A stretch of 64,000 nt of DNA, taken from contig NZ_CP053482.1 in NCBI RefSeq assembly GCF_016772315.1, forward strand, positions 1,860,001-1,924,000, in the 5' to 3' direction. The DNA comes from Thiothrix subterranea (GTDB taxonomy: Bacteria > Pseudomonadota > Gammaproteobacteria > Thiotrichales > Thiotrichaceae). Positions 1 through 64,000 of this stretch are shown here, one piece after another. The translations under genes were made by a program, and so were the position numbers. Below the pieces are notes generated by a model. That model was not told where the DNA came from, made no database searches, and saw nothing but the letters and a program-made list of their open reading frames with translations. Numbering within the stretch: position 1 is the stretch's first letter; each line of letters begins with the position of its first letter.

Positions 1-538
<538 letters not shown>

Positions 539-566
539 CTATTGTAGCGGGAAATGGCGCGTGGCT

Positions 567-1130
567 CTAATACGGTTTTAACCCGATGTAATTACCGGGT
601 GGATTGTAATTGCACACCCAAATCTGGCCTTTATCGGGGCAAATCGCCATCGCACACCCTACTTCGGTGGTGGTATTCCACACCATTTGCGTGTAATGCC
701 CGCAGGCTTTGCCTGGCGCACAGCTATTGCTGGCGTAATCGTAGTCGACTTTTTCATCTGCCCACTCGGTGGCAACTTCGGTTGGGGTGATAGCTTGTAT
801 TTCGGTACGCCCGTCACTGAATTTCACCGCACTGCCCCAGAAAAGATTTTCGCCAACATTTAAGGGATTAATGCCAGCAACGGAGCGGTGTTTCATCACA
901 CAGTTGTTGTTAGTCGCAAGGTAGGTTGCCCATTCCTGCGCGTAATTGGTCATTTGGCTTGACCATGTAAGCGGCATAACCGCGACCGCTGCCCGTACTT
1001 GGTTATGGGTTTCCAGCATTCCATCCATGCTGATCGGTTCTGAAGCGGGGGAAATGGGAGTAGATGCTGAACCGCCGCCGCCACACGCGGTCAGCAGGGT
1101 TACGCCAAGAATGGCTAGTAGATTACGCAC
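567..1130 (-). CDS. CAP/SCP-domain lipoprotein
   Basis: A 187-residue predicted lipoprotein. It has a short hydrophobic signal ending in the lipobox LLTAC (Cys16), then a Gly/Ser linker. The CAP (cysteine-rich secretory protein/PR-1) domain fills residues 40-187. CAP signatures visible are THNQVRAAV (His42), GENLFW (Glu94), ATEW (Glu122), GHYTQMVW (His145) and the end motif VCNYNPPGN. The two His and two Glu match the cavity residues of the family. Bacterial CAP proteins are extracytoplasmic; their biochemical role is generally unknown, so none is asserted. It lies between hemF and the metallo-hydrolase gene, same strand. Confidence 0.85.
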   Translation of the reverse strand: MRNLLAILGVTLLTACGGGGSASTPISPASEPISMDGMLETHNQVRAAVAVMPLTWSSQMTNYAQEWATYLATNNNCVMKHRSVAGINPLNVGENLFWGSAVKFSDGRTEIQAITPTEVATEWADEKVDYDYASNSCAPGKACGHYTQMVWNTTTEVGCAMAICPDKGQIWVCNYNPPGNYIGLKPY

Positions 1131-1145
1131 TTTATCGTCCTCGCA

Positions 1146-1775
1146 TTATGGGATAAAGGGGTTGTGGAGGCGTTCGTGACCGATGGTTGTATTCGGTCCA
1201 TGCCCCGGAATGACGATAACATCATCACCCAGTGACCACAACTTAGCCTTTATAGACTGGAGTAGTTGCTGATGGTTCCCGCCGGGAAAGTCGCTGCGCC
1301 CGATTGAACCGTTGAACAACACATCCCCCACAAACGCAATGCCCTGCTCGCGGTGGAATAAGACGACGTGACCGGGGGTATGACCGGGCGTGTGGATGAT
1401 TTCTAGCGTTTGTTGCCCCAGCGTTAAACTATCGCCTTCGTGCAACCAAGTATCCGGCACAAAGGCATCGCAATGCGGTAAGCCAAATTGCTTCGCTTGC
1501 ACCGGCAGCGCATCCAGCCAATACTTATCAGCCGCGTGCGGCCCGATGATCGGCATGTGGTAATGCTTGGCTAAGGCTACCGTTCCTCCCACATGATCCA
1601 GATGGGCGTGAGTCAGAAATACACCGATGGGTTGCAAACCGTGTTGCTTGACGACCGCAATCAATTTGTCGGTATCGCCACCGGGGTCGACAAAGGCGCA
1701 TTCCAAGGTGGTTTCACACCAAATAATGCTGCAATTTTGCTGAAAGGCCGTGACAGGAATGGTCAGATATTGCAT
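1146..1775 (-). CDS. YcbL-type metallo-beta-lactamase-fold hydrolase (glyoxalase II-like)
   Basis: A 209-residue MBL-fold hydrolase. The metal-binding signature THAHLDH (His56, His58, Asp60, His61) is followed by HTPGHTPGH (His132), FVGD (Asp151) and the IPGHGP motif near residue 192. The N-terminal IPVTAFQQNCSIIWC and C-terminal ERLHNPF resemble E. coli YcbL, a type II glyoxalase that hydrolyses S-lactoylglutathione. Length is normal for YcbL and shorter than classical GloB (about 250). Its end is close behind the CAP lipoprotein gene; the next gene, the TauE-like exporter, is divergent across 54 bp. Substrate is inferred from family only. Confidence 0.85.
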   Translation of the reverse strand: MQYLTIPVTAFQQNCSIIWCETTLECAFVDPGGDTDKLIAVVKQHGLQPIGVFLTHAHLDHVGGTVALAKHYHMPIIGPHAADKYWLDALPVQAKQFGLPHCDAFVPDTWLHEGDSLTLGQQTLEIIHTPGHTPGHVVLFHREQGIAFVGDVLFNGSIGRSDFPGGNHQQLLQSIKAKLWSLGDDVIVIPGHGPNTTIGHERLHNPFIP

Positions 1776-1829
1776 AACTTTGCCCTAAGTCTGAAGGTTT
1801 GCATACGAATTTAAGCGGGAGATTATAGC

Positions 1830-2630
1830 TTGGAATGGTATTTACTGGTTTCTTTTCTGGCACTGGGTTTGGTGGTGGGGTTTGCGGCGGGGCTGCTGGG
1901 GATTGGCGGTGGTGGCATTATGGTGCCGGTGCTGACGGCGTTATTTGTGGCGCAAGGGTTTCCCACTGAACATGTGGTACACATTGCGCTGGCAACCTCG
2001 ATGGCGGCAATTGTACCCACGGCGTTTTCGAGTATGCGAGCGCATCATGCCAAGCAAGCGGTGCAATGGGCGGTGGTGCAACGCATTACGCCGGGGATTT
2101 TGTTGGGAACGTTTGCTGCAACGTTTTTAGCAGCCGTGTTATCCACCCGTGCTTTAGCGTGGTTTTTTGCGGCATTTATGGCCTATGTCGCGGTACAAAT
2201 GTGGCTAAATATCAAACCAAAACCGCATCGAGAATTACCGGGGATGGCGGGTTTATCCGTCGCGGGCTTGGTCATTGGTGGGGTGTCAGCGCTGGTGGCA
2301 ATTGGCGGCGGTTCGTTGTCGGTACCTTACATGATGTGGTGCAATATTGACGTGCGCAAGGCGATTGCAACGTCTGCGGGGATTGGTTTGCCAATTGCGA
2401 TTGCGGGGACAGTTGGCTATCTCGTCAATGGTTGGGGGCAAGTGGGTTTGCCGGATTACACCATCGGCTTTGTGTATTGGCCTGCGGTGTTGCTGATTGC
2501 GTTAACGAGTTTTTTCACCACGCGCCTTGGGGCAAATTTGGCGCATACCTTGCCGGTGGCGGCGTTGAAAAAAGTGTTTGCGGTATTGTTGATGCTACTG
2601 AGTGCGAAAATGTTGCACTCAGTATTGTGA
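1830..2630 (+). CDS. TauE/SafE-family anion exporter
   Basis: A 266-residue integral membrane protein of the TauE/SafE family, whose members export sulfite, sulfoacetate or related anions. About eight hydrophobic segments are visible, in two repeats each starting with a glycine-rich helix (LLGIGGGGIMVPVL near residue 25 and ALVAIGGGSLSVPYM near residue 160), which is typical of the family. The best start is a TTG at 1830 giving LEWYLLVSFLALGL, with GGGAG-like GCGGGAG 11 bases upstream; no upstream ATG is available in frame. It ends 12 bp from the convergent CZB gene. In a sulfur oxidiser sulfite export is plausible, but that is inference. Confidence 0.85.
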   Translation: MEWYLLVSFLALGLVVGFAAGLLGIGGGGIMVPVLTALFVAQGFPTEHVVHIALATSMAAIVPTAFSSMRAHHAKQAVQWAVVQRITPGILLGTFAATFLAAVLSTRALAWFFAAFMAYVAVQMWLNIKPKPHRELPGMAGLSVAGLVIGGVSALVAIGGGSLSVPYMMWCNIDVRKAIATSAGIGLPIAIAGTVGYLVNGWGQVGLPDYTIGFVYWPAVLLIALTSFFTTRLGANLAHTLPVAALKKVFAVLLMLLSAKMLHSVL

Positions 2631-2641
2631 AGGCAACGCAG

Positions 2642-3037
2642 TTAACCGTGTTGGCTCAGGTGACGATTGGAAACAGCAGGCGCAGGAACCGCGTCCATTT
2701 TCAGCAGAATACCCACCAATTGCGAAGAAAGTGTGTGCATTTCAGTCAATGCGCGGTGCATTCCCAGTTCATCACCGGTTTGCTGACAATGTAACGCTTC
2801 AGCACTGGCTTGATGGAAACGCTCGTGTGGCTCAAACAGGGCGCGGAATAAGGTGAGCATGGTATCGCCGTATTCACCCGCTTCCTTTGTGCCTTCGCCA
2901 TGCAGCCATTGCCCCAGCGTGCAGATGCGGCACGTTGTCGGTTCAAAGGTATTTGCCCCTGCCAATCGCCCCTTCATCTTGTTTAAATATTGAACGTGAT
3001 CATTCAAGCGTTTCAGAAAAAATGCCCGTTTTTGCAT
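2642..3037 (-). CDS. CZB-domain (chemoreceptor zinc-binding) protein
   Basis: A 131-residue stand-alone CZB domain. The family binds zinc through a conserved His-Cys-His-His set, and the sequence shows His14, the C-x-x-C-T-L-G-Q-W signature (Cys39, Trp44), and HERFH (His71, His75), with further His94 and His101. CZB domains usually sit on chemoreceptors or diguanylate cyclases and sense zinc or hypochlorous acid. Here no partner domain is fused and no chemotaxis gene is adjacent. The divergent-side neighbour upstream is the Fur-family regulator gene, same strand. Role as a zinc sensor or buffer is inferred. Confidence 0.75.
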   Translation of the reverse strand: MQKRAFFLKRLNDHVQYLNKMKGRLAGANTFEPTTCRICTLGQWLHGEGTKEAGEYGDTMLTLFRALFEPHERFHQASAEALHCQQTGDELGMHRALTEMHTLSSQLVGILLKMDAVPAPAVSNRHLSQHG

Positions 3038-3115
3038 GGTAGCCCCGTGATGTTGTTAAATTGACCGCGCAAAATAGCACCAAATTAAGGCAATTGACAA
3101 ATTTTATTACAATTT

Positions 3116-3553
3116 TTAATGGGAATTAATAGCACAATCCGGGCAACAGCCTTGCAGATTTAATTCAACTTCTTCCACTTGATAGCCGGTAGGCAAGGTA
3201 AAGAGCCAAGCCGGTTGCAGATTTTCTAAGCAAAATACTTGTTCGCAACGTTTGCAATGGAAGTGAGCGTGTTGGTGGGGAATGCCCATTTGCGCATTGT
3301 AGCGCCAAGTGCGGTCGGTTCCGGCAATTTTGTGTGCCATGTGGTGTTCGACTAGCCAATCGAGCGCACGGTACAGGGTTACACGGTCAAAGCTGAAACC
3401 TTGTTGTTGGGCGAGGTGTTCGATTTCTTGATGCGTGAGCGCAGCAGTGGCGGCGAGTAGTATGCCCAATACGCCAATTCTAGCAGGCGTGACGCGCCCA
3501 CTGGCTTGCTGTAATAAGGTGCGGGCGGTTTGTTCGTAAGGGGATGTGCTCAT
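3116..3553 (-). CDS. Fur-family metal-responsive transcriptional regulator
   Basis: A 145-residue Fur-superfamily repressor. The N-terminal winged helix carries the recognition stretch FDRVTLYRALDWL (about 55-67). The dimerisation/metal domain shows HQHAHFHCKRC (His93-Cys103) and CCPDC (136-140), giving the two CxxC pairs of the structural zinc site. Which metal or signal it reads (iron, zinc, peroxide) cannot be told from the sequence. The HQHAHFHC segment is typical of Fur and Zur alike. A zinc link is hinted by the neighbouring CZB gene and the zinc-free L31 gene at 10.6 kb, but no operator palindrome was recognised in this window. Confidence 0.85.
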   Translation of the reverse strand: MSTSPYEQTARTLLQQASGRVTPARIGVLGILLAATAALTHQEIEHLAQQQGFSFDRVTLYRALDWLVEHHMAHKIAGTDRTWRYNAQMGIPHQHAHFHCKRCEQVFCLENLQPAWLFTLPTGYQVEEVELNLQGCCPDCAINSH

Positions 3554-3601
3554 GGGTTCAGTATAAACCTTAGCGCAGCGAAAAGTTAAGTAATCAAGGA
3601 A

Positions 3602-3725
3602 GTGCCGGATCCGGGCTAAAGATCCGACACGTTACAAGCGAAACATATGGGGGCTGATCATCTCGCCCGTCCTTGAACAACCACGTTAAGAGGAAGAAAT
3701 GGGTATAACTTCCGTGTTATTTTTT
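3602..3725 (+). other. Structured intergenic segment, possible small RNA
   Basis: The 334 bp between the Fur-family gene and hemC hold no convincing reading frame. On the plus strand a near-perfect 10-bp stem (3602-3611 with 3621-3630, one mismatch) is followed by GGGC/GCCC pairing (about 3653-3669). After that, GGAAG at 3692-3696 can pair with CTTCC at 3709-3713, followed by a T-rich tract ending at 3725. The layout, stems then a T-tract, resembles a small RNA with an intrinsic terminator. No known RNA family was recognised. It could equally be a hemC leader or simply AT-rich promoter DNA. Confidence 0.25.
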
Positions 3726-3887
3726 CATTCCGTTGGTCGTATGCTTAATGTAACCTGAATGGAGAAAAAAGCAAGGGTTTTGCTTGAAGTTTAGTCGCAA
3801 ATATTGGCAGAGGATGGAAGTTAACCCGGCTTTGCCGTAAAGTGCTAGGCTATTATTCCTTTATTCAATCAGACACGCGCAGGAATC

Positions 3888-4817
3888 ATGTCCGAGATTA
3901 TTCGTATCGCTACCCGCACCAGCCCGCTTGCCATGTGGCAAGCTGAACACGTCGCTCGCCGTTTACAAGCACTTCACCCTGACCTCCAGATTGAAATGGT
4001 GGGGATGGTGACTCGTGGCGATAAAATTCTCGATAGCCCGCTGTCTAAAATCGGTGGCAAAGGCTTGTTCGTCAAGGAACTGGAGCTGGGGATGCTGGAA
4101 GGCATTGCAGATATTGCGGTGCATTCCATGAAAGACGTGCCGATGGAATTCCCCGAAGGTTTGCACCTGCCGGTGATTTTGCAGCGTGAAGACCCGCGTG
4201 ATGCGTTTGTTTCCAACCATTACCAGAATTTGGATGCTTTGCCGCATGGCGCTATCGTGGGAACGTCGAGTTTGCGCCGTCAAACCCAAATTCGCGCCCG
4301 TTACCCGCATTTGCAGATCAAGGATTTGCGCGGCAACGTGAATACGCGGCTGGCGAAACTGGATAACGGTGAATACGATGCGATTATTCTGGCGGCAGCG
4401 GGATTGATTCGGCTTGAATTCCAAGCACGGATTACCGCCTTTTTATCCACCGAACAAAGCTTGCCTGCGATTGGGCAAGGCGCGGTCGGGATTGAATGCC
4501 GCCGCCATGATCCACGGGTGGAAAACCTGCTCGCTCCCTTACGCCATGCTGAAACCACGGTGTGCGTGCGTGCCGAACGCGCCATGAATCAGCGCCTCAA
4601 CGGTGGTTGTCAAGTGCCGGTGGCAGGGTTTGCGGAATTGCAAGACGGCGCATTACGGATGCGCGGGTTGATTGGCTTCCCCGATGGTTCGGCGCTGTAC
4701 ACCTGTGAACAACGTGGCTGCACCGTTGACCCGGATGCCTTGGGTATAGCGATTGCGGAAGATTTGCTGGCACAAGGTGGGGATAAAGTGCTGGCGTTGC
4801 TGGGCATTCATGCCTAA
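3888..4817 (+). CDS. hemC: Hydroxymethylbilane synthase (porphobilinogen deaminase)
   Basis: HemC polymerises four porphobilinogens into hydroxymethylbilane in tetrapyrrole synthesis. The 309-residue product has normal length. Visible signatures are the N-terminal [24 protein letters not shown] (58-66), VGTSSLRRQ (124-132), LRGNVNTRL (147-155) and [11 protein letters not shown], whose Cys241 attaches the dipyrromethane cofactor. The ATG at 3888 matches the family start. It is the first gene of hemC-hemD-hemX-hemY; its stop overlaps the hemD start by 8 bp. A ~330 bp upstream region probably holds the operon promoter. Confidence 0.97.
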
Positions 4818-5589
4818 AGCATTGCAGGGCTTGCACATTGCCGTTACCCGCCCCGCGCATCAAGCCGCAGGGTTTCGGCAAGCGTTGCAGCAAGCTGGCG
4901 CGAAGGTATTGCTGTTACCATTGGTTGAGATTCGCCCGCCGGATAATCAAGCTGCAATCCCGCTCACGCTGGCACAGTTATCGCGTCATGACACCGCCAT
5001 CTTTATTAGCGCGAATGCGGTGGAATACGGTTTGCCAGCGCTGAATCCGGCGCAGCAAACCGTGTTACATCAGATGACGCTGGGTGCGATTGGCAAGCAA
5101 ACCGCGAAGGCATTGCAACAGCACGGTTTCACTGCAAACTGGGTTCCCGCACAAGGTTTTACAAGCGAAGATTTTCTGGCATTGCCGCAAACACAGCACT
5201 TAGCCGGTCGGCATATCCTCATCTTTCGCGGGCAAGGTGGGCGGGAATTACTCGCTGATACTTTGCGGGAACGCGGTGCACAGGTCACTTATTTGGATGT
5301 GTATCAACGGGTTTGCCCACAAATCGACGCCAATCACCTGAAATACCTTCATGAACAGCGCCAGCTTGATATAATCACCATCACCAGCAGCGAGGGATTG
5401 TTGAATTTGCTCACCCTGCTGGAAAATCCCGACTGGATAAAAACGGTTCCCTTGTTGGTCGGTAGCCAACGCATGTTAGCCACGGCACGCAGCGCTGGAT
5501 TCATTGGAACCATTCGCATTGCAGACAATCCCGGTGATGAAGCCATGTTGCAGGCGCTGATTCATTGGGCACAGGAATTCCAAGCATGA
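4810..5589 (+). CDS. hemD: Uroporphyrinogen-III synthase
   Basis: HemD cyclises hydroxymethylbilane with inversion of ring D to uroporphyrinogen III. The ATG at 4810 is chosen because it gives a product beginning [19 protein letters not shown], which matches the family N-terminus, and overlaps the hemC stop by 8 bp; the frame is open further upstream but only inside hemC. The 259-residue product shows the two-lobed features [33 protein letters not shown] and [10 protein letters not shown]. HemD is poorly conserved in general, and the operon position strengthens the call. Its stop overlaps the next gene in an ATGA. Confidence 0.93.
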
Positions 5590-6929
5590 TTGATAAACCA
5601 GCGACACACGAAGCTGATAACGATACTTTGCACACAGCAGTGGATGCGATTGAGCCGATGGGGTCGGATACAACGTTTGGGAATACCCCTCCTCCTCAAA
5701 AATCAGCCAGCGCCCGTTTTGCGGTGTTTGTGTCCATTTTAGCGGTGTCATTCACCGCTGTTGGCATTGCGGCGGGTTACAAGCATTGGCAGCGCATGAA
5801 CGACAAAGCGCGGGGTAATGCCGCTGAAATTGCCACCTTACGTGAACAGCTCAACACTGTCCCGACCAGTGATGCCTTGAATACCTTGCGGCAGGATTTG
5901 GAGGCCAAAACGGCTAAATCGCTCAGCAATAACGAACAAGCCTTGCAAGAAATGGCGCGTTTACAACATCAAACCCGCCAATTCGCTGATACGGTCGCCT
6001 CGCAAGTGGAGCAGGTGACGTTTTTGCAGGCGAAAATGCAGCAAAGCGCAACCCCGGCGAGTGCGGCTGAATGGCAAATTGCCGAAGTGGAATTTCTGCT
6101 AAAACTGGCTTCACGGCAATTACATTTGGCAAAAGATGTACGCACAGCGATGACCGCGCTGAAAGAAGCGGATGTGTTGTTAGCAAAGGTTGGCTCGGTG
6201 AATTATTTGCCAGTGCGCCAACAAATTGCACGGGATGTATCGAGCTTAGACGCTGTACCGGTACCGGATCTGGTGGGCGTGTCGCAACGCATTAACGCGA
6301 TGATGTTGGGGTTAAAACCCTTACCGGCGCTGACGGCGACCCCGGAAGCAGAAGCATCCACCTCAGCAGCGGAGGATGCCACTGCGGGCATAGAAGGCAA
6401 TTCCTTGTGGGCAGATTACAAGCGTAAAGCCTTGGATACCTTGAATGATGCGGTAGTCATCCGCCAATACGATAAGCCTTTGCAAATGCAATTGGATGCG
6501 GATGCGCGTTTGCATTTGTTCCAACTGTTGCAATTGCGGCTGGAAAATTTGCGTTTATTGGTGCTTCAAGAAGACGCGACTGGGTTTGCGGCGCAATTGA
6601 ATTTGATTCGAGAAACGCTGAACAGTTATTACCCGCCTGATCAGGCCAAGCCCTTGCTGGCGGAATTGGATGATATTGGCAAAGTGGAATTGCAGCCGGT
6701 TATTCCCGATATTTCAGCCAGCCTTAAGCAGTTAGACAGTGCACGTCAGGCTGAAACCGCCAGAGTGCTGCAAGAACAATCCACACAAGACAGCGCTACT
6801 GACAGCCCCCCCTCCACGGAAGCGGCTGATGCAGTAGCAGAGAAACCTGAGGAAACCAAAACCAATTCCACCAAAAAACCCGCCAAAACACCGGATAAAG
6901 CGGATTCAGAAGGAGGCAAACGCGAATGA
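5586..6929 (+). CDS. hemX: HemX-like membrane protein, uroporphyrinogen-III C-methyltransferase-annotated family
   Basis: A 447-residue inner-membrane protein. A polar N-terminus of about 45 residues is followed by one transmembrane segment (about 45-67), then a long helical coiled-coil region and the conserved periplasmic HemX domain (EWQIAEVEFLLKLASRQLHL, DARLHLFQLLQLRLENLRLLVLQ). The C-terminus is Lys/Glu/Thr-rich. Start at 5586 is set by the ATGA overlap with hemD and removes seven residues of a longer frame. HemX is often annotated as a methyltransferase, but nothing here resembles SAM-binding CobA/CysG; its function with HemY in haem synthesis or the envelope is not established. Confidence 0.88.
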   Translation: MIDKPATHEADNDTLHTAVDAIEPMGSDTTFGNTPPPQKSASARFAVFVSILAVSFTAVGIAAGYKHWQRMNDKARGNAAEIATLREQLNTVPTSDALNTLRQDLEAKTAKSLSNNEQALQEMARLQHQTRQFADTVASQVEQVTFLQAKMQQSATPASAAEWQIAEVEFLLKLASRQLHLAKDVRTAMTALKEADVLLAKVGSVNYLPVRQQIARDVSSLDAVPVPDLVGVSQRINAMMLGLKPLPALTATPEAEASTSAAEDATAGIEGNSLWADYKRKALDTLNDAVVIRQYDKPLQMQLDADARLHLFQLLQLRLENLRLLVLQEDATGFAAQLNLIRETLNSYYPPDQAKPLLAELDDIGKVELQPVIPDISASLKQLDSARQAETARVLQEQSTQDSATDSPPSTEAADAVAEKPEETKTNSTKKPAKTPDKADSEGGKRE

Positions 6930-8203
6930 TGTTTTACCTAGTCGTGTTGCTGATTTTGATCGCACTGATCGTGTGGTTAGGGCAATTGGTGTTAGCACAT
7001 CCCGGCATTGCCACCATTACGTGGGGCGTGTGGAGTCTGGAAATGAAGACCGCCACGCTTGCTGCATTGGTGTTGCTGGCGTGTGTGGGGTTTTATTTAC
7101 TGGTTAGCTTGTTGCGTCATGGTTTTGGGATGCGCCGCAGTTTCAGCCGTTTTCGTGCCGCACGTTTAGGCAGCAAAGCCAACCGTGCCTTGACGCAAGG
7201 CTTGATCCAATTAACCGAAGGCCATTGGGATAAAGCTGAAAAACTGTTGGTGGATCATGCGCCTTACAGCGACACGCCACTGCTTAATTATCTTGCTGCT
7301 GCACGGGCTGCCCACATGCGCGAAGCCTATGAGCGCCGTGACGAATTACTCAAGCAAGCAATTGAAAGCGATAGCAAAGCCAATGTCGCGGTTGGGGTGT
7401 CGCAAGCCGAAATGCAGTTCGGCAGCGGTCAATTGGAGCAAGCACACGCCACCTTGATACGGTTACGCGAACTGTCCCCCAAACACCCTTACGTATTGAA
7501 GTTGCTGGCAAAAGTGTTGTACCGCCAAGAAAACTGGGACGCATTGTTGGGATTATTGCCGGATTTAGCCAAGCAAAATCTCTTGAAAAACGATGACATG
7601 AGCAAAGTACAGGGTGCGACTTTGAAAGCCATGTTCCAGCATTACGCCAAAGCTGGGCAGACCGACAAGCTACAGGCCATGTGGAAAAAATTACCCACCC
7701 TGATTCGTGACAATCACGAAGCGATTGTATTGTATGCCAAAGCCTTGCACACCGCCGGGGATGAGGTGGCGTGTAATGGTCTCATCAGCAATATCCTCAA
7801 CAAGCGTTGGGATGATAGCTTGGCGGATTTGTACGGGCGGATTCAACACCACAGCCTCGGTAATACCATCCAGCAAGCGGAAAAATGGCAGCTCAGCCAA
7901 CCCGCGAATAACCCAGCGTTGCTGTTATTACTGGCGCGTTTATATAACCAGCAAAAACTCTGGGGCATGGCGAAAAGCTATTACGAAGCCAGCCTCAACC
8001 AAGCCCCCAATACCGAAGGCTATCTGGAACTGGCAGAATTGCTGGAAACCATGAAAGAACCGGAGAACGCGCAACGCTGCTACCGCATGGGCTTGCGCTA
8101 TTGCATTCGCACCGATGGCGAGAAACTGAACCTCACGCCAACGCAGCGCCCGCAGGTTAACCCACAGACGCCGCCAGCGTTAACGCCGTATAACGGCCTG
8201 TAA
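6926..8203 (+). CDS. hemY: HemY-like TPR membrane protein
   Basis: A 425-residue protein with two N-terminal transmembrane segments (about 3-23 and 43-63), the HemY N-terminal domain (RRSFSRFRAARLGSKANRAL, LIQLTEGHWDKAEKLL) and TPR-like helical repeats through to the C-terminus. This is the gammaproteobacterial HemY, not the protoporphyrinogen oxidase HemY of Gram-positives. A strong AAGGAGG sits just before tandem ATGs at 6926 and 6929, and the first ATG overlaps the hemX stop. It is the last gene of the operon and is convergent with the malic enzyme gene 12 bp away. Its molecular role is unknown; haem-pathway association is from operon context. Confidence 0.9.
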   Translation: MMFYLVVLLILIALIVWLGQLVLAHPGIATITWGVWSLEMKTATLAALVLLACVGFYLLVSLLRHGFGMRRSFSRFRAARLGSKANRALTQGLIQLTEGHWDKAEKLLVDHAPYSDTPLLNYLAAARAAHMREAYERRDELLKQAIESDSKANVAVGVSQAEMQFGSGQLEQAHATLIRLRELSPKHPYVLKLLAKVLYRQENWDALLGLLPDLAKQNLLKNDDMSKVQGATLKAMFQHYAKAGQTDKLQAMWKKLPTLIRDNHEAIVLYAKALHTAGDEVACNGLISNILNKRWDDSLADLYGRIQHHSLGNTIQQAEKWQLSQPANNPALLLLLARLYNQQKLWGMAKSYYEASLNQAPNTEGYLELAELLETMKEPENAQRCYRMGLRYCIRTDGEKLNLTPTQRPQVNPQTPPALTPYNGL

Positions 8204-8215
8204 CTTGGTTATCAC

Positions 8216-9433
8216 TTAGAGGCGGGCGACACCACTGTCACGCGCCGCTTTGGACACTGCCGCAGGCACACGCTCACGCAAACGCAAATCAAACGGTTTG
8301 GGAATGATATATTCCTTCCCAAATACCAGTGCGTCCAAGCCGTAAGCATCCAGCACGTCTTGCGGCACGGGTTCACGGGCTAATTCCGCCAGCGTGTACA
8401 CTGCCGCTTTGAGCATCTCGATATTGATGCAACGCGCCCGCACATCCAATGCACCACGGAACAAGAACGGGAAGCCCAGCACGTTGTTGATTTGGTTAGG
8501 CTGATCACTGCGCCCCGTCGCCATAATCAAATCACTGCGTGCCGCTAACGCCACTGCCGGATTGATTTCTGGGTCAGGATTCGACAACGCGAACACAATT
8601 GGGTTTGCCGCCATGCTGTTGAGCATATCCACCGTCATAATGTCCGGGCCGGACAAACCAATGAATACATCCGCACCTTGGCACGCATCCGCCAAGGTAT
8701 GCTTGTCGGTTTCCACCGCGTAATCGCGTTTGAAAGCATTCAAATCGGTACGCCCGGTGTGCAACACGCCTTTGCTGTCGACCATTAACAGCTTTTGCTT
8801 ATCCGCACCCAATGCACCCAGCAGGTTCATTGAAGCAATTCCCGCCGCACCCGCGCCCACGCACACAATGTTCACATCACCGATTTTTTTGCCCTGAATT
8901 TCCAGTGCATTCATCAAGCCGGAAGCAATAATCACCGCCGTGCCGTGTTGATCGTCATGGAATACCGGAATGTCGAGCATCGCTTGCAGGCGTTTTTCAA
9001 TCTCGAAGCAACGCGGTGCAGAAATGTCTTCCAGATTAATCCCGCCGAATGTGCCTGCGATGTTCTTCACCACGGTGATGAACTCTTCCACGTCTTGGGT
9101 AGCCACTTCGATGTCAAACACGTCAATATCCGCAAAGCGTTTGAACAACAAACCTTTGCCTTCCATCACCGGTTTACCGGCGAGTGCGCCGACATTGCCC
9201 AAACCCAGTACGGCGGAGCCGTCGGAAATGACCGCGACCAGATTGCCTTTGCCGGTGTACAGGTACGCGGCTTCCGGGTCTTTGTGGATTTCACGCACGG
9301 GTTCAGCAACCCCCGGTGAATACGCCAACGCCAAATCGCGTTGCGTCGCGGTGGGCTTGGTAATGTGAGTGGCAATTTTGCCGGGACGTGGTTCAGCGTG
9401 ATATTTCAGCGCATCTTCTTTTAAATTGGACAT
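8216..9433 (-). CDS. Malic enzyme, oxaloacetate-decarboxylating, short form
   Basis: Catalyses malate + NAD(P)+ to pyruvate + CO2 + NAD(P)H. At 405 residues it corresponds to the N-terminal malic enzyme half of MaeB and lacks the C-terminal phosphotransacetylase-like domain. Signatures include LALAYSPGVAEP, the HDDQHGTA motif (159-166), the nucleotide-binding CVGAGAAGIAS (191-201) and FALSNPDPEINP. The ATG at 9431-9433 follows a GGAGGAG ribosome site. NAD versus NADP preference cannot be read reliably. Monocistronic, with convergent hemY downstream and the M48 protease gene behind it. Confidence 0.92.
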   Translation of the reverse strand: MSNLKEDALKYHAEPRPGKIATHITKPTATQRDLALAYSPGVAEPVREIHKDPEAAYLYTGKGNLVAVISDGSAVLGLGNVGALAGKPVMEGKGLLFKRFADIDVFDIEVATQDVEEFITVVKNIAGTFGGINLEDISAPRCFEIEKRLQAMLDIPVFHDDQHGTAVIIASGLMNALEIQGKKIGDVNIVCVGAGAAGIASMNLLGALGADKQKLLMVDSKGVLHTGRTDLNAFKRDYAVETDKHTLADACQGADVFIGLSGPDIMTVDMLNSMAANPIVFALSNPDPEINPAVALAARSDLIMATGRSDQPNQINNVLGFPFLFRGALDVRARCINIEMLKAAVYTLAELAREPVPQDVLDAYGLDALVFGKEYIIPKPFDLRLRERVPAAVSKAARDSGVARL

Positions 9434-9491
9434 GGCTCCTCCGCCGTTTTGTTTGACTCAACAGGTTGGCTAACTGTAGTGCACTGATTAT

Positions 9492-10475
9492 TTATTGTAT
9501 CGTCTTTAGTAATTGACCGGGAACGGGTTCGCCATTCGGGAACAGCCCGTTCAGTACCCGCAGGTGCATCGCGGCGTTATTGCTCAAGCGACTGGATGCC
9601 GCCAAGCCATTGAAATTATCGCCGGGGCGCACGGTAAGCAGGCGTACCTGTACGGTTTGCCCATTGCCCAGTGGCAAGCGCAAGCCGTCGATTTGGCGCA
9701 AATACGTATCACGCCCAGCATCGCGCGTGCCGCTACCGTAACGGCGGGCTTGCCCAATCAATTGTTGCAAACGCACGTCATTGTTGGGGTGTGTGGCGAA
9801 TAAGTCGCGGTAAGGATCGGAACTGCCGCCTTTGAATTGGTCGTAAGCTTGCAGGGTCGCAATCACATTCGCCATATTAGCGGGGTCGTATCCCGCACGG
9901 GCGAGGTATTCCGCACCCAAACCATCGGCTTCGAGTTCTTGAGTGCGGCTATAATTGCTCAAACCAAACTCACCTATCGTGTTGATTAGCTCTTTATTGC
10001 CGAGTTTTTCACCAAGAACACTGGCAGCAAGACCGCCTACCGCATTCCAAGAGGCTTGTTGAACATTGTGACGGTCAGCGACGTGACCAATTTCATGCCC
10101 TAACACCCCGGCAAGTTCGGCTTCGGAATTCAAGTACGCCATTAATCCGGTCGTGATGTAGACATAGCCACCGGGCAAGGCAAACGCATTGACAGCGGGG
10201 TCATCCAATACGGTGAACGTGAAACGCAGGTTATTGCGATGGCTTTGTGACGCCATGAGTTGCCCGATGCGGCTGACGTAGGCTTGTACGCCAGCATCTT
10301 GATACGGCGGGGTTTTTGCAAGAATTTCACGGTGAGCTTGTTGCCCCGTTTGAATTTCTTCCGCTTCGGACATCAACGCCAGTTGTTTTTCACCCGTCAC
10401 CGGGCTGACCGAACACCCGGCAAGCAAAGCGGTGCTGCTGAGCAGGATGCTGGAAATAAGAGTGGTTAGCCGCAT
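9492..10475 (-). CDS. M48-family metalloprotease, lipoprotein
   Basis: A 327-residue predicted outer-membrane-facing lipoprotein protease of the LoiP/BepA-type M48B group. Starting at the ATG at 10475 gives a short signal with lipobox LLAGC (Cys21); an ATG 24 bases earlier would put polar residues before the signal and the GGAG sits correctly for 10475. Zinc-site HEIGH lies at 127-131 and the third ligand in LEADG (about Glu182). The C-terminal 90 residues (TVRPGDNFNGLAASSRLSN) form an additional LysM-like or substrate domain often found after the protease in this group. Likely envelope protein quality control, from family. Confidence 0.88.
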   Translation of the reverse strand: MRLTTLISSILLSSTALLAGCSVSPVTGEKQLALMSEAEEIQTGQQAHREILAKTPPYQDAGVQAYVSRIGQLMASQSHRNNLRFTFTVLDDPAVNAFALPGGYVYITTGLMAYLNSEAELAGVLGHEIGHVADRHNVQQASWNAVGGLAASVLGEKLGNKELINTIGEFGLSNYSRTQELEADGLGAEYLARAGYDPANMANVIATLQAYDQFKGGSSDPYRDLFATHPNNDVRLQQLIGQARRYGSGTRDAGRDTYLRQIDGLRLPLGNGQTVQVRLLTVRPGDNFNGLAASSRLSNNAAMHLRVLNGLFPNGEPVPGQLLKTIQ

Positions 10476-10489
10476 ATTATCATTCTCCA

Positions 10490-10524
10490 TCAAAAACAAA
10501 AAAGGCGCTCTAATGAGCGCCTTT
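10490..10524 (-). terminator. Intrinsic terminator of the L31 gene
   Basis: A perfect 10-bp stem, AAAGGCGCTC with GAGCGCCTTT, around a TAAT loop occupies 10501-10524. Read on the minus strand it is followed by a T-rich run (10490-10500). It lies 36 bp past the L31 stop and just upstream of the M48 protease start, so it separates these two same-strand genes. Confidence 0.9.
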
Positions 10525-10559
10525 CAATGATGCATGATTCTGGAACAGTCTGCTAGGGC

Positions 10560-10811
10560 TTACTTAGCGCCACGTGCATAACGGCTCTTGAACTTGTCTA
10601 CACGACCAGCAGTCGTGCTAACCGCTTGCTTACCGGTGTAGAAAGGGTGAGATTGGCTAGAAATTTCCACTTTGACTAATGGGTATTCTTTTCCATCTTC
10701 CCAAGCAATGTTTTCTCTGGTGTTGACCGTGGAGCGGGTCAAAAACGCGAAGCCGCTAGTCATGTCTTGAAAGACGACTTCTCTGTAGTTAGGGTGAATG
10801 CCGGGCTTCAT
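10560..10811 (-). CDS. rpmE2: 50S ribosomal protein L31, type B (zinc-free)
   Basis: An 83-residue L31 of the type B (C-minus, YkgM-like) group. The sequence starts [16 protein letters not shown], has the typical FLTRSTVNT and SHPFYTGKQ motifs, and contains no cysteine, so it cannot bind the zinc ion of classical L31. In many bacteria the zinc-free form is produced under zinc limitation by Zur derepression; no Zur box was recognised here, and this may be the only L31 of the organism. It is followed by a strong terminator and stands alone. The ATG at 10811 matches the family start. Confidence 0.95.
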
Positions 10812-10915
10812 GTTGAAATCCTCAAGTTATTCGGGTATATGCGAAAAGCGCAACATCTTAGCGCTATTGAATCCAAAGTTCAATCGCGGCTTACAGATTC
10901 ACGGCAATGATTGTA

Positions 10916-11431
10916 TTAGAAATTGTCGGTTGAGGTGAACAAGCCCACCCGCAAATCTTTCGCGCTGTAAATTTCGCGCCCGTCGACTTCCATTGTGCCA
11001 TTGCCGATCCCCATCACCAGTTTGCGGGTAATGACGCGCGTCAATTCAATTTTATAGGTCACTTTCTTGGCTTTTGGCAGTACTTGACCGAAGAATTTGA
11101 CTTCACCCACGCCTAATGCGCGTCCGTGACCGGGGTTGCCCAGCCATGCAAGGTAAAAACCGATGATTTGCCACATCGCATCCAAGCCCAAACAGCCGGG
11201 CATCACCGGGTCGCCGGGGAAATGGCAATCAAAAAACCACAAATCGGGGGTAATATCCAGTTCTGCTAAAATGTGGCCTTTGCCTGCTGCTCCACCGTCA
11301 GCGCTGATTTCGACGACGCGATCCATCATCAGCATATTCGGGGTTGGCAATTGCGCATTGCCGGGGCCGAACATCTCGCCACGACCACATTGCAGGAGTT
11401 CTTCACGGGTAAAACTGGATTGTCTGGACAT
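10916..11431 (-). CDS. fabA: 3-hydroxydecanoyl-[ACP] dehydratase/isomerase
   Basis: FabA dehydrates 3-hydroxydecanoyl-ACP and isomerises the product, introducing the double bond of unsaturated fatty acids. The 171-residue protein has the family length. The active site His70 lies in [14 protein letters not shown] and Asp84 in [10 protein letters not shown]. The N-terminal [16 protein letters not shown] is typical. No fabB is adjacent, although fabA is often paired with it. Transcribed leftward from its own upstream region; the next gene downstream is L31 after 104 bp. Confidence 0.95.
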
Positions 11432-11481
11432 AATGCAAGCTCAAGGGTGTCATAAAGCCGTCAATTGTAGCGGAATTTGCG

Positions 11482-12338
11482 TCAGAAAGCATAATCGGCT
11501 GCAATTCCAGCGAATACCGCCATGCCTAACCAATGATTATTCAGAAAAGCCTGCAAACTGGGTTGCGGTTCACGCGCACGAATCAACCATTGCTGGTAGA
11601 CCGATAATAGCGCCGCCACTAACAACCCCAGCCAATACCACAACCCGCGTTCACTCAGAATCCCCACCGCTACCAGCAACAGTAACGTGAGGATTTGCAA
11701 AAATCCAATGATCAAACGGTCGTGCTGCCCGAACAAAATCGCGCTGGATTTGACGCCGATTTTCACATCATCCTCACGGTCACACATCGCATACATGGTG
11801 TCGTAAGCCGTTGTCCACAACACGGCTGCTAGAAACAAAAGCCACGCCACTAACGGTGGCAACGTACCCGTCACCGCCGTAAACGCCATCGGAATTGCCC
11901 ACGCGAACGCCGCCCCAAATGCACTTGTGGCAAATGGTGAAAGCGCTTCATAAACGGGTAAGTCGCCGCCAATAACACCGCCACCACCGACAGCGCAATG
12001 GTCAAACCGTTCAGCAACAAGACCAGGGCGAAAGCGCTTAACCCCAACACCGCAAACACTCCCAACGCTTCACGCGGGCTAATGTGTCCAGCCGCTAAGG
12101 GGCGCGTTTTGGTGCGAGCAACGTGTGGGTCAACGTCACGATCTGCATAATCATTGATGGCACAACCCGCCGAACGCATCAGCACCACGCCAGCCATAAA
12201 TACCAGCAACACCAACAGATTGGGTACACCTTCAGCCGCTATCCACAGCGCCCACAACGTCGGCCATAGCAACAAATAAATACCAATCGGACGGTCAAGG
12301 CGTATCAAGTGGGCATAATGCCGCCATTTACTCATCAT
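11482..12338 (-). pseudogene. ubiA: 4-hydroxybenzoate polyprenyltransferase, frameshifted
   Basis: UbiA prenylates 4-hydroxybenzoate in ubiquinone synthesis. The N-terminal 140 residues (from 12338) read as a good UbiA, with [20 protein letters not shown] holding the first Asp-rich motif, up to [16 protein letters not shown]. The frame then breaks; a second frame resumes with [19 protein letters not shown] and continues through [20 protein letters not shown] (second Asp-rich motif) to a normal C-terminus at 11482. One missing G in the G-run at 11913-11916 (C-run on the plus strand) explains it. Rejoined length is about 285, normal. Either a real null allele or a homopolymer sequencing error. 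ATGATG start overlaps the ferredoxin stop. Confidence 0.85.
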
Positions 12339-12652
12339 TGCGGGTCGAGCATTAAACGTTCAACGGGTTTGCCTTGCTGCAAATGGCTTTCGATGATTTC
12401 ATCAATATCGTCTTTATCGACGTAGGTGTACCAGATCCCTTCGGGGTAAACGACGATCACCGGCCCTTCGGCGCAACGGTTTAAGCAACCAGCAGAATTG
12501 ATGCGGGATTTGCCGTCTTTGTGCAAGCCCAAGTCTTTGGTGCGTTGCTTGGCGTAATCGCGCATGGCTTGAGCATCAAATCGGGCGCAACAGGATTCAC
12601 CATCAGCGCGTTGATTGGTGCAAAAAAAGACGTGGTGTTGGTAATAACTCAT
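12335..12652 (-). CDS. Thioredoxin-like [2Fe-2S] ferredoxin domain protein
   Basis: A 105-residue small protein of the thioredoxin-like 2Fe-2S ferredoxin family. Cluster-ligand candidates are Cys10 (HHVFFCTNQ), Cys20/21 (GESCC), and Cys57 and Cys61 in [10 protein letters not shown]; the tail [29 protein letters not shown] is characteristic. The ATG at 12652 is chosen over a frame open 28 codons further upstream because it matches the family start and the extra part is hydrophobic and lies over the terminator region. It is upstream of and overlaps ubiA by 4 bp. Electron-transfer partner is unknown. Confidence 0.85.
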
Positions 12653-12708
12653 GGGTAGTGGCTTGCCTAAAGAACAGAAGCCGATTATGCCAGACGACAG
12701 AGTACCCA

Positions 12709-12743
12709 CAAAATAAAACAGGGTGGAAAAATCCACCCTGTTT
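12709..12743 (-). terminator. Intrinsic terminator after small lipoprotein gene
   Basis: ACAGGGTGGA pairs with TCCACCCTGT around a short A/T loop (stem region 12718-12741). On the minus strand the hairpin is followed by TTTTATTTTG. It lies 28 bp past the small lipoprotein stop and before the ferredoxin gene. Confidence 0.85.
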
Positions 12744-12770
12744 CGTATTCAATGGCCTAACGGCCAGTGA

Positions 12771-12956
12771 TCACTTTGGTGCAGCAGGTGCAGCCGGGTC
12801 AGCAGCAGGTGCTACTGGTGCAGCTTGGTCAGCAGCAGGTGCAGTTTGCGCAGCAGCAGGTGCATCAGCTTTAGGTGCTTCAGCAGCTTTTTCGCCACAA
12901 GCGGTCAGAGCGAAAGCAGCCAGCAGCGCAGCGATCAGTACACGGTATTGAGTCAT
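12771..12956 (-). CDS. Small Ala/Pro-rich lipoprotein
   Basis: A 61-residue predicted lipoprotein. Residues 1-20 form a signal peptide ending in lipobox LTAC (Cys20). The remaining 41 residues are almost only Ala, Pro, Asp, Gln and Lys, in loose repeats of the type APAADxAAP. No fold is recognisable. It resembles small entericidin-like or spacer lipoproteins only in general composition. It has its own terminator downstream and a 212-bp region upstream without a gene (12957-13168). That region contains short hairpins built from CGTAG/CTACG words (13020-13115) and presumably its promoter. Confidence 0.75.
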   Translation of the reverse strand: MTQYRVLIAALLAAFALTACGEKAAEAPKADAPAAAQTAPAADQAAPVAPAADPAAPAAPK

Positions 12957-13168
12957 TGTTTTATCTCCACAAAAAGTTGACTTTGAAAAAAATAGTAAGT
13001 GACGGTCGTATCAATACGAACCTAACACTCGTAGCCTTCACATTTCCTTGAAAGCTACGCATCTATACGAGCAATCCTTGCTTACCGTTGATAGGTATTC
13101 CTACGATGCTAAGCGTAGCACTGTTTTAAATTTTGTGTATAAGTTTTTAATAAAATAGTGATGTTTGT

Positions 13169-13531
13169 TTATTGCGTATCAGAAATACTGTTCATGCTCG
13201 CCAGTACGCCGTTAACTTCAGCACCTTCATCCATCTGTATTTCCACGTAATGGATATTGCCATGAATCTTGGCAGTGGATTTTAGGGAAATACGGCGCGA
13301 AGCAAATATATCACCGGATATAGTGCCTGAAACAATAATGAGTGGGGCACGTATTTCCCCATTCACTTCGCTATCGCCCTGAATATACAGAGCGGCACGC
13401 GAATCCATTGGCGCCGCGATATTGCCATTCACTTTTCCATGGATATATAAATTATTCTGAAAGGCAATATTGCCAATAATTTCCAGGTCTTTTTCAAGCA
13501 ACGAAGCTGAAGAGGTGTTTCTGGTTGTCAT
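13169..13531 (-). CDS. Bactofilin-family cytoskeletal protein
   Basis: A 120-residue bactofilin (polymer-forming cytoskeletal, DUF583). The core from about residue 20 to 105 is a run of beta-helix-like repeats: IIGNIAFQNNLYIHGKVNGNI, LYIQGDSEVNGEI, LIIVSGTISGDI, ISLKSTAKIHGNI. Bactofilins self-assemble into nucleotide-free filaments that position proteins, shape cells or support motility and polarity. It stands next to, but oriented away from, the GTPase/roadblock/FimV block that begins at 14.2 kb, which makes a shared role in cell organisation plausible but unproven. Confidence 0.9.
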   Translation of the reverse strand: MTTRNTSSASLLEKDLEIIGNIAFQNNLYIHGKVNGNIAAPMDSRAALYIQGDSEVNGEIRAPLIIVSGTISGDIFASRRISLKSTAKIHGNIHYVEIQMDEGAEVNGVLASMNSISDTQ

Positions 13532-13606
13532 GTATTTGTCTTATTTATTGAGTTCGTCAAAACAAAGTAATTAGGCCAAGGATACTAGCAGGTGTCTGGC
13601 GAAACA

Positions 13607-14002
13607 TCATGTGTTATTGCCACGCGCCCGCATTTGTTCCAGCTCATCTTCCAACACGGCAAGCGTGTCATCCCGCATTTGCAAGTCCTCTAACAAGGCT
13701 TGTATGCGGATTTCATAAGTTTCCAAGCGCTCCAAGACGTCATCGTCCTGTTGCGTGCTGTTTTCCAAGCGTGCCGTTAATTTTTCAGCACGTTCCTCCG
13801 CTTCTTTCAGATCGCGGCGCAACGTGGCATTGTCACGGTGACACTGTTCCAAGCGAAACCGCGCATCAAAAGGATTATCGGCCGTTTCCTGAGTTAATGT
13901 GTGTGATTGAGCCGTTTTATTGCCAGCCCACCACCCAATCGCTAATCCGCTTGCAATAGCTAGAGCCAACAAAAAAGCAATTTGTATTGTTAGGTAAAAC
14001 AT
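13607..14002 (-). CDS. Membrane-anchored coiled-coil protein
   Basis: A 131-residue protein of unknown function. One N-terminal transmembrane segment (about 5-28, FLLALAIASGLAIGWWAGNK) leads into a long predicted coiled coil (about 50-125) rich in Glu, Leu, Arg and Asp. The first 30 residues resemble those of the protein encoded at 21224-21877 (both begin MFYL and carry a transmembrane segment with GWWAG or GGWVA), and both continue into a coiled coil, but this one lacks that protein's C-terminal helix-hairpin-helix. It is divergent from the plus-strand GTPase block; the 158 bp between them probably holds both promoters. Confidence 0.6.
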   Translation of the reverse strand: MFYLTIQIAFLLALAIASGLAIGWWAGNKTAQSHTLTQETADNPFDARFRLEQCHRDNATLRRDLKEAEERAEKLTARLENSTQQDDDVLERLETYEIRIQALLEDLQMRDDTLAVLEDELEQMRARGNNT

Positions 14003-14188
14003 CGGCGTCCTCTTGCCTTAAATCACCAGACTGCCCTATTGTAGCAGCATCATGCCACCAGAGAGCTTCACCTTTCATCAGAAAAACATTTTTCCGCGCT
14101 GCTTATAGACTATGATTAAAATGTCTTCTAGTATCCTGATAGAATATACTATAAACCACTGTTGAGTGTTTGGTGTGACTCTGAAATT

Positions 14189-14908
14189 ATGTTAGGAAAA
14201 TTGTTGCGCAGCGGGAAAACCCAGCCCCCGCCGGAATTGCCCTTGGTCTTTAGTCTTGCGTCTGAGCGTCAGCTCCGGTTGCATCAGCACCACGATTTTT
14301 TGGGTGTGTGGCGTTTTTTATCTCACCACATTCGCCGTTACCCGCACGATTTACGCGCACACACGCAACGCATCCTGTTGGCACAGCACGAATCGCTACG
14401 CAGCCGCCTGGCAGGCAGCCTTCAGGATCTATTTCTAGCCTTAGACAACGCCGGTTCGCTCTTACGTGAACGCTTATTTCACTTGGTGAAAGATGATTTA
14501 AGCCGATCAGATGAGCTATTTTTCCAGCAATGGTTGGAAGATTCCGCAGCTCACCACAGCGAACACCAACAATGGCGAGAAGGTTCTGTTTTGTCTACGG
14601 GGCAGGAAGCCTCCGTGATCAAACTGTTGAAACAGGAACGTGTGCAAGAAATCGCCCAATATTCTAACGTGATGGAAGAAGTTTTCGCCTGTTTGGAGTA
14701 TGGTCAGATTGATACCGCCCGCGAGTTGTTAGAAGCCGAGGTTCTCGCAGGCAACACCGACGAGGCAATGGAGCAGGAGCTTGTGAACATTTATCAGTAC
14801 ACGCGCAGCAAGGATGGGCTGAATACGATGGTAAAGCAGATGCAGGAGGCGGGGCGTGAGGTTTCTGCCCTGTGGCTAGAGAAGCAGCAGGAATCCGAAC
14901 AATGGTAA
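14189..14908 (+). CDS. Helical protein with FimV-like C-terminal repeat
   Basis: A 239-residue cytoplasmic protein, first gene of the plus-strand block. It has no signal peptide and is mostly helical. Near residues 165-215 it has YGQIDTARELLEAEVLAGNTDEAMEQELVNIY, which resembles the TPR-like C-terminal motif of FimV (compare the FimV-like protein at 19243). The ATG at 14189 is preferred; an in-frame TTG at 14162 would add nine residues and no good ribosome site was seen for either. No enzymatic motif was recognised. Context suggests a partner of the GTPase or FimV-like protein. Confidence 0.6.
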   Translation: MLGKLLRSGKTQPPPELPLVFSLASERQLRLHQHHDFLGVWRFLSHHIRRYPHDLRAHTQRILLAQHESLRSRLAGSLQDLFLALDNAGSLLRERLFHLVKDDLSRSDELFFQQWLEDSAAHHSEHQQWREGSVLSTGQEASVIKLLKQERVQEIAQYSNVMEEVFACLEYGQIDTARELLEAEVLAGNTDEAMEQELVNIYQYTRSKDGLNTMVKQMQEAGREVSALWLEKQQESEQW

Positions 14909-14935
14909 AAAAATAACGATAAGCAGGCTGGATTT

Positions 14936-16303
14936 ATGCTGAAACATTCTAAAACAGGCCCCTTGAAAGTTGCGCTATTGGCAATTAGCCCGCACAACCG
15001 AGCGATACTTGAGTTTTTTTTCTCAGGTGCGGGGCGTAATTTATTTCGCGTCGTGCCAGAAGCAGAGGCAGAAGCTTTTATTCTGGATCACGATCACCCT
15101 GATGCCAAGGAAGATTGGCAACAACGGGCAGCGCTACGCAAACCCGGCATTATTTTGTCGGTACACCCGGCTGAATTGCCAAACTGCATCTGGATTCCCA
15201 AACCCTTAACATCACGCGCCTTAACCGATGCGGCTGACAGGGTGCAAGAACTGGCGGCTAATTTAACGCCAGAGAGCGACAAGGCACAGCGCCCTTCCGT
15301 CAATTCCACAACCCAAGTTGCAGCGGAAAAACCCGCAGTGAAGCAGGCGGAAGTGCATTTTCGCGACCTGCCACAACCGTTTGGGATACCGACGCACACG
15401 GAGCGCTCGGACAGAAAATTGCGTTCGCTGATAATTAATTTACCCGACGACGAAGAGCCTGAAGAGGAAGCCGCACCTGCCATGCCGGAGGCAGATATTC
15501 CTATTACCGTGTTTGACCCGGCGGAAGCGGATATTCCCTTGGAAGAGGTTGACCGCCCCGTTGATGATTCGCTGTCGCAAGAAGAGGCAGAAAATCGCTG
15601 GAAAGCGCTGTGCGGTGAACAGGACGACGTGCAGTCAGCGGCTGACGTGGCATTGTTTACCCCTGAAAATTACGTATTGAGTACGATTTTAGAAGCGATT
15701 CGCGTCGCCAGAGACACACAACAAACCGTTTATCTCAAGTTATCACCACAAGATTACGCATTATTGATGCCGCAACAGGGGCTTGCCTACTGCACATTGG
15801 ACACCCGGTCAGAAGAATTCCGCGTCTTGTGCAATAATCCCGTACAAACGGGTCAAATTGCGCTACATATACCCAACAGTGCAGAACTTGAAGGCTTGGA
15901 ACAGCACGCTATGCAGAATGCTGATGCCTTGTTGGATCTGGAAGCCTTTGTGTGGGTAAGCAGTTTGCTGACGGCACGAGGCCGCTTAGGACGTGGTGTT
16001 GAGATTGAGCAGACCATTTCTTTGAAATACTGGCCCAACCTGACGCGCCTTGAGCAGTTCCCCCACATTATGCGCATCGCGGCTTTGTGGAACCAACGCC
16101 CGGCAAGCTCACTGGATATTGCTAACGCCTTGGCTATTCCGCAACGCTATGTGTTTGCATTCCACACGGCAGCCAATGCACTTAACCTGTTTGAAATGGA
16201 TCAGAACAAACTCAAAAGCCGGGAAAAAGAGCAGCCGAAGCAAGAAAACCGGGGCTTCTTCTCGCGCTTATTGAAGCGTTTGTTGGGAGGGGGGACGAAG
16301 TAG
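14936..16303 (+). CDS. Pseudo-receiver protein with C-terminal winged-helix-like region
   Basis: A 455-residue protein of unknown function. Residues 10-105 look like a degenerate response-regulator receiver: VALLAISPHNRAILEFFF, an acidic FILDHDHPD, then IILSVHP and IPKPL in the place of the receiver Ser/Thr and Lys-Pro motifs. The middle (110-215) is low-complexity and acidic. Residues 225-345 form a conserved-looking globular part (VLSTILEAIRVARDTQQTVYLKLSPQDY). Residues 360-430 include LTRLEQFPHIMRIAALWNQRPASS and LAIPQRYVFAFHTAANALNL, resembling a winged helix. The tail is basic. It precedes the GTPase gene by 4 bp, so the two are co-translated. Confidence 0.6.
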   Translation: MLKHSKTGPLKVALLAISPHNRAILEFFFSGAGRNLFRVVPEAEAEAFILDHDHPDAKEDWQQRAALRKPGIILSVHPAELPNCIWIPKPLTSRALTDAADRVQELAANLTPESDKAQRPSVNSTTQVAAEKPAVKQAEVHFRDLPQPFGIPTHTERSDRKLRSLIINLPDDEEPEEEAAPAMPEADIPITVFDPAEADIPLEEVDRPVDDSLSQEEAENRWKALCGEQDDVQSAADVALFTPENYVLSTILEAIRVARDTQQTVYLKLSPQDYALLMPQQGLAYCTLDTRSEEFRVLCNNPVQTGQIALHIPNSAELEGLEQHAMQNADALLDLEAFVWVSSLLTARGRLGRGVEIEQTISLKYWPNLTRLEQFPHIMRIAALWNQRPASSLDIANALAIPQRYVFAFHTAANALNLFEMDQNKLKSREKEQPKQENRGFFSRLLKRLLGGGTK

Positions 16304-16307
16304 CTTT

Positions 16308-16853
16308 ATGAGCAAAATGATTAACCGCAAAATTATTTTTACCGGCCCGGTTGGTGCAGGCAAGACCACCGCTATTGCCGCCATCAGTGATATAAAGCCG
16401 GTCGCGACCGACGAATATGCTTCGGACATGACCAAAAGTCGCAAGCCGCAAACCACCGTGGCAATGGATTATGGTTTGATTCGTTTAAGCGACAACGAGC
16501 GCGTGCATTTGTATGGCACACCCGGTCAGGAACGCTTTGATTTCATGTGGGATATTCTCACCAAGGGCGGGATCGGCTTGATCTTGCTATTGGATAATAC
16601 CCGCAAAGATCCGTTTCAAGACATCCGTTTTTACACCAATGCTTTCCGTGATTTTATCGAAAAGCAGCAAATGGTGGTGGGGGTAACGCGCATGGATTTA
16701 CACCGCCAGCCGGGGTTGCCCGAATACCGCCGCTATCTGGAATCGCTGTCATTGCAAGCGCCGGTCTTTGAGGTGGATGCGCGTAGTCACAAAGATGTCA
16801 CCATGCTAATTCAGGCGCTGTTGTTCTCATTGGATCCGGGAGTGACTAACTGA
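16308..16853 (+). CDS. Small Ras/MglA-like GTPase
   Basis: A 181-residue P-loop GTPase of the bacterial small Ras-like group. G1 is GPVGAGKT (13-20), a switch I Thr lies at 49-50, and G3 is LYGTPGQERFDF (68-79). As in MglA (LYTVPGQ), the canonical Asp of G3 is absent and Gln is kept. G4 is TRMD (127-130) and a G5-like DARS lies at 157-160. MglA homologues set polarity of gliding and pilus machinery in Myxococcus, with roadblock proteins (MglB) as GTPase activators. Here the next-but-one gene encodes a roadblock protein. It overlaps the following start by 1 bp. Confidence 0.88.
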   Translation: MSKMINRKIIFTGPVGAGKTTAIAAISDIKPVATDEYASDMTKSRKPQTTVAMDYGLIRLSDNERVHLYGTPGQERFDFMWDILTKGGIGLILLLDNTRKDPFQDIRFYTNAFRDFIEKQQMVVGVTRMDLHRQPGLPEYRRYLESLSLQAPVFEVDARSHKDVTMLIQALLFSLDPGVTN

Positions 16854-17500
16854 TGAGCGAGTACATACTCACAGAAAACTTGCATCTGGGTGTTACCCCA
16901 GCGGGTACTTACTATGCGGTACAGGACAATGCCGCCGAATCAGGGCGGTTGTTTTTGCACCGCTTGTTTCAGGAAGCTGTTACCCCGCTGTTTACGGTTG
17001 ATGTTGCCTGTGAGCTAAGTGGCTACAAGAAAAAGCGTGCCTTGGAGTTTGTCCACTGGATGCAGGAAGCGGGGATGATTGTGGGGCAGGAACAAAGCGA
17101 ATCTGCGCCAGACGAAACCTTAGAGCGTTTATTGCCCAAGTTGTTGCGTACCCTGTCTGACGAAGGTAAAGCAATTTTGGCAGAAAGCCGGGGGCTGTAT
17201 TTAGGCAGTGCCGGTTTTACCCATGAAGCAGCGGAAGAGCTGGCAGCATTGAGTGCTAACTTGACGGCGGTGTATGCCCGCCACAAAGAATTGTTGCACG
17301 GCAATCTGGGCTATCGCCAACGGGCATGGGGTCTGGTGGATGCGAGTGGTAACAGTGAAGTCGGTTTTTGGCCGCTGTATATTGGTCAGAACAGGTTTAC
17401 TCTGATTATTGGTGGCATTCCCCAATTCAACCAGCCACATTTTAAACGGTTGGTGTGGGCGCTGGAAATGCGTTACGGCAATACTGAAATACCTGTATAA
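16853..17500 (+). CDS. Protein with roadblock-like C-terminal domain
   Basis: A 215-residue protein. The N-terminal 80 residues include a helical, winged-helix-like part (LFTVDVACELSGYKKKRALEFVHWMQEAGMIV). Residues 105-210 look like a diverged roadblock/LC7 fold: ILAESRGLYLGSAGFTHEAAEELAALSANL matches the roadblock pattern of a short beta hairpin (DxDGLxLxSxG) followed by an (A/E)ELAAL helix, and the rest has the beta-strand rhythm of the fold. Roadblock domains bind small GTPases, so this could be a second partner of the GTPase encoded immediately upstream. The roadblock call is by pattern only. It overlaps the GTPase stop (ATG at 16853). Confidence 0.55.
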   Translation: MSEYILTENLHLGVTPAGTYYAVQDNAAESGRLFLHRLFQEAVTPLFTVDVACELSGYKKKRALEFVHWMQEAGMIVGQEQSESAPDETLERLLPKLLRTLSDEGKAILAESRGLYLGSAGFTHEAAEELAALSANLTAVYARHKELLHGNLGYRQRAWGLVDASGNSEVGFWPLYIGQNRFTLIIGGIPQFNQPHFKRLVWALEMRYGNTEIPV

Positions 17501-17538
17501 ATTGAATTAACTATTGATAACCAAGGAGAAAAAACGAC

Positions 17539-17901
17539 ATGCGCTCTGAAATGCTGAACTCCATTCTTAGTGACCTGAACGGTTCGTCTGCGGACATCGA
17601 AGCGTCTGCGGTTTTGTCGACGGATGGCTTGATGATGGCTTCTATGTTGCCTGGTGGTATGGATGAAGACCGGGTGGGTGCGATGAGTGCCGCTATGTTG
17701 TCACTGGGCGACCGGACGGCGGAAGAATTAGCACGTGGTGCATTGGAACAAGTGCTGATCAAAGGTGCGAGAGGCTACATTCTGATGACACACGCGGGTA
17801 ATGAAGCGGTGGTGACGGTATTGGCAAAACCGAATGCCCGCCTTGGCTTGATTTTCCTGGATGTGAAGCGTGCCGCTGAAAACATCGGCAAAATCATCTA
17901 G
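17539..17901 (+). CDS. Roadblock/LC7 domain protein (MglB-like)
   Basis: A 120-residue single-domain roadblock protein. The pattern ASAVLSTDGLMMASMLPGGMDEDRVGAMSAAML followed by LGDRTAEELARGALEQVLIKGARGYILMTHAG and AVVTVLAKPNARLGLIFLDVKRAAE is typical. MglB of Myxococcus is the GTPase-activating partner of MglA; roadblock proteins of Streptomyces conservons play related roles. Start at 17539 follows AAGGAG with ideal spacing. A 38-bp gap after the previous gene and its own strong ribosome site suggest it may be made in higher amounts than its neighbours. Confidence 0.9.
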   Translation: MRSEMLNSILSDLNGSSADIEASAVLSTDGLMMASMLPGGMDEDRVGAMSAAMLSLGDRTAEELARGALEQVLIKGARGYILMTHAGNEAVVTVLAKPNARLGLIFLDVKRAAENIGKII

Positions 17902-18003
17902 TAGCTACGCTCAATGTCACAATAATAAAGTTGTCTCAATCAATGCAAGGCGGTCTATCACAGTGCCGTCTCAGACTGCGGGAAGCCAACACGGAGTGAT
18001 GCG

Positions 18004-18489
18004 ATGGAAGATATGACAAACAAGGACGTGAGGGAATCTTATACAGAACATCGGCTATGCTATTACGATGGCAATTCGCGTTGTGTTTTGGTTAAAGATG
18101 AGGAAACGCCTTTTCCAGAAGGTAAGTTGATTGTTTCGCGCACGGATCTGCGGGGCATTATTACCCATTGTAATCAGGCATTTGTGGAAATGTCTGGGTA
18201 TACCGAAGCGGAATTGATTGGGCAGCCACATTACATTTTGCGACATCCTGATATGCCGAAAGCCATTTTTAAGGATGCATGGGAAACCGTAGCGCGAGGC
18301 GAAAAATGGCATGGCTATGTTAAAAATTTATGCAAAGATGGGCGTTATTATTGGGTGTATGCCACCATTATCCTCAATGTGCGAGCGGGGAATGCAGTCA
18401 GTTGTACCTCGGTAAGGCGTAAGCCGTCGCGTACCCAAGTTGATGCCTGCATTGCGTATTACGCTCAATTAAAGCAAGCGGAGGTCTGA
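18004..18489 (+). CDS. Stand-alone PAS-domain sensor protein
   Basis: A 161-residue protein with one PAS domain (about 40-140): IVSRTDLRGIITHCNQAFVEMSGYTEAELIGQPHYILRHPDMPKAIFKDAW and KDGRYYWVYATIILNV. The HPDMP stretch and overall pattern resemble the FAD-binding PAS of the aerotaxis receptor Aer. No kinase, cyclase or methyl-accepting domain follows; the C-terminus is a short basic tail. A free PAS protein next to a PhnD-like protein and a GTPase could deliver a redox or oxygen signal, which would suit a gliding sulfur oxidiser; that is inference. Confidence 0.85.
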   Translation: MEDMTNKDVRESYTEHRLCYYDGNSRCVLVKDEETPFPEGKLIVSRTDLRGIITHCNQAFVEMSGYTEAELIGQPHYILRHPDMPKAIFKDAWETVARGEKWHGYVKNLCKDGRYYWVYATIILNVRAGNAVSCTSVRRKPSRTQVDACIAYYAQLKQAEV

Positions 18490-18490
18490 A

Positions 18491-19240
18491 ATGCAGCCTT
18501 ATGTCATGACCGTCAGCCCCGACTTTCCACCCGCTCAGATTGCCGGTTGGTATATTTTTAATACGTGGTTGCAACGCCAATTGGGTGTGCCGATCCACGT
18601 GAGTTTGTTTGATGATTTCGCCAGCCAACGGGCAGTGATTCAGAACGATGGCATCGACCTGATTTACGCCAACCCCTTTGATGCAGCAATGTTGGTACGC
18701 GAAAAAGGCTTTACTGCCATTGCGACACCGTTGCACAAGTCGGATGAGGCGATTATTGCGGTGGCGGTTGATTCGCCTGTGCAACGTATTGAAGATTTAA
18801 CGCCCGGTATTCGGATTGCAGCAACCGATGACCCAGATGTGAACCTGATTGCGATGATTATGTTGGAGCCTGCGGATTTGTCGGCTCAAAATGTCCAGAC
18901 GCACACGGTGGATACCTATGTGTTAGTGGCTAAACGCTTATTGCAAGGTCAAGCAGACGTTGGATTTTTTCTGCGGGATGCATTTCAAACACTTTCCGGC
19001 ATGATTCAGCGCCAGTTGCGTGAATTGATTCGCAGCGAAATACACGTGATTCGCCATGTATTGTTGGCAAGCCCGCGTTTGCAGGAACAGCATCAACAGT
19101 TACGCCGCCTGTTGCCCGCCATGAATACTGACCTTAAAGGCCAAGGTGTCCTAGCCAGCATGGGTTTGCAAGGCTGGGAAATACAGGAACAGGAAGATAC
19201 CGAATTTATGATTGACCTGATGGATACACTGGTTAACTAA
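18491..19240 (+). CDS. PhnD-like periplasmic-binding-fold protein without signal peptide
   Basis: A 249-residue protein with the phosphate/phosphonate-binding (PhnD, SBP-like) fold: PAQIAGWYIFNTWLQRQLG, DLIYANPFDAAMLVREKGFTAIATP, IRIAATDDPDVNLIAMIML and ADVGFFLRDAFQTLSG follow the family layout. Unlike transport PhnD proteins it starts directly with the domain and has no signal peptide or lipobox, and no ABC permease or ATPase genes are near. It is therefore likely a cytoplasmic ligand sensor. The start codon follows the PAS gene stop by 1 bp, so the two proteins are probably made together. Confidence 0.75.
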   Translation: MQPYVMTVSPDFPPAQIAGWYIFNTWLQRQLGVPIHVSLFDDFASQRAVIQNDGIDLIYANPFDAAMLVREKGFTAIATPLHKSDEAIIAVAVDSPVQRIEDLTPGIRIAATDDPDVNLIAMIMLEPADLSAQNVQTHTVDTYVLVAKRLLQGQADVGFFLRDAFQTLSGMIQRQLRELIRSEIHVIRHVLLASPRLQEQHQQLRRLLPAMNTDLKGQGVLASMGLQGWEIQEQEDTEFMIDLMDTLVN

Positions 19241-19242
19241 CC

Positions 19243-20319
19243 ATGAAAAAACTGACCCATTTTCACGCATTGGTACGCACCCGTTTGTTGCAGGTGTTGC
19301 TGCCTGTGTCACTGGCAGGCATGTGTTGGTCTGGCACAGTCTTCGCGGCGGATAGTACCTGGGAAATCAAGCCCGGCAACAGCTTGGGTAAGATCGTCGC
19401 GGAAAAATACCCCGATTATGGGAACCGTCAAGCGATTATGCGGGAAATCCTCAAGCGTAACCCGCAGGCTTTTCGCACTGAAAATATTAACAGCCTGATC
19501 GTCGGCAAAACACTTCAATTACCCGACCCTGCTGACATCCCTGATCTAAAACCGCCCGCACCCAAACCTGCCGAGGCTGCTGGTGTCGACCCAGCCCTTC
19601 AAGAAAAACTGCAAGCGTTAACAGCACAGGTCACGGAACTCGAAGAAACCATCACCATACTTGAAGAGGAAAATACAGCCTTACAGGAAATGGTGAATGA
19701 CGCAGCGACCGGTAAATCTCCCGCTGCCAGCACCGCACCTACTCCTGTTCCAGTTCCTGTTGATAATACCTTGCAACAGCGCTTAGATGAGGCCGAAACC
19801 GCCTTAGCCGCGAGCAAAGCTGCCAATACCACCTTGGAAGAACAACTGGCGATAACCAAGCGTGAGAACGAAGTATTGCAGAACGATCTGCAACAGATTC
19901 GTGCAGCCGCAGCGGTTGCGGAAACCAAGGCCAAGGGTTCAGGCAATTTACCGTGGATCTTACTGGGATTATTGGCACTGTTGACCTTGCCGCTGCTTTG
20001 GTTATTACGGCGCAAACGTGAAACCGTGCCAGCCGCCGTTGCTAGTGCGGTAGCAGTCGAACCCGCCATGCCGGTAATGACAGCCCCTGATAAGCAGCCG
20101 GAGGTATCAACACCCGTAATGGCTGATGTGCCAGCGACGGTCAGTGTCATGCCAGCCGTGGATGAAAACCCGGATGCGGCGCTCAAGCTTGACATTGCCC
20201 GTGCGTATTTGGATTTACGGGATTCCGTCGGAGCGGCTGATATTTTGCAAGATGTCTTGGTCGAAGGCGGTGAACAGCAACGCCAAGAAGCCCGTGAGAT
20301 TTTATCTTTCATTACGTGA
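19243..20319 (+). CDS. FimV-like protein (LysM, coiled coil, TM, FimV C-terminal motif)
   Basis: A 358-residue short FimV homologue. A signal peptide (cleavage near AxA at 35) precedes a FimV N-terminal/LysM region (TWEIKPGNSLGKIVAEKYP to VGKTLQLPD, about 39-90). A proline linker, a periplasmic coiled coil (about 110-225) and a transmembrane segment follow (LPWILLGLLALLTLPLLWLL, about 238-257). The cytoplasmic tail ends in the conserved FimV motif LDIARAYLDLRDSVGAADILQDVLVEGGEQQRQEAREIL. In Pseudomonas FimV anchors pole-organising and type IV pilus regulators through that motif. It is much shorter than FimV of Pseudomonas. Here it likely provides the membrane anchor for the GTPase block. Confidence 0.85.
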   Translation: MKKLTHFHALVRTRLLQVLLPVSLAGMCWSGTVFAADSTWEIKPGNSLGKIVAEKYPDYGNRQAIMREILKRNPQAFRTENINSLIVGKTLQLPDPADIPDLKPPAPKPAEAAGVDPALQEKLQALTAQVTELEETITILEEENTALQEMVNDAATGKSPAASTAPTPVPVPVDNTLQQRLDEAETALAASKAANTTLEEQLAITKRENEVLQNDLQQIRAAAAVAETKAKGSGNLPWILLGLLALLTLPLLWLLRRKRETVPAAVASAVAVEPAMPVMTAPDKQPEVSTPVMADVPATVSVMPAVDENPDAALKLDIARAYLDLRDSVGAADILQDVLVEGGEQQRQEAREILSFIT

Positions 20320-20480
20320 TTAAACCGCTAGTCTTTATAAATTAGCAGCTTATCCTGCTAGTCTGCCGCTTATCCCCCTCTGTCCTGCTGTCACTGGCGA
20401 ATATATCGCGATGCTTCTACTCTCAAGGCTCAACCATTGGTCTATATTCTATGGTTCGAGTAATACATTGGGAGTGTCGA

Positions 20481-21218
20481 ATGGCTTTTTCTGCGTTCAC
20501 CGTGAGCAAACAGCAAGTCATGCCGTTTGCTGCATTATTGGCGTTAGTAGCGGTCACGGTCTTAACCCTGTTGAGTTTACTGGTACAGCAACCGGCAATT
20601 GAAACGGATTTATTGCAACGTACCCGCCAAGCCTTAGCAGAATCCGGTCTGCCTACGCATTTGGTTCATTTTAATGGGCGTGACGGTGTTTTAACCGGAA
20701 CCATTGCGGGTGAAACCGAGGGGCAACGCTTAGCGCAAATCGTCAGCAGTGTTTATGGGGTACGTCACGTTGAAAACCGTCTGATTCCTGTCAGCACGGC
20801 TTCCGCACAAGTGGATAATGTGGAGGTTCCCCCCCTACCCATGCCCGGTTTGTATACGCCGCCCAAACGCTACCCTATCGAGAAAATCGACTTAAGCGCG
20901 ATTCAATTCGAGTATTCCAGAGCAGAATTAAACAACAACGCCGTCGCCGCCTTGGAGCAAGTGCTGGTGGAATTGCGCCAACAGCCTGCCATGATCATTG
21001 AAGTATCCGCGCACACCGACCATGAAGGCACCGCGTTAGGCAATTTGACGGTCAGTCAAGCGCGTGCCGAAGTGATCCGCAATTACTTATTATCGCAAGG
21101 CATTGAGGCCAAACAAGTGCGTGCCAAGGGCTACGGTTCTACCCGCCCCATCGTCGAGCAAAGTACTGCCGAGTCGACGCGCAATCGGCGGATTGACATT
21201 ACTGTGTTGGAGCAATAG
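20481..21218 (+). CDS. OmpA-family protein with N-terminal TM and BON-like domain
   Basis: A 246-residue protein. The ATG at 20481 follows GGGAG; an in-frame ATG 30 bases upstream lacks one. One N-terminal transmembrane segment (about 14-36) anchors it. Residues 40-100 resemble a BON domain (LLQRTRQALAESG ... GVRHVENRLIPV). The C-terminal 105 residues are an OmpA-like peptidoglycan-binding domain: IEVSAHTDHEG, LSQARAEVIRNYLLSQGI, VRAKGYGSTRPI and TRNRRIDITV. It probably links the inner membrane to peptidoglycan and could anchor a motility or polarity complex. The 160-bp gap before it holds no gene and may carry a promoter. Confidence 0.88.
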   Translation: MAFSAFTVSKQQVMPFAALLALVAVTVLTLLSLLVQQPAIETDLLQRTRQALAESGLPTHLVHFNGRDGVLTGTIAGETEGQRLAQIVSSVYGVRHVENRLIPVSTASAQVDNVEVPPLPMPGLYTPPKRYPIEKIDLSAIQFEYSRAELNNNAVAALEQVLVELRQQPAMIIEVSAHTDHEGTALGNLTVSQARAEVIRNYLLSQGIEAKQVRAKGYGSTRPIVEQSTAESTRNRRIDITVLEQ

Positions 21219-21223
21219 CCAAG

Positions 21224-21877
21224 ATGTTTTATCTCGCTCTCCACATGGTGTTATTGCTGAGCGTTGCGCTGTTGATCGGCGTATGGGTGGGCGGTTGGGT
21301 GGCAAAATGGCACTATGCACGTGAATCAGCGCAGTGCCTCACCGAATTGGCGGGCTTGCGGCGCAACTATCAGGATGCGACCGCCGACAATGCGTATCTG
21401 CGCAGTAAAACTCGCCAATTGGAAAAAGTCTTACGCAAAATCGGCACACCACCAGCGGAAAGCGAATACGGTGAATTCCTAGAACTCAGGAAAACCTTGG
21501 AAAAAACCCGGCGGGAATACCAAGTCTTGCTGGAACAATACCACCAGCAAGAAAAAATCTTGGCTGATGAACGGCGGGAATGGCAGCGTCATCAACAAGC
21601 ATTGGTAACAATACAAACTTCCCCCTTAACAGCGGAATCACTTTGCGCATCAATAACCGATATGCCACCACCCCTGGCAGGCAGGTACGACGATCTGACC
21701 CGAATTCAAGGCATTAGCCAACAATTAGCCAGCCACTTAAAGGCGTTAGGAATTGTCACCTACCGCCAAGTGGCTGAATTTACCACGGATGATATGCAGC
21801 ATATTCAACGCATTATCGGCACCGAACGCTACCAGCCACCAGAAGGCTGGGTACAGAACGCGCGTGCCTTGTGCTGA
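21224..21877 (+). CDS. Membrane coiled-coil protein with C-terminal helix-hairpin-helix
   Basis: A 217-residue protein. A transmembrane segment (about 5-28) begins MFYLALHM and resembles the N-terminus encoded at 13607-14002. A long coiled coil follows (about 38-130). The C-terminal 65 residues (DLTRIQGISQQLASHLKALGIVTYRQVAEFTTDDM) match the helix-hairpin-helix pattern of bacterial flap-endonuclease-like or DUF4332-like domains, commonly fused to membrane and ribosomal-type proteins. Whether it binds DNA is unknown; a membrane HhH protein could tether chromosome to the envelope. It is the last plus-strand gene of the block and is convergent with the next gene by 1 bp. Confidence 0.7.
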   Translation: MFYLALHMVLLLSVALLIGVWVGGWVAKWHYARESAQCLTELAGLRRNYQDATADNAYLRSKTRQLEKVLRKIGTPPAESEYGEFLELRKTLEKTRREYQVLLEQYHQQEKILADERREWQRHQQALVTIQTSPLTAESLCASITDMPPPLAGRYDDLTRIQGISQQLASHLKALGIVTYRQVAEFTTDDMQHIQRIIGTERYQPPEGWVQNARALC

Positions 21878-21878
21878 C

Positions 21879-22373
21879 TCAAAACTTGGCAGGTTTCTGG
21901 TGAGTACGCACAATCAGGAAGCCTTTTTTCAACTCTGCATGGTAAATCAAACCAATTTCACGGCCTTCAGCGCTGCCAATAAAACACGTTTCACGCTCTA
22001 ATGCCGCCGGTTGCCACCAAGGGGCTGGAGGTTGCTGTGTCATGAAGGTATTTTGTAGGATTTCTGGGCTGAGGTTTTGTTGCTTCAGGTTATTCTGACG
22101 GATGAAATATTCAACCCCCGTGCGTTCCGTTCCAAACATAAACCATGAAGTATTGCCTTGCGCGGCGCTTTGGTTGCTGGCTTGCACGTCGGTCACGTTA
22201 GCAGGCGTGGTGCCAAACCAATCGGCAAGCGCTTGCTTGGCGCGTTCGGGGTCAGCGACCCGCAACGTGGTTTTGGATGCTGGAAAAAATTGTTCCGCAA
22301 TATAGGGCGTCAGCGTCAGACTCACCCCGGCAAGGATGACGAATACCATCAGGGCTGGAAAAAAGTATTTCAT
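21879..22373 (-). CDS. Membrane-anchored protein of unknown function
   Basis: A 164-residue protein not recognised. A single N-terminal hydrophobic segment (about 4-26) anchors or exports it. The rest is a soluble domain containing a SWFMFGTERTGVEYFIRQNNL stretch and one Cys near the end (ETCFIGSAEG). The polypeptide ends in RTHQKPAKF. Its ATG overlaps the tatD stop by 4 bp, so it is translationally coupled to tatD; no functional link is obvious. Confidence 0.6.
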   Translation of the reverse strand: MKYFFPALMVFVILAGVSLTLTPYIAEQFFPASKTTLRVADPERAKQALADWFGTTPANVTDVQASNQSAAQGNTSWFMFGTERTGVEYFIRQNNLKQQNLSPEILQNTFMTQQPPAPWWQPAALERETCFIGSAEGREIGLIYHAELKKGFLIVRTHQKPAKF

Positions 22374-23155
22374 AAAATCTCGTGTTGCAGTTTGAACAAG
22401 TGTAACGCATTCGCGGTGGTCACTTCAGCAATGTGCTCAAGGCTCTCGCCCCGCAATTCCGCCAAACTTGCCGCAATCACCGGCAAACGGGTGGGGTCAT
22501 TGCGTTTGCCACGCCAAGCACTGTCAGGCTGATCGGGCGCATCCGTTTCTAGTAAGAGCCTTTCCAACGGCACATTCGCAAGTACCTGCCGCAGCCGCTG
22601 AGCGCGAGGATACGTCACTGTGCCGCCCACCCCCAAATAAAACCCTAATTTGATGAGCGTATCCGCTTGCTGTTGACTGCCTGCAAAACTGTGAATGACC
22701 CCACCTAAATTTTTTTTATTAGAAAAGCGTCGAATGTGTTTGAGAACACAGTCAAGCGAACGGCGAGCATGGATAATGAGGGGCAGCTCGAATTCGCGGG
22801 CTAATATTAAGTGGGCGATAAATAGGGTTTCTTGTTGCACTACGTCCAGCTCAGGCAGGTAAAAATCCAACCCACATTCGCCAATCGCGACGGGTTGTTC
22901 CTGCTCCAGCCAGTGGCGCAATGACACACTGTCAGCGGGGGTATGCTCGGCAAGGTACACAGGGTGTAACCCATAGGTTGCATGAAAACGCGGCGACATA
23001 GTGCAAATATCACGCAATCGTGGCCAATGGTTGGCGCTAACGGCTGGAAAAATAAGGTCGCTAACGCCGAGCGTGCTCATTTTATCTACTAATAATGACC
23101 GGTCGTCGGCAAAATCAGGCTCATCAAAGTGGCAGTGTGTGTCGATTAGTCTCAT
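22370..23155 (-). CDS. TatD-family metal-dependent DNase/hydrolase
   Basis: A 261-residue TatD-type TIM-barrel hydrolase. Metal ligands are visible in the family motifs DTHCHFDEPDF (His7, His9), AIGECGLDFY (Glu), PLIIHAR (His), GVIHSFAG (His) and LLLETDAPDQP (Asp). TatD proteins have 3'-5' DNase activity. Length is normal. The gene closest to YjjV of E. coli by the DxHCHFD...S start, but that is not separable here. It heads a two-gene minus-strand unit with the unknown membrane protein. Confidence 0.9.
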   Translation of the reverse strand: MRLIDTHCHFDEPDFADDRSLLVDKMSTLGVSDLIFPAVSANHWPRLRDICTMSPRFHATYGLHPVYLAEHTPADSVSLRHWLEQEQPVAIGECGLDFYLPELDVVQQETLFIAHLILAREFELPLIIHARRSLDCVLKHIRRFSNKKNLGGVIHSFAGSQQQADTLIKLGFYLGVGGTVTYPRAQRLRQVLANVPLERLLLETDAPDQPDSAWRGKRNDPTRLPVIAASLAELRGESLEHIAEVTTANALHLFKLQHEIL

Positions 23156-23330
23156 TTGCAGTAAAGTACAATATAATGAATGTAATGAATAGGATGTGGC
23201 TAGTGTTAACGATCGCGATTAGCGAATATTGTTACCCAAAAAAGAAACTAGCCAACGCATTGAAAATAATTATAAGATGTTGTTATGTGGTCAGTTATGC
23301 TAAGAAACAGGCTCGTGAGGGGCTATAAAG

Positions 23331-24155
23331 ATGAATAAAACACCTGATGCCGTGCGTCTATTTCAAGTGACAGACAGTCACTGCTACGCCAGTGATGACA
23401 GCCGTTTGACGTGGACAGACATGCCCATTTATCCCAACTTGTCGTTACGGGCAATGCTGGCACATTTAAGCGCTGAGGCACAAGGCTATAGTGCCTTGTT
23501 ATTGACGGGTGACTTAGCACAGGAAGAAATTCCTGCCACTTATCAGCGCATCAATGCTTTGCTTAATACTTTTCCATTACCGGTTTACACCATCCCCGGT
23601 AATCACGATATTCCGCAAATGATGCAGGAAAATCTCAACGGCAATGTCACCATGCCGGAACACGTTACGGTAGGGTTGTGGCATTTATTATTGCTGGATA
23701 CTCATGCCGATGGCAAACCCGACGGGCGCTTGACCGAAGCGCAATTCGAGCGTTTTGAGCAGCAACTGATGACACTTCCTGAAAATCACTTCGCCGCTAT
23801 TTTCATGCACCACCACCCCGTACCGATAGACAGCGAGTGGATGGATGTCATGGGCTTGCAACAGAAAACCTACTTTTGGAATCTGATTGAGCATTTCCCG
23901 CAAGTCAAAGTGGTGTTTAACGGGCATATTCACCAAGAATTCAATGGCAAGCACGAATATGCCGATGGACGCATTGTCGCGGTTCACGGCACGCCCGCCA
24001 CCTGCGTACAAATGAAACCCGTGCGCAAAAATATCGAATTCGACCACACCAAACCGGCATGGCGTGATATTGCGCTATTAGCCGATGGTAGCGTGGAAAC
24101 GCGAGTGTATTACCTGCCCTTTGCGGTTCATGCGGATGCCATAAACTCGATTTGA
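23331..24155 (+). CDS. cpdA: 3',5'-cyclic AMP phosphodiesterase
   Basis: A 274-residue class III cyclic-nucleotide phosphodiesterase of the CpdA/Icc type, degrading cAMP. Metallophosphoesterase motifs are VTDSHCYA (Asp-x-His; here with Ser in between), LLTGDLAQE, PGNHD, FMHHHPVP and FNGHIHQEF. The C-terminal VHGTPATCVQMKP is typical of CpdA. It is divergent from tatD across 175 bp. Its presence implies cAMP signalling, although no cyclase or Crp gene lies in the window. Confidence 0.9.
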   Translation: MNKTPDAVRLFQVTDSHCYASDDSRLTWTDMPIYPNLSLRAMLAHLSAEAQGYSALLLTGDLAQEEIPATYQRINALLNTFPLPVYTIPGNHDIPQMMQENLNGNVTMPEHVTVGLWHLLLLDTHADGKPDGRLTEAQFERFEQQLMTLPENHFAAIFMHHHPVPIDSEWMDVMGLQQKTYFWNLIEHFPQVKVVFNGHIHQEFNGKHEYADGRIVAVHGTPATCVQMKPVRKNIEFDHTKPAWRDIALLADGSVETRVYYLPFAVHADAINSI

Positions 24156-24277
24156 CAGTGCTGGGTTAATCCCGTAGTTTGCAACGCTGTTTAGGTGCGC
24201 TCATTTTAATGGGCGTTAAACCCATCCTCTTACTGGGTCGTCCCTAAAGGGTATAAAGGCTATCAGGAGCTACGACA

Positions 24278-24838
24278 ATGTTTGCACTTTCTACAAAAAA
24301 TCAATGGCTGGCTGGCGGTATTTTGCTGCTGGTCATGCTTGTCACCCGCGCTCATGTGAGCGATCACTTGCTGGATGCGTCTTGGGCGGTCTTTTTCCTT
24401 GCTGGCTTTTACCTGCGCAATCTATTGGCGTTTGGGGTATTCATGGCAATGGCGGTAGCGATTGATTACGTTGCAACGAGTCAGCTTGGCGTCAGCAATT
24501 TCTGTGTGTCGCAAGCGTATATTGCACTGGTTCCGGCTTATGGCGCGATGTTTGCTGCCGGGCGTTGGTTTACGGGTCAGTATCACGGTGAAAACTGGGT
24601 ATCCCTAAGCAAGTTGATGCTGGCGGTCTTGGTCGGGTTTGCGCTGACGGAAATCATTTCCAATGGCAGTTTTTACGCCTTTTCTGGTACATTCACCGAC
24701 ATTAGTGTGAACGGGTTTGTGGCGCAAGTGGTGAAGTATGCACCGCACGGTTTGTATGTGACCAGCATGTACCTGACGGTTGCGGCCTTGCTGCATATCG
24801 CGATTAAGCAAGTGACCGGTGTGAAAACCACGGTATAG
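24278..24838 (+). CDS. BtuM-like vitamin B12 transporter
   Basis: A 186-residue membrane protein with about six hydrophobic segments. It resembles BtuM, the stand-alone ECF-type S component for cobalamin described from Thiobacillus denitrificans. Matches in layout are TRAHVSDHLLDASWAVFFLAGFYLRN (His26), AIDY (Asp63) and SNFCVSQAYIALVPAYGA (Cys76, Tyr81). They sit close to the cobalt-binding Cys and other ligands of BtuM, within a few residues of their published positions as remembered. AGGAG 8-12 bases upstream sets the start. It is 4 bp from dusC and two genes from cobO, a corrinoid adenosyltransferase, which supports the call. Confidence 0.6.
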   Translation: MFALSTKNQWLAGGILLLVMLVTRAHVSDHLLDASWAVFFLAGFYLRNLLAFGVFMAMAVAIDYVATSQLGVSNFCVSQAYIALVPAYGAMFAAGRWFTGQYHGENWVSLSKLMLAVLVGFALTEIISNGSFYAFSGTFTDISVNGFVAQVVKYAPHGLYVTSMYLTVAALLHIAIKQVTGVKTTV

Positions 24839-24842
24839 TCGC

Positions 24843-25781
24843 GTGCGCCTAATCCTCGCCCCAATGGAGGGCGTGATGGATCACACCATGCGCGACTTGC
24901 TTACCCGTGTCGGCGGTTACGACCGTTGCGTGACCGAGTTTGTGCGGGTGGTCGATCGGCAATTGCCCACGCGGGTGTTTTACCGCGCTTGTCCCGAATT
25001 GCACACGGGTGGTAAAACGCCCGCCGGAACGCCGGTGTATGTGCAACTCCTCGGCGGTGATCCGCTGTACATGGCGTTGAATGCGCAGATACTGGAGCGT
25101 TTGGGCGCACCCGGCATCGACATCAATTTCGGCTGCCCCTCCAAAACCGTGAACAAAAGCGATGGCGGTTCAGTGTTATTGCGCGAACCGCAGCGCGTGC
25201 ATGACATTGTGCAAGCGGTGCGGGCGGCGGTCAGCCCGCAAATCCCGGTCACAGCTAAAATCCGCCTCGGCTTCAAAGACAGCAGCTTGCTGGCAGACAT
25301 TACTCACGGCGTCCAAGCAGCGGGGGCAACCGAATTGTGCATCCACGCCCGCACCAAGCAACACGGTTATTTGCCCCCCGCGTATTGGGCAGAAATCGGC
25401 ACGGTCAAACCGCATTTGCGCCTGCCGGTGATTGCCAACGGTGAAATCTGGTCAGTGGCGGATGCCATTCAAGCCCAAACCGACAGCGGCTGTGCGGATT
25501 TAATGTTGGGGCGTGGCGCATTAAGTTTCCCCGATTTGGCACTGGCGATTCGGGCGCGATTAGCCGGTGAAGCGTATACGCCGCTGTCATGGGCGCAAGT
25601 GCTGCCCCTGGTGATGCGCTATTCTACCGAATTAGAAGCCCGCGCCCCGCAATACGCCGCGAGTTTCATCAAGCAATGGTTCACCTATTTGCGCCGCCAA
25701 TACCCCGAAGCCGAAGCGCTGTTCCAACACATAAAACGTATGAAACTGCCGAGCGAGATCAAAGCGGCTATTATCGCGTAG
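24843..25781 (+). CDS. dusC: tRNA-dihydrouridine(16) synthase
   Basis: A 312-residue flavin-dependent tRNA dihydrouridine synthase of the DusC type, reducing U16. A GTG start at 24843 gives MRLILAPMEGVMDHTMRDLLTR, matching the family. Other marks are GIDINFGCPSKTVNKSDGGSVLL with the catalytic Cys, VTAKIRLGF, CIHARTKQHGY and VIANGEIW. It sits between btuM-like and cobO genes in one transcription unit, an unusual pairing with no clear functional link. Confidence 0.93.
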   Translation: MRLILAPMEGVMDHTMRDLLTRVGGYDRCVTEFVRVVDRQLPTRVFYRACPELHTGGKTPAGTPVYVQLLGGDPLYMALNAQILERLGAPGIDINFGCPSKTVNKSDGGSVLLREPQRVHDIVQAVRAAVSPQIPVTAKIRLGFKDSSLLADITHGVQAAGATELCIHARTKQHGYLPPAYWAEIGTVKPHLRLPVIANGEIWSVADAIQAQTDSGCADLMLGRGALSFPDLALAIRARLAGEAYTPLSWAQVLPLVMRYSTELEARAPQYAASFIKQWFTYLRRQYPEAEALFQHIKRMKLPSEIKAAIIA

Positions 25782-25808
25782 CTTCCCCCTTTGAACCGAG
25801 ACGAACCG

Positions 25809-26414
25809 ATGACTGACACCGATAAAAACACCCGCCACCAACTGCGCATGGCACGCAAAAAAGCCATTATCGACGCCAACATCGCCAATGCTGACCAAGA
25901 AAAAGGCTTGTTACTGGTGTTGACCGGCAATGGCAAAGGCAAATCCAGCTCCGCATTTGGCATGGTGGGGCGCTCCTTGGGGCATGGCATGAAAGTAGGT
26001 GTCTGCCAATTCCTCAAAAGCCGTACCGACACCGGCGAAGAGGCGTTTTTTGGGAAACAAGCTCGCTGCGAATGGCACGTATTGGGCGACGGTTTTACCT
26101 GGGAAACCCAAAACCGCGAACAAGACATTGCGACCTCGGAACGCGGCTGGGCAGTGGCACAAGCCATGTTGACCGACGCCAGTTACGATTTGGTGGTATT
26201 GGATGAGCTGACGTATTTGCTCAATTACGGCTATCTGGATGCGGATCAGGTGCTGGATACCATCGGCGCTCGCCCGCCCATGCAACACGTGGTGGTCACA
26301 GGGCGAGCCGCCAGCGAAACCTTACGCGATTTCGCCGACACCGTGTCGGACATTACCGATGTAAAACACGCTTACCGCGACGGCATTAAAGCGCAACCGG
26401 GCATTGACTTGTAG
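25809..26414 (+). CDS. cobO: Corrinoid adenosyltransferase (CobO/BtuR family)
   Basis: Transfers the 5'-deoxyadenosyl group of ATP to cob(I)alamin or cobyrinic acid diamide, giving the coenzyme form. The ATG at 25809 is chosen; six codons upstream only a TTG would extend it. The 201-residue protein has the P-loop GNGKGKSSSA (40-49), the family segment RGLGHGM-like RSLGHGMKVGVCQFLK, and DLVVLDELTYLLNYGYLD. Together with the BtuM-like gene two positions upstream it forms a B12 uptake and activation pair. No other cobalamin synthesis gene is in the window, so salvage is likelier here. Confidence 0.92.
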   Translation: MTDTDKNTRHQLRMARKKAIIDANIANADQEKGLLLVLTGNGKGKSSSAFGMVGRSLGHGMKVGVCQFLKSRTDTGEEAFFGKQARCEWHVLGDGFTWETQNREQDIATSERGWAVAQAMLTDASYDLVVLDELTYLLNYGYLDADQVLDTIGARPPMQHVVVTGRAASETLRDFADTVSDITDVKHAYRDGIKAQPGIDL

Positions 26415-26421
26415 CGCTAAT

Positions 26422-27246
26422 TTATTTCACCCATTGGTCTACCAATACTTTGGCGCGGCGAGCGTATTCGTTATACGCCTGTTGCCAAGCTTCGCTGCTG
26501 AGTTCTGGGAAATACAGCGGCTGGCAATCTTGCGCCATGATTTCGGTCGCCGCGAGGTAATAACCTTGATTGCGGTAGCGCCACGTAAATTCTGCGCCAC
26601 CACATTGCAATTCATCGTTGGGAAACGCGCGTTTGAGCACCAAGCGGGTGCGAATTTCTTTGTACCCTTGTTCCTTTTGGTGATTCAGTACGTGCAAACT
26701 GCCATCGCCTTCTGCTAAAACGCGATACTTACCGTTGGCGGCTTTTTGCAACACCCACTGATGCGGTTCGGTATCGCCTTGGCGCAGCTTGGCGCTTTCG
26801 TCATCACTCAAGCATTGCATGGCGGAAAACGCGATCACCCATTCCTGTGTGGTGGGCTTATCATCCAGTTCAAAGGAAACCCCCAGCACTGGGCAATCCA
26901 AACGCTTGCGGTTATTGGCGGGGGTATAGAAAGCCGGGTAACGCTTGCGGAACGGGTTCACGGTGCTATCGGCTGATAAAGCCGCGTTCAAGGCCGAGCT
27001 TACGGGGCGGAACACGTCATCGTATTGCTCCCCCATTAAGTCGGCTTTGTTTTTGTACAACACCACCCACCCATTCGCGGCAGGCAACGCGGGCATGGCT
27101 GGTGGGAAACGGGTGTCAAAGGCCGCTTTGTACCAATTATTACTCAGCTTGACTGCCGGTTCATCGGGAGCGGCGCTGCTGGCAGCGCTCAAACAGCAGC
27201 CGATAACAAGCAATAAGCGGCTTAAGATTGTTGTGTTGTACACCAT
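26422..27246 (-). CDS. Secreted protein of unknown function
   Basis: A 274-residue protein not recognised. The ATG at 27244-27246 follows GGAGG and gives an N-terminal signal peptide (LLLVIGCCLSAASSAA, cleavage about residue 23); the frame is open 29 codons further upstream without a signal. The mature part has four cysteines in two possible pairs (LDCPVLG, AMQCLSD, LQCGGAEF, QDCQPLY) and a QWVLQKAANGKYRVLAEGDGSLHVL segment. Likely periplasmic or secreted. It follows, on the same strand, a larger unknown gene 32 bp upstream, with which it may form an operon. Confidence 0.6.
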   Translation of the reverse strand: MVYNTTILSRLLLVIGCCLSAASSAAPDEPAVKLSNNWYKAAFDTRFPPAMPALPAANGWVVLYKNKADLMGEQYDDVFRPVSSALNAALSADSTVNPFRKRYPAFYTPANNRKRLDCPVLGVSFELDDKPTTQEWVIAFSAMQCLSDDESAKLRQGDTEPHQWVLQKAANGKYRVLAEGDGSLHVLNHQKEQGYKEIRTRLVLKRAFPNDELQCGGAEFTWRYRNQGYYLAATEIMAQDCQPLYFPELSSEAWQQAYNEYARRAKVLVDQWVK

Positions 27247-27278
27247 TGGGTTGGTTATCCTCCGTGATAATCCTGTGA

Positions 27279-28829
27279 TTAGGCAGCTTGCGCAAAGCCC
27301 TGTTGTACCAAAGTATCCATCAGCGCCTGCCATTGAGCGGGCGTTTGCGGGTTTTGCCGCTTGAGTAGGGTATGCAATTCCAGCATATCCACCTCACGGT
27401 AACAGCGCCCCCGCGCTTGCACCTGCCGCCGGAAATCGCACGCGGGCGGCACGCCTAAAATCGCGTCGTACTGATAATAGCGACCATCGGTCGGGCTAAG
27501 TGATGACTTATTCTTGAAGCCAATGACGTAAATATTAGCACCACCACCGAGTCGCAAAGGATACAACGCAATCTTGTCGGCTGCCAGTGGCTGGTTCTGA
27601 ATATCCGTATTGCCCATGATCGACCCGCTTAACATGCCGTTAATCGAAATCGTGTGTTGCCCACCGATCTGCAAATGATTATTGCGGATGTGCAAATTGC
27701 GAAACGCGCCATCACTGGCAAAGATGCCTTGCAATGCCCCATCGGAATACAGCAGATTGCCGGAAACGCTGACATTGCTCATGACTGCGCCACCAAAACG
27801 GTCAATTCCATCCGCTGTACGGTCAGGAATCAATTGAAACGCATCGCGGTGTGCCATGCGTAAAAACGGAAAGACGCGGTGCGTGCGCCCGCGCTGTTGC
27901 TGATAGGCATTGATATTGTTCACCAGCTTGTCAAAATCCTGAGCAAAACTGGAATATACCGTGTCATCCACCGCGACCAAATCGCCAATCGTCAAATTGC
28001 CTTGGCTGTTGATTTGCATAAAATCGCGAATAAAAAATGCCTGCCCCGTGCGTCGCCCATTCAAATTGAGACGCGGAAAACGGCGTTTTTCGGCATCGCT
28101 GATCAGCGGCAAGCGGTTGTATAAGTCTTGCGCTTGGGTTTGATTGCGAATCCAATACAATGGAGCGCTATTATTGTCGCGAATAATCTTGTAAGCAGCG
28201 GCTTTGCTGTCAGTGGCCGGAATCTTAGCAGCGCTGTATTTACCTTCCAGCAATTCTTTGAGAATGGCGTTATGCGCGTAATCTTGGTTGCCACTGGTGT
28301 TAAACGTATCTGCCACGGTGATAATGAAATCATTCCCACTGGATGCCGGTGGCGTAGGTGCGGGCGTTGGTGCAGGTGGAATAGGTACTGGGGCGGGAAC
28401 AGGTCTTGCTGGCGTAGTAGGTACGGGTGCAGCCCCCACGTTCATTGCCAGCAAGCGGGTTTGTTCGGCTTCGAGGTTTTGCAATTCTCGCGCCCATTCG
28501 TTGATTTTTGCTGCATTATTAACCCGTTGGTATTCCGTCAGCATTTTATTGGCGTATTGGATTTTATAAGGCAACTCATTGAGGCGCTTGCGAATTTCGG
28601 CGGGCGTCATGCTAGGGGCTACAACGGGCGGCGCATTCAGCCAATCGGTGAGGCGCTTGGATTCGGCATTGTAATTATCACGCCGCTCGCGCCACAGGTT
28701 GGCGGAAGCTTGATTGCGGGCTTGCAACGCTTCGCGCATTTTGGTATCAGCGTCTTTTGCCAAATTATTCATTTCCTGAATTTTGGCTTTGACAATGGCG
28801 CGGTTATCCGCAGCGGTGGTTTGTGGCAT
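27279..28829 (-). CDS. Large protein with coiled coil, Pro-rich linker and C-terminal repeat domain, unknown function
   Basis: A 516-residue protein not recognised. Start ATG at 28829 follows GGGGAA with good spacing. The first 145 residues are helical and charged, likely a coiled coil. A Pro/Ala linker with four or five APVPxPPAP repeats follows (about 145-170). The C-terminal 340 residues contain ITVADTFNTSGNQDYAHNAILKELLEGK, then short strand-like repeats with many Asn and Gly (SNVSVSGNLLYSDGALQGIFASDGAFRNLHIRNNHLQIGG) that look like right-handed beta-helix rungs. No signal peptide is visible. A carbohydrate- or peptidoglycan-related role is possible but unsupported. It may form an operon with the secreted protein downstream. 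Confidence 0.6.
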   Translation of the reverse strand: MPQTTAADNRAIVKAKIQEMNNLAKDADTKMREALQARNQASANLWRERRDNYNAESKRLTDWLNAPPVVAPSMTPAEIRKRLNELPYKIQYANKMLTEYQRVNNAAKINEWARELQNLEAEQTRLLAMNVGAAPVPTTPARPVPAPVPIPPAPTPAPTPPASSGNDFIITVADTFNTSGNQDYAHNAILKELLEGKYSAAKIPATDSKAAAYKIIRDNNSAPLYWIRNQTQAQDLYNRLPLISDAEKRRFPRLNLNGRRTGQAFFIRDFMQINSQGNLTIGDLVAVDDTVYSSFAQDFDKLVNNINAYQQQRGRTHRVFPFLRMAHRDAFQLIPDRTADGIDRFGGAVMSNVSVSGNLLYSDGALQGIFASDGAFRNLHIRNNHLQIGGQHTISINGMLSGSIMGNTDIQNQPLAADKIALYPLRLGGGANIYVIGFKNKSSLSPTDGRYYQYDAILGVPPACDFRRQVQARGRCYREVDMLELHTLLKRQNPQTPAQWQALMDTLVQQGFAQAA

Positions 28830-28975
28830 GGTGTCGTTCCCCAAATGTTATTCGCCTGTCGTATTATCTGATAGACCAAAATCTGCCTACAAAGTTAGAC
28901 ACGGGCGCAGGTTTCTATCACTTAATTCTAGTGCGAAATCGACCATTTGTTGTGAAAAATATGCCGCTTATTCAC

Positions 28976-30250
28976 TTACACACTAAAAACAGTCTTTCCT
29001 GCCAATAACGTGCGTTTCACCGCACCGTTAAAATTCCAGCCCCCAAACGGCGAATTCTGCCCGCTGCTGTGCATGTGGTTCAAATCCAGCTCCCACAACG
29101 CAGCCGGGTCAAACAACACCAAATCCGCCGGAGCGCCCACGCTGATTTCCCCCGCTTCGCTGCCAATAATGCTGGCAGGGGCAATCGTCACTTTGCGCAA
29201 GGCTTCCGACAAGCTCAGTACGCCATCCTCCACCAGTCGCAAAGTCAGCGGCAACAAGGTTTCCAGCGCCGAAATCCCCGGTTCGGTTTGCTGAAATGGC
29301 GCAAGTTTGGCATCGACTTCGTGCGGCTGATGGTCGGAACAAATCGCGTCAATCGTGCCATCCGCCAGCCCTTCGCGCAGTGCCTCCAAATCGCGGGTAG
29401 AGCGCAACGGCGGCATCACATGGCACAGCGGGTTGAAATCGCTGACATCGCGATCGGTCAAGAACAATTGGTGCGCGGCGACATCGGCAGTAATCTCAAG
29501 GTCGCTTGCCTTGGCTTGACGCACCAAGCGCACACTCAAACGCGCCGATAAGCGGCAAAAATGCACCTTCGCCCCCGTATGGCTGGCAAGTGCCAAGGTT
29601 TGTGCCACCGCCACGGTTTCCGCCGCCGAAGGAATCGCGGGCAACCCTAAACGTGCCGACACCTCACCTTCGTGCATATAACCACCCGCTGCCAGCGCAT
29701 GTTCCAAAGGGTAAATGAACACCGTGAGGTCGTGCGTGGCGGCATACTCCATCGCCCGGCGCAAGGTTTGCAAGCTATGAAACGGTTGCAGCCCATTGCT
29801 CACCCCCACGCAACCGGCGCGTTTCAGACTCGCCATATTGCTCAGTTGTTCGCCTTTCAGCCCTTGGGTCAAATTGCCCAATACTTCGACATTGGCGTAT
29901 TGCGAACGGCGATTCAAATCGTAAATCAGCTTCACCTGCGCGGCATTGTCAAAGCTGGCACGCGGTTCCGGCTGGTAACACAGGGTGGTAATGCCACTGG
30001 TAGCGGCAGCGAAGGTTTCACTTGCCAACGTCGCTTTCTGATCCAACCCCGGCTCACGTAGCCACGCGGACAAATCAATTGCACCGGGAAATACCCACAA
30101 CCCCTTGGCATTGATTTCCTCATCGGCAACAAACGCGGCGGACGTTTCGGCAATTGCCGCAATCCGCCCGCCGTCAATCAACAACGTGCGCTGCCCATCC
30201 AAGCCGCTGGCGGGGTCAACCACCCGTGCGTTGCGTATCAACAAACTCAT
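28976..30250 (-). CDS. pyrX: Non-catalytic dihydroorotase-like protein (pseudo-DHOase)
   Basis: A 424-residue dihydroorotase homologue coded right after pyrB. Active enzymes have D-x-H-x-H-x-R at the start of the barrel; here the same site reads DLSAWLRE (residues 59-66), with both metal-binding His replaced by Ser61 and Trp63. Another expected His is also missing (YPLEHA in place of the usual H-x-ED), although CSDHQPHE near 308 keeps the catalytic Asp motif. In Pseudomonas such pseudo-DHOases (PyrC') are structural partners required for aspartate transcarbamoylase assembly. Start overlaps the pyrB stop by 4 bp. A catalytic pyrC must exist elsewhere. Confidence 0.85.
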
Positions 30251-31242
30251 GCCGCACCCCCTTGTGGCCCCATAATCATCGACATCACCGCCATGCGCAC
30301 CGCAATGCCGTTGGTGACTTGTTCCAAAATTACCGACTGCATTCCATCGGCGACCCGTGAATCAATTTCCACGCCGCGATTAATCGGGCCGGGGTGCATC
30401 ACAATCGCGTCGGGCTTAGCGTGTTTCAGGCGGGCTTCAGTCAAGCCGTAGAGTTTGAAAAATTCGCGTTCGGAGGGCAGCAGCGCAGTCTGCATCCGTT
30501 CGCGTTGCAGGCGCAGCATAATCACCACATCCACATCCTCAATGCCTTCTTCCATGTGGTGGAATACGTTCACGCCCATTTTTTCGATGCCCGCAGGCAC
30601 GAGCGTTTTCGGGGCAACCACGCGCACTTCGCCGGTTGCTAACGTGGTCAGGGCGTGAATTTGCGAACGTGCTACCCGCGAATGCAACACATCGCCCACA
30701 ATTGCCACTTTCAAAGGCTGGAAACTGCCCTTTTTCTGGCGGATGGTGAACATATCCAACATCGCTTGGGTGGGGTGCGAATGCCGCCCATCGCCCGCGT
30801 TCAGCACGCTGATGTGCGGTGCGCAGTAGCGGGCAATGAAATGCGCCGCGCCCGCATGTTCATGGCGCACCACGAACATATCGGCGTTCATCGCTTCCAG
30901 ATTGCGCACCGTATCCAGCAAGGTTTCGCCTTTGGATGCCGACGAGGTGCGAATGTCGAGGTTGGTGACATCTGCACCCAGCCGTTGTGCGGCGATTTCA
31001 AACGTCACACGGGTACGGGTGGAGTTCTCGAAAAACAGGTTCATGACCGTTTTGCCGCGCAGCAGGGGGGCTTTTTTCTGCTGTTTATTCGGCAAGGTGA
31101 CAAATTGTTCGGCACGGTCAAGGATCTCTTCCAACAATAGCGGCGGCAAACCTTCGATAGTCAGAAAGTGTTTCAACTTGCCGTCTTTGGTCAATTGCAT
31201 ACGCGACGGTAGCGGCCCTGGGGAAAGGTGAGCGTGGAGCAT
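30247..31242 (-). CDS. pyrB: Aspartate carbamoyltransferase catalytic subunit
   Basis: PyrB condenses carbamoyl phosphate and aspartate in pyrimidine synthesis. About 331 residues from the ATG at 31242; a GTG at 31269 or an internal ATG at 31200 are alternatives, and no strong ribosome site decides. Signatures are [61 protein letters not shown] and [11 protein letters not shown]. The N-terminal extension before [12 protein letters not shown] matches that of the Pseudomonas type, which pairs with a pseudo-DHOase. Its first 35 codons lie inside a 162-bp perfect repeat with a second copy at 35017-35178. Confidence 0.93.
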
Positions 31243-31368
31243 GGATGCACTCGCTTTTATTTTGAACACTAAAGGTGCGGGTATCTTACAAGGTTGCGCT
31301 CTTAAAGCGAACTGTCACCTTTCATATTTTTCACACAGCCGTTATAAACGGCTTAACCCTCACCTGCC
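31137..31368. repeat. Direct repeat, copy A (pyrB 5' end and upstream)
   Basis: The first 162 bp (31137-31298) are identical to 35017-35178. The next ~70 bp (31299-31368) are alignable to 35179-35250 at roughly 70 per cent. This copy holds the functional pyrB start and a stub, GCAGGTGAGGGTTAA on the minus strand, that matches the 3' end of the PIN toxin gene found intact beside copy B. Same orientation as copy B, so the pair encloses a ~3.6 kb segment as direct repeats. Confidence 0.95.
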
Positions 31369-31399
31369 AGTTCCGCCTGTTATTTTTGCAAAATAAGGC

Positions 31400-32236
31400 T
31401 TATGGGTGACATCCTGCTAGTTGGTTGTATTTTGCCACGAGGTTGGCACGGTTGGTGGCAGTAATGGGGTCTAGGGTGATGCCTGCCAGCTTATAGAGGG
31501 AGTCAATGCCGTTGATTTCGTCGGCGATGGCTTTGAGCTGGTGGCGGTGGTTGTTTTCGATTTTTTGTTCGGTGGCTTGCGTGGTTGCTCTTAGCCCGGT
31601 GGTGTCGAGTGTGCCGTTGCGAGCTTTTTCGGTGAGGCGGTAGAGGTAGCCGTGAGGGGCTTTGACCATGCCTTGTTGCATGGCTTGGTTGAGCAGGAGC
31701 AGGCAGTCGTTGGCAACTTTCGGGCTGAGGCTGTCGAGAATGATGGCTGCACGGGCTTTCTCTGGTTTGCCAAAGGTTTCGGGGTATTGGAGTTCTTCTT
31801 CAATCTCAAAAATCGACGACAGGCTGGCTTCCGTCGTTGTAGGGGTAAGGTTGTTAGCGGTAAAGGTATTAGTGGTATGTGCCCGATTTTCGGAAGCTTC
31901 TTCCGTTTTTCGGAAATCCATGCCGATTTTCGGAAGGCTGGGTACAAAAAAAGCGTGCCCGTTGGCGTAGAGCAGGTCTTCGGGGATTCGGTACTCGGCG
32001 TTAAATATGCAGTGTTCTGATACGTCTATGATGCCTTTTTCGACGAGGGTGTCTACGGCGGTTTTTAGGCGGTCTATGCGAACGCCTGCGAGTTTGCTGA
32101 GGCGTTTGTCGGTGAGTGCGTCGGCTTCTTTGCCGTAGCAGAGGGTTTGGTGAAACAGGGCGAGGAATGCTTTGAGTTGGTTTTGGGTGAGGTCAGCGGC
32201 GAGTGCTGCGCCGATCCAGTCGCGGGCTAGGCTCAT
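31400..32236 (-). CDS. Phage/plasmid replication protein, O-like N-terminal domain
   Basis: A 278-residue protein. The first 90 residues resemble the N-terminal helix-turn-helix domain of lambda-type replication protein O: LTQNQLKAFLALFHQTLCYGKEADALTDKRLSKLAGVRIDRLKTAVDTLVEKGIIDV. The middle (105-150) is low-complexity Thr-rich, and the C-terminal part (170-260) is helical and unassigned. No ATPase or nickase motifs were found. It is preceded by a 41-residue frame overlapping by 3 bp and by a candidate C4 antisense RNA, an arrangement seen in P1/P4-like replicons. It probably initiates replication of the small element, or did. Confidence 0.6.
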   Translation of the reverse strand: MSLARDWIGAALAADLTQNQLKAFLALFHQTLCYGKEADALTDKRLSKLAGVRIDRLKTAVDTLVEKGIIDVSEHCIFNAEYRIPEDLLYANGHAFFVPSLPKIGMDFRKTEEASENRAHTTNTFTANNLTPTTTEASLSSIFEIEEELQYPETFGKPEKARAAIILDSLSPKVANDCLLLLNQAMQQGMVKAPHGYLYRLTEKARNGTLDTTGLRATTQATEQKIENNHRHQLKAIADEINGIDSLYKLAGITLDPITATNRANLVAKYNQLAGCHP

Positions 32237-32358
32237 GCTGCACCTCCACGGATTGCTTCAATGTCTAGTTCGTGGGTGAGTTGGTCGGCGGCGTTTTCGA
32301 GGGTGTTGAGCAGGTCGATAACCTGCCTGCCGGGTTCGGCTGGGGATGCATATTGCAT
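32233..32358 (-). CDS. 41-residue leader protein upstream of the replication gene
   Basis: A small frame coding MQYASPAEPGRQVIDLLN... and ending ...EAIRGGAA. It has AGGA 8 bases before the ATG at 32358 and its stop overlaps the replication-protein start in ATGA. Charged and helical, no signal peptide. In phages with C4 regulation a short leader frame is what the antisense RNA controls, so this is plausibly the translationally coupled leader of the replication gene. No homologue was recognised. Confidence 0.5.
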   Translation of the reverse strand: MQYASPAEPGRQVIDLLNTLENAADQLTHELDIEAIRGGAA

Positions 32359-32529
32359 GATAGATGTCCTGTAGTTTAGGTGTCTACCCGCCTTCCGGTT
32401 CCAATCGGAGGTGGCGGGAACTGTACGGGGTTGGAACTATCGGTCTACAAGATACCGACCAGCCGTGAAGCTGCCCCGCACAGCCCCACATAGGACTATC
32501 TGCGCCGTCAGTATAAAACATTCGGACAC

Positions 32530-32606
32530 AAAAAAACCGCTTAGTGCGGCTTGTGCGCTTGTAGATAGACGGGGTTCCAATCCCGATCAGCCGCTTTCAG
32601 GCTGAT
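32530..32606 (-). ncRNA. Candidate C4-type antisense RNA
   Basis: A promoter with 17-bp spacing (see 32613-32641) would start a ~77-nt RNA ending in a terminator: CCGC/GCGG stem with loop ACTAA at 32537-32549, then seven T. The RNA has a hairpin ATCAGCC/GGCTGAT at its 5' end. Two segments are exactly complementary, in antiparallel order, to the leader of the replication gene downstream: TTGGAAC (32574-32580) to GTTCCAA (32431-32437), and TCTACAAG (32558-32565) to CTTGTAGA (32444-32451). Length, terminator and two split target sites match C4 RNA of phages P1/P7 and the P4 CI RNA. Known C4 motifs such as CTACAAGCGCA are present. Confidence 0.7.
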
Positions 32607-32612
32607 GGTGCA

Positions 32613-32641
32613 ATCCTATTACGCGATTATTTTGATTGCAA
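32613..32641 (-). promoter_or_regulatory. Sigma-70 promoter for the C4-like RNA and replication gene
   Basis: On the minus strand TTGCAA (32636-32641) and TAGGAT (32613-32618) are separated by 17 bp, with start expected near 32606. It reads into the candidate C4 RNA; passing the terminator would give the replication-gene transcript. The 22-bp palindrome lies 16 bp upstream of the -35 box. Confidence 0.6.
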
Positions 32642-32656
32642 GAAAAAAATAAGAGG

Positions 32657-32678
32657 GCTTTTAATGATCATTAAAAGC
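32657..32678. promoter_or_regulatory. 22-bp perfect palindrome, candidate operator
   Basis: GCTTTTAATGA followed directly by its exact reverse complement. It has no loop, so it is a protein-binding palindrome rather than a terminator. It lies between the minus-strand C4 promoter and the plus-strand small frame at 32764, so it could control either direction. No cognate repressor gene is obvious on the element. Confidence 0.55.
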
Positions 32679-32763
32679 GATTCTTGTGATAGTGCTCACT
32701 TTTTGGCTACACGAAGTTTGTTAAGATCACGTTCATTGGGGACATTCTTAAGGAGTGAGGGTT

Positions 32764-32868
32764 ATGACAATTTCAGGCTATACGGAAGACTTGGCGAACC
32801 AGATGGACTGCGGGTTTTCAGCAATTGAGCGCAGGCTGGCTATCTTGATATTTCTGAACGCCGTTTAA
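32764..32868 (+). CDS. 34-residue open frame
   Basis: Codes MTISGYTEDLANQMDCGF... and ends at TAA 32866. AAGGAGTGAGGG precedes the ATG, a strong ribosome site for such a short frame. Its last codons overlap the first of two 24-bp direct repeats. It could be the 5' remnant of a longer gene cut at the cassette boundary. No homologue recognised. Confidence 0.4.
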   Translation: MTISGYTEDLANQMDCGFSAIERRLAILIFLNAV

Positions 32869-32907
32869 TAAACTGATAGTGCAGAACGCTGCCTAATAAA
32901 CTGTTAG
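32856..32907. repeat. Pair of 24-bp direct repeats at start of cassette array
   Basis: 32856-32879 and 32884-32907 match at 20 of 24 positions; the shared core is TAATAAACTG. The second ends in GTTAG just before the first cassette gene. They could be a degenerate recombination boundary, but no inverted-repeat stem of an attC site is visible. Confidence 0.6.
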
Positions 32908-32922
32908 AATTCAAGGAAAAAT

Positions 32923-33408
32923 ATGATTACACTATTAAAGTTTTTAGTGGCTATAGTTTCTATAGTGATTGGCTTATATGCAACTTTAGCTTTTCAAGGA
33001 ATAATTGATTTTTTGACGCAAGTAGCTCAAATTGAATTAGGAAAAAACAACCAATTTGATTTTATATTAAGTATGGGTGTGTTTATATCAATTGCTTTTG
33101 GCATATATACAGGGAAAAAAATTTATAGATCATTAAGTATAAAGCCAAATCTCTGCTCGATTAAGAAAACCTCTATAATAATTTTCATCAAGTTACTTAT
33201 TGTGTTTATTATATTTGCAGCATCTATAACCCTAACAATAGCTTACTTATTTTCATTGAATTTACCAAGTGATTTACACGCAAGCATGATGATTAATATG
33301 GCAGCCAAATTATTTTTCTTGTCTATTATATTTGGTTTTATGTTAAAGCCTACGATTTTTAATAAAAAACATGATTCTGAAAAGCCAACAATAGAATCAC
33401 AACAATAA
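32923..33408 (+). CDS. Cassette-borne membrane protein, unknown
   Basis: A 161-residue protein with about four transmembrane segments (about 3-30, 45-63, 85-110, 122-143), short loops and a charged C-terminal tail. Coding DNA is strongly AT-rich, unlike the GC-richer neighbours, a sign of transfer. AAGGA precedes the ATG. No family recognised. It sits between the 24-bp direct repeats and a partial attC-like element, the position of a gene in an integron cassette. Confidence 0.55.
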   Translation: MITLLKFLVAIVSIVIGLYATLAFQGIIDFLTQVAQIELGKNNQFDFILSMGVFISIAFGIYTGKKIYRSLSIKPNLCSIKKTSIIIFIKLLIVFIIFAASITLTIAYLFSLNLPSDLHASMMINMAAKLFFLSIIFGFMLKPTIFNKKHDSEKPTIESQQ

Positions 33409-33411
33409 ACA

Positions 33412-33460
33412 ACCTAAAAAGAAATCGATGACGGAGGCAGTGACAACTCACGTATGTTTA
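33412..33460 (+). repeat. Partial attC-like site
   Basis: The stretch 33425-33445 (GATGACGGAGGCAGTGACA core) is homologous to the left arm of the attC site at 33886-33976 (GACGACGGACGCGGTGACA). The matching right arm with CCGC...GTTAG is missing, so this site is degenerate or deleted. It divides the first two cassette-like genes. Confidence 0.5.
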
Positions 33461-33486
33461 TTATTTTTAATCATTCAAGGGATATT

Positions 33487-33879
33487 ATGACTACTTTATT
33501 TACAAAAACTATATGCGGAATTTTATTAACTGTGGCTACTTCAGTAAGTTTTGCCGATATGCCAAAAATTGGAGCATCTATCAATGGTGGAACATTTGTT
33601 TATCGTGACGACATTGAAGGAGTCTATTGGGTTGATTGGATTGCTTATCCTCTAATGGATAAGAAAACATTAAAAAGCTCTGATAATATCCATCTAACGC
33701 TAGTTGCCGAAGGTAAAAATACTTTCGTGGGTAATGGTAATATTTACTGTTCTTCTGGTGAGTCTGATTGGGAATCAGGAAATAATAATGGTTCTATTGC
33801 AACAAATGAAAATGAAATTAAAGAATATATCCCCAAAGAGGTCATAAATAACTCTATTAATCAGTTCTGTAAAAAATAA
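33487..33879 (+). CDS. Cassette-borne secreted protein, unknown
   Basis: A 130-residue protein starting at an ATG with AAGGGA upstream; a longer frame from 33454 lacks a site. Residues 1-23 form a signal peptide (GILLTVATSVSFA, cleavage before Asp-Met-Pro). The mature domain has strands such as GGTFVYRDDIEGVYWVDWIAYPLMD and two cysteines (YCSS, QFCKK) that may pair. AT-rich. No family recognised. It ends 7 bp before a well-formed attC-like site. Confidence 0.6.
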   Translation: MTTLFTKTICGILLTVATSVSFADMPKIGASINGGTFVYRDDIEGVYWVDWIAYPLMDKKTLKSSDNIHLTLVAEGKNTFVGNGNIYCSSGESDWESGNNNGSIATNENEIKEYIPKEVINNSINQFCKK

Positions 33880-33885
33880 AAGTTA

Positions 33886-33976
33886 ATCTAACGAGTGGTT
33901 CGACGACGGACGCGGTGACAGCCCGCGATTATTAATTTCTACTCCCCGCCGCGCCCGTCAGATTTGACGTTAGGCT
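33886..33976 (+). repeat. attC-like recombination site
   Basis: A ~91-bp imperfect inverted repeat. The ends are TCTAACG (33887-33893) and CGTTAGGC (33968-33975). The inner stem pairs GACGGACGCGG (33905-33915) with CCGCGCCCGTC (33949-33959), 10 of 11. Spacing, terminal CTAACG/CGTTAG and extrahelical mismatches match integron attC architecture. It lies directly after a gene stop, as in a cassette. Confidence 0.75.
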
Positions 33977-34009
33977 GTTTGATTGTTGAAAGACTCAGGA
34001 GCAATAAAA

Positions 34010-34591
34010 ATGAGTAAAGAAATCTACAAAAACGATGAAGATGAGGACAAAATTGCTACCGCTGCTAAAGTCGGTGCTGGTCTCACGGCTGCCGCTAGTG
34101 TGGGTAACGGTATAGTCGCTGCTGTTGGCGTAACGACAGCGGCTGAAGCTGCCGCCGTGGCTACTACAGCAGCAGTTACTACAGCTCTAGGCTCAGCAGC
34201 TAATGTGGCTGCGGTTGGTTCTGCAATGATAGCAACAGGTGGTAGTGTATCTGGTGGCATAGCTGCCACTGCAACTGCGGCTACTCTAGCAGGTGGAGCA
34301 GCAGCGGGTTCCACTGTAGCAGCAACTCTCGGAACAGCTTCAACTGTACCTGCTTTAGCTACAACACTAGCAGCGGCTGGAGGAGGTACTTTAGCCACTG
34401 GCGGTGCAGGTATGGCTGGTGGAGTTGCTGTAATTGCAGCGGAAGCGGGTACAGTTGCGAGTACCACAGTAATGGGTACAATGACCACAACAGTATTAGC
34501 TGCTGTTGCCACCCCTTTATTAATAGTAGCAGGTGTTGCGACTGTTGGTTTTGTTGGTTACAAAGCATATCAATGGTGGAATGATAGGTAG
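34010..34591 (+). CDS. Cassette-borne Gly/Ala/Thr-rich membrane-type protein
   Basis: A 193-residue protein starting MSKEIYKNDEDEDKIATAAK after AGGAG. After a charged N-terminus of 20 residues, nearly all of residues 25-180 are Ala, Gly, Val, Thr and Ser in small-residue packing (GxxxG and AxxxA patterns). The C-terminus is VGFVGYKAYQWWNDR. It looks like a membrane-inserting or glycine-zipper protein. Reading frame preserved despite low complexity. It recalls the glycine-zipper part of the protein at 36202. Function unknown; toxin-like pore formation is speculation. Confidence 0.6.
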   Translation: MSKEIYKNDEDEDKIATAAKVGAGLTAAASVGNGIVAAVGVTTAAEAAAVATTAAVTTALGSAANVAAVGSAMIATGGSVSGGIAATATAATLAGGAAAGSTVAATLGTASTVPALATTLAAAGGGTLATGGAGMAGGVAVIAAEAGTVASTTVMGTMTTTVLAAVATPLLIVAGVATVGFVGYKAYQWWNDR

Positions 34592-34616
34592 TAATTTAGC
34601 TCTGGCGTTACTGTCT

Positions 34617-34741
34617 AGCCTAACAAATCGGTCAAAGGGACGTGCCGCCCGTTGGCGGTTTTGAAGTTTTGTTTTCTATCAAGGTTCGGTGGCTTCGTTT
34701 AAGCTTAGTGAGCGGCGTGCCCCTTACCGTAACGTTAGCAC
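34617..34741 (+). repeat. attC-like recombination site
   Basis: About 125 bp between GCCTAAC (34618-34624) and CGTTAG (34733-34738). The arms pair imperfectly: CGGTCAAAGGGACGTGCCGC on the left, GCGGCGTGCCCCTTACCG on the right. Between them is an AT-rich loop. The site follows the stop of the Gly/Ala-rich gene by 26 bp and precedes the next coding start by 19 bp, as expected for an integron cassette. Confidence 0.75.
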
Positions 34742-34759
34742 CCAAGGAAGCTCTATTCT

Positions 34760-35020
34760 ATGAGTGATGAATATTGGAAATTTGTCGAGCCTGTATGGGA
34801 CAGAATTAGCATCTACGACGGAGACGAGACGTTCATACGCCAATTTGCTGAAGCAACAGAGAAACAGAAAATCCTATTCTCGTCACATTGGGCTTAATCC
34901 GAAATTATGAACGGCGGATTAGGTCAGTTCTTTTCTAATGACACCGGCATCTTAGCGCCCGAAGCAGCAATAGCCTTCGAGAAACTTAGGATGCCCAACT
35001 GTGCAGACATTTTGAGATAG
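34760..35020 (+). pseudogene. DUF4375 (DMP19-type) gene, nonsense-mutated and truncated
   Basis: Frame starting MSDEYWKFVEPVWDRISIYDG has a TAA at 34895-34897 (codon 46) and then stays open in the same frame through SEIMNGGLGQFFSNDTGILAPEAAIAFEKL, the heart of the DUF4375/DMP19 domain. The stop is one C-to-T change from Gln. At 35017 the frame runs into copy B of the pyrB repeat and ends there, so the 3' part and its attC were lost. AAGGAAG lies upstream of the ATG. It is the last cassette gene of the array. Confidence 0.75.
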
Positions 35021-35122
35021 CGGCGGCAAACCTTCGATAGTCAGAAAGTGTTTCAACTTGCCGTCTTTGGTCAATTGCATACGCGACGGTAGCGGCCCTG
35101 GGGAAAGGTGAGCGTGGAGCAT
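35017..35122 (-). pseudogene. pyrB 5' fragment
   Basis: Codes the first 35 residues of aspartate carbamoyltransferase (from [11 protein letters not shown] to [13 protein letters not shown]) identically to the intact gene, then reads out of frame-related sequence into the antisense of the DUF4375 pseudogene. Cannot be functional. It is the remnant left by duplication of the integration or recombination site. Confidence 0.9.
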
Positions 35123-35250
35123 GGATGCACTCGCTTTTATTTTGAACACTAAAGGTGCGGGTATCTTACAAGGTTGCGTGGGTAAAGCGAACCGTCAGCC
35201 TCGATAATTTTTCACACGATGGTCATGAAAGGCTTAACCTTCACCTGCTA
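35017..35250. repeat. Direct repeat, copy B
   Basis: 35017-35178 is identical over 162 bp to the start of pyrB and its upstream DNA at 31137-31298; 35179-35250 is only about 70 per cent similar to 31299-31368. Beyond it lies the intact PIN toxin gene, whose 3' end is inside the diverged part. Same orientation as copy A. Confidence 0.95.
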
Positions 35251-35725
35251 CCAGCAACACTTTTTGTACCAAGACGTTTGATAAGCGGTATTCGTGTGCT
35301 TGCAAGGCACGGATAAGGGGGGCAAGAGCGGGAATTGCGCCTGATTGTTTGGCGTTGAGTAACACGCCCAGCACACCTACCACGGGAATTTGGTAGCTTT
35401 GGGCGACGTGCCGCCCCATCTGTTCATCCATGAGGACACCGCAATGCAGTTGACGCGCTAGATGCAGGGCTTGCACTTCGCCTTCATCCAATGTTTGGCG
35501 CAATTGGGCGCAAAAATCATTGTCGGCATCGTCATGCACAATCAAATGTTCGGTAGCAAAGTCCCGAATCAGGCGTGCATCAGGGCGTTGCAGATCACGG
35601 GTGGCTTCACTTAATACAGTAAGCGGGATATGTACACTGGCAAATGCACTGCCCAACAACGTGAGTTGTTGCAGTTTTGCCAGCGCAATCAATGGGCTGG
35701 TGTCAGCGACAATGATGCGTTTCAT
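35234..35725 (-). CDS. PIN-domain (DUF3368) toxin
   Basis: A 163-residue PIN-like nuclease of the DUF3368 group. The N-terminus IIVADTSPLIALAKL holds the first Asp, EGEVQALHLA an acidic pair near 95, and GVLMDEQMGRHVA another acidic site near 120, as in VapC-like RNases; GVLGVLLNAKQSGAIP is typical of the subfamily. It follows, with a 4-bp overlap, a gene for an antitoxin with a UPF0175 domain, the usual partner. A type II toxin-antitoxin pair. Its 3' end is part of the pyrB-linked repeat; a stub of a second copy remains at 31.36 kb. Confidence 0.8.
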   Translation of the reverse strand: MKRIIVADTSPLIALAKLQQLTLLGSAFASVHIPLTVLSEATRDLQRPDARLIRDFATEHLIVHDDADNDFCAQLRQTLDEGEVQALHLARQLHCGVLMDEQMGRHVAQSYQIPVVGVLGVLLNAKQSGAIPALAPLIRALQAHEYRLSNVLVQKVLLVAGEG

Positions 35726-36048
35726 GCGTTCAAGTAGGCGAGTTCTTGATCCAATTCCGCCGGATCGTAATTCACCACGGGAATGCCTAAGCGGCTGACG
35801 TGTTCCGTAAATTCTGCGATGGACATCCGTGCCAATTTGGCTGATTTACCCAAGCTCATGCTGTTGGATTGGAACAGGTGGGTAGCAAGCGCGACGTGTA
35901 CGCCAAACGCTAACAGGGTGTCGCTAAAGGGAACGCTGACAAATAACGGTTGCCCGTGACGGGTCACTAACGCCAATTGCCCTTGCTCGGCGGTACGGCT
36001 GAGTTCGCCAGTATGTTCGCGTAAATCGCGGATGGTGAAGGTTTGCAT
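35722..36048 (-). CDS. Antitoxin: Phd/YefM-like N-terminus fused to UPF0175
   Basis: A 108-residue antitoxin. The ATG at 36048 starts MQTFTIRDLREHTGELSRTAEQGQLALVTRHGQPLFVSVPF, a Phd/YefM-type DNA-binding fold. Residues 50-108 (GVHVALATHLFQSNSMSLGKSAKLARMSIAEFTEHVSRLGIPVVNY) match UPF0175. A frame open 31 codons further upstream covers the operator and is rejected. Stop overlaps the toxin start by 4 bp. Confidence 0.8.
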   Translation of the reverse strand: MQTFTIRDLREHTGELSRTAEQGQLALVTRHGQPLFVSVPFSDTLLAFGVHVALATHLFQSNSMSLGKSAKLARMSIAEFTEHVSRLGIPVVNYDPAELDQELAYLNA

Positions 36049-36066
36049 AGTGTTGTCCTTCTGAAA

Positions 36067-36090
36067 TTGTGCTAACAGATGATAGCACAA
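36067..36090. promoter_or_regulatory. Inverted repeat, probable autoregulatory operator of the PIN pair
   Basis: TTGTGCTA (36067-36074) and TAGCACAA (36083-36090), a perfect 8-bp dyad with 8-bp spacer, 19 bp upstream of the antitoxin start. This is the usual position and form of an operator bound by the antitoxin itself. Confidence 0.65.
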
Positions 36091-36201
36091 CAGTATTTTC
36101 AAGTGATGTGGAAGTGATGTTTTATGGTGAATAAATAACAACCATGTGGCAAAATATAAATCTATTTAATCATCTTCATTGAGCAGATTTGAGTTATTGC
36201 C

Positions 36202-37281
36202 ATGCAAAAAACGGTATTTTCTTCTTTACCCCCAGCAGCGGCTGACCGTGTTGCTGAAGTTTTGGCTCAATACGCCACCACTCAAGCCACCACCCATGAT
36301 TTCATCTATCAAACGCTGACGGCTTCGCAGGCTTACGCTTCTGATGAAGAGGTGAAGGCAACGCTTGCGGACATTTGTGACACGATTGATGCGATTGACG
36401 CGGCATACCAAGACATCCAAGCGTACAAGCAAAAGGGGTTGTCACTGGATATTTGGCTGCGTGACGGTTTGCAGGCAGCCGTTGGGCATTTGCCGCAAGC
36501 CGAGCAAGATCAAGTCGCGGATGCGGTGCGCACGGCGATGAATGCCAATAACCATGCTTTGCTGAATACCTTGTCAGACGGTGCGGCAGGTACGAATCAG
36601 GCGACAGATGTGGTCGCTAAAGGCTTTGCCGACTTAAACAAGAATGTGTTTGGATTGGAGCTGCGTGAAGACATCAAGGTCAATGCGTTGCTGAATGCGA
36701 TGGCGTTAGAAACCATCCAAGTGCATGGTGACAAGGAAAATACAGCGGCGGCAGCGTATTTTGCGTCTGGCTTGGGCGATGCCACGGATAGCAACTTTAA
36801 GAAAGTGGTGGTGACTGCGGTAGAAATTGCCAAGAAAAAACAGTTGTTGCCGGATGCGCTGAGTAACGTGTCCACCGTGGAAATGGCAGCGATTGTTGAT
36901 AAAGGCTTAACGGGCGTTAAAGTTGCGCATAAGTTGGCAACGGGTGAGCTTGATCCGATAGCAGCCGTCGAGTATTTGATTGATCGGACAGCGGCTAGGG
37001 TCAAGGCGGTGGTCGATACCACTTGCCGGACAGTGGGTAATAAGGTCGGGGCTACGATTGGCGGAATGATTGGGAGTATTTTCGGTCCCGTTGGTACGGC
37101 ATTAGGGACGGCGGTTGGTGGTTATGTTGGTGAACAAGCCGGACAAAAAGTGGCTGATTTTGTCAATAAGGGCGTTGAGAAAGTCGCTTCTGCGGCTAAA
37201 GCGGTGGTACGAAGTGCAGGTAAAACAGTTAGCAGTGCGGCTAGCAGTGTCTGGAGTGGCGTGAAGTCACTTTTTAGTTAA
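36202..37281 (+). CDS. Glycine-zipper protein, first gene of AAA+ cluster
   Basis: A 359-residue protein of unknown function. Residues 1-270 are helical and soluble-looking, with repeated hydrophobic heptads and no signal peptide. Residues 278-315 form a glycine zipper (VGNKVGATIGGMIGSIFGPVGTALGTAVGGYVG), two hairpin-prone small-residue helices like those of membrane-inserting effectors, and a Lys/Ala/Ser tail (316-359) follows. Intermediate base composition, less AT-rich than the two genes downstream. It precedes by 21 bp an unknown gene and then an AAA+ ATPase gene; all three look co-transcribed. A membrane-perforating effector held in check by the ATPase is one reading. Confidence 0.6.
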   Translation: MQKTVFSSLPPAAADRVAEVLAQYATTQATTHDFIYQTLTASQAYASDEEVKATLADICDTIDAIDAAYQDIQAYKQKGLSLDIWLRDGLQAAVGHLPQAEQDQVADAVRTAMNANNHALLNTLSDGAAGTNQATDVVAKGFADLNKNVFGLELREDIKVNALLNAMALETIQVHGDKENTAAAAYFASGLGDATDSNFKKVVVTAVEIAKKKQLLPDALSNVSTVEMAAIVDKGLTGVKVAHKLATGELDPIAAVEYLIDRTAARVKAVVDTTCRTVGNKVGATIGGMIGSIFGPVGTALGTAVGGYVGEQAGQKVADFVNKGVEKVASAAKAVVRSAGKTVSSAASSVWSGVKSLFS

Positions 37282-37302
37282 TAATTTGGGGCGAATAACA
37301 TT

Positions 37303-38403
37303 ATGAGCAAAACAATAAAGTTTAATTTAACACTGAATAAGTGTCCTGTGCGGGATTTGGATGATTTACGTGAAAACTTCAATATAGATGATCTTTTGGA
37401 TGTTTATCACAATAAAGTATTACACCGTTGGTTAGAAGTCAGAGGCTTATTGACTGAATTAGATGGGTTGATGAAAATAAAAAGCCTTGATAACAAAGTC
37501 ATTGCTACTGAATTGTGCCAAATTTTTCATGCGGATGTTACACCAGAAGACATTGATGCAGCCGTTTATCCATTTACTGCACGTCAACAGCAAAAGCAAA
37601 AACTTGAGCAATTCGCCAGCCATTACTTTAGTCGCAATGTCGTCATTGATGATTATCATACGGGTTATAACAATCTTTGTGCTGAAATGCGTGAAAGATC
37701 AGAAGATTATCCATTCTTAAAAACAGCCGTATATAACTTATGGAAAAATTACTCACAATTGTTAAAAGTAGATTTTGAAGCCTTTTTCTTGTCTTTTGAT
37801 AGGCATCCATTAATATTGTTCTCCATGCTAGCAAATGATCACTATCGCCGATCAAATATTTTTGATAATGAGCATCAGAAAAAAATATTTTCCTCTATAC
37901 CATCTTTATTTGTTGAGAAAAGAGAGAAGTTGATTTCTTTCACAGAAGATACCAATTATCAATGGAAAAAAATAACAAAACGTAAGGTTTATATTAAATC
38001 TATAACTAATAATTCAGGGCAGGTGAGAATTAGAGGGAATAATGGAAAAGAATATATTGATCAAAATGGGGTTGGGAAGATAATTGATGGCTTGTATTTT
38101 TATTCATATGCATCCAGTGATTCTGTGGAATATGCTACTTACTTATTAGAAAAATCAACTATAGCGTTACCTATCTACTACAACTTGTATTCGGGAATAA
38201 CAGATGGTTATTGGAAAGATATTATTCAAAAAGGAAAAAAGTGTTTAGTTTTACGTATAGAGGAAGGGGATTTTGTTCGTAATGCTGGTGTAAGTGGTGA
38301 AGAGTTAAATGCTAGTGATATTAATGGTAATTTTTTGATTTTGGATGGCATTGATTATAAGAGCAATAATGCTAACCACACATTAGTCTATATGGTGATC
38401 TGA
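37303..38403 (+). CDS. Unknown protein, middle gene of AAA+ cluster
   Basis: A 366-residue protein not recognised. N-terminal 130 residues are helical (CPVRDLDDLRENFNIDDLLDVYHNK, WLEVRGLLTELDGL). Middle 130-240 is mixed and Lys/Phe-rich. The C-terminal 125 residues contain strands (YFYSYASSDSVEYATYLL, KKCLVLRIEEGDFVRNAGVSG, LILDGIDYKSNNANHTLVYMVI), possibly a sensor or binding domain. No transmembrane segment or catalytic motif. DNA is AT-rich, so foreign. It ends 2 bp before the ATPase start, so the two are translationally coupled. Confidence 0.55.
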   Translation: MSKTIKFNLTLNKCPVRDLDDLRENFNIDDLLDVYHNKVLHRWLEVRGLLTELDGLMKIKSLDNKVIATELCQIFHADVTPEDIDAAVYPFTARQQQKQKLEQFASHYFSRNVVIDDYHTGYNNLCAEMRERSEDYPFLKTAVYNLWKNYSQLLKVDFEAFFLSFDRHPLILFSMLANDHYRRSNIFDNEHQKKIFSSIPSLFVEKREKLISFTEDTNYQWKKITKRKVYIKSITNNSGQVRIRGNNGKEYIDQNGVGKIIDGLYFYSYASSDSVEYATYLLEKSTIALPIYYNLYSGITDGYWKDIIQKGKKCLVLRIEEGDFVRNAGVSGEELNASDINGNFLILDGIDYKSNNANHTLVYMVI

Positions 38404-38405
38404 TT

Positions 38406-39890
38406 ATGGAACTGACATCATCACAAAAATTAGCGTCTTATGTCGATGCGCTGCGTCCTATTATCTATATCCATAGTTTTGACTTCCAATCCGTGGATAG
38501 GCTGATTGAGTCTGCCAGTAAAGGCTTCACGATTTATGAATATAATGAAGCGGATGGCTACGTAGATTTCTTCACGAAAGCGCGTAAAGAATCCTATGAT
38601 TTGGGGCAATTTCTCCAATTTCATGATGATAACTCCCCAAAAAGTGTCTTTATCGTTCTGAAAGATGTACATCATCATTTAGACAAACCAGACATTATTG
38701 CCCGTTTAAAATCACAATCCTTGAAAACAATTTACCAAGCAAACGTGTATGTCACTGTTTTTTTGGTGAATACTAAGCTGGTGATTCCGCCCGAACTGGA
38801 AGCGATGATTACCGTTTTTGATATTCCTTTTCCACAGCATCAGGAAATCATTACGACAATCAAAGATTATGCAAAAGGTGTCGATCTAAGCCTAGAAGAT
38901 GATGTTGCTTATGAGTTGGCTGTCTCTTTTCGTGGTTTGAGTAATTTTGAAATTCGCCAAATTCTTAACCTAGCCTATCAAGAAACAGGCACGCTAGAGA
39001 AAAAAGACAAAGTGCTTATTCTGAATGAAAAAGAGCAAATCATTAAGAAGTCAGGATTGCTGGAAATCATTCAGTTTAATGATAGCCTTGGCAGTATTGG
39101 TGGATTGGAGAAACTCAAAGAGTATTTGACGGCTAAAGCCCAGATCTTCAATAATTTAGGTGAAGCAAAAAAATTCGGTATTGATTTACCTAAAGGCTTA
39201 TTGATTGTCGGAATGCCCGGTTGCGGCAAAAGCCTCACCGCAAAAGCCACCGCTAATTTATTCCAAGTACCTTTATTACGTTTGGATATTGGTAAATTGA
39301 TGGGAAAATACGTTGGTGAAAGTGAAGACAACCTTCGTAAAGCTATTAAAACGGCTGAAGCTGTATCACCATGTGTATTGTGGATTGATGAACTTGAAAA
39401 AGCCTTTGCAGGTGTCGGCGGCACAGGTGGCGGTAGCGATATAACCACGCGTCTATTTGGCAACTTCTTAACGTGGCTGCAAGAAAAAGAAAGTTCAGTT
39501 TATGTATTGGCAACTTCTAACGATGTTTCTAAATTACCCCCTGAGTTTTTGCGCAAAGGGCGTTTCGATGAATTATTCTTAGTCGAGTTGCCACAAGCAG
39601 AAGAGCGTCGCAAGATTTTTGAAATTCATTTGAAAAAACGCGGTAAGTTTACACACGACATTGATACGATTAAGTTGTTGAAATCAACGGATGGCTATAG
39701 TGGCGCAGATATTGAAGCCGTTGTCAAAGAAGTCATCGAAGCAGCTTTTGTTTCTGATGATAAAACGGTAACGACTGCTAAAATCTTGAAAACCATCAGT
39801 GAAACAAAATCTATTTCAGTAACCTTAAAAGATAAGATTGATGATTTAAAGAAAATCTTTGAACGATTCGATTTTAAATCAGCAAATTAA
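38406..39890 (+). CDS. AAA+ ATPase, Ycf46-like
   Basis: A 494-residue AAA+ ATPase. The N-terminal 220 residues are the Ycf46-type domain (PIIYIHSFDFQSVDRLIE, SVFIVLKDVHHHL, VIPPELEAMITVFDIPFP). The AAA module has Walker A GMPGCGKS (269-276), a pore-loop-like KYVGESEDNL (301-310), Walker B VLWIDE (324-329), sensor 1 ATSND (369-373), and arginine-finger region RKGRFDEL (383-390). The C-terminal helical part starts near 420. Ycf46 proteins are conserved in cyanobacteria and scattered elsewhere, with stress or regulatory roles. Here it looks like the energising or remodelling part of a three-gene unit. Confidence 0.85.
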   Translation: MELTSSQKLASYVDALRPIIYIHSFDFQSVDRLIESASKGFTIYEYNEADGYVDFFTKARKESYDLGQFLQFHDDNSPKSVFIVLKDVHHHLDKPDIIARLKSQSLKTIYQANVYVTVFLVNTKLVIPPELEAMITVFDIPFPQHQEIITTIKDYAKGVDLSLEDDVAYELAVSFRGLSNFEIRQILNLAYQETGTLEKKDKVLILNEKEQIIKKSGLLEIIQFNDSLGSIGGLEKLKEYLTAKAQIFNNLGEAKKFGIDLPKGLLIVGMPGCGKSLTAKATANLFQVPLLRLDIGKLMGKYVGESEDNLRKAIKTAEAVSPCVLWIDELEKAFAGVGGTGGGSDITTRLFGNFLTWLQEKESSVYVLATSNDVSKLPPEFLRKGRFDELFLVELPQAEERRKIFEIHLKKRGKFTHDIDTIKLLKSTDGYSGADIEAVVKEVIEAAFVSDDKTVTTAKILKTISETKSISVTLKDKIDDLKKIFERFDFKSAN

Positions 39891-39922
39891 CCCATTCATA
39901 TCGTTAATATTCTCAGTGTTTT

Positions 39923-39949
39923 AAATGGACAGGCTTCAGTCTGTCCTTT
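39923..39949. terminator. Candidate bidirectional terminator
   Basis: GGACAG (39927-39932) pairs with CTGTCC (39941-39946) around an 8-base loop, flanked by AAA and TTT. It lies between the convergent AAA+ ATPase and YoeB-like toxin genes. Weak T-run, so efficiency is uncertain. Confidence 0.5.
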
Positions 39950-39955
39950 GGATTA

Positions 39956-40225
39956 TCAATGATCATCGTAATGCCCACCAAGGGCTAGAATGTAAAGGGC
40001 ATTATCATCGAAACGGTAAATCACCCGATCACGTTGCGATAAACGCCGCGACCATAAACCCGCTAAACCATGACGCAACGGCTCAGGTTTGCCAATACCT
40101 ATGGCGGGATCGCCACGCAGCATTTCTTTGAGTATTTGGCAGAGTTTCTTGTGCAATGCCTTATCGGCAGTACGCAAGGCTTCATAGGCTTCCCACGTAT
40201 TGCCTTCAAATACCAACGATTTCAT
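39956..40225 (-). CDS. yoeB: YoeB-family toxin (mRNA interferase)
   Basis: An 89-residue RelE-superfamily toxin of the YoeB/Txe type, a ribosome-dependent RNase. Start at 40225 gives MKSLVFEGNTWEAYEALRTADKALHKKLCQILKEML. Characteristic GIGKPEPLRHGLAGLWSRRLSQRDRVIYRF and the C-terminal HYDDH, with the catalytic Glu, Arg and final His region of YoeB, are present. It overlaps the antitoxin gene by 20 bp. Convergent with the AAA+ cluster. Confidence 0.88.
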   Translation of the reverse strand: MKSLVFEGNTWEAYEALRTADKALHKKLCQILKEMLRGDPAIGIGKPEPLRHGLAGLWSRRLSQRDRVIYRFDDNALYILALGGHYDDH

Positions 40226-40478
40226 CCAGCACATCCTTGTCGGCTACACGTCCTTTACCTGCCTGATGTGTCTGTAATGACTCCGCAATCTGGCGCATCA
40301 GGGATTTATTCTGCAAGACATACAGCGTTTCTTGATCACGCTCCCAATCTTCAAGACTCATCACAATGGCTGCTTTGCCATTTTGGCGCGTGACTTTCAC
40401 GACGGTACTGTTGTTGCTAATAGCATCCAGTACCGAAGCCAGTTTTTCGCGGAAGTTGGAATAGCTCATCACTTCCAT
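40206..40478 (-). CDS. yefM: YefM-family antitoxin
   Basis: A 90-residue antitoxin starting MEVMSYSNFREKLASVLDAISNNS. The N-terminal half is the Phd/YefM fold (VVKVTRQNGKAAIVMSLEDWERDQETLYVL) and the C-terminus is the toxin-binding tail. GGGGAG upstream supports the ATG at 40478; frames opening further up are less likely. Overlaps the yoeB start by 20 bp, as usual. Two TGTACA palindromes lie in its upstream region. Confidence 0.88.
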   Translation of the reverse strand: MEVMSYSNFREKLASVLDAISNNSTVVKVTRQNGKAAIVMSLEDWERDQETLYVLQNKSLMRQIAESLQTHQAGKGRVADKDVLDEIVGI

Positions 40479-40507
40479 TGGGTATCTCCCCATCAGGATT
40501 CATAAAG

Positions 40508-40529
40508 TTGTACAGGATTATTGTACAAT
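40508..40529. promoter_or_regulatory. YefM-type operator with two TGTACA palindromes
   Basis: TGTACA occurs at 40509-40514 and 40522-40527, 13 bp apart. YefM/YoeB operators in other bacteria have two TGTACA-centred palindromes spaced about one helical turn. It lies 30-50 bp upstream of the antitoxin start. Confidence 0.7.
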
Positions 40530-40633
40530 AAAAAGCAAAAATAGCACGACACAATCCTACTGGAAAATAGCACTGCAACCCACATTTCGTTACAGTATCC
40601 CCCATTCAACTATCACTGACAGACGAAACGCTC

Positions 40634-41572
40634 ATGCAAGCCATTCTCGCCAACCCACGCGGCTTTTGTGCCGGTGTTGACCGCGCTATCGAAATAGTCG
40701 ACCGTGCCTTGGAAATCCTCGGCGCACCCATCTACGTGCGTCATGAAGTCGTGCATAACCGCTTTGTGGTGAATAACTTGCGCGATAAAGGCGCAATCTT
40801 CGTGCAAGAACTCGACGAAGTACCGGACGATGCCACCGTCATTTTCAGCGCCCACGGGGTATCCCTCGCGGTACAGCAAGAAGCCAAACGCCGTGGTTTG
40901 AAAGTATTCGATGCCACCTGCCCGTTGGTCACGAAAGTGCATATCGAAGTCATGCGTTACAGCCGCGAAGGGCGCGAAACCATCCTCATCGGACACAAAA
41001 ATCACCCCGAAGTCGAAGGCACGATGGGGCAATACGACACCGCATTCGGTGGCGCAGTCTACCGCGTCGATTCCCCGCAGGAAGTGGCAGAACTGGTGGT
41101 GAGTAACCCTGAAAAACTGGCATTCGTCACCCAAACCACGCTGTCGGTGGACGATGCCTCCATCGTGATTGATGCCTTACGCACCAAGTTTCCGGCGATT
41201 ATTGGCCCCAAGAAAGACGACATTTGCTACGCCACCCAAAACCGTCAGGATGCGCTGAAAAAGCTCGCCGATGAAAGCGATATGATTTTGGTGGTCGGTT
41301 CGCCCAACAGTTCCAATTCCAACCGCTTACGTGAAATTGCCGAAAAGCGTGGCACGCCCGCTTACTTGATTGATGGGGCAGAAGACATTCGTGCGGAATG
41401 GCTAGAAGGCAAACGCAACGTCGGTGTAACCGCTGGCGCATCTGCCCCCGAAGTGTTGGTGGAAGGCGTGATTGCCCACCTGCAAGCGCACGGGGCGAAG
41501 GTGCGCGTGCAGGATTCGGGCATCACTGAAAACGTGTCGTTTGTATTGCCGAAAGCCTTGCGGCGGGATTAA
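40634..41572 (+). CDS. ispH: 4-hydroxy-3-methylbut-2-enyl diphosphate reductase
   Basis: IspH (LytB) is the [4Fe-4S] enzyme that makes IPP and DMAPP in the last step of the MEP pathway. The 312-residue protein has the cluster cysteines in [13 protein letters not shown] (Cys13), [11 protein letters not shown] (Cys96) and the third near [19 protein letters not shown] (Cys198 region). EHPE-type [13 protein letters not shown] is present. Length is normal. It is a lone essential housekeeping gene inside the accessory stretch, bordered by toxin-antitoxin pairs on both sides. Confidence 0.96.
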
Positions 41573-41650
41573 GCACAACCTGACTATTTTAAAGCGTACT
41601 TAAAAATAGACACGACCATTTTAAAGTGCGCTCTATTATAGTCGGATGCG

Positions 41651-42238
41651 TTAGGTGCGTGCGAATGCCAGTAAGAGCGCGATATTGTGCCGATCCGCTG
41701 TCCGTAATGCTTCCAGATAAGCATTCCGTACTTCACCCGTATCGATCAATGACGCACTGCCCCAACTAAAGCGTGGCATTCCCAACCGTTGTACCAGCAA
41801 ATCCGCCATTAACCGTGCGTGCCGCCCATTGCCATTCGGAAACGGGTGGATAGCAACCAATTGGTGATGGAAACGTACTGCCAATTCATCCGCTGGAAAA
41901 ACCTGATGCGCCACCTGATAGCGTGTGTTATCCACGAGATTCCGAAGCTGCATAGCGATTTGTAGCCAGTCCACGCCGATATTTTTGTCGCTGGAACGAA
42001 AAGTACCCGCCCAGCGCCAAGTCTGATCAAACATACGGCGATGCAGTTCCCGAATAAACGCCTCATCCAGCAACTCACGCTTGTGTTGGCGTGCTGCCCA
42101 TAATTCACCTTGCAGAATATTGGTTTGTTCCCAAATGTTTAAATCACCTTGGGTGGTGATATGGGCAGGCAATAAACCTTGGGCTTCGTCAGGGTCAAGC
42201 GGTGTTGCACCGGGCGAATATTCAAAATTCATTTCCAC
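41651..42238 (-). CDS. Fic-domain protein, mobile mystery protein B type
   Basis: A 195-residue Fic-fold protein. The Fic motif HPFPNGNGRHAR lies at 131-142. The site usually occupied by Asp/Glu (HxFx[D/E]GNG) is Asn here, a form seen in the mobile mystery protein B family as I know it; AMP-transfer activity therefore cannot be assumed. N-terminal ATPLDPDEAQGLLPAHITTQGDLNIWEQTNI is characteristic of that family. It overlaps the HTH gene upstream by 10 bp. The pair behaves as a mobile, toxin-antitoxin-like module. Confidence 0.85.
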   Translation of the reverse strand: MEMNFEYSPGATPLDPDEAQGLLPAHITTQGDLNIWEQTNILQGELWAARQHKRELLDEAFIRELHRRMFDQTWRWAGTFRSSDKNIGVDWLQIAMQLRNLVDNTRYQVAHQVFPADELAVRFHHQLVAIHPFPNGNGRHARLMADLLVQRLGMPRFSWGSASLIDTGEVRNAYLEALRTADRHNIALLLAFART

Positions 42239-42690
42239 AACTCCCTCCGTGAACCTTCGCGCAATGCCTTGGCGAGTTGCTGAATTTGTTTATCGGTAAC
42301 CGCGTGATAAACGCCCTGATCTTCCAAGGCCATTGAATGCGCTACGGGCAACACTTGTTCTCGGGCTAATTGTTCGGCGCGTTCACTCAGAACATCTTCG
42401 AGCGGTTTACGCGGAATGAGCGCATATTTCAACTCACAATCCAATGCTGTCGCCACTTTGCGTAGCGTTGCCAGCGTAATGGCCTCATCTCTTTCCGCTT
42501 TTTCAAGATGGCGCAAACCGGCATCGGTCATACCCAAGCGTTTTGCTAAAGCCACCGAGGTCATGCCCAGCGCTTCACGAATAGCATGAATCCAGCCATT
42601 GCTGGGGCGGGTGGGAAGCATAGCTTGCCGCCAATACTCTAGCGCGTGGCTGGTTTGCTGCAATTTGAGATCACGAAAAACCTGTTTCAT
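42229..42690 (-). CDS. HTH protein, mobile mystery protein A type
   Basis: A 153-residue XRE-like DNA-binding protein. The helix-turn-helix is in WIHAIREALGMTSVALAKRLGMTDAGLRHLEKAERDEAITLATLRKVATALDCEL (about 35-90). Start ATG at 42690 gives MKQVFRDLKLQQTSHALEYWRQ; 15 codons further upstream is another ATG with no improvement. Partner of the Fic protein, with which it overlaps by 10 bp. Long dyad repeats upstream suggest it represses its own operon. Confidence 0.85.
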   Translation of the reverse strand: MKQVFRDLKLQQTSHALEYWRQAMLPTRPSNGWIHAIREALGMTSVALAKRLGMTDAGLRHLEKAERDEAITLATLRKVATALDCELKYALIPRKPLEDVLSERAEQLAREQVLPVAHSMALEDQGVYHAVTDKQIQQLAKALREGSRRELWK

Positions 42691-42731
42691 AAGGCGACTG
42701 CCTAAAAAGAAAGTATCAGGTTTTGATAATG

Positions 42732-42765
42732 CCACGATTCAATAGTTATCACTACTGAATCGTGG
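42732..42765. promoter_or_regulatory. Long dyad repeat, probable operator of the mystery A/B pair
   Basis: CCACGATTCA (42732-42741) and TGAATCGTGG (42756-42765) are exact inverse complements. The inner bases TAGT and ACTA also pair, around TATC. No T-run follows in either direction. GTGATAA words recur just upstream (42783-42800). It sits 40-75 bp before the HTH gene start. Confidence 0.55.
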
Positions 42766-42806
42766 ATTTTTGAGGAGATATAACTTGTGATAACGTGATA
42801 AGTGAA

Positions 42807-45311
42807 TTAATCCCCGTTGCCATTCCCCGGCTTCAGCTTCCAAATCTCGCGGTTATATTCCGCCATCGTGCGGTCAGTGGAGAAGAACCCACTGCTCGCC
42901 GTATTCAGAATACTCATGCGCGTCCAATGCTCCTGATCTTGCCAGGCCACCGATACCTGTTCCTGCGCATTCACGTAGCTGCGGAAATCCGCCAGCGTCA
43001 TCCACGGGTCGTGCGGGCTGAGCAACGCATCCAATACCATATCGAAAATGCCCGGTTCGGTCATATTGAAGTGACCACAGCGAATCAGCTCAATCACCCC
43101 GCGCAAATCCTCATCCTGCTCGACGTAATGCCAAGGACGATAACAATGGCGCAATTCATCCACATCATCCGCCCGCAAACCGAACAGGAAGAAGTTCGGT
43201 TCGCCAACCGCTTCCAGAATTTCGATATTCGCGCCGTCATACGTACCGATGGTCAATGCGCCGTTCATCATGAACTTCATATTGCCCGTGCCGGACGCTT
43301 CCTTGCCTGCGGTAGAAATTTGTTCGGATAAATTCGCGGCAGGCGCAATAATCTCCATGCTCGACACCCGATAGTTGGGGATGAAGGCAACTTTCAAACG
43401 CCCGTCCACATCAGGGTCGTTATTGACCACTTCCGCCACGCTGTTGATGAGCTTGATAATGCGCTTTGCCATCGCGTAACCGGGTGCGGCTTTCCCACCG
43501 ATCAACACGCAGCGATCCGCCCAATGATCCAGCTTGCCGAGTTTGATACGGCGATACAAATGCACCACATGCAGCAGATTCAGTAACTGGCGTTTGTATT
43601 CGTGAATCCGTTTCACTTGCACATCGAACAAGGCATTCGGGTTGAAATCAACCCCGCATTCCTTTTTCACCAATGCGGCTAAGCGCTGCTTGTTGGCGTA
43701 TTTCACCGCCTGCCATTGCGCATGAAACGCGGTGTATTCGGGGGCTGCCAGCGGTTTGAGTTTCTCCAATTGGCTCAAATCGCGCACCCAGTCTTTACCA
43801 ATGTGCTCGCTGATTAACGCGGTCATGCCGGGGTTGGCGTGCGCCACCCAACGCCGTGGGGTTACGCCATTGGTTTTGTTGTTGAATTTGTCCGGCCAGA
43901 GTTCATAGAAATCGTGGAACAAGCCATCCACCAGCAATTGCGAATGCAACGCCGCCACGCCATTCACCGAGAAACTGCCCACAATCGCCAGCCACGCCAT
44001 GCGCACTTGTTGCGAACCACCCTCTTCGATGATCGACATACGGCGCTGACGTTCGGTATCACCCGGCCATTTCATCGCGACTTGACGCAAGAAGCGTGCA
44101 TTGATTTCGTAGATAATTTCCAGTAAACGTGGCAACAGTTTGGCGAACAAATGCACTGCCCAACGTTCCAAAGCTTCCGGCAGCAAGGTGTGGTTGGTGT
44201 ACGCCATGCAGTTAGACGTAATCGCCCAGGCTTCGTCCCAGCCCAAACCTTTGTCGTCCATCAAGATGCGCATTAATTCCGCGACCGCAATGGTCGGGTG
44301 CGTATCGTTCATCTGGAAAACGTGTTCAGCCGCGAACTTGGTGTAATCGTAATTACCCTGACGTTCCCACAAACGAATCGCGTCTTTCAAACTGGCAGAA
44401 GCGAGGAAATATTGCTGGCGTAAGCGCAATTCCTTACCGTTTTCGCTGCTGTCGTTGGGGTAGAGCACCATTGAAATGTGTTCAGCGTGGTTCTTGGCTT
44501 CGACCGCTTCGGTGTAACTGCCCGCGTTGAATTCGTCGAGGTTGAACTCATCCGTCGCTGTCGCTTTCCACAAACGCAAGGTGTTTACCGTATCGTTTTT
44601 ATAACCGGAAATCGGCATATCAAACGGCACGGCGAGTACGTCATTGGTGCCAACCCAGCGCACGCGCTGCTTGCCGCTGTGATCCAAGAAATGTTCGGTG
44701 TAACCGCCAAATTGCACTTTTTGGCTGTATTCAGCGCGTTCCACTTCCCACGGGTTCGGGTCGCGCAACCAATGATCGGGGTCTTCAACTTGATAGCCTT
44801 TTTCAATGTGTTGGCGGAACATGCCGTATTCGTAGCGAATCCCGTAACCCACCACCGGCAAACCCAGCGTGGCGCAACTGTCCATAAAGCACGCGGCTAA
44901 ACGCCCCAAACCGCCGTTGCCCAAGCCTGCATCCGGTTCTTGCGAGGACACTTCTTCCATCGTGGTGCAATAGTTCAACAAGGCACTTTTGGTGGGTTCG
45001 CAAATATCCAAATTCAGCAGATTATTGCCGAGCGAACGCCCGATCAAAAATTCCAGCGACATGTAGTAAGCGCGGCGGCGACCGGGTTGCAGGTATTCGC
45101 CCCACGTTTTGCGCCAGTTCACCATTAAACGGTCGCGCAAGGTGTACGCCAATGCCTGATACAAATACACCGGCTGGCAGCCTTGGAAACGCCCCAAGTG
45201 GTATGAAAGGTAACGCTGGAAATCATCGCCTAAGGTTTCCGCATCATTGGATAACGGGTCTAGCGGCACAGCGACATACGGGATGTAGTGGTGTGAAGGG
45301 TTTTCTGTCAT
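42807..45311 (-). CDS. glgP: Glycogen/alpha-glucan phosphorylase
   Basis: Releases glucose 1-phosphate from glycogen using phosphate and pyridoxal phosphate. An 834-residue product starting [20 protein letters not shown], with the ATG at 45311 overlapping the glgA stop; the frame runs 92 codons further upstream inside glgA but has no phosphorylase character there. Family marks: [44 protein letters not shown] and [25 protein letters not shown], which contains the PLP lysine. Last gene of the operon. Normal length. Confidence 0.96.
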
Positions 45312-46750
45312 GCGGTTGCTCCTTTGTTGTATAGCGCCAGATAGTCGGTGGCGCTGTTGTCCCATCCGAATGCATGTTTCATGCCGTTGGTCTGCAATTG
45401 CTGCCACACAGCAGGCTGATAGAAACAGTCGATTGCCCGTAAGATTGTGCCTTTCAGCACGCTGGTCAGCGGCTCGTGGAAAACGAAACCATCCACCGCA
45501 TCCGTCACCGTATCCGCTAAACCGCCGGTATGCAGCACAATGGGCGGTGTGCCGTAGCGCAAGCTGTACATCTGATTTAAGCCGCACGGTTCAAAACGCG
45601 ACGGCATCAGGAACATATCTGCGCCCGCTTCCAGCAAATGCGCCAACTGTTCATCATAGCCGATGAAGACGAATACACGGTCGGGGTGTTGCGCGGCAAG
45701 TTCGCGTAAGCGTTGCTCAAAATAGCCATGCCCTGCACCAATCAGCACAAAGCGAGCATCCGTCATCGCCAGCACATCGGGAATGGCGTTGATGATCAAA
45801 TCCACGCCTTTTTGTTCCACCAAACGGCTGACCATGCCCAATAACGGGAATGGCAGGTGTTCCGCCGGATTTTCCACCCCAAAACGTTGCAGCAATGCCG
45901 CTTTGTTCTGACTTTTGCCCGGTTGAATGGCATCGACAGCATAATGTGCAGGCAAATACTTATCGGTTGCCGGATTCCAAATGTCGTTATCAATGCCATT
46001 GAGAATGCCGTGCAGCTTGTAACTGCGCGATTGCAGCAAGCCATCCATGCCGTAGCCAAACGCTGGCGTGCAGATTTCCCGCGCATAGGTCGGGCTAACC
46101 GTGGTGACGGCATCCGAATACACAATGCCCGCTTTCAGCATCGAAAAGCCGCCGTAAAATTCCGCGCCCTCCCCCGACCACCAATAGCTCGGCAGGTGCA
46201 AGCTGGTGAAATCGGCCTGTGAAAAATGCCCGCCGTAAGCCAGATTGTGAATGGTAAACACCCGCTGCGGGCGTTGAGGCAACATATCCAGAAACGCAGG
46301 CACTAGCCCCGTTTGCCAGTCGTGCGCATGTACCACATCCGGTGTCCAGTTCAGTTGTAGCGCATCCCGTGCCAATTCCGCCGCTGCCCGTGCAAACACG
46401 GTGTAGCGCTCGACATTATCTGCCCAATCGTAGCCATTCGGTTGCAAATACGGGTTGCCGGGGCGATCAAACAACGCGGGGCAATCCACAATCCACAGCG
46501 GGAACGGGTAATCGGGGTGCTGGCTTTCCAGAATCCGCACCGTGTGTAGTTGCCCAGCACCTTGCAATTCCAGCCAACCCAGAATCCGCACGCCCCGCAA
46601 TTTACGCAAGACATCGCGGTAGCCGGGTAACAACAGCCGCACATCCACCTCGGCTTTGTGCAAGGCCACTGGCAAACTGTACGCAACATCCCCCAGCCCG
46701 CCCGTTTTTACCAAGGGGTAGGCTTCACTCGCAACAAACAGTAGTTTCAT
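45308..46750 (-). CDS. glgA: Glycogen synthase (ADP-glucose)
   Basis: GT5 glucosyltransferase building the alpha-1,4 glucan from ADP-glucose. 480 residues, starting [27 protein letters not shown], with Lys15 of the KTGGL motif. Also present are [55 protein letters not shown] and [19 protein letters not shown]. Stop overlaps the glgP start by 4 bp; the glgB stop directly abuts its start. Confidence 0.97.
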
Positions 46751-48919
46751 TCAGCACGCTTGTAAAAATAACGCCGCCAGTGGCGGCAGGGTGACTTCGA
46801 CCGAATGCTCAAACCCCATCCATGCATGAGGTTGCACCGGAATCATGCCCGCATTGCCGCAATTGCTCCCGCCGTAATATTCCGAATCGGTATTCAGCAC
46901 TTCGCGGTAGTGACCAGCAGCGGGAACCCCAATACGGTAAGCGTAACGGGGTACAGGGGTAAAGTTTAGCAATATAATCAACTTATCGTCGGGGTTTTCA
47001 CCGTGACGAATCAAGCTCAACACCGACTGATCGGAATCGTGGCAATCAATCCATTGGAAACCGCGCCCGTCAAAATCGTAGTGGTGTAACGCAGGCAAAT
47101 CACGGTACAGGCGGTTCAAATCGCGCAATACGTGGCGAATGCTGTCATGCGCCGGGAAGTTGCATAACGCCCAATCCAGCTCTTTTTTCACGTTCCATTC
47201 TGCCCACTGCCCAAATTCACTGCCCATGAACAGCAGCTTTTTGCCGGGGTGCGCGTAGTGCCACGCATAAAACAAGCGCAAATTCGCAAAGGCTTGCCAG
47301 TAATCGCCGGGCATTTTATCCAACATGCTGTGCTTCAAATGCACCACTTCGTCGTGTGAAAGCGGCAGCACAAAGTTTTCCGAATACGCATAAATCTGGC
47401 TAAACGTCAGTAAGTTATGGTGGTATTTGCGGTGAACCGGGTTCTGCTCAATGTACTTGAGGTTGTCGTTCATCCAACCCATGTTCCATTTCATGCTGAA
47501 ACCCAAACCACCGATTTCCACGGGGCGCGATACCGCAGGCCACGAGGTAGATTCTTCCGCAATCGTCAACACACCGGGGAAATAGCCATGCACCACGGTA
47601 TTCATTTCGCGCAAAAACGCAATCGCCTCAATGTTTTCACGCCCACCGTACTGATTCGGCAACCATTCACCTGCTTTGCGCGAATAGTCCAAATACAACA
47701 TTGAAGCAACCGCATCCACCCGCAAGCCGTCGATATGGAATTCATCAATCCAGTACAGCGCATTGGAAATCAGGAAGTTTTTCACCTCATTGCGCCCGAA
47801 ATCGAAAATCAGCGTGCCCCAATCCTGATGTTCACCCCGCCGAGGGTCAGCGTGTTCGTAAAGCGGTTCGCCGGTAAATTTTGCCAGCGCGAAATCATCT
47901 TTGGGAAAATGCGCCGGAACCCAATCCAGCAATACGCCAATCCCTGCCACGTGACAGGCATCCACAAACGCGCGGAAGTCATCCGGCGTGCCGTAACGCG
48001 CAGTGGGCGCATAATAACCCGACACCTGATAGCCCCACGATTCATCGAGCGGGTGTTCCGCCACCGGCATTAATTCGATGTGGGTGTAATTCAAGTCGGT
48101 GACGTAAGGAATCAGCGTTGCGGTGAGTTCTGCCCACGAATAAAAACGCCCGTCCGGGTGTTTGCGCCATGAACCGGGGTGCAATTCGTACACGCTCATC
48201 GGTTGATGTTGCCAATCGAACTGTTCGCGGGCGGCAATCCACGCGCTGTCTTGCCAAGGATGCGGCACATCATTGGGAACGCGGGAAGTGGTTTCGGGGC
48301 GCATGAACATTTGCTGCGCATACGGGTCGGTTTTGACCACGATGGCATCGTGACGGTTGAGAATTTCGTATTTGTACGAGGTGCCGACCGCAATGCCGGG
48401 GATGAAAATTTCCCACACGCCGGTTTCACCACGCACCCGCATCGGGTGTCTGCGCCCATCCCACGCATTGAAATCGCCGATTACGCTGACGCGCTTGACT
48501 GCTGGTGCCCACACCGCAAACAGCGTGCCTGCAATGCCGTCAACGCTAGTGGCGTGTGAACCGAGGACTTTCCAAGCGTGGTGATGGCGACCTTGACCAA
48601 GGAGATGCAAATCAAGGTCGCCCACCTGTGGAGGAAACGTATAGGGACAGACGGCATCGTGCCAGTTGCCTGCTTGTTTATCCTGCCAGCGTAGGGCGGG
48701 GTGCGAAGGAGCAGCGTCGGTCGGAGAGGGTAGCTTCGCTTCAAAACAATCAGTACCTTCCAGGCGTGTCATCAATCCATGCCCGACGACTTCAACCGCT
48801 TCAGCGGCAGGCATGAAAGTACGCAGCACCCGGTTGCCATCCGGTAGCGGATGCCATCCCAGCCAGTCAAACGGATCGTGATGTGTGCCTTGTTGTATCC
48901 GAATCAAGTTCTCGTTCAT
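46751..48919 (-). CDS. glgB: 1,4-alpha-glucan branching enzyme
   Basis: GH13 enzyme that introduces alpha-1,6 branches. 722 residues from the ATG at 48919 (MNENLIRIQQGTHHDPFDWLGWHPL); another ATG nine codons earlier has no better ribosome site. An N-terminal extra beta-domain and CBM48 (VSVIGDFNAWDGRRHPM) precede the barrel. Catalytic regions are DWVPAHFPKDDF, DGLRVDAVASMLYLDY (nucleophile Asp), IAEESTSWP (acid Glu) and LPLSHDEVVHLK. Overlaps the malQ end by 53 bp, a long overlap. Confidence 0.96.
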   Translation of the reverse strand: MNENLIRIQQGTHHDPFDWLGWHPLPDGNRVLRTFMPAAEAVEVVGHGLMTRLEGTDCFEAKLPSPTDAAPSHPALRWQDKQAGNWHDAVCPYTFPPQVGDLDLHLLGQGRHHHAWKVLGSHATSVDGIAGTLFAVWAPAVKRVSVIGDFNAWDGRRHPMRVRGETGVWEIFIPGIAVGTSYKYEILNRHDAIVVKTDPYAQQMFMRPETTSRVPNDVPHPWQDSAWIAAREQFDWQHQPMSVYELHPGSWRKHPDGRFYSWAELTATLIPYVTDLNYTHIELMPVAEHPLDESWGYQVSGYYAPTARYGTPDDFRAFVDACHVAGIGVLLDWVPAHFPKDDFALAKFTGEPLYEHADPRRGEHQDWGTLIFDFGRNEVKNFLISNALYWIDEFHIDGLRVDAVASMLYLDYSRKAGEWLPNQYGGRENIEAIAFLREMNTVVHGYFPGVLTIAEESTSWPAVSRPVEIGGLGFSMKWNMGWMNDNLKYIEQNPVHRKYHHNLLTFSQIYAYSENFVLPLSHDEVVHLKHSMLDKMPGDYWQAFANLRLFYAWHYAHPGKKLLFMGSEFGQWAEWNVKKELDWALCNFPAHDSIRHVLRDLNRLYRDLPALHHYDFDGRGFQWIDCHDSDQSVLSLIRHGENPDDKLIILLNFTPVPRYAYRIGVPAAGHYREVLNTDSEYYGGSNCGNAGMIPVQPHAWMGFEHSVEVTLPPLAALFLQAC

Positions 48920-50261
48920 CTCGCTGGTGTCCCTGTAGTTTTTCATGCAATTGCGATGCCAGAGTATCCGGTATGTCTGACCAGTCGAAGCGCCATGCCC
49001 AATTACCTTCCACCGTACCGGGAGTATTCATGCGGGCAGCGCTACCTAAATGCAGCAAATCTTGTAATGGAATCATGGCTAACAATGCGCTGCTGGCGAA
49101 AATCGTATCCAGCATGGTATCTGTTACCTGTGAGGCATCCTCAACGCCCAACACCTGCATAACGTGTTGCTGGGCTTCCTCACTTAAGCTGGTAAACCAA
49201 CCCTGCAAGGTATCGTTATCGTGTGTCCCCGTATAATACACCGTGTTAGCGCGTACATTGTGGGGTTTGTGTGGATTATCCTCAAAGTGGTCGAAGCCAA
49301 ATTGCAGCACACTCATGCCCGGTAAGTCGTATTTGTCGCGCAGTTCGGTGACATCGGGGGTAATGACCCCCAAATCTTCGGCGACTAACGGGATATTCCC
49401 CAATGCCGCTTGCAAGCTGGCAAGCATGGCGTCACCGGGAACTTCCTGCCAATAGCCATTGATCGCGGTCGGCTCGGTTGCCGGAATCATCCAGCTTGCC
49501 GCTAAACCCCGGAAGTGATCCAAGCGTACCAAATCGAAAAATTCAAAGTGATACAGCAAGCGTTGTTGCCACCATTGGAAGTTTTCCGCCTGCATATTTT
49601 CCCAATGATAGTGCGGATTGCCCCAACGCTGCCCTGTTTCGGAGAAATAGTCGGGCGGCACGCCGGTCACTAAGGTTGGCGTACCGGTATCATCCAGCAG
49701 GAAGCGCTGCGGGTTTGCCCACACATCCGCGCTGTCGTAAGCGACGAAAATGGGCATGTCACCGAACAGGGCAACACCGCGCTCGGTGGCATAAGTGCGC
49801 AAGGCTTGCCATTGCAACCAGCAGGAATATTGCTCGTGGATAATGGCGGCGAGGGCTTCGGCGTGTTCGCCGCGTGCCGTGAACAGCGTTTGGGGATCAC
49901 GGCTGCGGAAGGCGGGCGGCCATGCAGCCCATTCCTTGCCATCGAACTGCTGTTTTAGCACCATGAACAGGGCGTAGTCTTCGACCCAGTGTTTTTGGTT
50001 GGCGTACCAAGCGTCGAAAGAAGCGGCGGGGTTAAGAGGGGTTTCTTCAAACAACCCCGGATTTACGGCGAATGCTGACGCACATTGATACGGCGACAAC
50101 CCCGCCAGCGGCACACCCAGCGGCAACATTTGCCAGACCTTAAAGCCTGCATCCGCCAGCCAATCCACCCAGCGGTACGCATCTGCATCCAATTTACCGC
50201 TCGGCAAAGAAGTCGGGTGCAGCAATACGCCCGCCGCCCGCCCAATCGTTTGTATCCCCAT
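48867..50261 (-). CDS. malQ: 4-alpha-glucanotransferase (amylomaltase)
   Basis: GH77 disproportionating enzyme that rearranges maltooligosaccharides. 464 residues from the ATG at 50261, which overlaps the last base of the GH57 stop in TGATG. Motifs: GVLLHPTSLPSG, LPLGVPLAGLSPYQCASAFA, LFGDMPIFVAYDSADVWANP, GVPPDYFSETGQRWGNPHYHW, VRLDHFRGLAASW, VAEDLGVITPDV and YTGTHDNDTLQGW. C-terminal 17 residues extend over the glgB 5' end and are probably unconstrained. Confidence 0.95.
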   Translation of the reverse strand: MGIQTIGRAAGVLLHPTSLPSGKLDADAYRWVDWLADAGFKVWQMLPLGVPLAGLSPYQCASAFAVNPGLFEETPLNPAASFDAWYANQKHWVEDYALFMVLKQQFDGKEWAAWPPAFRSRDPQTLFTARGEHAEALAAIIHEQYSCWLQWQALRTYATERGVALFGDMPIFVAYDSADVWANPQRFLLDDTGTPTLVTGVPPDYFSETGQRWGNPHYHWENMQAENFQWWQQRLLYHFEFFDLVRLDHFRGLAASWMIPATEPTAINGYWQEVPGDAMLASLQAALGNIPLVAEDLGVITPDVTELRDKYDLPGMSVLQFGFDHFEDNPHKPHNVRANTVYYTGTHDNDTLQGWFTSLSEEAQQHVMQVLGVEDASQVTDTMLDTIFASSALLAMIPLQDLLHLGSAARMNTPGTVEGNWAWRFDWSDIPDTLASQLHEKLQGHQRDERELDSDTTRHTSRSV

Positions 50262-51982
50262 CAAGTATTCCTACGCATCGTGCCCGCATTTTCAGCGCCT
50301 GCACCACCTTGTGACATCGGTTTATCCAAATACGCGGGCGCATCCACACCCAACATTTCATACAGTTTGCTCAATTGCTGGCGGAATAGTCGCTCGAAAT
50401 CGCGCACGCTATCCGCCGGATTGTAATCCCCAAACCACCAGAACCAGTCCGACCCTTCGCAAATCCCCAACTGACGGCTGGCGAGTGCTTGCTGTTGGGT
50501 ATCGAGCGTACCCGCTGCCATTACCGCATCGAAGGCGACTTTGGCAGCAGCAAGGTAATCCCACCCCCGGTTTTTATCGGGCGAACCAATCCACGTCGAG
50601 AACGAGCCATACACCCAACTGCCCGCACAAATCGCAGGCAAGGTGCGGGTCGGCAAGTTACTGGCTTCCGCAAACGTCACCATCTTGATTTGGTCAGAAT
50701 TGCTGAGCGCGGCATACAGCGCATCCAAGAAATATGCTCCGTTTTGCGGGTAATATTCCCACGCATTTTCGCCATCCAAAATGATCGACACCACTTGATT
50801 GGAGGCATTGTGATTCAGAAATACCGCAATGTTTTCCAAGTGTTGCACGAAATCCGCCACCGCATCGCGGGCGTGCCAAGTGCTGTATTTAAAGCCGATC
50901 AAATCCGACAAGCCATCATCGCGGAAGAACACGCGCACCTTGCTATCCACTTGCTGATACGGCATGAACAGGCTGCGTTTGCTGTGTTCGTCTTCGCCAT
51001 CGTAACCGGATAAACGGCAACTGTTGCGCCACACGCCCTCACCGGAGGCCGTCCAGCGAATTCCCAGCTCATCCAACAGGCTTACCGCGTCTTCGCTAAT
51101 CCCACCTTCGGAGAGCCACACGCCTTGCGGTTTCATGCCGAAATAGCGTTGGAAAACGTCGATACCTTGCTGCAAATGCCAGCGTGACCGCGCTTCGCCA
51201 TCCGGGTAATGCGTGGTTTGCGGCATGGGCGCATCCGGCAAGGAACAGCGCAGATTATTGAAATCATTCAGCAAAGGCACAATCGGGTGCATGTACGGCG
51301 TCATCGACAATTCTACCCGTCCCGCTTCCGCCAGCTTGCGATAGCGCGGAATCAGGTTTGCCAGACAATCGCGGATGACACCCAGCAAATCGCGCCGATC
51401 CGCCGCGCTGAACTCGCTGCCCTGCTGCAACAAACGTTGCACAATCGGCAAGTCTTGCAACGACTGCCCCAACCACGCCAAGTGATACCAGGTCAGCAAA
51501 TCCAAAAAGTATTGATCGCTCAAATACACCAAGGAGCAACGAAAATGCTTGCTGCCAACCCCCGATTCATCGGTAGCACCAATCATCTTGAACAAGCGCT
51601 GAAATGGCGCGTGTGTATGAATCATGGTCGGCGCATGGCAACGCTGGCATTCGGCAATCAATTCAGCACGCGCCGCCGTATCCGCAGGCACAGGTTCAAC
51701 CCCTGCCAACAGATTCAGCAACTTATCCTGTATCGGTGCACCCTTACTGAGGAACGCGCTTAATTGCTGGGCGTAATCGTCGATTTGCTCCAGCAAAACC
51801 GGGGCAAAGTTGACCACACTGCGCATTCGGCTGTGTTTTTCCAGATGCGCCGCCATGTCGCTATAGTCTTTGATGCCATGCAAATACACCCACGGCAGGC
51901 GGTATTCACCGTCCAACCCGTTGCGATACCACGGCTGGTGCATGTGCCAGCAGAGCACAACATTTAACTGGCCATTCGCCAT
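50261..51982 (-). CDS. GH57-family alpha-amylase/glucan-acting enzyme
   Basis: A 573-residue glycoside hydrolase family 57 protein. Family start LNVVLCWHMHQPWYRNG holds the HQP motif, with THAPFQRLFK, HPIVPLL and GVWLSEGGISEDAVSLLDELGIRW (region 4 with the nucleophile Glu). Near the C-terminus are GENAWEYYPQNGAYFLDALYAAL, SWVYGSFSTWIGSPDKNRGWDYL and SDWFWWFGDYN. Members act on amylose, pullulan or transfer glucans; the exact activity cannot be read. It lies in the glycogen operon, overlapping glgC by 19 bp, which points to glycogen processing. Confidence 0.9.
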   Translation of the reverse strand: MANGQLNVVLCWHMHQPWYRNGLDGEYRLPWVYLHGIKDYSDMAAHLEKHSRMRSVVNFAPVLLEQIDDYAQQLSAFLSKGAPIQDKLLNLLAGVEPVPADTAARAELIAECQRCHAPTMIHTHAPFQRLFKMIGATDESGVGSKHFRCSLVYLSDQYFLDLLTWYHLAWLGQSLQDLPIVQRLLQQGSEFSAADRRDLLGVIRDCLANLIPRYRKLAEAGRVELSMTPYMHPIVPLLNDFNNLRCSLPDAPMPQTTHYPDGEARSRWHLQQGIDVFQRYFGMKPQGVWLSEGGISEDAVSLLDELGIRWTASGEGVWRNSCRLSGYDGEDEHSKRSLFMPYQQVDSKVRVFFRDDGLSDLIGFKYSTWHARDAVADFVQHLENIAVFLNHNASNQVVSIILDGENAWEYYPQNGAYFLDALYAALSNSDQIKMVTFAEASNLPTRTLPAICAGSWVYGSFSTWIGSPDKNRGWDYLAAAKVAFDAVMAAGTLDTQQQALASRQLGICEGSDWFWWFGDYNPADSVRDFERLFRQQLSKLYEMLGVDAPAYLDKPMSQGGAGAENAGTMRRNT

Positions 51983-53292
51983 AATACATCCTTATCGCCT
52001 GTGCGTAGTTTCTGCCCCATCATTTCGGCTGTGACCAGCACGATACCTTCGGGGGTGACATGGAAACGTTTGCGGTCGAGTTCGAGGTCTTCCCCGATAA
52101 TCGTACCGTCGGGAATCACCGTGCCTTTGTCGATAATGGCTTTGGTAATCCGGCAATTTTCCCCAATGCTCACCTTGGGTAAAATCACGCTATCACGCAC
52201 ATGGCTGTATTTGCCAATCGTGGTAGCAAAAAACACCAACGAGCGTTTGACCCTTGCACCGGAAAGAATGCAACCGGCTGAAATCAATGAATCAATGGCC
52301 TCACCCCGGCAACCTTCATCATCGAAAATGAATTTAGCGGGTGGATATTGTGCTTGGTAAGTCCACACCGGCCAGTCACGGTCGTACAAATTCAGTTCAG
52401 GTTCAACGGCACACTGTTCCATATTGGCTTGCCAATAAGAATACAACGTTCCCACGTCACGCCAGTAGCCAGGGTCGCCGTTTTCCTTGCGGAAAGGGTA
52501 AGCCATTGCCTTCGCGCTGTGGATGTTGGCAGGAATAATGTCCTTGCCAAAATCCCGCGACGAATGCGTTTTCGCGGCATCTTCATACAGCACTTTGTAG
52601 AGGAAATCGCGCGAAAAGATATAAATCCCCATCGACGCCAACGCCATGCCCGGCTTACCCGCAATTTCTTGCGGATGCTCAGGCTTTTCCGTGAATTCGG
52701 TAATGCGCAATTGCTCATCGACCGACATCACCCCAAAACCCTTGGCTTCTTCGACCGGCACTTCAATACAACCCACGGTGAAATCAGCGTGATTATCGTA
52801 GTGGTGCTTCAACATGCGCGAATAATCCATCGTATAAATATGGTCGCCGCCCAATACCAACACGTAATCCGGGTCATGGCGTTGCACAATGTCGAGATTC
52901 TGGAACAGCGCATCGGCTGTCCCCTGATACCATTCCTTTTTGCTGGTGCGTTGTTGCGCGGGGAGAATTTCGACGAATTCGCCGATTTCCGCCCGCATAA
53001 ACCCCCAAGCACGTTGCAAATGGCGAATCATGGAATGCGATTTGTATTGCGTCAGCACCCCAACCCGCCGAATGCCCGAATTCACGCAATTGGACAGCGC
53101 AAAGTCGATAATGCGGTATTTGCCACCGAATGGCACAGCCGGTTTTGCTCGCCACATGGTCAGGTCTTTTAAACGCGACCCTTCACCACCCGCCAACACC
53201 AGCGCTAAGGTTTTGCGGGTCAATTCCGTGACCATCTTCGGCTCAGTGTAATACCGGTACAGCTTCGCCTGTTGATCTTTATCCAGTGTCAT
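51964..53292 (-). CDS. glgC: Glucose-1-phosphate adenylyltransferase
   Basis: Makes ADP-glucose from ATP and glucose 1-phosphate, the committed and allosterically controlled step of glycogen synthesis. 442 residues, with LALVLAGGEGSRLKDLT, AKPAVPFGGKYRIIDFALSNC, WYQGTADALFQN, VLVLGGDHIYTMDY and a left-handed beta-helix C-terminus (ISAGCILSGARVKRSL, IGENCRITKAIIDKG). Start ATG overlaps the glk stop by 4 bp. It overlaps GH57 by 19 bp on the other side. Confidence 0.97.
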   Translation of the reverse strand: MTLDKDQQAKLYRYYTEPKMVTELTRKTLALVLAGGEGSRLKDLTMWRAKPAVPFGGKYRIIDFALSNCVNSGIRRVGVLTQYKSHSMIRHLQRAWGFMRAEIGEFVEILPAQQRTSKKEWYQGTADALFQNLDIVQRHDPDYVLVLGGDHIYTMDYSRMLKHHYDNHADFTVGCIEVPVEEAKGFGVMSVDEQLRITEFTEKPEHPQEIAGKPGMALASMGIYIFSRDFLYKVLYEDAAKTHSSRDFGKDIIPANIHSAKAMAYPFRKENGDPGYWRDVGTLYSYWQANMEQCAVEPELNLYDRDWPVWTYQAQYPPAKFIFDDEGCRGEAIDSLISAGCILSGARVKRSLVFFATTIGKYSHVRDSVILPKVSIGENCRITKAIIDKGTVIPDGTIIGEDLELDRKRFHVTPEGIVLVTAEMMGQKLRTGDKDVLWRMAS

Positions 53293-54287
53293 GATGTTTT
53301 CCTATGGTGCAATGCAGCCGCCAGCGCCCCTTGTAAGCCGAGCCGCGTATTGGTAATTAAGTAAATCGGCATTTGCTGAACCAAGCCAGCCATTCTGCCT
53401 TTGTCAAAACAAGCCGCCAAAAACCGGGGTGTCTGTAACCAAGTTTGGATACGCGCAGAAATCCCACCCGCCAAATACAAACCGCCGCGTGGCTGGTAGA
53501 GCAGCGCCACATTACCGACCCAGTTAGCGTAAATATCGGTAAACAATTCCATTGCCGCCAGCGCGATCGGGTCTCCCGCTTGGGCAGCGCTATTCACTTC
53601 CGCCCCACCGCGTTCACGCAACTCATCTGGCAAACTGCCCGTCATATCGTGCAAACAAAACTGGTAGACCTGATTTACGCCGAGGCCAGACAAGACCCGT
53701 TCCCACGACACATGGCTGAAGCGTTCCCGCATAAATGCCAGCAAGCGTTCTTGCTGCGCATTCGCTGGCGCAAAATCGGTATGCCCGCCTTCGGTCGCAA
53801 AACTCTGGTAATGCCCATTGGCATCCGCTTGCATCCACGCCAACCCCAAGCCCGTCCCCGCGCCCGTAATCACACGCGGTTCCCCGTTCCCTGAGCGTAG
53901 CCGAAGGGAATCCCCCGCATTCAACACCACATAATCGTCCGCCGTTAGCGTGGCAACACCTGCCGCCGCCGCTTGGAAATCGTTCATAAAAAACAGTTGT
54001 GGGGTATTCAGCAAGGCTTGCAGCGCGGCATGTTCCAGCGTCCAATCCAGATTGGTGAGGCGAATCGGTTGACCGGCTTGCACCGGCCCCGGCAAGGCTA
54101 AACAGACAGCATCCGGGGCAAGCGTTTGCTGCGCATCCGCGAGGAATTGCTGCAACAACGCTTCGGCACTGACAAATTCGCCACTGGCATACACATGCTC
54201 GAAGCACACCGTGGTAGCCTGCGCATCGGCTTGCACCCATGCCAGCCAGCTTTTTGTACCGCCAATATCACCAGCAATTACATTCAT
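53289..54287 (-). CDS. glk: Glucokinase
   Basis: Phosphorylates glucose with ATP to glucose 6-phosphate. 332 residues of the Glk family: NVIAGDIGGTKSWLAW (ATP site), CLALPGPVQAGQPIRLTNLDW, LFFMNDFQAAAAGV with Asn-Asp catalytic motif, and ITGAGTGLGLAWMQ. Between AGD and EPRVITGAG lies a SLRLRSGNG stretch of about eight residues coded by a 24-bp palindromic repeat (53887-53910), absent from typical family members; the frame is kept. First 4 bp of glgC overlap it. Upstream neighbour is pgi. Confidence 0.93.
   Translation of the reverse strand: MNVIAGDIGGTKSWLAWVQADAQATTVCFEHVYASGEFVSAEALLQQFLADAQQTLAPDAVCLALPGPVQAGQPIRLTNLDWTLEHAALQALLNTPQLFFMNDFQAAAAGVATLTADDYVVLNAGDSLRLRSGNGEPRVITGAGTGLGLAWMQADANGHYQSFATEGGHTDFAPANAQQERLLAFMRERFSHVSWERVLSGLGVNQVYQFCLHDMTGSLPDELRERGGAEVNSAAQAGDPIALAAMELFTDIYANWVGNVALLYQPRGGLYLAGGISARIQTWLQTPRFLAACFDKGRMAGLVQQMPIYLITNTRLGLQGALAAALHHRKTS
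53887..53910. repeat. 24-bp palindromic dispersed repeat inside glk
   Basis: Outer arms TTCCC and GGGAA enclose TGAGCGTAGCCGAA, a word I associate with small dispersed repeats common in sulfur-oxidising bacteria and cyanobacteria. Length divides by three, so glk stays in frame with eight added codons. No second copy was noticed in this window. Confidence 0.7.
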
Positions 54288-54393
54288 CGACGACCCTGTG
54301 GTTACGTGTGCGTTTTTGGGTTATGGCTTGTTATGCCTTGATCCTAGCAGGCGTGGACACGCCATGCGCTGCTACAGGTCAAGGTATGCGCGT

Positions 54394-56049
54394 TTATATT
54401 GCCCGTTGTTGCCGATAGCGATTAATTAAACCATTGGTGGAAGCGTCATGCGCGGTCACGGGTTCGGCTGCATTCAATTCGGGCTGGATGCATTTCGCCA
54501 ATTGTTTCCCCAACTCGACACCCCACTGATCGTAGGAGTTCAGATTCCAGACAATGCCTTGCACAAAAATTTTGTGTTCGTACAACGCAATCAACATGCC
54601 TAAGGTATGCGGGGTGAGGGCTGTCAGCAATAAAGCATTACTAGGGTGATTGCCAGCAAACACTTTGGGCGCATGAGGCGGCGTTACGCCACTGTCGCGG
54701 GTTTCTTGCAAAGTACGCCCCCGCATTAGCGCTTCGGTTTGCGCCAAAAAGTTTGCCATCAGAATATCGTGCTGCGCGTGCAAATCGGTCGGTGGCGTGA
54801 CCGAAATAATGAAATCAGCCGGAATCAGGCGTGTGCCTTGGTGAATCAGTTGGTAGAACGCATGTTGCCCGTTAATGCCACTCGTCCCCCAAATAATCGG
54901 CCCGGTGGCATAATCCACGGCGTTGCCATCACGATCGACCGATTTGCCATTGCTTTCCATATCGGCTTGCTGCAAATACAAGGGCAAACTGCGCAAGTAA
55001 TGGTCGTAAGGCAGGATAACTTGCGATTCTGCCCCAAAATAATTGCTGTACCACACGCCCAATAGCGCGAGGATTACTGGCATATTGCGCTCCAACGGTG
55101 CATCACGGAAATGCTGATCCATGGCATGTGCGCCATCCAGCAAGGCAATGAAATTTTCCGCCCCGACTGCCAACACCACCGAAAGCCCAATCGCTGACCA
55201 CAACGAATAGCGCCCCCCGACCCAATCCCAGAAGCCGAACATATTCTCAGGATCAATCCCAAACCCCATCACCGCTTCCCGATTAGTGGAAACCGCCACG
55301 AAATGCTTGGCAATGTGCGCGTCATCCTTGGCGTGTTGCAAAAACCAGTGCCGCGCGTGATGCGCATTGGTCATGGTTTCTTGGGTGGTAAAGGTTTTCG
55401 AGGCGACGATGAACAGCGTGGTTTCGGGATCAAGACTTTCGAGCTTTTCGACAATGTGTGCGCCGTCAACGTTAGACACGTAATGCATATTCAGGCGCGG
55501 GTGGCGATAAGCTTTCAGGGCTTGGTACACCATGTGCGGCCCCAAATCAGAACCGCCGATACCGACGTTCACCACATCCACAATCGGCTTGCCGGTGTAA
55601 CCTGTCCAAGTGCCGCTGCGCACCCGTTCAGCGAAAGCGCTCATCTGGGCGATCACCGCATTCACCGCAGGCATGACATTTTCACCGTCAACCAGCACCG
55701 GCGTATTGCTGCGATTGCGTAACGCAGTGTGCAACACAGCGCGGTGCTCGGTGTTATTGATGGTGTCGCCTTGGAACATGCGTTCGCGCCAGCCTGCCAC
55801 ATCCGCCGTTTCAGCGAGTTGCATCAATAATTGCAAGGTCGTATCGGTAATGCGGTTTTTGGAATAGTCGAGAAAAATGTCGCCAACTTGCAGGGAAAAG
55901 TGCTCAAATCGCGCCGGGTCAGCGGCAAACAATTCACGCAAATGCACATCGCGGAGGGTTTCATAGTGCTGTTGCAGGGCGGCATGAATGGGCTGATGCA
56001 ATGCTGGCGGTGAGCCAGCGTGGGATGATTGTTCCGTGGTGATGGGCAT
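54394..56049 (-). CDS. pgi: Glucose-6-phosphate isomerase
   Basis: Interconverts glucose 6-phosphate and fructose 6-phosphate. 551 residues of normal length. Signatures: [34 protein letters not shown]-like [49 protein letters not shown] and [22 protein letters not shown] precedes the ATG at 56049. It heads the gene series pgi-glk-glgC-GH57-malQ-glgB-glgA-glgP, connecting glucose phosphates to glycogen. Confidence 0.97.
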
Positions 56050-56217
56050 GAATTCTCCTTTTTAGTGTGACCGGCGGTATTGTTATGCAAATTCTATGCC
56101 GGAAAACTAGCACCTTGCCATGATCTAACGCAGGTTTATTGTTGTAAAGCGTATAAGATTTTCACCCAATGCAGGTGAATACGCAATGAAATTTTGCCCC
56201 AATTCAGTGCGTAGCGC

Positions 56218-56865
56218 TCAGCAACCACTCGTGCCTTCCTTAACTTTGCACGAACGAATACGCCCCGTCATCGGCGCAATCACTATTTTATAGCGCGGTG
56301 TTGAGCTTACCTTAAGATCAAGTTCTAACTGATCATCGCCCTCTGTTCCAAGAGTTAGCGTACCAGCGCTGGAAACTTTGCCGTTGGACTTATAGTTGAT
56401 CATACGTGGGCTACTGCTGTTGCTTGTGACGACTACATTTTGAAAGTTAGGCGTACTATCCAGCAGGATCGGTTCAAACGATTCCAAATCACCGTTGCTA
56501 TCGAAATTACATACTTTTGTTGCAGTGTCAGGAATGGTGTTAGTCGTATCTGGGGTGTCGGGTGATGATACGGGGTTGCAGTTTACAAACATGATCCAGC
56601 CCTTTTCAAATCCGTCCCCATCGGTATCACTGCACGCTGAGCCATCAGCGTTACGTACACACATGACTACATCATAATTGCGTTTTACTGCTTCTGCGCG
56701 GGCATAATTGAGGGTGGAAACCAGTTGGTTATTGAAGGCAGTCAGACGGTTATTTTCCATCATTTCACGCAATGACGGTGTGGCGACGGCTGCCAATATT
56801 GCCACGATGGTGACGGTGACGATGAGTTCGATGAGCGTCAAACCGCGCTGTGAGTGTTTGTTCAT
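56218..56865 (-). CDS. FimT/GspH-type pseudopilin
   Basis: A 215-residue prepilin. Start ATG at 56865 follows AGGGA and gives the leader MNKHSQRG cut before LTLIELIVTVTIVAILAAVATPSLREMM, a class III prepilin signal with Glu5. The C-terminal globular part (about 45-215) has four cysteines, Asp/Ser-rich loops and GspH/FimT-like PRMINYKSNGKVSSAGTLTL. FimT proteins take part in type IV pilus function or DNA uptake. It stands alone here, with no other pilin gene within the window. A frame open 37 codons further upstream is not needed. Confidence 0.85.
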   Translation of the reverse strand: MNKHSQRGLTLIELIVTVTIVAILAAVATPSLREMMENNRLTAFNNQLVSTLNYARAEAVKRNYDVVMCVRNADGSACSDTDGDGFEKGWIMFVNCNPVSSPDTPDTTNTIPDTATKVCNFDSNGDLESFEPILLDSTPNFQNVVVTSNSSSPRMINYKSNGKVSSAGTLTLGTEGDDQLELDLKVSSTPRYKIVIAPMTGRIRSCKVKEGTSGC

Positions 56866-57028
56866 GAGGCATTCCCTTAGCTGTGTCTTATTGTTGGGAT
56901 TCAGGGAAGAAAAGGCGTCCATGCCGTGCACGTACTTCCTTGTGGCAAACAGTATACCCAATCCACCATACCGCAACGGTGAATGTGGGATGAACGGCTA
57001 TCCGCAGCAGATTAAGCGTGTTAACGAA

Positions 57029-58480
57029 CTACTTGCGCCAGAATGCCGGGGCGAGCAAGACCAGTACCGTCATCAGCTCCAACCGCCCCATGATCATGCA
57101 CAGCGACAACCACCACTTGGAAAAATCACTTAACGGCGAAAAATTCGACGATACATTGCCCAGCCCCACCCCCATATTATTGATAGTAGCCGCGACTGCT
57201 GAAAATGCCGTTACCTGATCCTGCCCATCGGCCATTAGCCCCAGCATAAACACCACAAACAGTGAAGCGTAGATGAAAAAGAACCCCCACACAGCTTTAA
57301 CGATTTGCTCATCTACCACCTGCCCATTGACCTTAATCGGCATGTGCGCACGCGGATGCACCAACAAGTTAACTTCCCGAATCGCCTGCTTGAGCAACAG
57401 CAAAAACCGGATGGCTTTCATGCCACCGCCGGTTGAACCCGAACAACCGCCACTGATCACCAATAAGGTAATGAATACCGGGAGGAACGTCGGCCACACC
57501 GAATGATCCCCAATAATCAGCCCAGTACTGGTCATGATCGAGACCACATGAAAAGCCGCATAACGCAGCGCATCAAACGGATCAGGGTAAGTGTGATAAG
57601 CGAACAAAATAATCGCCACCACCACAATCGCCGCCAGCGTCAAGGCAGTATAAAAGCGAAATTCAGAATCTTCCACATAAGGTTTCAAGGTAGCGCCACG
57701 CCAAGCAATGAAATGCAGACCAAAGTTTGCCCCTGCCAGAAACATGAAAAGTACCGCAATGTAGTGGATAGTCGGGCTATCAAAAAAGGCGAGACTCAAG
57801 TCGTGGTTGCTAAACCCCCCTGTGCCTAATACCGAGAAACTGTGTCCCACCGCGTCGAACCAAGTCATACCCGCCACTCGGAACGCCAACGCACACAAAA
57901 TGGTCAATACCAGATAGGTGTACCACAACAATTTAGCAGTTTCGGCAATACGCGGCTCAAGCTTGGCGTCTTTGATCGGGCCGGGCGCTTCCGCCTTGTA
58001 AATTTGCATCCCCCCAACGCCTAGCATCGGTAAAATCGCCACGGCTAACACAATGATGCCCATGCCGCCCAACCAATGCAGTTCCATGCGCCAAAACAGA
58101 ATCGAACGCGGAAACGCATCCAAGCCAATAAACACCGTTGCTCCGGTTGTCGTTAGCCCAGAGGTGGTTTCAAACACCGCGTCGGTAAAGCTTGCCGAAA
58201 CCGCTTCTGAAAATACAAACGGCAAAGCACCCGCTAAACTCAGCACCACCCAAAACAGGGTAACGATTAAGAAACCATCACGGGTACGCAACACCGCACG
58301 GGCGCGGCGTACCGGAAACCATAAGGCGAAACCAACCCCCAATAAAATAGCGCCTGCCCACCAAAAAGGGGATAACTCAGGGTCGCCCATCAGCCAACCG
58401 ATCAAAATCGGCGGGAACATGGTGAAGCTGAACACCATCAGCAACAGGCCAAAAATTCGCAGGATGATACTGAATTGCAT
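57029..58480 (-). CDS. trkH: Trk potassium transporter membrane subunit
   Basis: A 483-residue TrkH family K+ transport protein with about ten hydrophobic segments. The selectivity-filter loops carry the conserved Gly in TTSGLTTTGATVF, GTGGFSNHD, MTSTGLIIGDH and NNMGVGLG. It forms the pore with TrkA, coded 12 bp upstream, so trkA-trkH are one unit. C-terminus ends FWRK. Normal length. Confidence 0.95.
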   Translation of the reverse strand: MQFSIILRIFGLLLMVFSFTMFPPILIGWLMGDPELSPFWWAGAILLGVGFALWFPVRRARAVLRTRDGFLIVTLFWVVLSLAGALPFVFSEAVSASFTDAVFETTSGLTTTGATVFIGLDAFPRSILFWRMELHWLGGMGIIVLAVAILPMLGVGGMQIYKAEAPGPIKDAKLEPRIAETAKLLWYTYLVLTILCALAFRVAGMTWFDAVGHSFSVLGTGGFSNHDLSLAFFDSPTIHYIAVLFMFLAGANFGLHFIAWRGATLKPYVEDSEFRFYTALTLAAIVVVAIILFAYHTYPDPFDALRYAAFHVVSIMTSTGLIIGDHSVWPTFLPVFITLLVISGGCSGSTGGGMKAIRFLLLLKQAIREVNLLVHPRAHMPIKVNGQVVDEQIVKAVWGFFFIYASLFVVFMLGLMADGQDQVTAFSAVAATINNMGVGLGNVSSNFSPLSDFSKWWLSLCMIMGRLELMTVLVLLAPAFWRK

Positions 58481-58492
58481 AATGGCGCTTAC

Positions 58493-59866
58493 TTAAAAGT
58501 AGTGGATGCCGACCTGAAACAATTTTTCAACCGCAGGTACGTAGCGTTTATCCGTCACAAACATAATGATGTGATCCTCCGCGAGGATAATAATCTCGTT
58601 ACTCGCCATCATCACCTCTTCTTTGCGCACCACCGCGCAAATGACTGTACCGGGGGGTAATTTGATTTCCTCTAGGCGCTTACCGACCACCCGCGACGTT
58701 TTACGGTCGCCATGCGCAATAATTTCAAGCGCTTCCGCTGCCCCGCGTCGCAGCGAGTGTACCGCCACAATGTCACCGCGACGAATATGGGTTAACAATG
58801 CGCCGATGGTAATTTGCTGGGGGGAAATGGCAATGTCGATATTACTTTCCACCAAGTCAATGTAGCTAATCCGGTTAATCAAACACATGACCCGTTTGGC
58901 TCCCAAGCGCTTGGCCAACATGGACGATAGAATATTGGCTTCATCATCATTGGTAACAGCTATAAACACATCGGTATTCTCGATATTTTCTTCGCCTAGC
59001 AAACTTTCATCGGCGGCGTCGCCTTCGAGCACGATAGTTTTATCCAAACGTTCCGCAAGTTTAGACGCCCGCAGGTTATCTTTTTCAATGATTTTGACCT
59101 GATAACGGGCGTCCTCCAGCAAACGTGCCAAGCGGTTGCCAATATTACCGCCTCCCGCCAATATAATGCGCTTGTAAGGCTTATCCAGTTTACGCAACTC
59201 ACTGATAATAGAGCGAATGTGATTAGGGCTGGCAATGAAAAATACCTCATCACCCGCTTCAATAATGGTGCTATCGCCAAAAGTGAGTGGTTTACCCTTG
59301 CGAAACAGCGCCGCCACCCGCGCTTTTAAACCCGGCATGTGTTCATGCATTTCTTTAAGCGGATGCCCAATCAACGGGCCATCGTGCAACGCTTTGACCC
59401 CGACCATTTGCACCTTGCCATTCGCAAAGCTGATCACTTGCAAGGAACCGGGGTGCGAAATCAGGTTGAAAATGTGTTGCGTCACCAATTGTTCCGGGCT
59501 GATCAGCACATCAATCGGCACGGCGGCATCGTTGAACAATTCGGGGCGGTCCAAATAATGCGAGGAGCGAATCCGCGCAATTTTGGTCGGCGTATGGTAC
59601 AGCGTGTGCGCAATCTGGCAGGCAACCATATTGATTTCGTCGCTGTTGGTCACTGCCACCAACATATCAGCATCTTCGATTCCGGCGCGTTCCAGCACCC
59701 GTGGGTAGGAAGCTTGCCCCACTTCCACCCGCACATCGAGTTTTTCACGCAAGTCACGCAAAGCGGCGGCATTCGTGTCCACAATGGTGACATCGTTGTC
59801 TTCGTTTACTAATGAAGCAGCCACGGAGTGACCGACTTGCCCAGCGCCGAGAATCAGGATTTTCAT
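58493..59866 (-). CDS. trkA: Trk potassium uptake regulatory subunit
   Basis: A 457-residue peripheral NAD(H)-binding regulator of TrkH. It has two RCK modules: [32 protein letters not shown] at the N-terminus and [32 protein letters not shown] near residue 233, each followed by an RCK-C domain ([10 protein letters not shown]..., [11 protein letters not shown]...). Coded upstream of trkH. In many gammaproteobacteria trkA follows ntrX directly; here a restriction-modification pair of AT-rich DNA separates them. Confidence 0.96.
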
Positions 59867-59872
59867 ACTTTA

Positions 59873-61024
59873 TTACTCAATACTTATTTTATTCCAAATT
59901 TCACGGTGTTCATGTTTAATGGATTTGTCCGTACTAAGTAGGGCAACATACTTGGGTAAAACATGACTGGGATCTGCCAACAAGCGTAAGTAGTATTTCA
60001 GGGAAGGAATAACACCGTTAGCGATAAGCTGGCAATGATGAAGGGCTTTGATAGAGGCTATTTTTTGAACAAGACTTGCGTCAGGTTCGCATGAAGCATG
60101 AGTAGTCAGGATGTAATACCGATCAATGGATTTATCCATGATTTTATTGGCTGCATCGTGAATAATCCTTTCATTCAATGCTATACCATGTTTTACCTCA
60201 ATTGCCTCAAACACGTGAGCATTGTCAGCACGAATGATTTCTATATCGCCAATCGCACCCGTTTGTGAGTCTGCGGCAGAATGGGCTTCTAATGGCTTTA
60301 ACATCATGCCTTTATAACGTTCAAGTTGACCTAGCATCACCTCATAGACCGCATATAATGCCAATACTGGCAAGCGGGATGCTCCCCTTGATGTCTTATA
60401 AGGGTAAAAAAAATGCTTACTTAACAAGTTGATGATTAGGGAAATGTCTTGGGTTTTCGGAAGAGATAAACTGATTTGTTTGGATTCACGGTGCAACCAT
60501 TGCAAATACATAAGATAAGCTAATGCTTGTGTGGCGGACTGCCCATAAACTTCAATCTCATCAAAAATAGTTAGAAACGCATTTTTAATATCACCAATAT
60601 TTTCATCATAGTCCAGCATATACGGCTTTGGACGTTCAAATGTTCTTGTTTGCCAACCTGATTTTGCTCCCTCGAATGCTTGAGTGTTCAGCCAAGGATA
60701 AACCAGTTTTTCGCTTATACCTCTAAAATTGAAACCAGCCCCCCGATCTGTTTGGTGTTGTATTTGGACTTGATGATAGCGAATATCAATATTTGGCATT
60801 GCTGCTTTGATAGCTAGGCAGGTGACAATATTGGTGAATCCCGTTGATGCCTTTTGTGAAAGACGCGACATTTCAGCCAGTGCATGGAAGATTCTATCAG
60901 AAAGCCCCTGAGTTCCTGAATCTACATTGGCATTTATTTGTTCCGCACACTGCAATGCAATATTAAGTGCATCCAGCACTTGTTGCTGAATGTCGTTCCC
61001 GGCTTCAACTTCTTTTCTTGCCAT
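59873..61024 (-). CDS. Type II restriction endonuclease, PD-(D/E)xK type
   Basis: A 383-residue endonuclease deduced from its place behind a C5 methyltransferase gene and its active-site pattern GDIEIIRADNAHVFEAIEVKHG (Asp260, Glu276-Val-Lys278). The C-terminal half YYILTTHASCEPDASLVQKIASI and IPSLKYYLRLLADPS recalls the SacI group of enzymes, an uncertain memory, not a database match. The N-terminal 250 residues are helical. DNA is AT-rich relative to flanks. Start ATG is 1 bp after the methyltransferase stop. Recognition site is unknown. Confidence 0.75.
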   Translation of the reverse strand: MARKEVEAGNDIQQQVLDALNIALQCAEQINANVDSGTQGLSDRIFHALAEMSRLSQKASTGFTNIVTCLAIKAAMPNIDIRYHQVQIQHQTDRGAGFNFRGISEKLVYPWLNTQAFEGAKSGWQTRTFERPKPYMLDYDENIGDIKNAFLTIFDEIEVYGQSATQALAYLMYLQWLHRESKQISLSLPKTQDISLIINLLSKHFFYPYKTSRGASRLPVLALYAVYEVMLGQLERYKGMMLKPLEAHSAADSQTGAIGDIEIIRADNAHVFEAIEVKHGIALNERIIHDAANKIMDKSIDRYYILTTHASCEPDASLVQKIASIKALHHCQLIANGVIPSLKYYLRLLADPSHVLPKYVALLSTDKSIKHEHREIWNKISIE

Positions 61025-61025
61025 G

Positions 61026-62906
61026 TTAAATAAGCCTCATTTGTTGCTGTGGATATTGCCTATTTTCCACTAGCCGTTGAGGTTTGATGGAGAAATTCAT
61101 TTGCTTACCGAAAGGCAACGTAAATGGGTAGGAAACCATGTAAATATTTGGTGGAATGGCAATATTGGTTTCATGGCAGCGAATATCATAACGGTAGTGC
61201 CTGAGCATTTTAACCAATTCAATAAAATTTTCTGTACCGAAATCCATACCAAACAAATCTGTTAAATGTTCTCGTGGAAAATAGTTAGAACAATTCTCAA
61301 ACATAGCGGCATGTTTGGCAAACTTGGCGATAGGCATGTCAGTGTACAAGGAAAAATCCCTGATTCTAAACATCGGGTGAGGTTCGGTAAAATGCCCATA
61401 CAGTTCAAATAATGAGTGAAAATTACTGGATCGAATGACCCAATCATCAACGGCATTCCACACTGTTTGCACAGTATGTCCTGCAACCCCATAAGCGGTA
61501 ATTTCAAGATTTACCGTTGGTACTTCTATGCAACTGAAAGCTGCTGCTTCTGAAGCAAAGATTTCCATGGTTATTTTGGCAAACTTTTGAGAGGAGTTAT
61601 CCGCTCTCACCGTGAGATAAACATTATCACCATTAACTGTTGTTGATACATTGGGGAGTTCCTTGCTGTAATCAGTCGGTTGAACATGAGCATCGTAACA
61701 TCCAATCGCAAAAAAACTTTTCATTTTTTGTGGATTGCGAGTAACTGATTGGTGTAGATCGCGCGTTTTTGCCGCTTTATTCCCTTTTCTTTTATCAAAA
61801 GATAAACTGAAGTCTGCTGGCATTAATGCCATGTCGATTTTGCGCCCAAAGATTTGTTTAGCAATTGCCCCAGCCAAGTAGAAAGCGAGTTTCGGGCTGA
61901 CAGAATTACCAATTTGCTTGATTTTGTCAGCACGTTCGCCTGTAAAATGATAGCTATCAGGAAATCCCTGCAAGCGCATGTATTCTCTAACAGTAAAACA
62001 ACGGTTTTCCCAATGAAATGGTCCTGTATATTTACCGGGGCTGGCAATGAGCGTTTTGATAGAACCACTCGGATTGGCTTTATAAAGGAAATCTGAAAAC
62101 CTTGAACGGTAGGCAAAAACAGGCGATGGATGTCCTCTTTTAGCAGTAAAGTGCAGATAATTTTCACCCGGTGGTACTAATGGTAATAAATGTGCATATT
62201 TTCCATCAGTTAACATGAGTTTGTTTTTATCCTCTACATCGTCGCTAAGTGTGCTCAACGCCTCTTCAGTCGTTAAATGTAACTGTTGATCAATCGAATC
62301 AGGGCCATAAAGAGGGCGTGGAAACAAAAACTCCCCCTCAAGTTTATGCCCAACCATAATCATGCGTTCACGTTGTTGGGGAATCCCATAATCCAAGGCA
62401 TCGAGAATACGGTAACTGACTTTGTAGCCAATGTTGCGAAATGCACTAATAATTGCTTTCCAATCCTCGCCTTTGTTAGTACCGAGTATCCCCCTGACAT
62501 TTTCAAACAGAAATGCCTTAGGTTGTAAATGATCAATAACACGGCAATAAGCCTCAAATAGTGTACCACGCTCATCGAGACGCCCAGATGCGCCACCTGC
62601 ACGGCGTCCAGAAGCTGAAAATGATTGGCAGGGCGGCCCACCAATAACCAAATCAATATTTTCTGGCAAGTCATGAAGGTCAATTTTTCTTATGTCCGCT
62701 TGTTCCACCTGCGTATGAGCGGACAACATGCCACCTAGATTAGCCTTTAAGGTATTGCAACACATACCATCTATATCGGTTGCATACACCACATCATAAC
62801 CCGCCAAGTCAAAGCCAAGGTCAAGCCCCCCCGCACCGGTGAAAAAGCTAACGACCCTGATGCCTTTTCCCAGATCAATGCGTTGATGTTCATTCATTCT
62901 GCTCAT
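61026..62906 (-). CDS. DNA (cytosine-5) methyltransferase with long C-terminal extension
   Basis: A 626-residue C5 methyltransferase of a type II restriction-modification system. Motif I VVSFFTGAGGLDLGF (18-32), motif IV GGPPCQSFSASGRRAGG with catalytic Cys93, ENVRGI, QQRERMIMVGH (VIII), FTVREYMRLQGFP (IX) and IKQIGNSVSPKLAFYLAGAI (X) place the enzyme in the first ~345 residues. The remaining 280 residues are an extension without recognised motifs, far beyond the usual 330-450 total. Two possible starts (62906 and 62897). The RE gene follows. Confidence 0.92.
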   Translation of the reverse strand: MSRMNEHQRIDLGKGIRVVSFFTGAGGLDLGFDLAGYDVVYATDIDGMCCNTLKANLGGMLSAHTQVEQADIRKIDLHDLPENIDLVIGGPPCQSFSASGRRAGGASGRLDERGTLFEAYCRVIDHLQPKAFLFENVRGILGTNKGEDWKAIISAFRNIGYKVSYRILDALDYGIPQQRERMIMVGHKLEGEFLFPRPLYGPDSIDQQLHLTTEEALSTLSDDVEDKNKLMLTDGKYAHLLPLVPPGENYLHFTAKRGHPSPVFAYRSRFSDFLYKANPSGSIKTLIASPGKYTGPFHWENRCFTVREYMRLQGFPDSYHFTGERADKIKQIGNSVSPKLAFYLAGAIAKQIFGRKIDMALMPADFSLSFDKRKGNKAAKTRDLHQSVTRNPQKMKSFFAIGCYDAHVQPTDYSKELPNVSTTVNGDNVYLTVRADNSSQKFAKITMEIFASEAAAFSCIEVPTVNLEITAYGVAGHTVQTVWNAVDDWVIRSSNFHSLFELYGHFTEPHPMFRIRDFSLYTDMPIAKFAKHAAMFENCSNYFPREHLTDLFGMDFGTENFIELVKMLRHYRYDIRCHETNIAIPPNIYMVSYPFTLPFGKQMNFSIKPQRLVENRQYPQQQMRLI

Positions 62907-62921
62907 TTCGTGGTATCCGGC

Positions 62922-64000
62922 TTAACGTCCGTATTTTTTCGGGTCGACATTCAGGGAACGCATTTTACGGTACAAATGGGTGCGTTCCATTTTTACCTGA
63001 TCGGCGAGTTTGCTGACATTGCCATCGGCTTGCTTGAGTTGATAAATCAGGTAATCGTGCTCAAACTGTTCGCGGGCTTGGCGCAGTGGCAGGTCAAACA
63101 AGCTTTCGGGAATTTGCCCGATTTCTTGCGAAAATACCGGAATTCGCGTCCCCACCGATTCTTCCACCTCATCCAACGACACTTCGGTTTCAGTACCCAA
63201 AATCAGCAAGCGTTGTACCAAATTGCGCAATTCGCGGATATTGCCCGGCCAGGTGTGATTGCGCAGAAAATTTTGTGCTGCCAGCGAAATGTGTCGGTAC
63301 GGTAAACCGTCTTGCGCGGTCAAAATATCAACGTAATGATTCAGCAATTCCGGCACGTCTTCGGGGTGATCGCGCAAGGGCGGAATCATGACCGGCACAA
63401 CATTCAGCAGGTAATACAATTCCTCATTGAATTTACCGCCGTGCACATCGTCCAGCAAATCGTGGGAGGAGGACACCATCAAGGTAATATCCAACTCCAC
63501 CCAATCGCTGCCACCGACACGCATAAAGCGGTTTTCCTTGAGAGTATGCAACAAACGGGTTTGGGTATCCTGATCCAACTCGTAGATTTCAGCGAGGAAC
63601 AGCACCCCGCCATTGGCTTCATCCAACAAGCCGTATTGAACTTTGCCCTGCTCTTCACGCCCAAACAACAAATAGCTGAGCGCCAGCGCACTGTCTTTAC
63701 CCGCACTCGTACTCAAAGCGGCACGCACAAACGGGCGATTTTTACGGTTACTAAGCGCGTGAATGTGGCGAGCAAAGGTTTCCTTGCCTGTTCCCGGCTC
63801 ACCGTACAACAGCACGCGGCTATCGTGTTGCGCAATCCGTTTGGCCTGTTCGCGCAAACGTTGCAAGGTCTGGCTGCTCCCCACCGGTTCGAGGGAACTG
63901 ACCATTTGTTTGCGCAAGCCTCGATTTTCTTTTTCCAATTGGCTGGCACGCAAGGCATTGCTAATCGTCAGCAGCATTTTCGCCATCGACAGCGGCTTTT
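62922..64000 (-). CDS. ntrX: NtrX-like sigma-54-dependent response regulator, N-terminus beyond window
   Basis: Partial: at least 359 residues, lacking most of the receiver, whose end KPLSMAKML is visible at the right edge. The AAA+ domain has Walker A GEPGTGKE, but the GAFTGA loop for sigma-54 contact is absent and Walker B reads GGVLFLAEI, with Ala in place of the metal-binding Asp. The C-terminal HTH (GNVSKLADQVKMERTHLYRKMRSLNVDPKKYGR) is intact. NtrX orthologues in some proteobacteria act as ordinary DNA-binding regulators. In many genomes ntrYX is next to trkA. Confidence 0.85.
   Translation of the reverse strand, partial: KPLSMAKMLLTISNALRASQLEKENRGLRKQMVSSLEPVGSSQTLQRLREQAKRIAQHDSRVLLYGEPGTGKETFARHIHALSNRKNRPFVRAALSTSAGKDSALALSYLLFGREEQGKVQYGLLDEANGGVLFLAEIYELDQDTQTRLLHTLKENRFMRVGGSDWVELDITLMVSSSHDLLDDVHGGKFNEELYYLLNVVPVMIPPLRDHPEDVPELLNHYVDILTAQDGLPYRHISLAAQNFLRNHTWPGNIRELRNLVQRLLILGTETEVSLDEVEESVGTRIPVFSQEIGQIPESLFDLPLRQAREQFEHDYLIYQLKQADGNVSKLADQVKMERTHLYRKMRSLNVDPKKYGR

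Follow-up and report, generated by a model that had tools for sequence, protein, structure and literature searches.

Ten neighbouring genes encoding, among others, a Ras-like GTPase, roadblock proteins, candidate sensors and envelope proteins raise the question of whether they form one system and what that system would control. They lie in a Thiothrix subterranea window, that is, the whole 64,000-nt stretch of DNA that was analysed, and the ten-gene plus-strand run proposed by the first-pass annotation was confirmed by an ORF check of the window, all ten frames being present at 14189-21877 (coordinates of genes 1 to 10 below are all on the plus strand). Within the block, neighbouring genes are 1-38 nt apart or overlap by 1 nt; wider spacers precede gene 6 (102 nt) and gene 9 (131 nt). 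A promoter and terminator scan of the region gave signals at chance level. The reading that we favour, with a probability of roughly one half, is that the block is an extended Group 3 MglA system that responds to oxygen or redox state and sets the polarity of type IV pili. The Group 3 MglA core is already known; the sensor slot and the FimV and bactofilin links extend the class.

A conserved GTPase-roadblock core

Gene 3 (16308..16853) encodes a Group 3 MglA-type small GTPase, and its earlier assignment as Ras/MglA-like is supported by matches to Ras (4.4e-07) and ATP_bind_1 (1.1e-11) and by the TPGQ of its G3 motif. Group 3 MglA is a class described in 2014 without known function (Wuichet and Sogaard-Andersen, PMC4316618), and gene 3 combines G3 YGTPGQ, a G4 motif TRMD without Lys and a G5 motif DAR, in line with the G4/G5 motif description given for Group 3 GTPases in that source and with the Thr described in G3 of MglA (PMC3000849). 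In an alignment of 34 GTPases, T71, P72, G73 and Q74 of G3, T127 and D130 of G4 (mostly TRMD or TQMD) and D157 and R159 of G5 were invariant, A158 being kept in at least 90%.

One or two coupled MglB/roadblock proteins are a criterion of Group 3; here gene 5 is clear and gene 4 weak. The MglB-like roadblock protein is gene 5 (17539..17901; Robl_LC7 5.7e-16), which matches structure 7f8m with an E of 4.3e-30 and is 75-99% identical to 29 homologues. A close sequence relationship of gene 5 to M. xanthus MglC was rejected, 7CT3/7CY1 not being among its nine matches. The second roadblock-like protein claimed at first, gene 4 (16853..17500), is a divergent protein with a probable C-terminal roadblock domain: the window protein has a weak Robl_LC7 match (E 0.04), 15 of 40 family members match Robl_LC7 at E<=0.05 (best 0.0012) and gene 4 matches CvnB5 (3leq) with an E of 0.007, but its comparison with gene 5 by hhalign gave no match.

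Gene 2 (14936..16303) was modelled by AF2 (mean pLDDT 82.3) as a receiver-like domain at residues 10-110, a linker and a C-terminal domain of high pLDDT. Its best Foldseek match is the FleQ domain of FlrA (8h5v, E 7.4e-04), with CheY matches as well, so that the claimed pseudo-receiver protein was recovered at the N-terminus. In the consulted part of PMC4316618, the counterpart of gene 2 in Group 3 MglA systems is called a 'protein of unknown function'. Judged from these matches and motifs, genes 2-5 form a Group 3 MglA system, and gene 1 (14189..14908), which the first-pass annotation had left without an identity, belongs to the core together with them. The window protein of gene 1 had no Pfam match itself; its family contains TPR_14 matches in 22 of 51 members and FimV_Cterm matches in 5 of 51 (E<=0.05), its AF2 model is all-helical (mean pLDDT 89.0), and it is classed as a TPR-family protein. 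A Foldseek search with the model led no further, the best match having an E of 0.17, although many TPR proteins were among the matches. Two other genomes carry genes 1 and 4 as a single fused gene, which ties the two products physically there. A PHROGs scan of genes 1, 2, 4 and 10 gave nothing informative.

The Phyre2 fold of the gene 2 family led Wuichet and Sogaard-Andersen (PMC4316618, in the part consulted) to propose a transcription switch, in which GTPase and sensors would control gene 2, its C-terminal winged helix would bind DNA and any motility link would be indirect. The proximity of the gene 2 N-terminus to a domain of the flagellar regulator FlrA fits that proposal. However, none of the 50 listed Foldseek matches could be identified as a winged helix; by name and length they look receiver-type (aligned ranges were absent), and the winged helix is therefore not confirmed. 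Moreover, TPR, FimV and, in one locus, pilBCD neighbours point to localisation instead, and we regard the transcription switch as unlikely.

Gene order was compared in 80 named loci, which are the best 80 of 492 and therefore biased to near relatives, and in 60 survey loci, which are the GTPase matches among 369 class genomes down to 177.6 bits, three Thiotrichaceae (G000, G017, G019) being excluded. A locus is called extended when the GTPase and genes 1, 2, 4 and 5 share a strand and fit into 9 kb. Since many loci cover less than 20 kb, a neighbour called absent is absent from the fetched stretch only; opposite-strand ORFs in GC-rich loci gave spurious clusters and were ignored. The core set was extended in 74 of the best 80 of 492 loci, with core order intact in 72, and the six without the full set were cut by contig ends. 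These named loci (best 80 of 492) come from many genera, with GTPase identity down to about 62%. The core set was also present in 24 of the 60 survey loci, in order in all 24. Across beta- and gammaproteobacteria the GTPase, roadblock and pseudo-receiver genes, in many cases accompanied by PAS and PhnD, recur in one fixed order. Conservation of order in other genomes had been set beforehand as a check, and with order kept in 72 named loci (best 80 of 492) and 24/24 survey loci it did not refute the reading. Because the set recurs in 74 of the best 80 of 492 loci, a chance neighbourhood was rejected for the core. The single joint system first proposed holds up in so far as core order recurs and one clade adds FimV and bactofilin to the core, but the block is not uniform.

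Related GTPases were found in at least 66 of the 369 sampled class genomes, a lower bound because at most nine candidates per genome were scored. Three genomes (G180, G135 and G351, the last only 79% complete) keep genes 1, 2, 4 and 5 and sensors without a detectable MglA-type GTPase. None was found there by a window-GTPase search at E<=1 or by PF03029, and an artefact of the first-look filter was rejected on this ground; in these genomes the GTPase would be dispensable or replaced.

FimV, bactofilin and envelope neighbours

Gene 8 (19243..20319) encodes a short FimV/HubP-type protein, with FimV_Cterm above cut-off (45.9 bits, 4.3e-12) and FimV_core below it (30.2 bits against 43.45, 2.9e-07), in line with the claimed FimV-like protein. 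In nine non-Thiotrichaceae homologues the core domain was above cut-off in eight and the C-terminal domain in four. With the polar landmarks FimV/HubP, gene 8 has in common matches to the FimV core domain, though below cut-off, and to the C-terminal domain; it differs in being short, in being the third FimV_core match of its genome (besides a 1026-aa and a 394-aa frame) and in being encoded with a GTPase. The bactofilin next door was verified at 13169..13531 on the minus strand (PF04519 9.2e-25), i.e. as a divergent neighbour; one is also found in locus L089 (PF04519 2e-26), and in beta-type loci bactofilin lies upstream on the strand of the core. The linkage of FimV and bactofilin to the GTPase-roadblock core, as one clade, is real: 40 of 41 FimV-linked loci fall in one GTPase clade (97/82), the exception being L088. 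FimV was present in 0/24 and bactofilin in 1/24 extended survey loci, and FimV as a core member everywhere was therefore rejected.

Gene 9 (20451..21218) is the OmpA protein predicted before, an envelope protein with OmpA (1.9e-18) and BON (1.4e-04, below cut-off) matches. As a general member of the block OmpA failed, with 19 of the 80 named loci (best 80 of 492) and none of the 60 survey loci carrying the gene. Gene 10 (21224..21877) encodes a membrane/coiled-coil protein, and the HhH part claimed for it appears at the C-terminus in NCBIfam matches below cut-off only; profile matches common to both place a second membrane/coiled-coil protein of this family at 13607..14002 on the minus strand. 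Within the block, the genes for OmpA and for the HhH protein are additions of the Thiotrichaceae.

These neighbours could also be read as an envelope or filament scaffold, FimV, bactofilin, OmpA and HhH proteins organising poles, septa or sheath, and the GTPase-roadblock set positioning them without any motility role. The FimV-linked clade holds loci of Thiothrix, Thiofilum, Leucothrix, Cocleimonas, Sphaerotilus and Leptothrix, which are filamentous or sheathed genera, as well as unclassified and Burkholderiaceae MAGs, and OmpA is confined to the Thiotrichaceae part of that clade (named loci, best 80 of 492). On the other hand, Methylomonas, Methylobacter, Halothiobacillus and Methylophaga loci have core and sensors with FimV and bactofilin absent from the fetched stretch, which makes a pure scaffold distinctly unlikely. 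Quite improbable, in our view, is a loose neighbourhood, in which fimV, ompA and bactofilin genes would by chance have come to lie next to a known Group 3 MglA operon without any relation to it. The varying presence of FimV, OmpA and HhH, with FimV in none of the extended survey loci, would be expected of it, but the order PhnD-FimV is shared by Thiothrix and the Sphaerotilus/Leptothrix-type loci, and all FimV-linked loci except L088 make up one clade.

An exchangeable slot for putative sensors

Gene 6 (18004..18489) is the free PAS sensor noted earlier (PAS_3 8.3e-18), and it is of Aer type: it matches the Aer structures 8dik (E 9.2e-34) and 31cj (E 4.1e-31), followed by 3ewk (1.4e-23) and the nitrogen fixation regulator 2gj3 (1.2e-09). 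Invariant in 26 sequences are H76, R80-H81-P82-D83-M84-P85 and W102; H76 and the RHPDMP motif presumably correspond to the FAD-binding positions of Aer, and gene 6 is expected to carry FAD. The redox sensing proposed for the block is plausible because this PAS is of the Aer (aerotaxis) type, but the polarity role attached to it we infer.

Gene 7 (18491..19240) proved PhnD-like as annotated (PF12974, Phosphonate-bd, 5.7e-41). Its listed homologues have an in-frame start at most nine residues from the domain, with the exception of the split gene of L042, which speaks against an ordinary periplasmic transporter subunit; in GC-rich loci further in-frame starts lie upstream. Judged from the start positions, the protein apparently lacks a signal peptide. 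Sixteen PhnD-type matches of at least 270 bits were found in the 369 genomes, all near the GTPase (14) or gene 4 (2). PAS and PhnD occur together in 53 of 74 extended named loci (best 80 of 492) and in 10 of 24 extended survey loci.

In other genomes the slot is occupied by a protoglobin (7 of 140 loci and two more by profile, a weak 62-aa profile fragment in L134 being left out), FIST in one locus or CZB in another, which suggests that the sensors are exchangeable. Protoglobins would bring heme, and HGbRL of Methylacidiphilum likewise wires a globin to a roadblock domain, but as a fusion reported to be unique to Methylacidiphilum (PMC4476040, in the part consulted), whereas here the genes are separate within one operon. 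Neither PAS/PhnD, protoglobin nor a slot gene of about 150 aa was found in 20 of the 74 extended named loci (best 80 of 492), two of which end at most 60 nt from gene 5, and in 11 of the 24 extended survey loci, two of which hold FIST or CZB. The Halothiobacillus-type slot protein of about 150 aa gave no match in a PDB search; by eye only, it looks V4R-like. That the block is mainly a nutrient sensor, in which the PhnD-like protein would be the cytosolic receptor of a phosphorus-type ligand and the remaining proteins would pass the signal to adhesion or metabolism, is highly improbable, since the Phosphonate-bd family membership of gene 7 and the PAS that accompanies a PhnD-type gene in 53 of the 54 extended named loci that have one (best 80 of 492; the PAS-less L060 stops where its fetched stretch stops) are set against a weak likeness to the phosphite-binding PtxB structure (E 6.5e-4) and against slots that hold protoglobin, FIST or CZB.

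A proposed pilus output and known systems

In the polarity switch that we favour, the gene 3 GTPase would cycle under roadblock control (gene 5, probably gene 4), and cytosolic sensors in the slot, here the Aer-type PAS and the PhnD-like ligand protein, would bias that cycle by redox or oxygen state, possibly through contact with a roadblock protein. The active GTPase would work via the products of genes 1 (TPR) and 2 (pseudo-receiver), and the outcome would be the choice of pole for type IV pilus extension; in one clade, FimV and bactofilin would provide a polar or envelope anchor. Possible but doubtful is the more specific proposal of a kinase-free surface aerotaxis, running from Aer-PAS or protoglobin via GTPase and roadblock to the type IV pilus pole, beside or instead of Pil-Chp, FimV and bactofilin being part of the operon in a clade with many filamentous members. 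The operon suggests a testable signal (oxygen/redox) and output (pilus polarity) for Group 3 MglA systems. If true, there would be environmental input to Ras-like bacterial switches without a histidine kinase, surface-attached cells would steer pili by oxygen, and the FimV landmark and the MglA-type switch, by which different bacteria are known to choose a pole, would be linked in one system. Against the pilus-polarity reading stand the GTPase-less genomes, the lack of FimV and near-lack of bactofilin in the 24 extended survey loci, the extended loci with no slot gene, the finding of PilC and PilD in one of 140 loci only, the general commonness of PilB, the weak CheA matches in Thiotrichaceae and the weak roadblock identity of gene 4.

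The block shares with Group 3 systems the Lys-less G4, DAR G5, a pseudo-receiver partner, one or two roadblock proteins and occurrence in beta- and gammaproteobacteria, but the consulted part of their description (PMC4316618) does not mention the TPR protein, the Aer-PAS/PhnD pair, the protoglobin/FIST/CZB slot, FimV or bactofilin. Likewise, no listed open-licence paper, judged by title, abstract start and term counts, seemed to link a Group 3 MglA system with FimV, an Aer-type PAS or a protoglobin. The M. xanthus MglA-MglB-RomR-SgmX module, which controls type IV pilus placement, also has a Ras-like GTPase, roadblock proteins, a receiver-domain protein and a TPR effector, MglA-GTP acting on PilB via the TPR protein SgmX (PMC7519303). 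It differs in belonging to Group 1 and in having its partners RomR, FrzS and AglZ encoded apart (PMC4316618, in the part consulted), and MglB is a poorer match to gene 5 than 7f8m or CvnB5. The actinobacterial conservons (CvnA-D, Group 2) resemble the block in uniting GTPase, roadblock and sensory part in one operon and in the DAR G5, but theirs include a histidine kinase (CvnA), whereas a domain scan of the ten proteins gave no kinase match.

Pil-Chp of Pseudomonas aeruginosa differs in working via a CheA-like kinase, ChpA, and response regulators. Weak CheA dimerisation-domain matches were present in 17 of 23 Thiotrichaceae (16 above the Pfam 23-bit cut-off), none of the 23 exceeding 37 bits; the idea that Thiothrix has no CheA-type kinase at all was therefore rejected, and a divergent CheA-like kinase may exist there and in Thiotrichaceae. 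The block resembles Pil-Chp in what it probably does, namely selecting the pole for type IV pili; in Pil-Chp, FimV serves as a hub (PMC12632253, in the part consulted).

In locus L120 the system is followed by a protoglobin and then by pilB-pilC-pilD, and it alone among 140 loci had PilC and PilD matches nearby. Of the 66 genomes with the GTPase, 59 had PilB, against 193 of the other 303 (Fisher p 1.8e-5, kinship ignored), with at most three candidates per genome scored, the 59/66 being read by eye from the best E against a cut-off taken as about 1e-203; PilB is common overall (252 of 369). PilB was above cut-off in all nine fully scored genomes, eight of them Thiotrichaceae, and in the window genome the best match to this type IVa pilus extension ATPase has an E of 6.4e-238, above cut-off by reading.

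Architecture of the block and of its conserved core

The first-pass annotation had described a ten-gene block with GTPase, roadblock, PAS, PhnD-like, FimV and OmpA genes, and such a block is present as ten plus-strand ORFs at 14189-21877, most of them spaced by 1-38 nt or overlapping by one base. Matches to Pfam and NCBIfam backed the GTPase, roadblock (gene 5), PAS, Phosphonate-bd, FimV and OmpA assignments, and the bactofilin gene named as a neighbour was confirmed at 13169-13531 on the opposite strand. The claim of two roadblock proteins stood for gene 5, a clear roadblock protein with 75-99% identity to 29 homologues, but gene 4 is a weak one; gene 1 is a TPR-type protein. Two membrane/coiled-coil genes that are related to each other flank the block (13607-14002, minus strand; 21224-21877, plus strand). 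Most of the window has a GC content near 0.5, with low values (0.37-0.43) at 32001-34000, 36001-40000 and 60001-62000.

A search of relatives found the GTPase in 36/36 genomes of the organism's own family and in 2/21 others. In the alignment its motifs are TPGQ at G3, mostly TRMD or TQMD, without Lys, at G4, and DAR at G5; these three features match Group 3 within the MglA family. PMC4316618 describes Group 3 as an MglA accompanied by one or two MglB partners and by a functionally uncharacterised protein whose N-terminus resembles a receiver domain; the group is nearly confined to beta- and gammaproteobacteria. In the structural model of gene 2, a low-confidence linker joins a receiver-like domain (10-110) to a C-terminal domain, with the FleQ domain of FlrA as the best structural match; as modelled, gene 2 fits the receiver-like protein of Group 3. 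The TPR-type gene 1 does not figure in that description of Group 3. Outside the window, at C1:661330-661833, the same genome encodes a further GTPase of this family that is more divergent (40% identity, 296-aa frame).

When the gene order was checked for conservation, genes 1, 2, 4 and 5 and the GTPase were found on one strand within 9 kb (the extended locus) in 74 of the best 80 of 492 named loci, 72 of which kept the order 1-2-GTPase-4-5, a count that tolerates extra genes between genes 4 and 5; in the other two, L071 and L106, the genes are rearranged. All six named loci that do not show the full set (L053, L079, L084, L085, L093, L098) are interrupted by contig ends, and in L034 the GTPase and gene 2 share one frame. 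The extended set was in order in 24/60 loci of the even class survey, and 22 of the remaining 36 had gene 2, the GTPase and a roadblock gene in that order, gene 4 being missing from all of these except L142. Across the class, gene 4 occurred in 40/369 genomes, 35 of them GTPase-positive. In two genomes of one family the gene 1 and gene 4 families form a single fused ORF (L188:3742-5181 and L189:6676-8118), and in L187 and L190 the pair stands without the remaining core in fetched stretches of 17-18 kb; the fusion and the stand-alone pairs thus tie gene 1 to gene 4. The block is a genuine and conserved Group 3 MglA system in extended form. At L080:13799-16764 an additional PAS-PhnD pair precedes a further copy of gene 2 and of the GTPase.

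FimV, bactofilin and OmpA

In most Thiotrichaceae loci FimV follows PhnD or gene 5, and Sphaerotilus, Leptothrix and their relatives carry bactofilin-1-2-GTPase-4-5-PAS-PhnD-FimV, all on one strand. Among nine FimV proteins scanned from outside Thiotrichaceae, eight scored above the cut-off for FimV_core and four above that for the C-terminal domain. In a maximum-likelihood phylogeny built from 137 GTPases, a single clade of 45 rows (support 97/82) held 40 of the 41 FimV-linked loci, so that the FimV linkage looks like a single origin common to beta- and gammaproteobacteria. The one locus outside the clade, L088, has its FimV gene about 8 kb from the GTPase. Five clade rows are without FimV: contig ends truncate L041 and L053, and L039, L084 and L087 have none in the fetched stretch. 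The claim that FimV is joined to the block held across this GTPase clade but not in the survey, where FimV was linked in 0/24 extended loci within the fetched stretches. Bactofilin was present in 1/24 of the latter. FimV and bactofilin are built into the system within one clade. OmpA turned up in 19 of the best 80 of 492 named loci, every one of them within the Thiotrichaceae portion of the tree, and in 0/60 survey loci. The Thiothrix genome of the window encodes two further FimV_core proteins.

A proposed exchangeable sensor slot

Gene 6 is nearest to the PAS domain of the aerotaxis receptor Aer (E 9.2e-34), and H76, RHPDMP and W102 are invariant among 26 sequences. The PhnD-like gene 7 is probably cytosolic, since an in-frame start lies at most 9 residues from the domain in the listed homologues except the split gene of L042 (L042:12179-12911), where two frames probably reflect a frameshift or assembly error. 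PAS and PhnD occurred together in 53 of the 74 extended loci from the best 80 of 492 named and in 10/24 extended survey loci. The class survey gave PhnD-type matches at E<=1e-20 in 19 genomes; 16 reached at least 270 bits, of which 14 lie no more than about 3 kb from the GTPase and those of G180 and G399 adjoin gene 4, and the matches of the remaining three genomes were situated elsewhere.

The same place can be taken by other genes: a protoglobin in 7/140 loci (Pfam E 1.3e-20 to 9.3e-26), and by profile also in L184 and L185; a FIST protein (FIST_N/FIST_C; L138:4135-5433); a protein with a CZB zinc-binding chemoreceptor domain (L129:11487-11960); and, before the roadblock gene of seven Halothiobacillus-type loci, a family of about 150 aa (L059:12036-12479 and six similar), of which two members scanned against Pfam and one compared with the PDB gave no match. 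PAS/PhnD, protoglobin and the 150-aa gene were all absent from 20 of the 74 extended loci in the best 80 of 492 named and from 11/24 extended survey loci. The place would be an exchangeable sensor slot, often of oxygen or redox type. That different sensor genes replace one another at one fixed position is the strongest evidence that the slot sensors would feed the GTPase/roadblock switch. Precedents are a globin-roadblock fusion (PMC4476040) and, in M. xanthus, a protoglobin kinase that has been proposed to tune pilus-based motility to oxygen (PMC6211767).

Type IV pili as a candidate output

The best reading is that the system acts as a polarity switch of type IV pili, tuned by oxygen. The signal path as a whole and the output to pili are inferred, and we put the probability of this reading at roughly one half. 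In L120:11414-16151 a protoglobin gene followed by pilB, pilC and pilD lies directly 3′ of the roadblock gene; no other locus among the 140 had PilC or PilD matches. PilB-like ATPases (29-38% identity) also occurred several kb away in L064, L091 and L150, and in the last of these, two PilT-family genes over the cut-off overlap the PilB-like stretches (L150:17789-19899, in G044:C30), at a distance of about 8 kb from a Group 3 GTPase locus of the smaller type. PilB was found in 59 of at least 66 GTPase-positive genomes versus 193/303 others (Fisher p 1.8e-5, kinship not corrected), and exceeded the cut-off in 9/9 fully scored genomes; PilT did so in 22/23 Thiotrichaceae, the exception, G020, having PilB. 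In the window genome, three tandem PilT-family genes lie outside the window at C1:2223157-2226458.

In M. xanthus, MglA-GTP acts on PilB via the TPR protein SgmX (PMC7519303), a parallel to the TPR-type gene 1. Against the polarity switch stand three genomes (G180, G135 and G351, the last assembly being 79% complete) that retain genes 1, 2, 4 and 5 and the sensors, with no GTPase detected between genes 2 and 4 (L183, L184, L185) or elsewhere in the genome; there, the GTPase would be either dispensable or replaced by a different partner of the roadblock proteins.

FlhA exceeded its cut-off in 0/23 Thiotrichaceae, 19 of which have a lower-scoring relative; in the window genome this is an FlhA-like export-gate protein at C1:1140408-1142387, outside the window. 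The CheA dimerisation domain matched weakly in 17/23 Thiotrichaceae (21.9-36.2 bits, 16 above the Pfam cut-off of 23 bits), and 7/13 outside genomes had matches above 50 bits. Because of these weak matches, a divergent CheA-like kinase is possible in Thiotrichaceae. The window genome has a match of 24.3 bits within a 965-aa frame outside the window (C1:844503-844670), and similar frames occur in other Thiothrix genomes.
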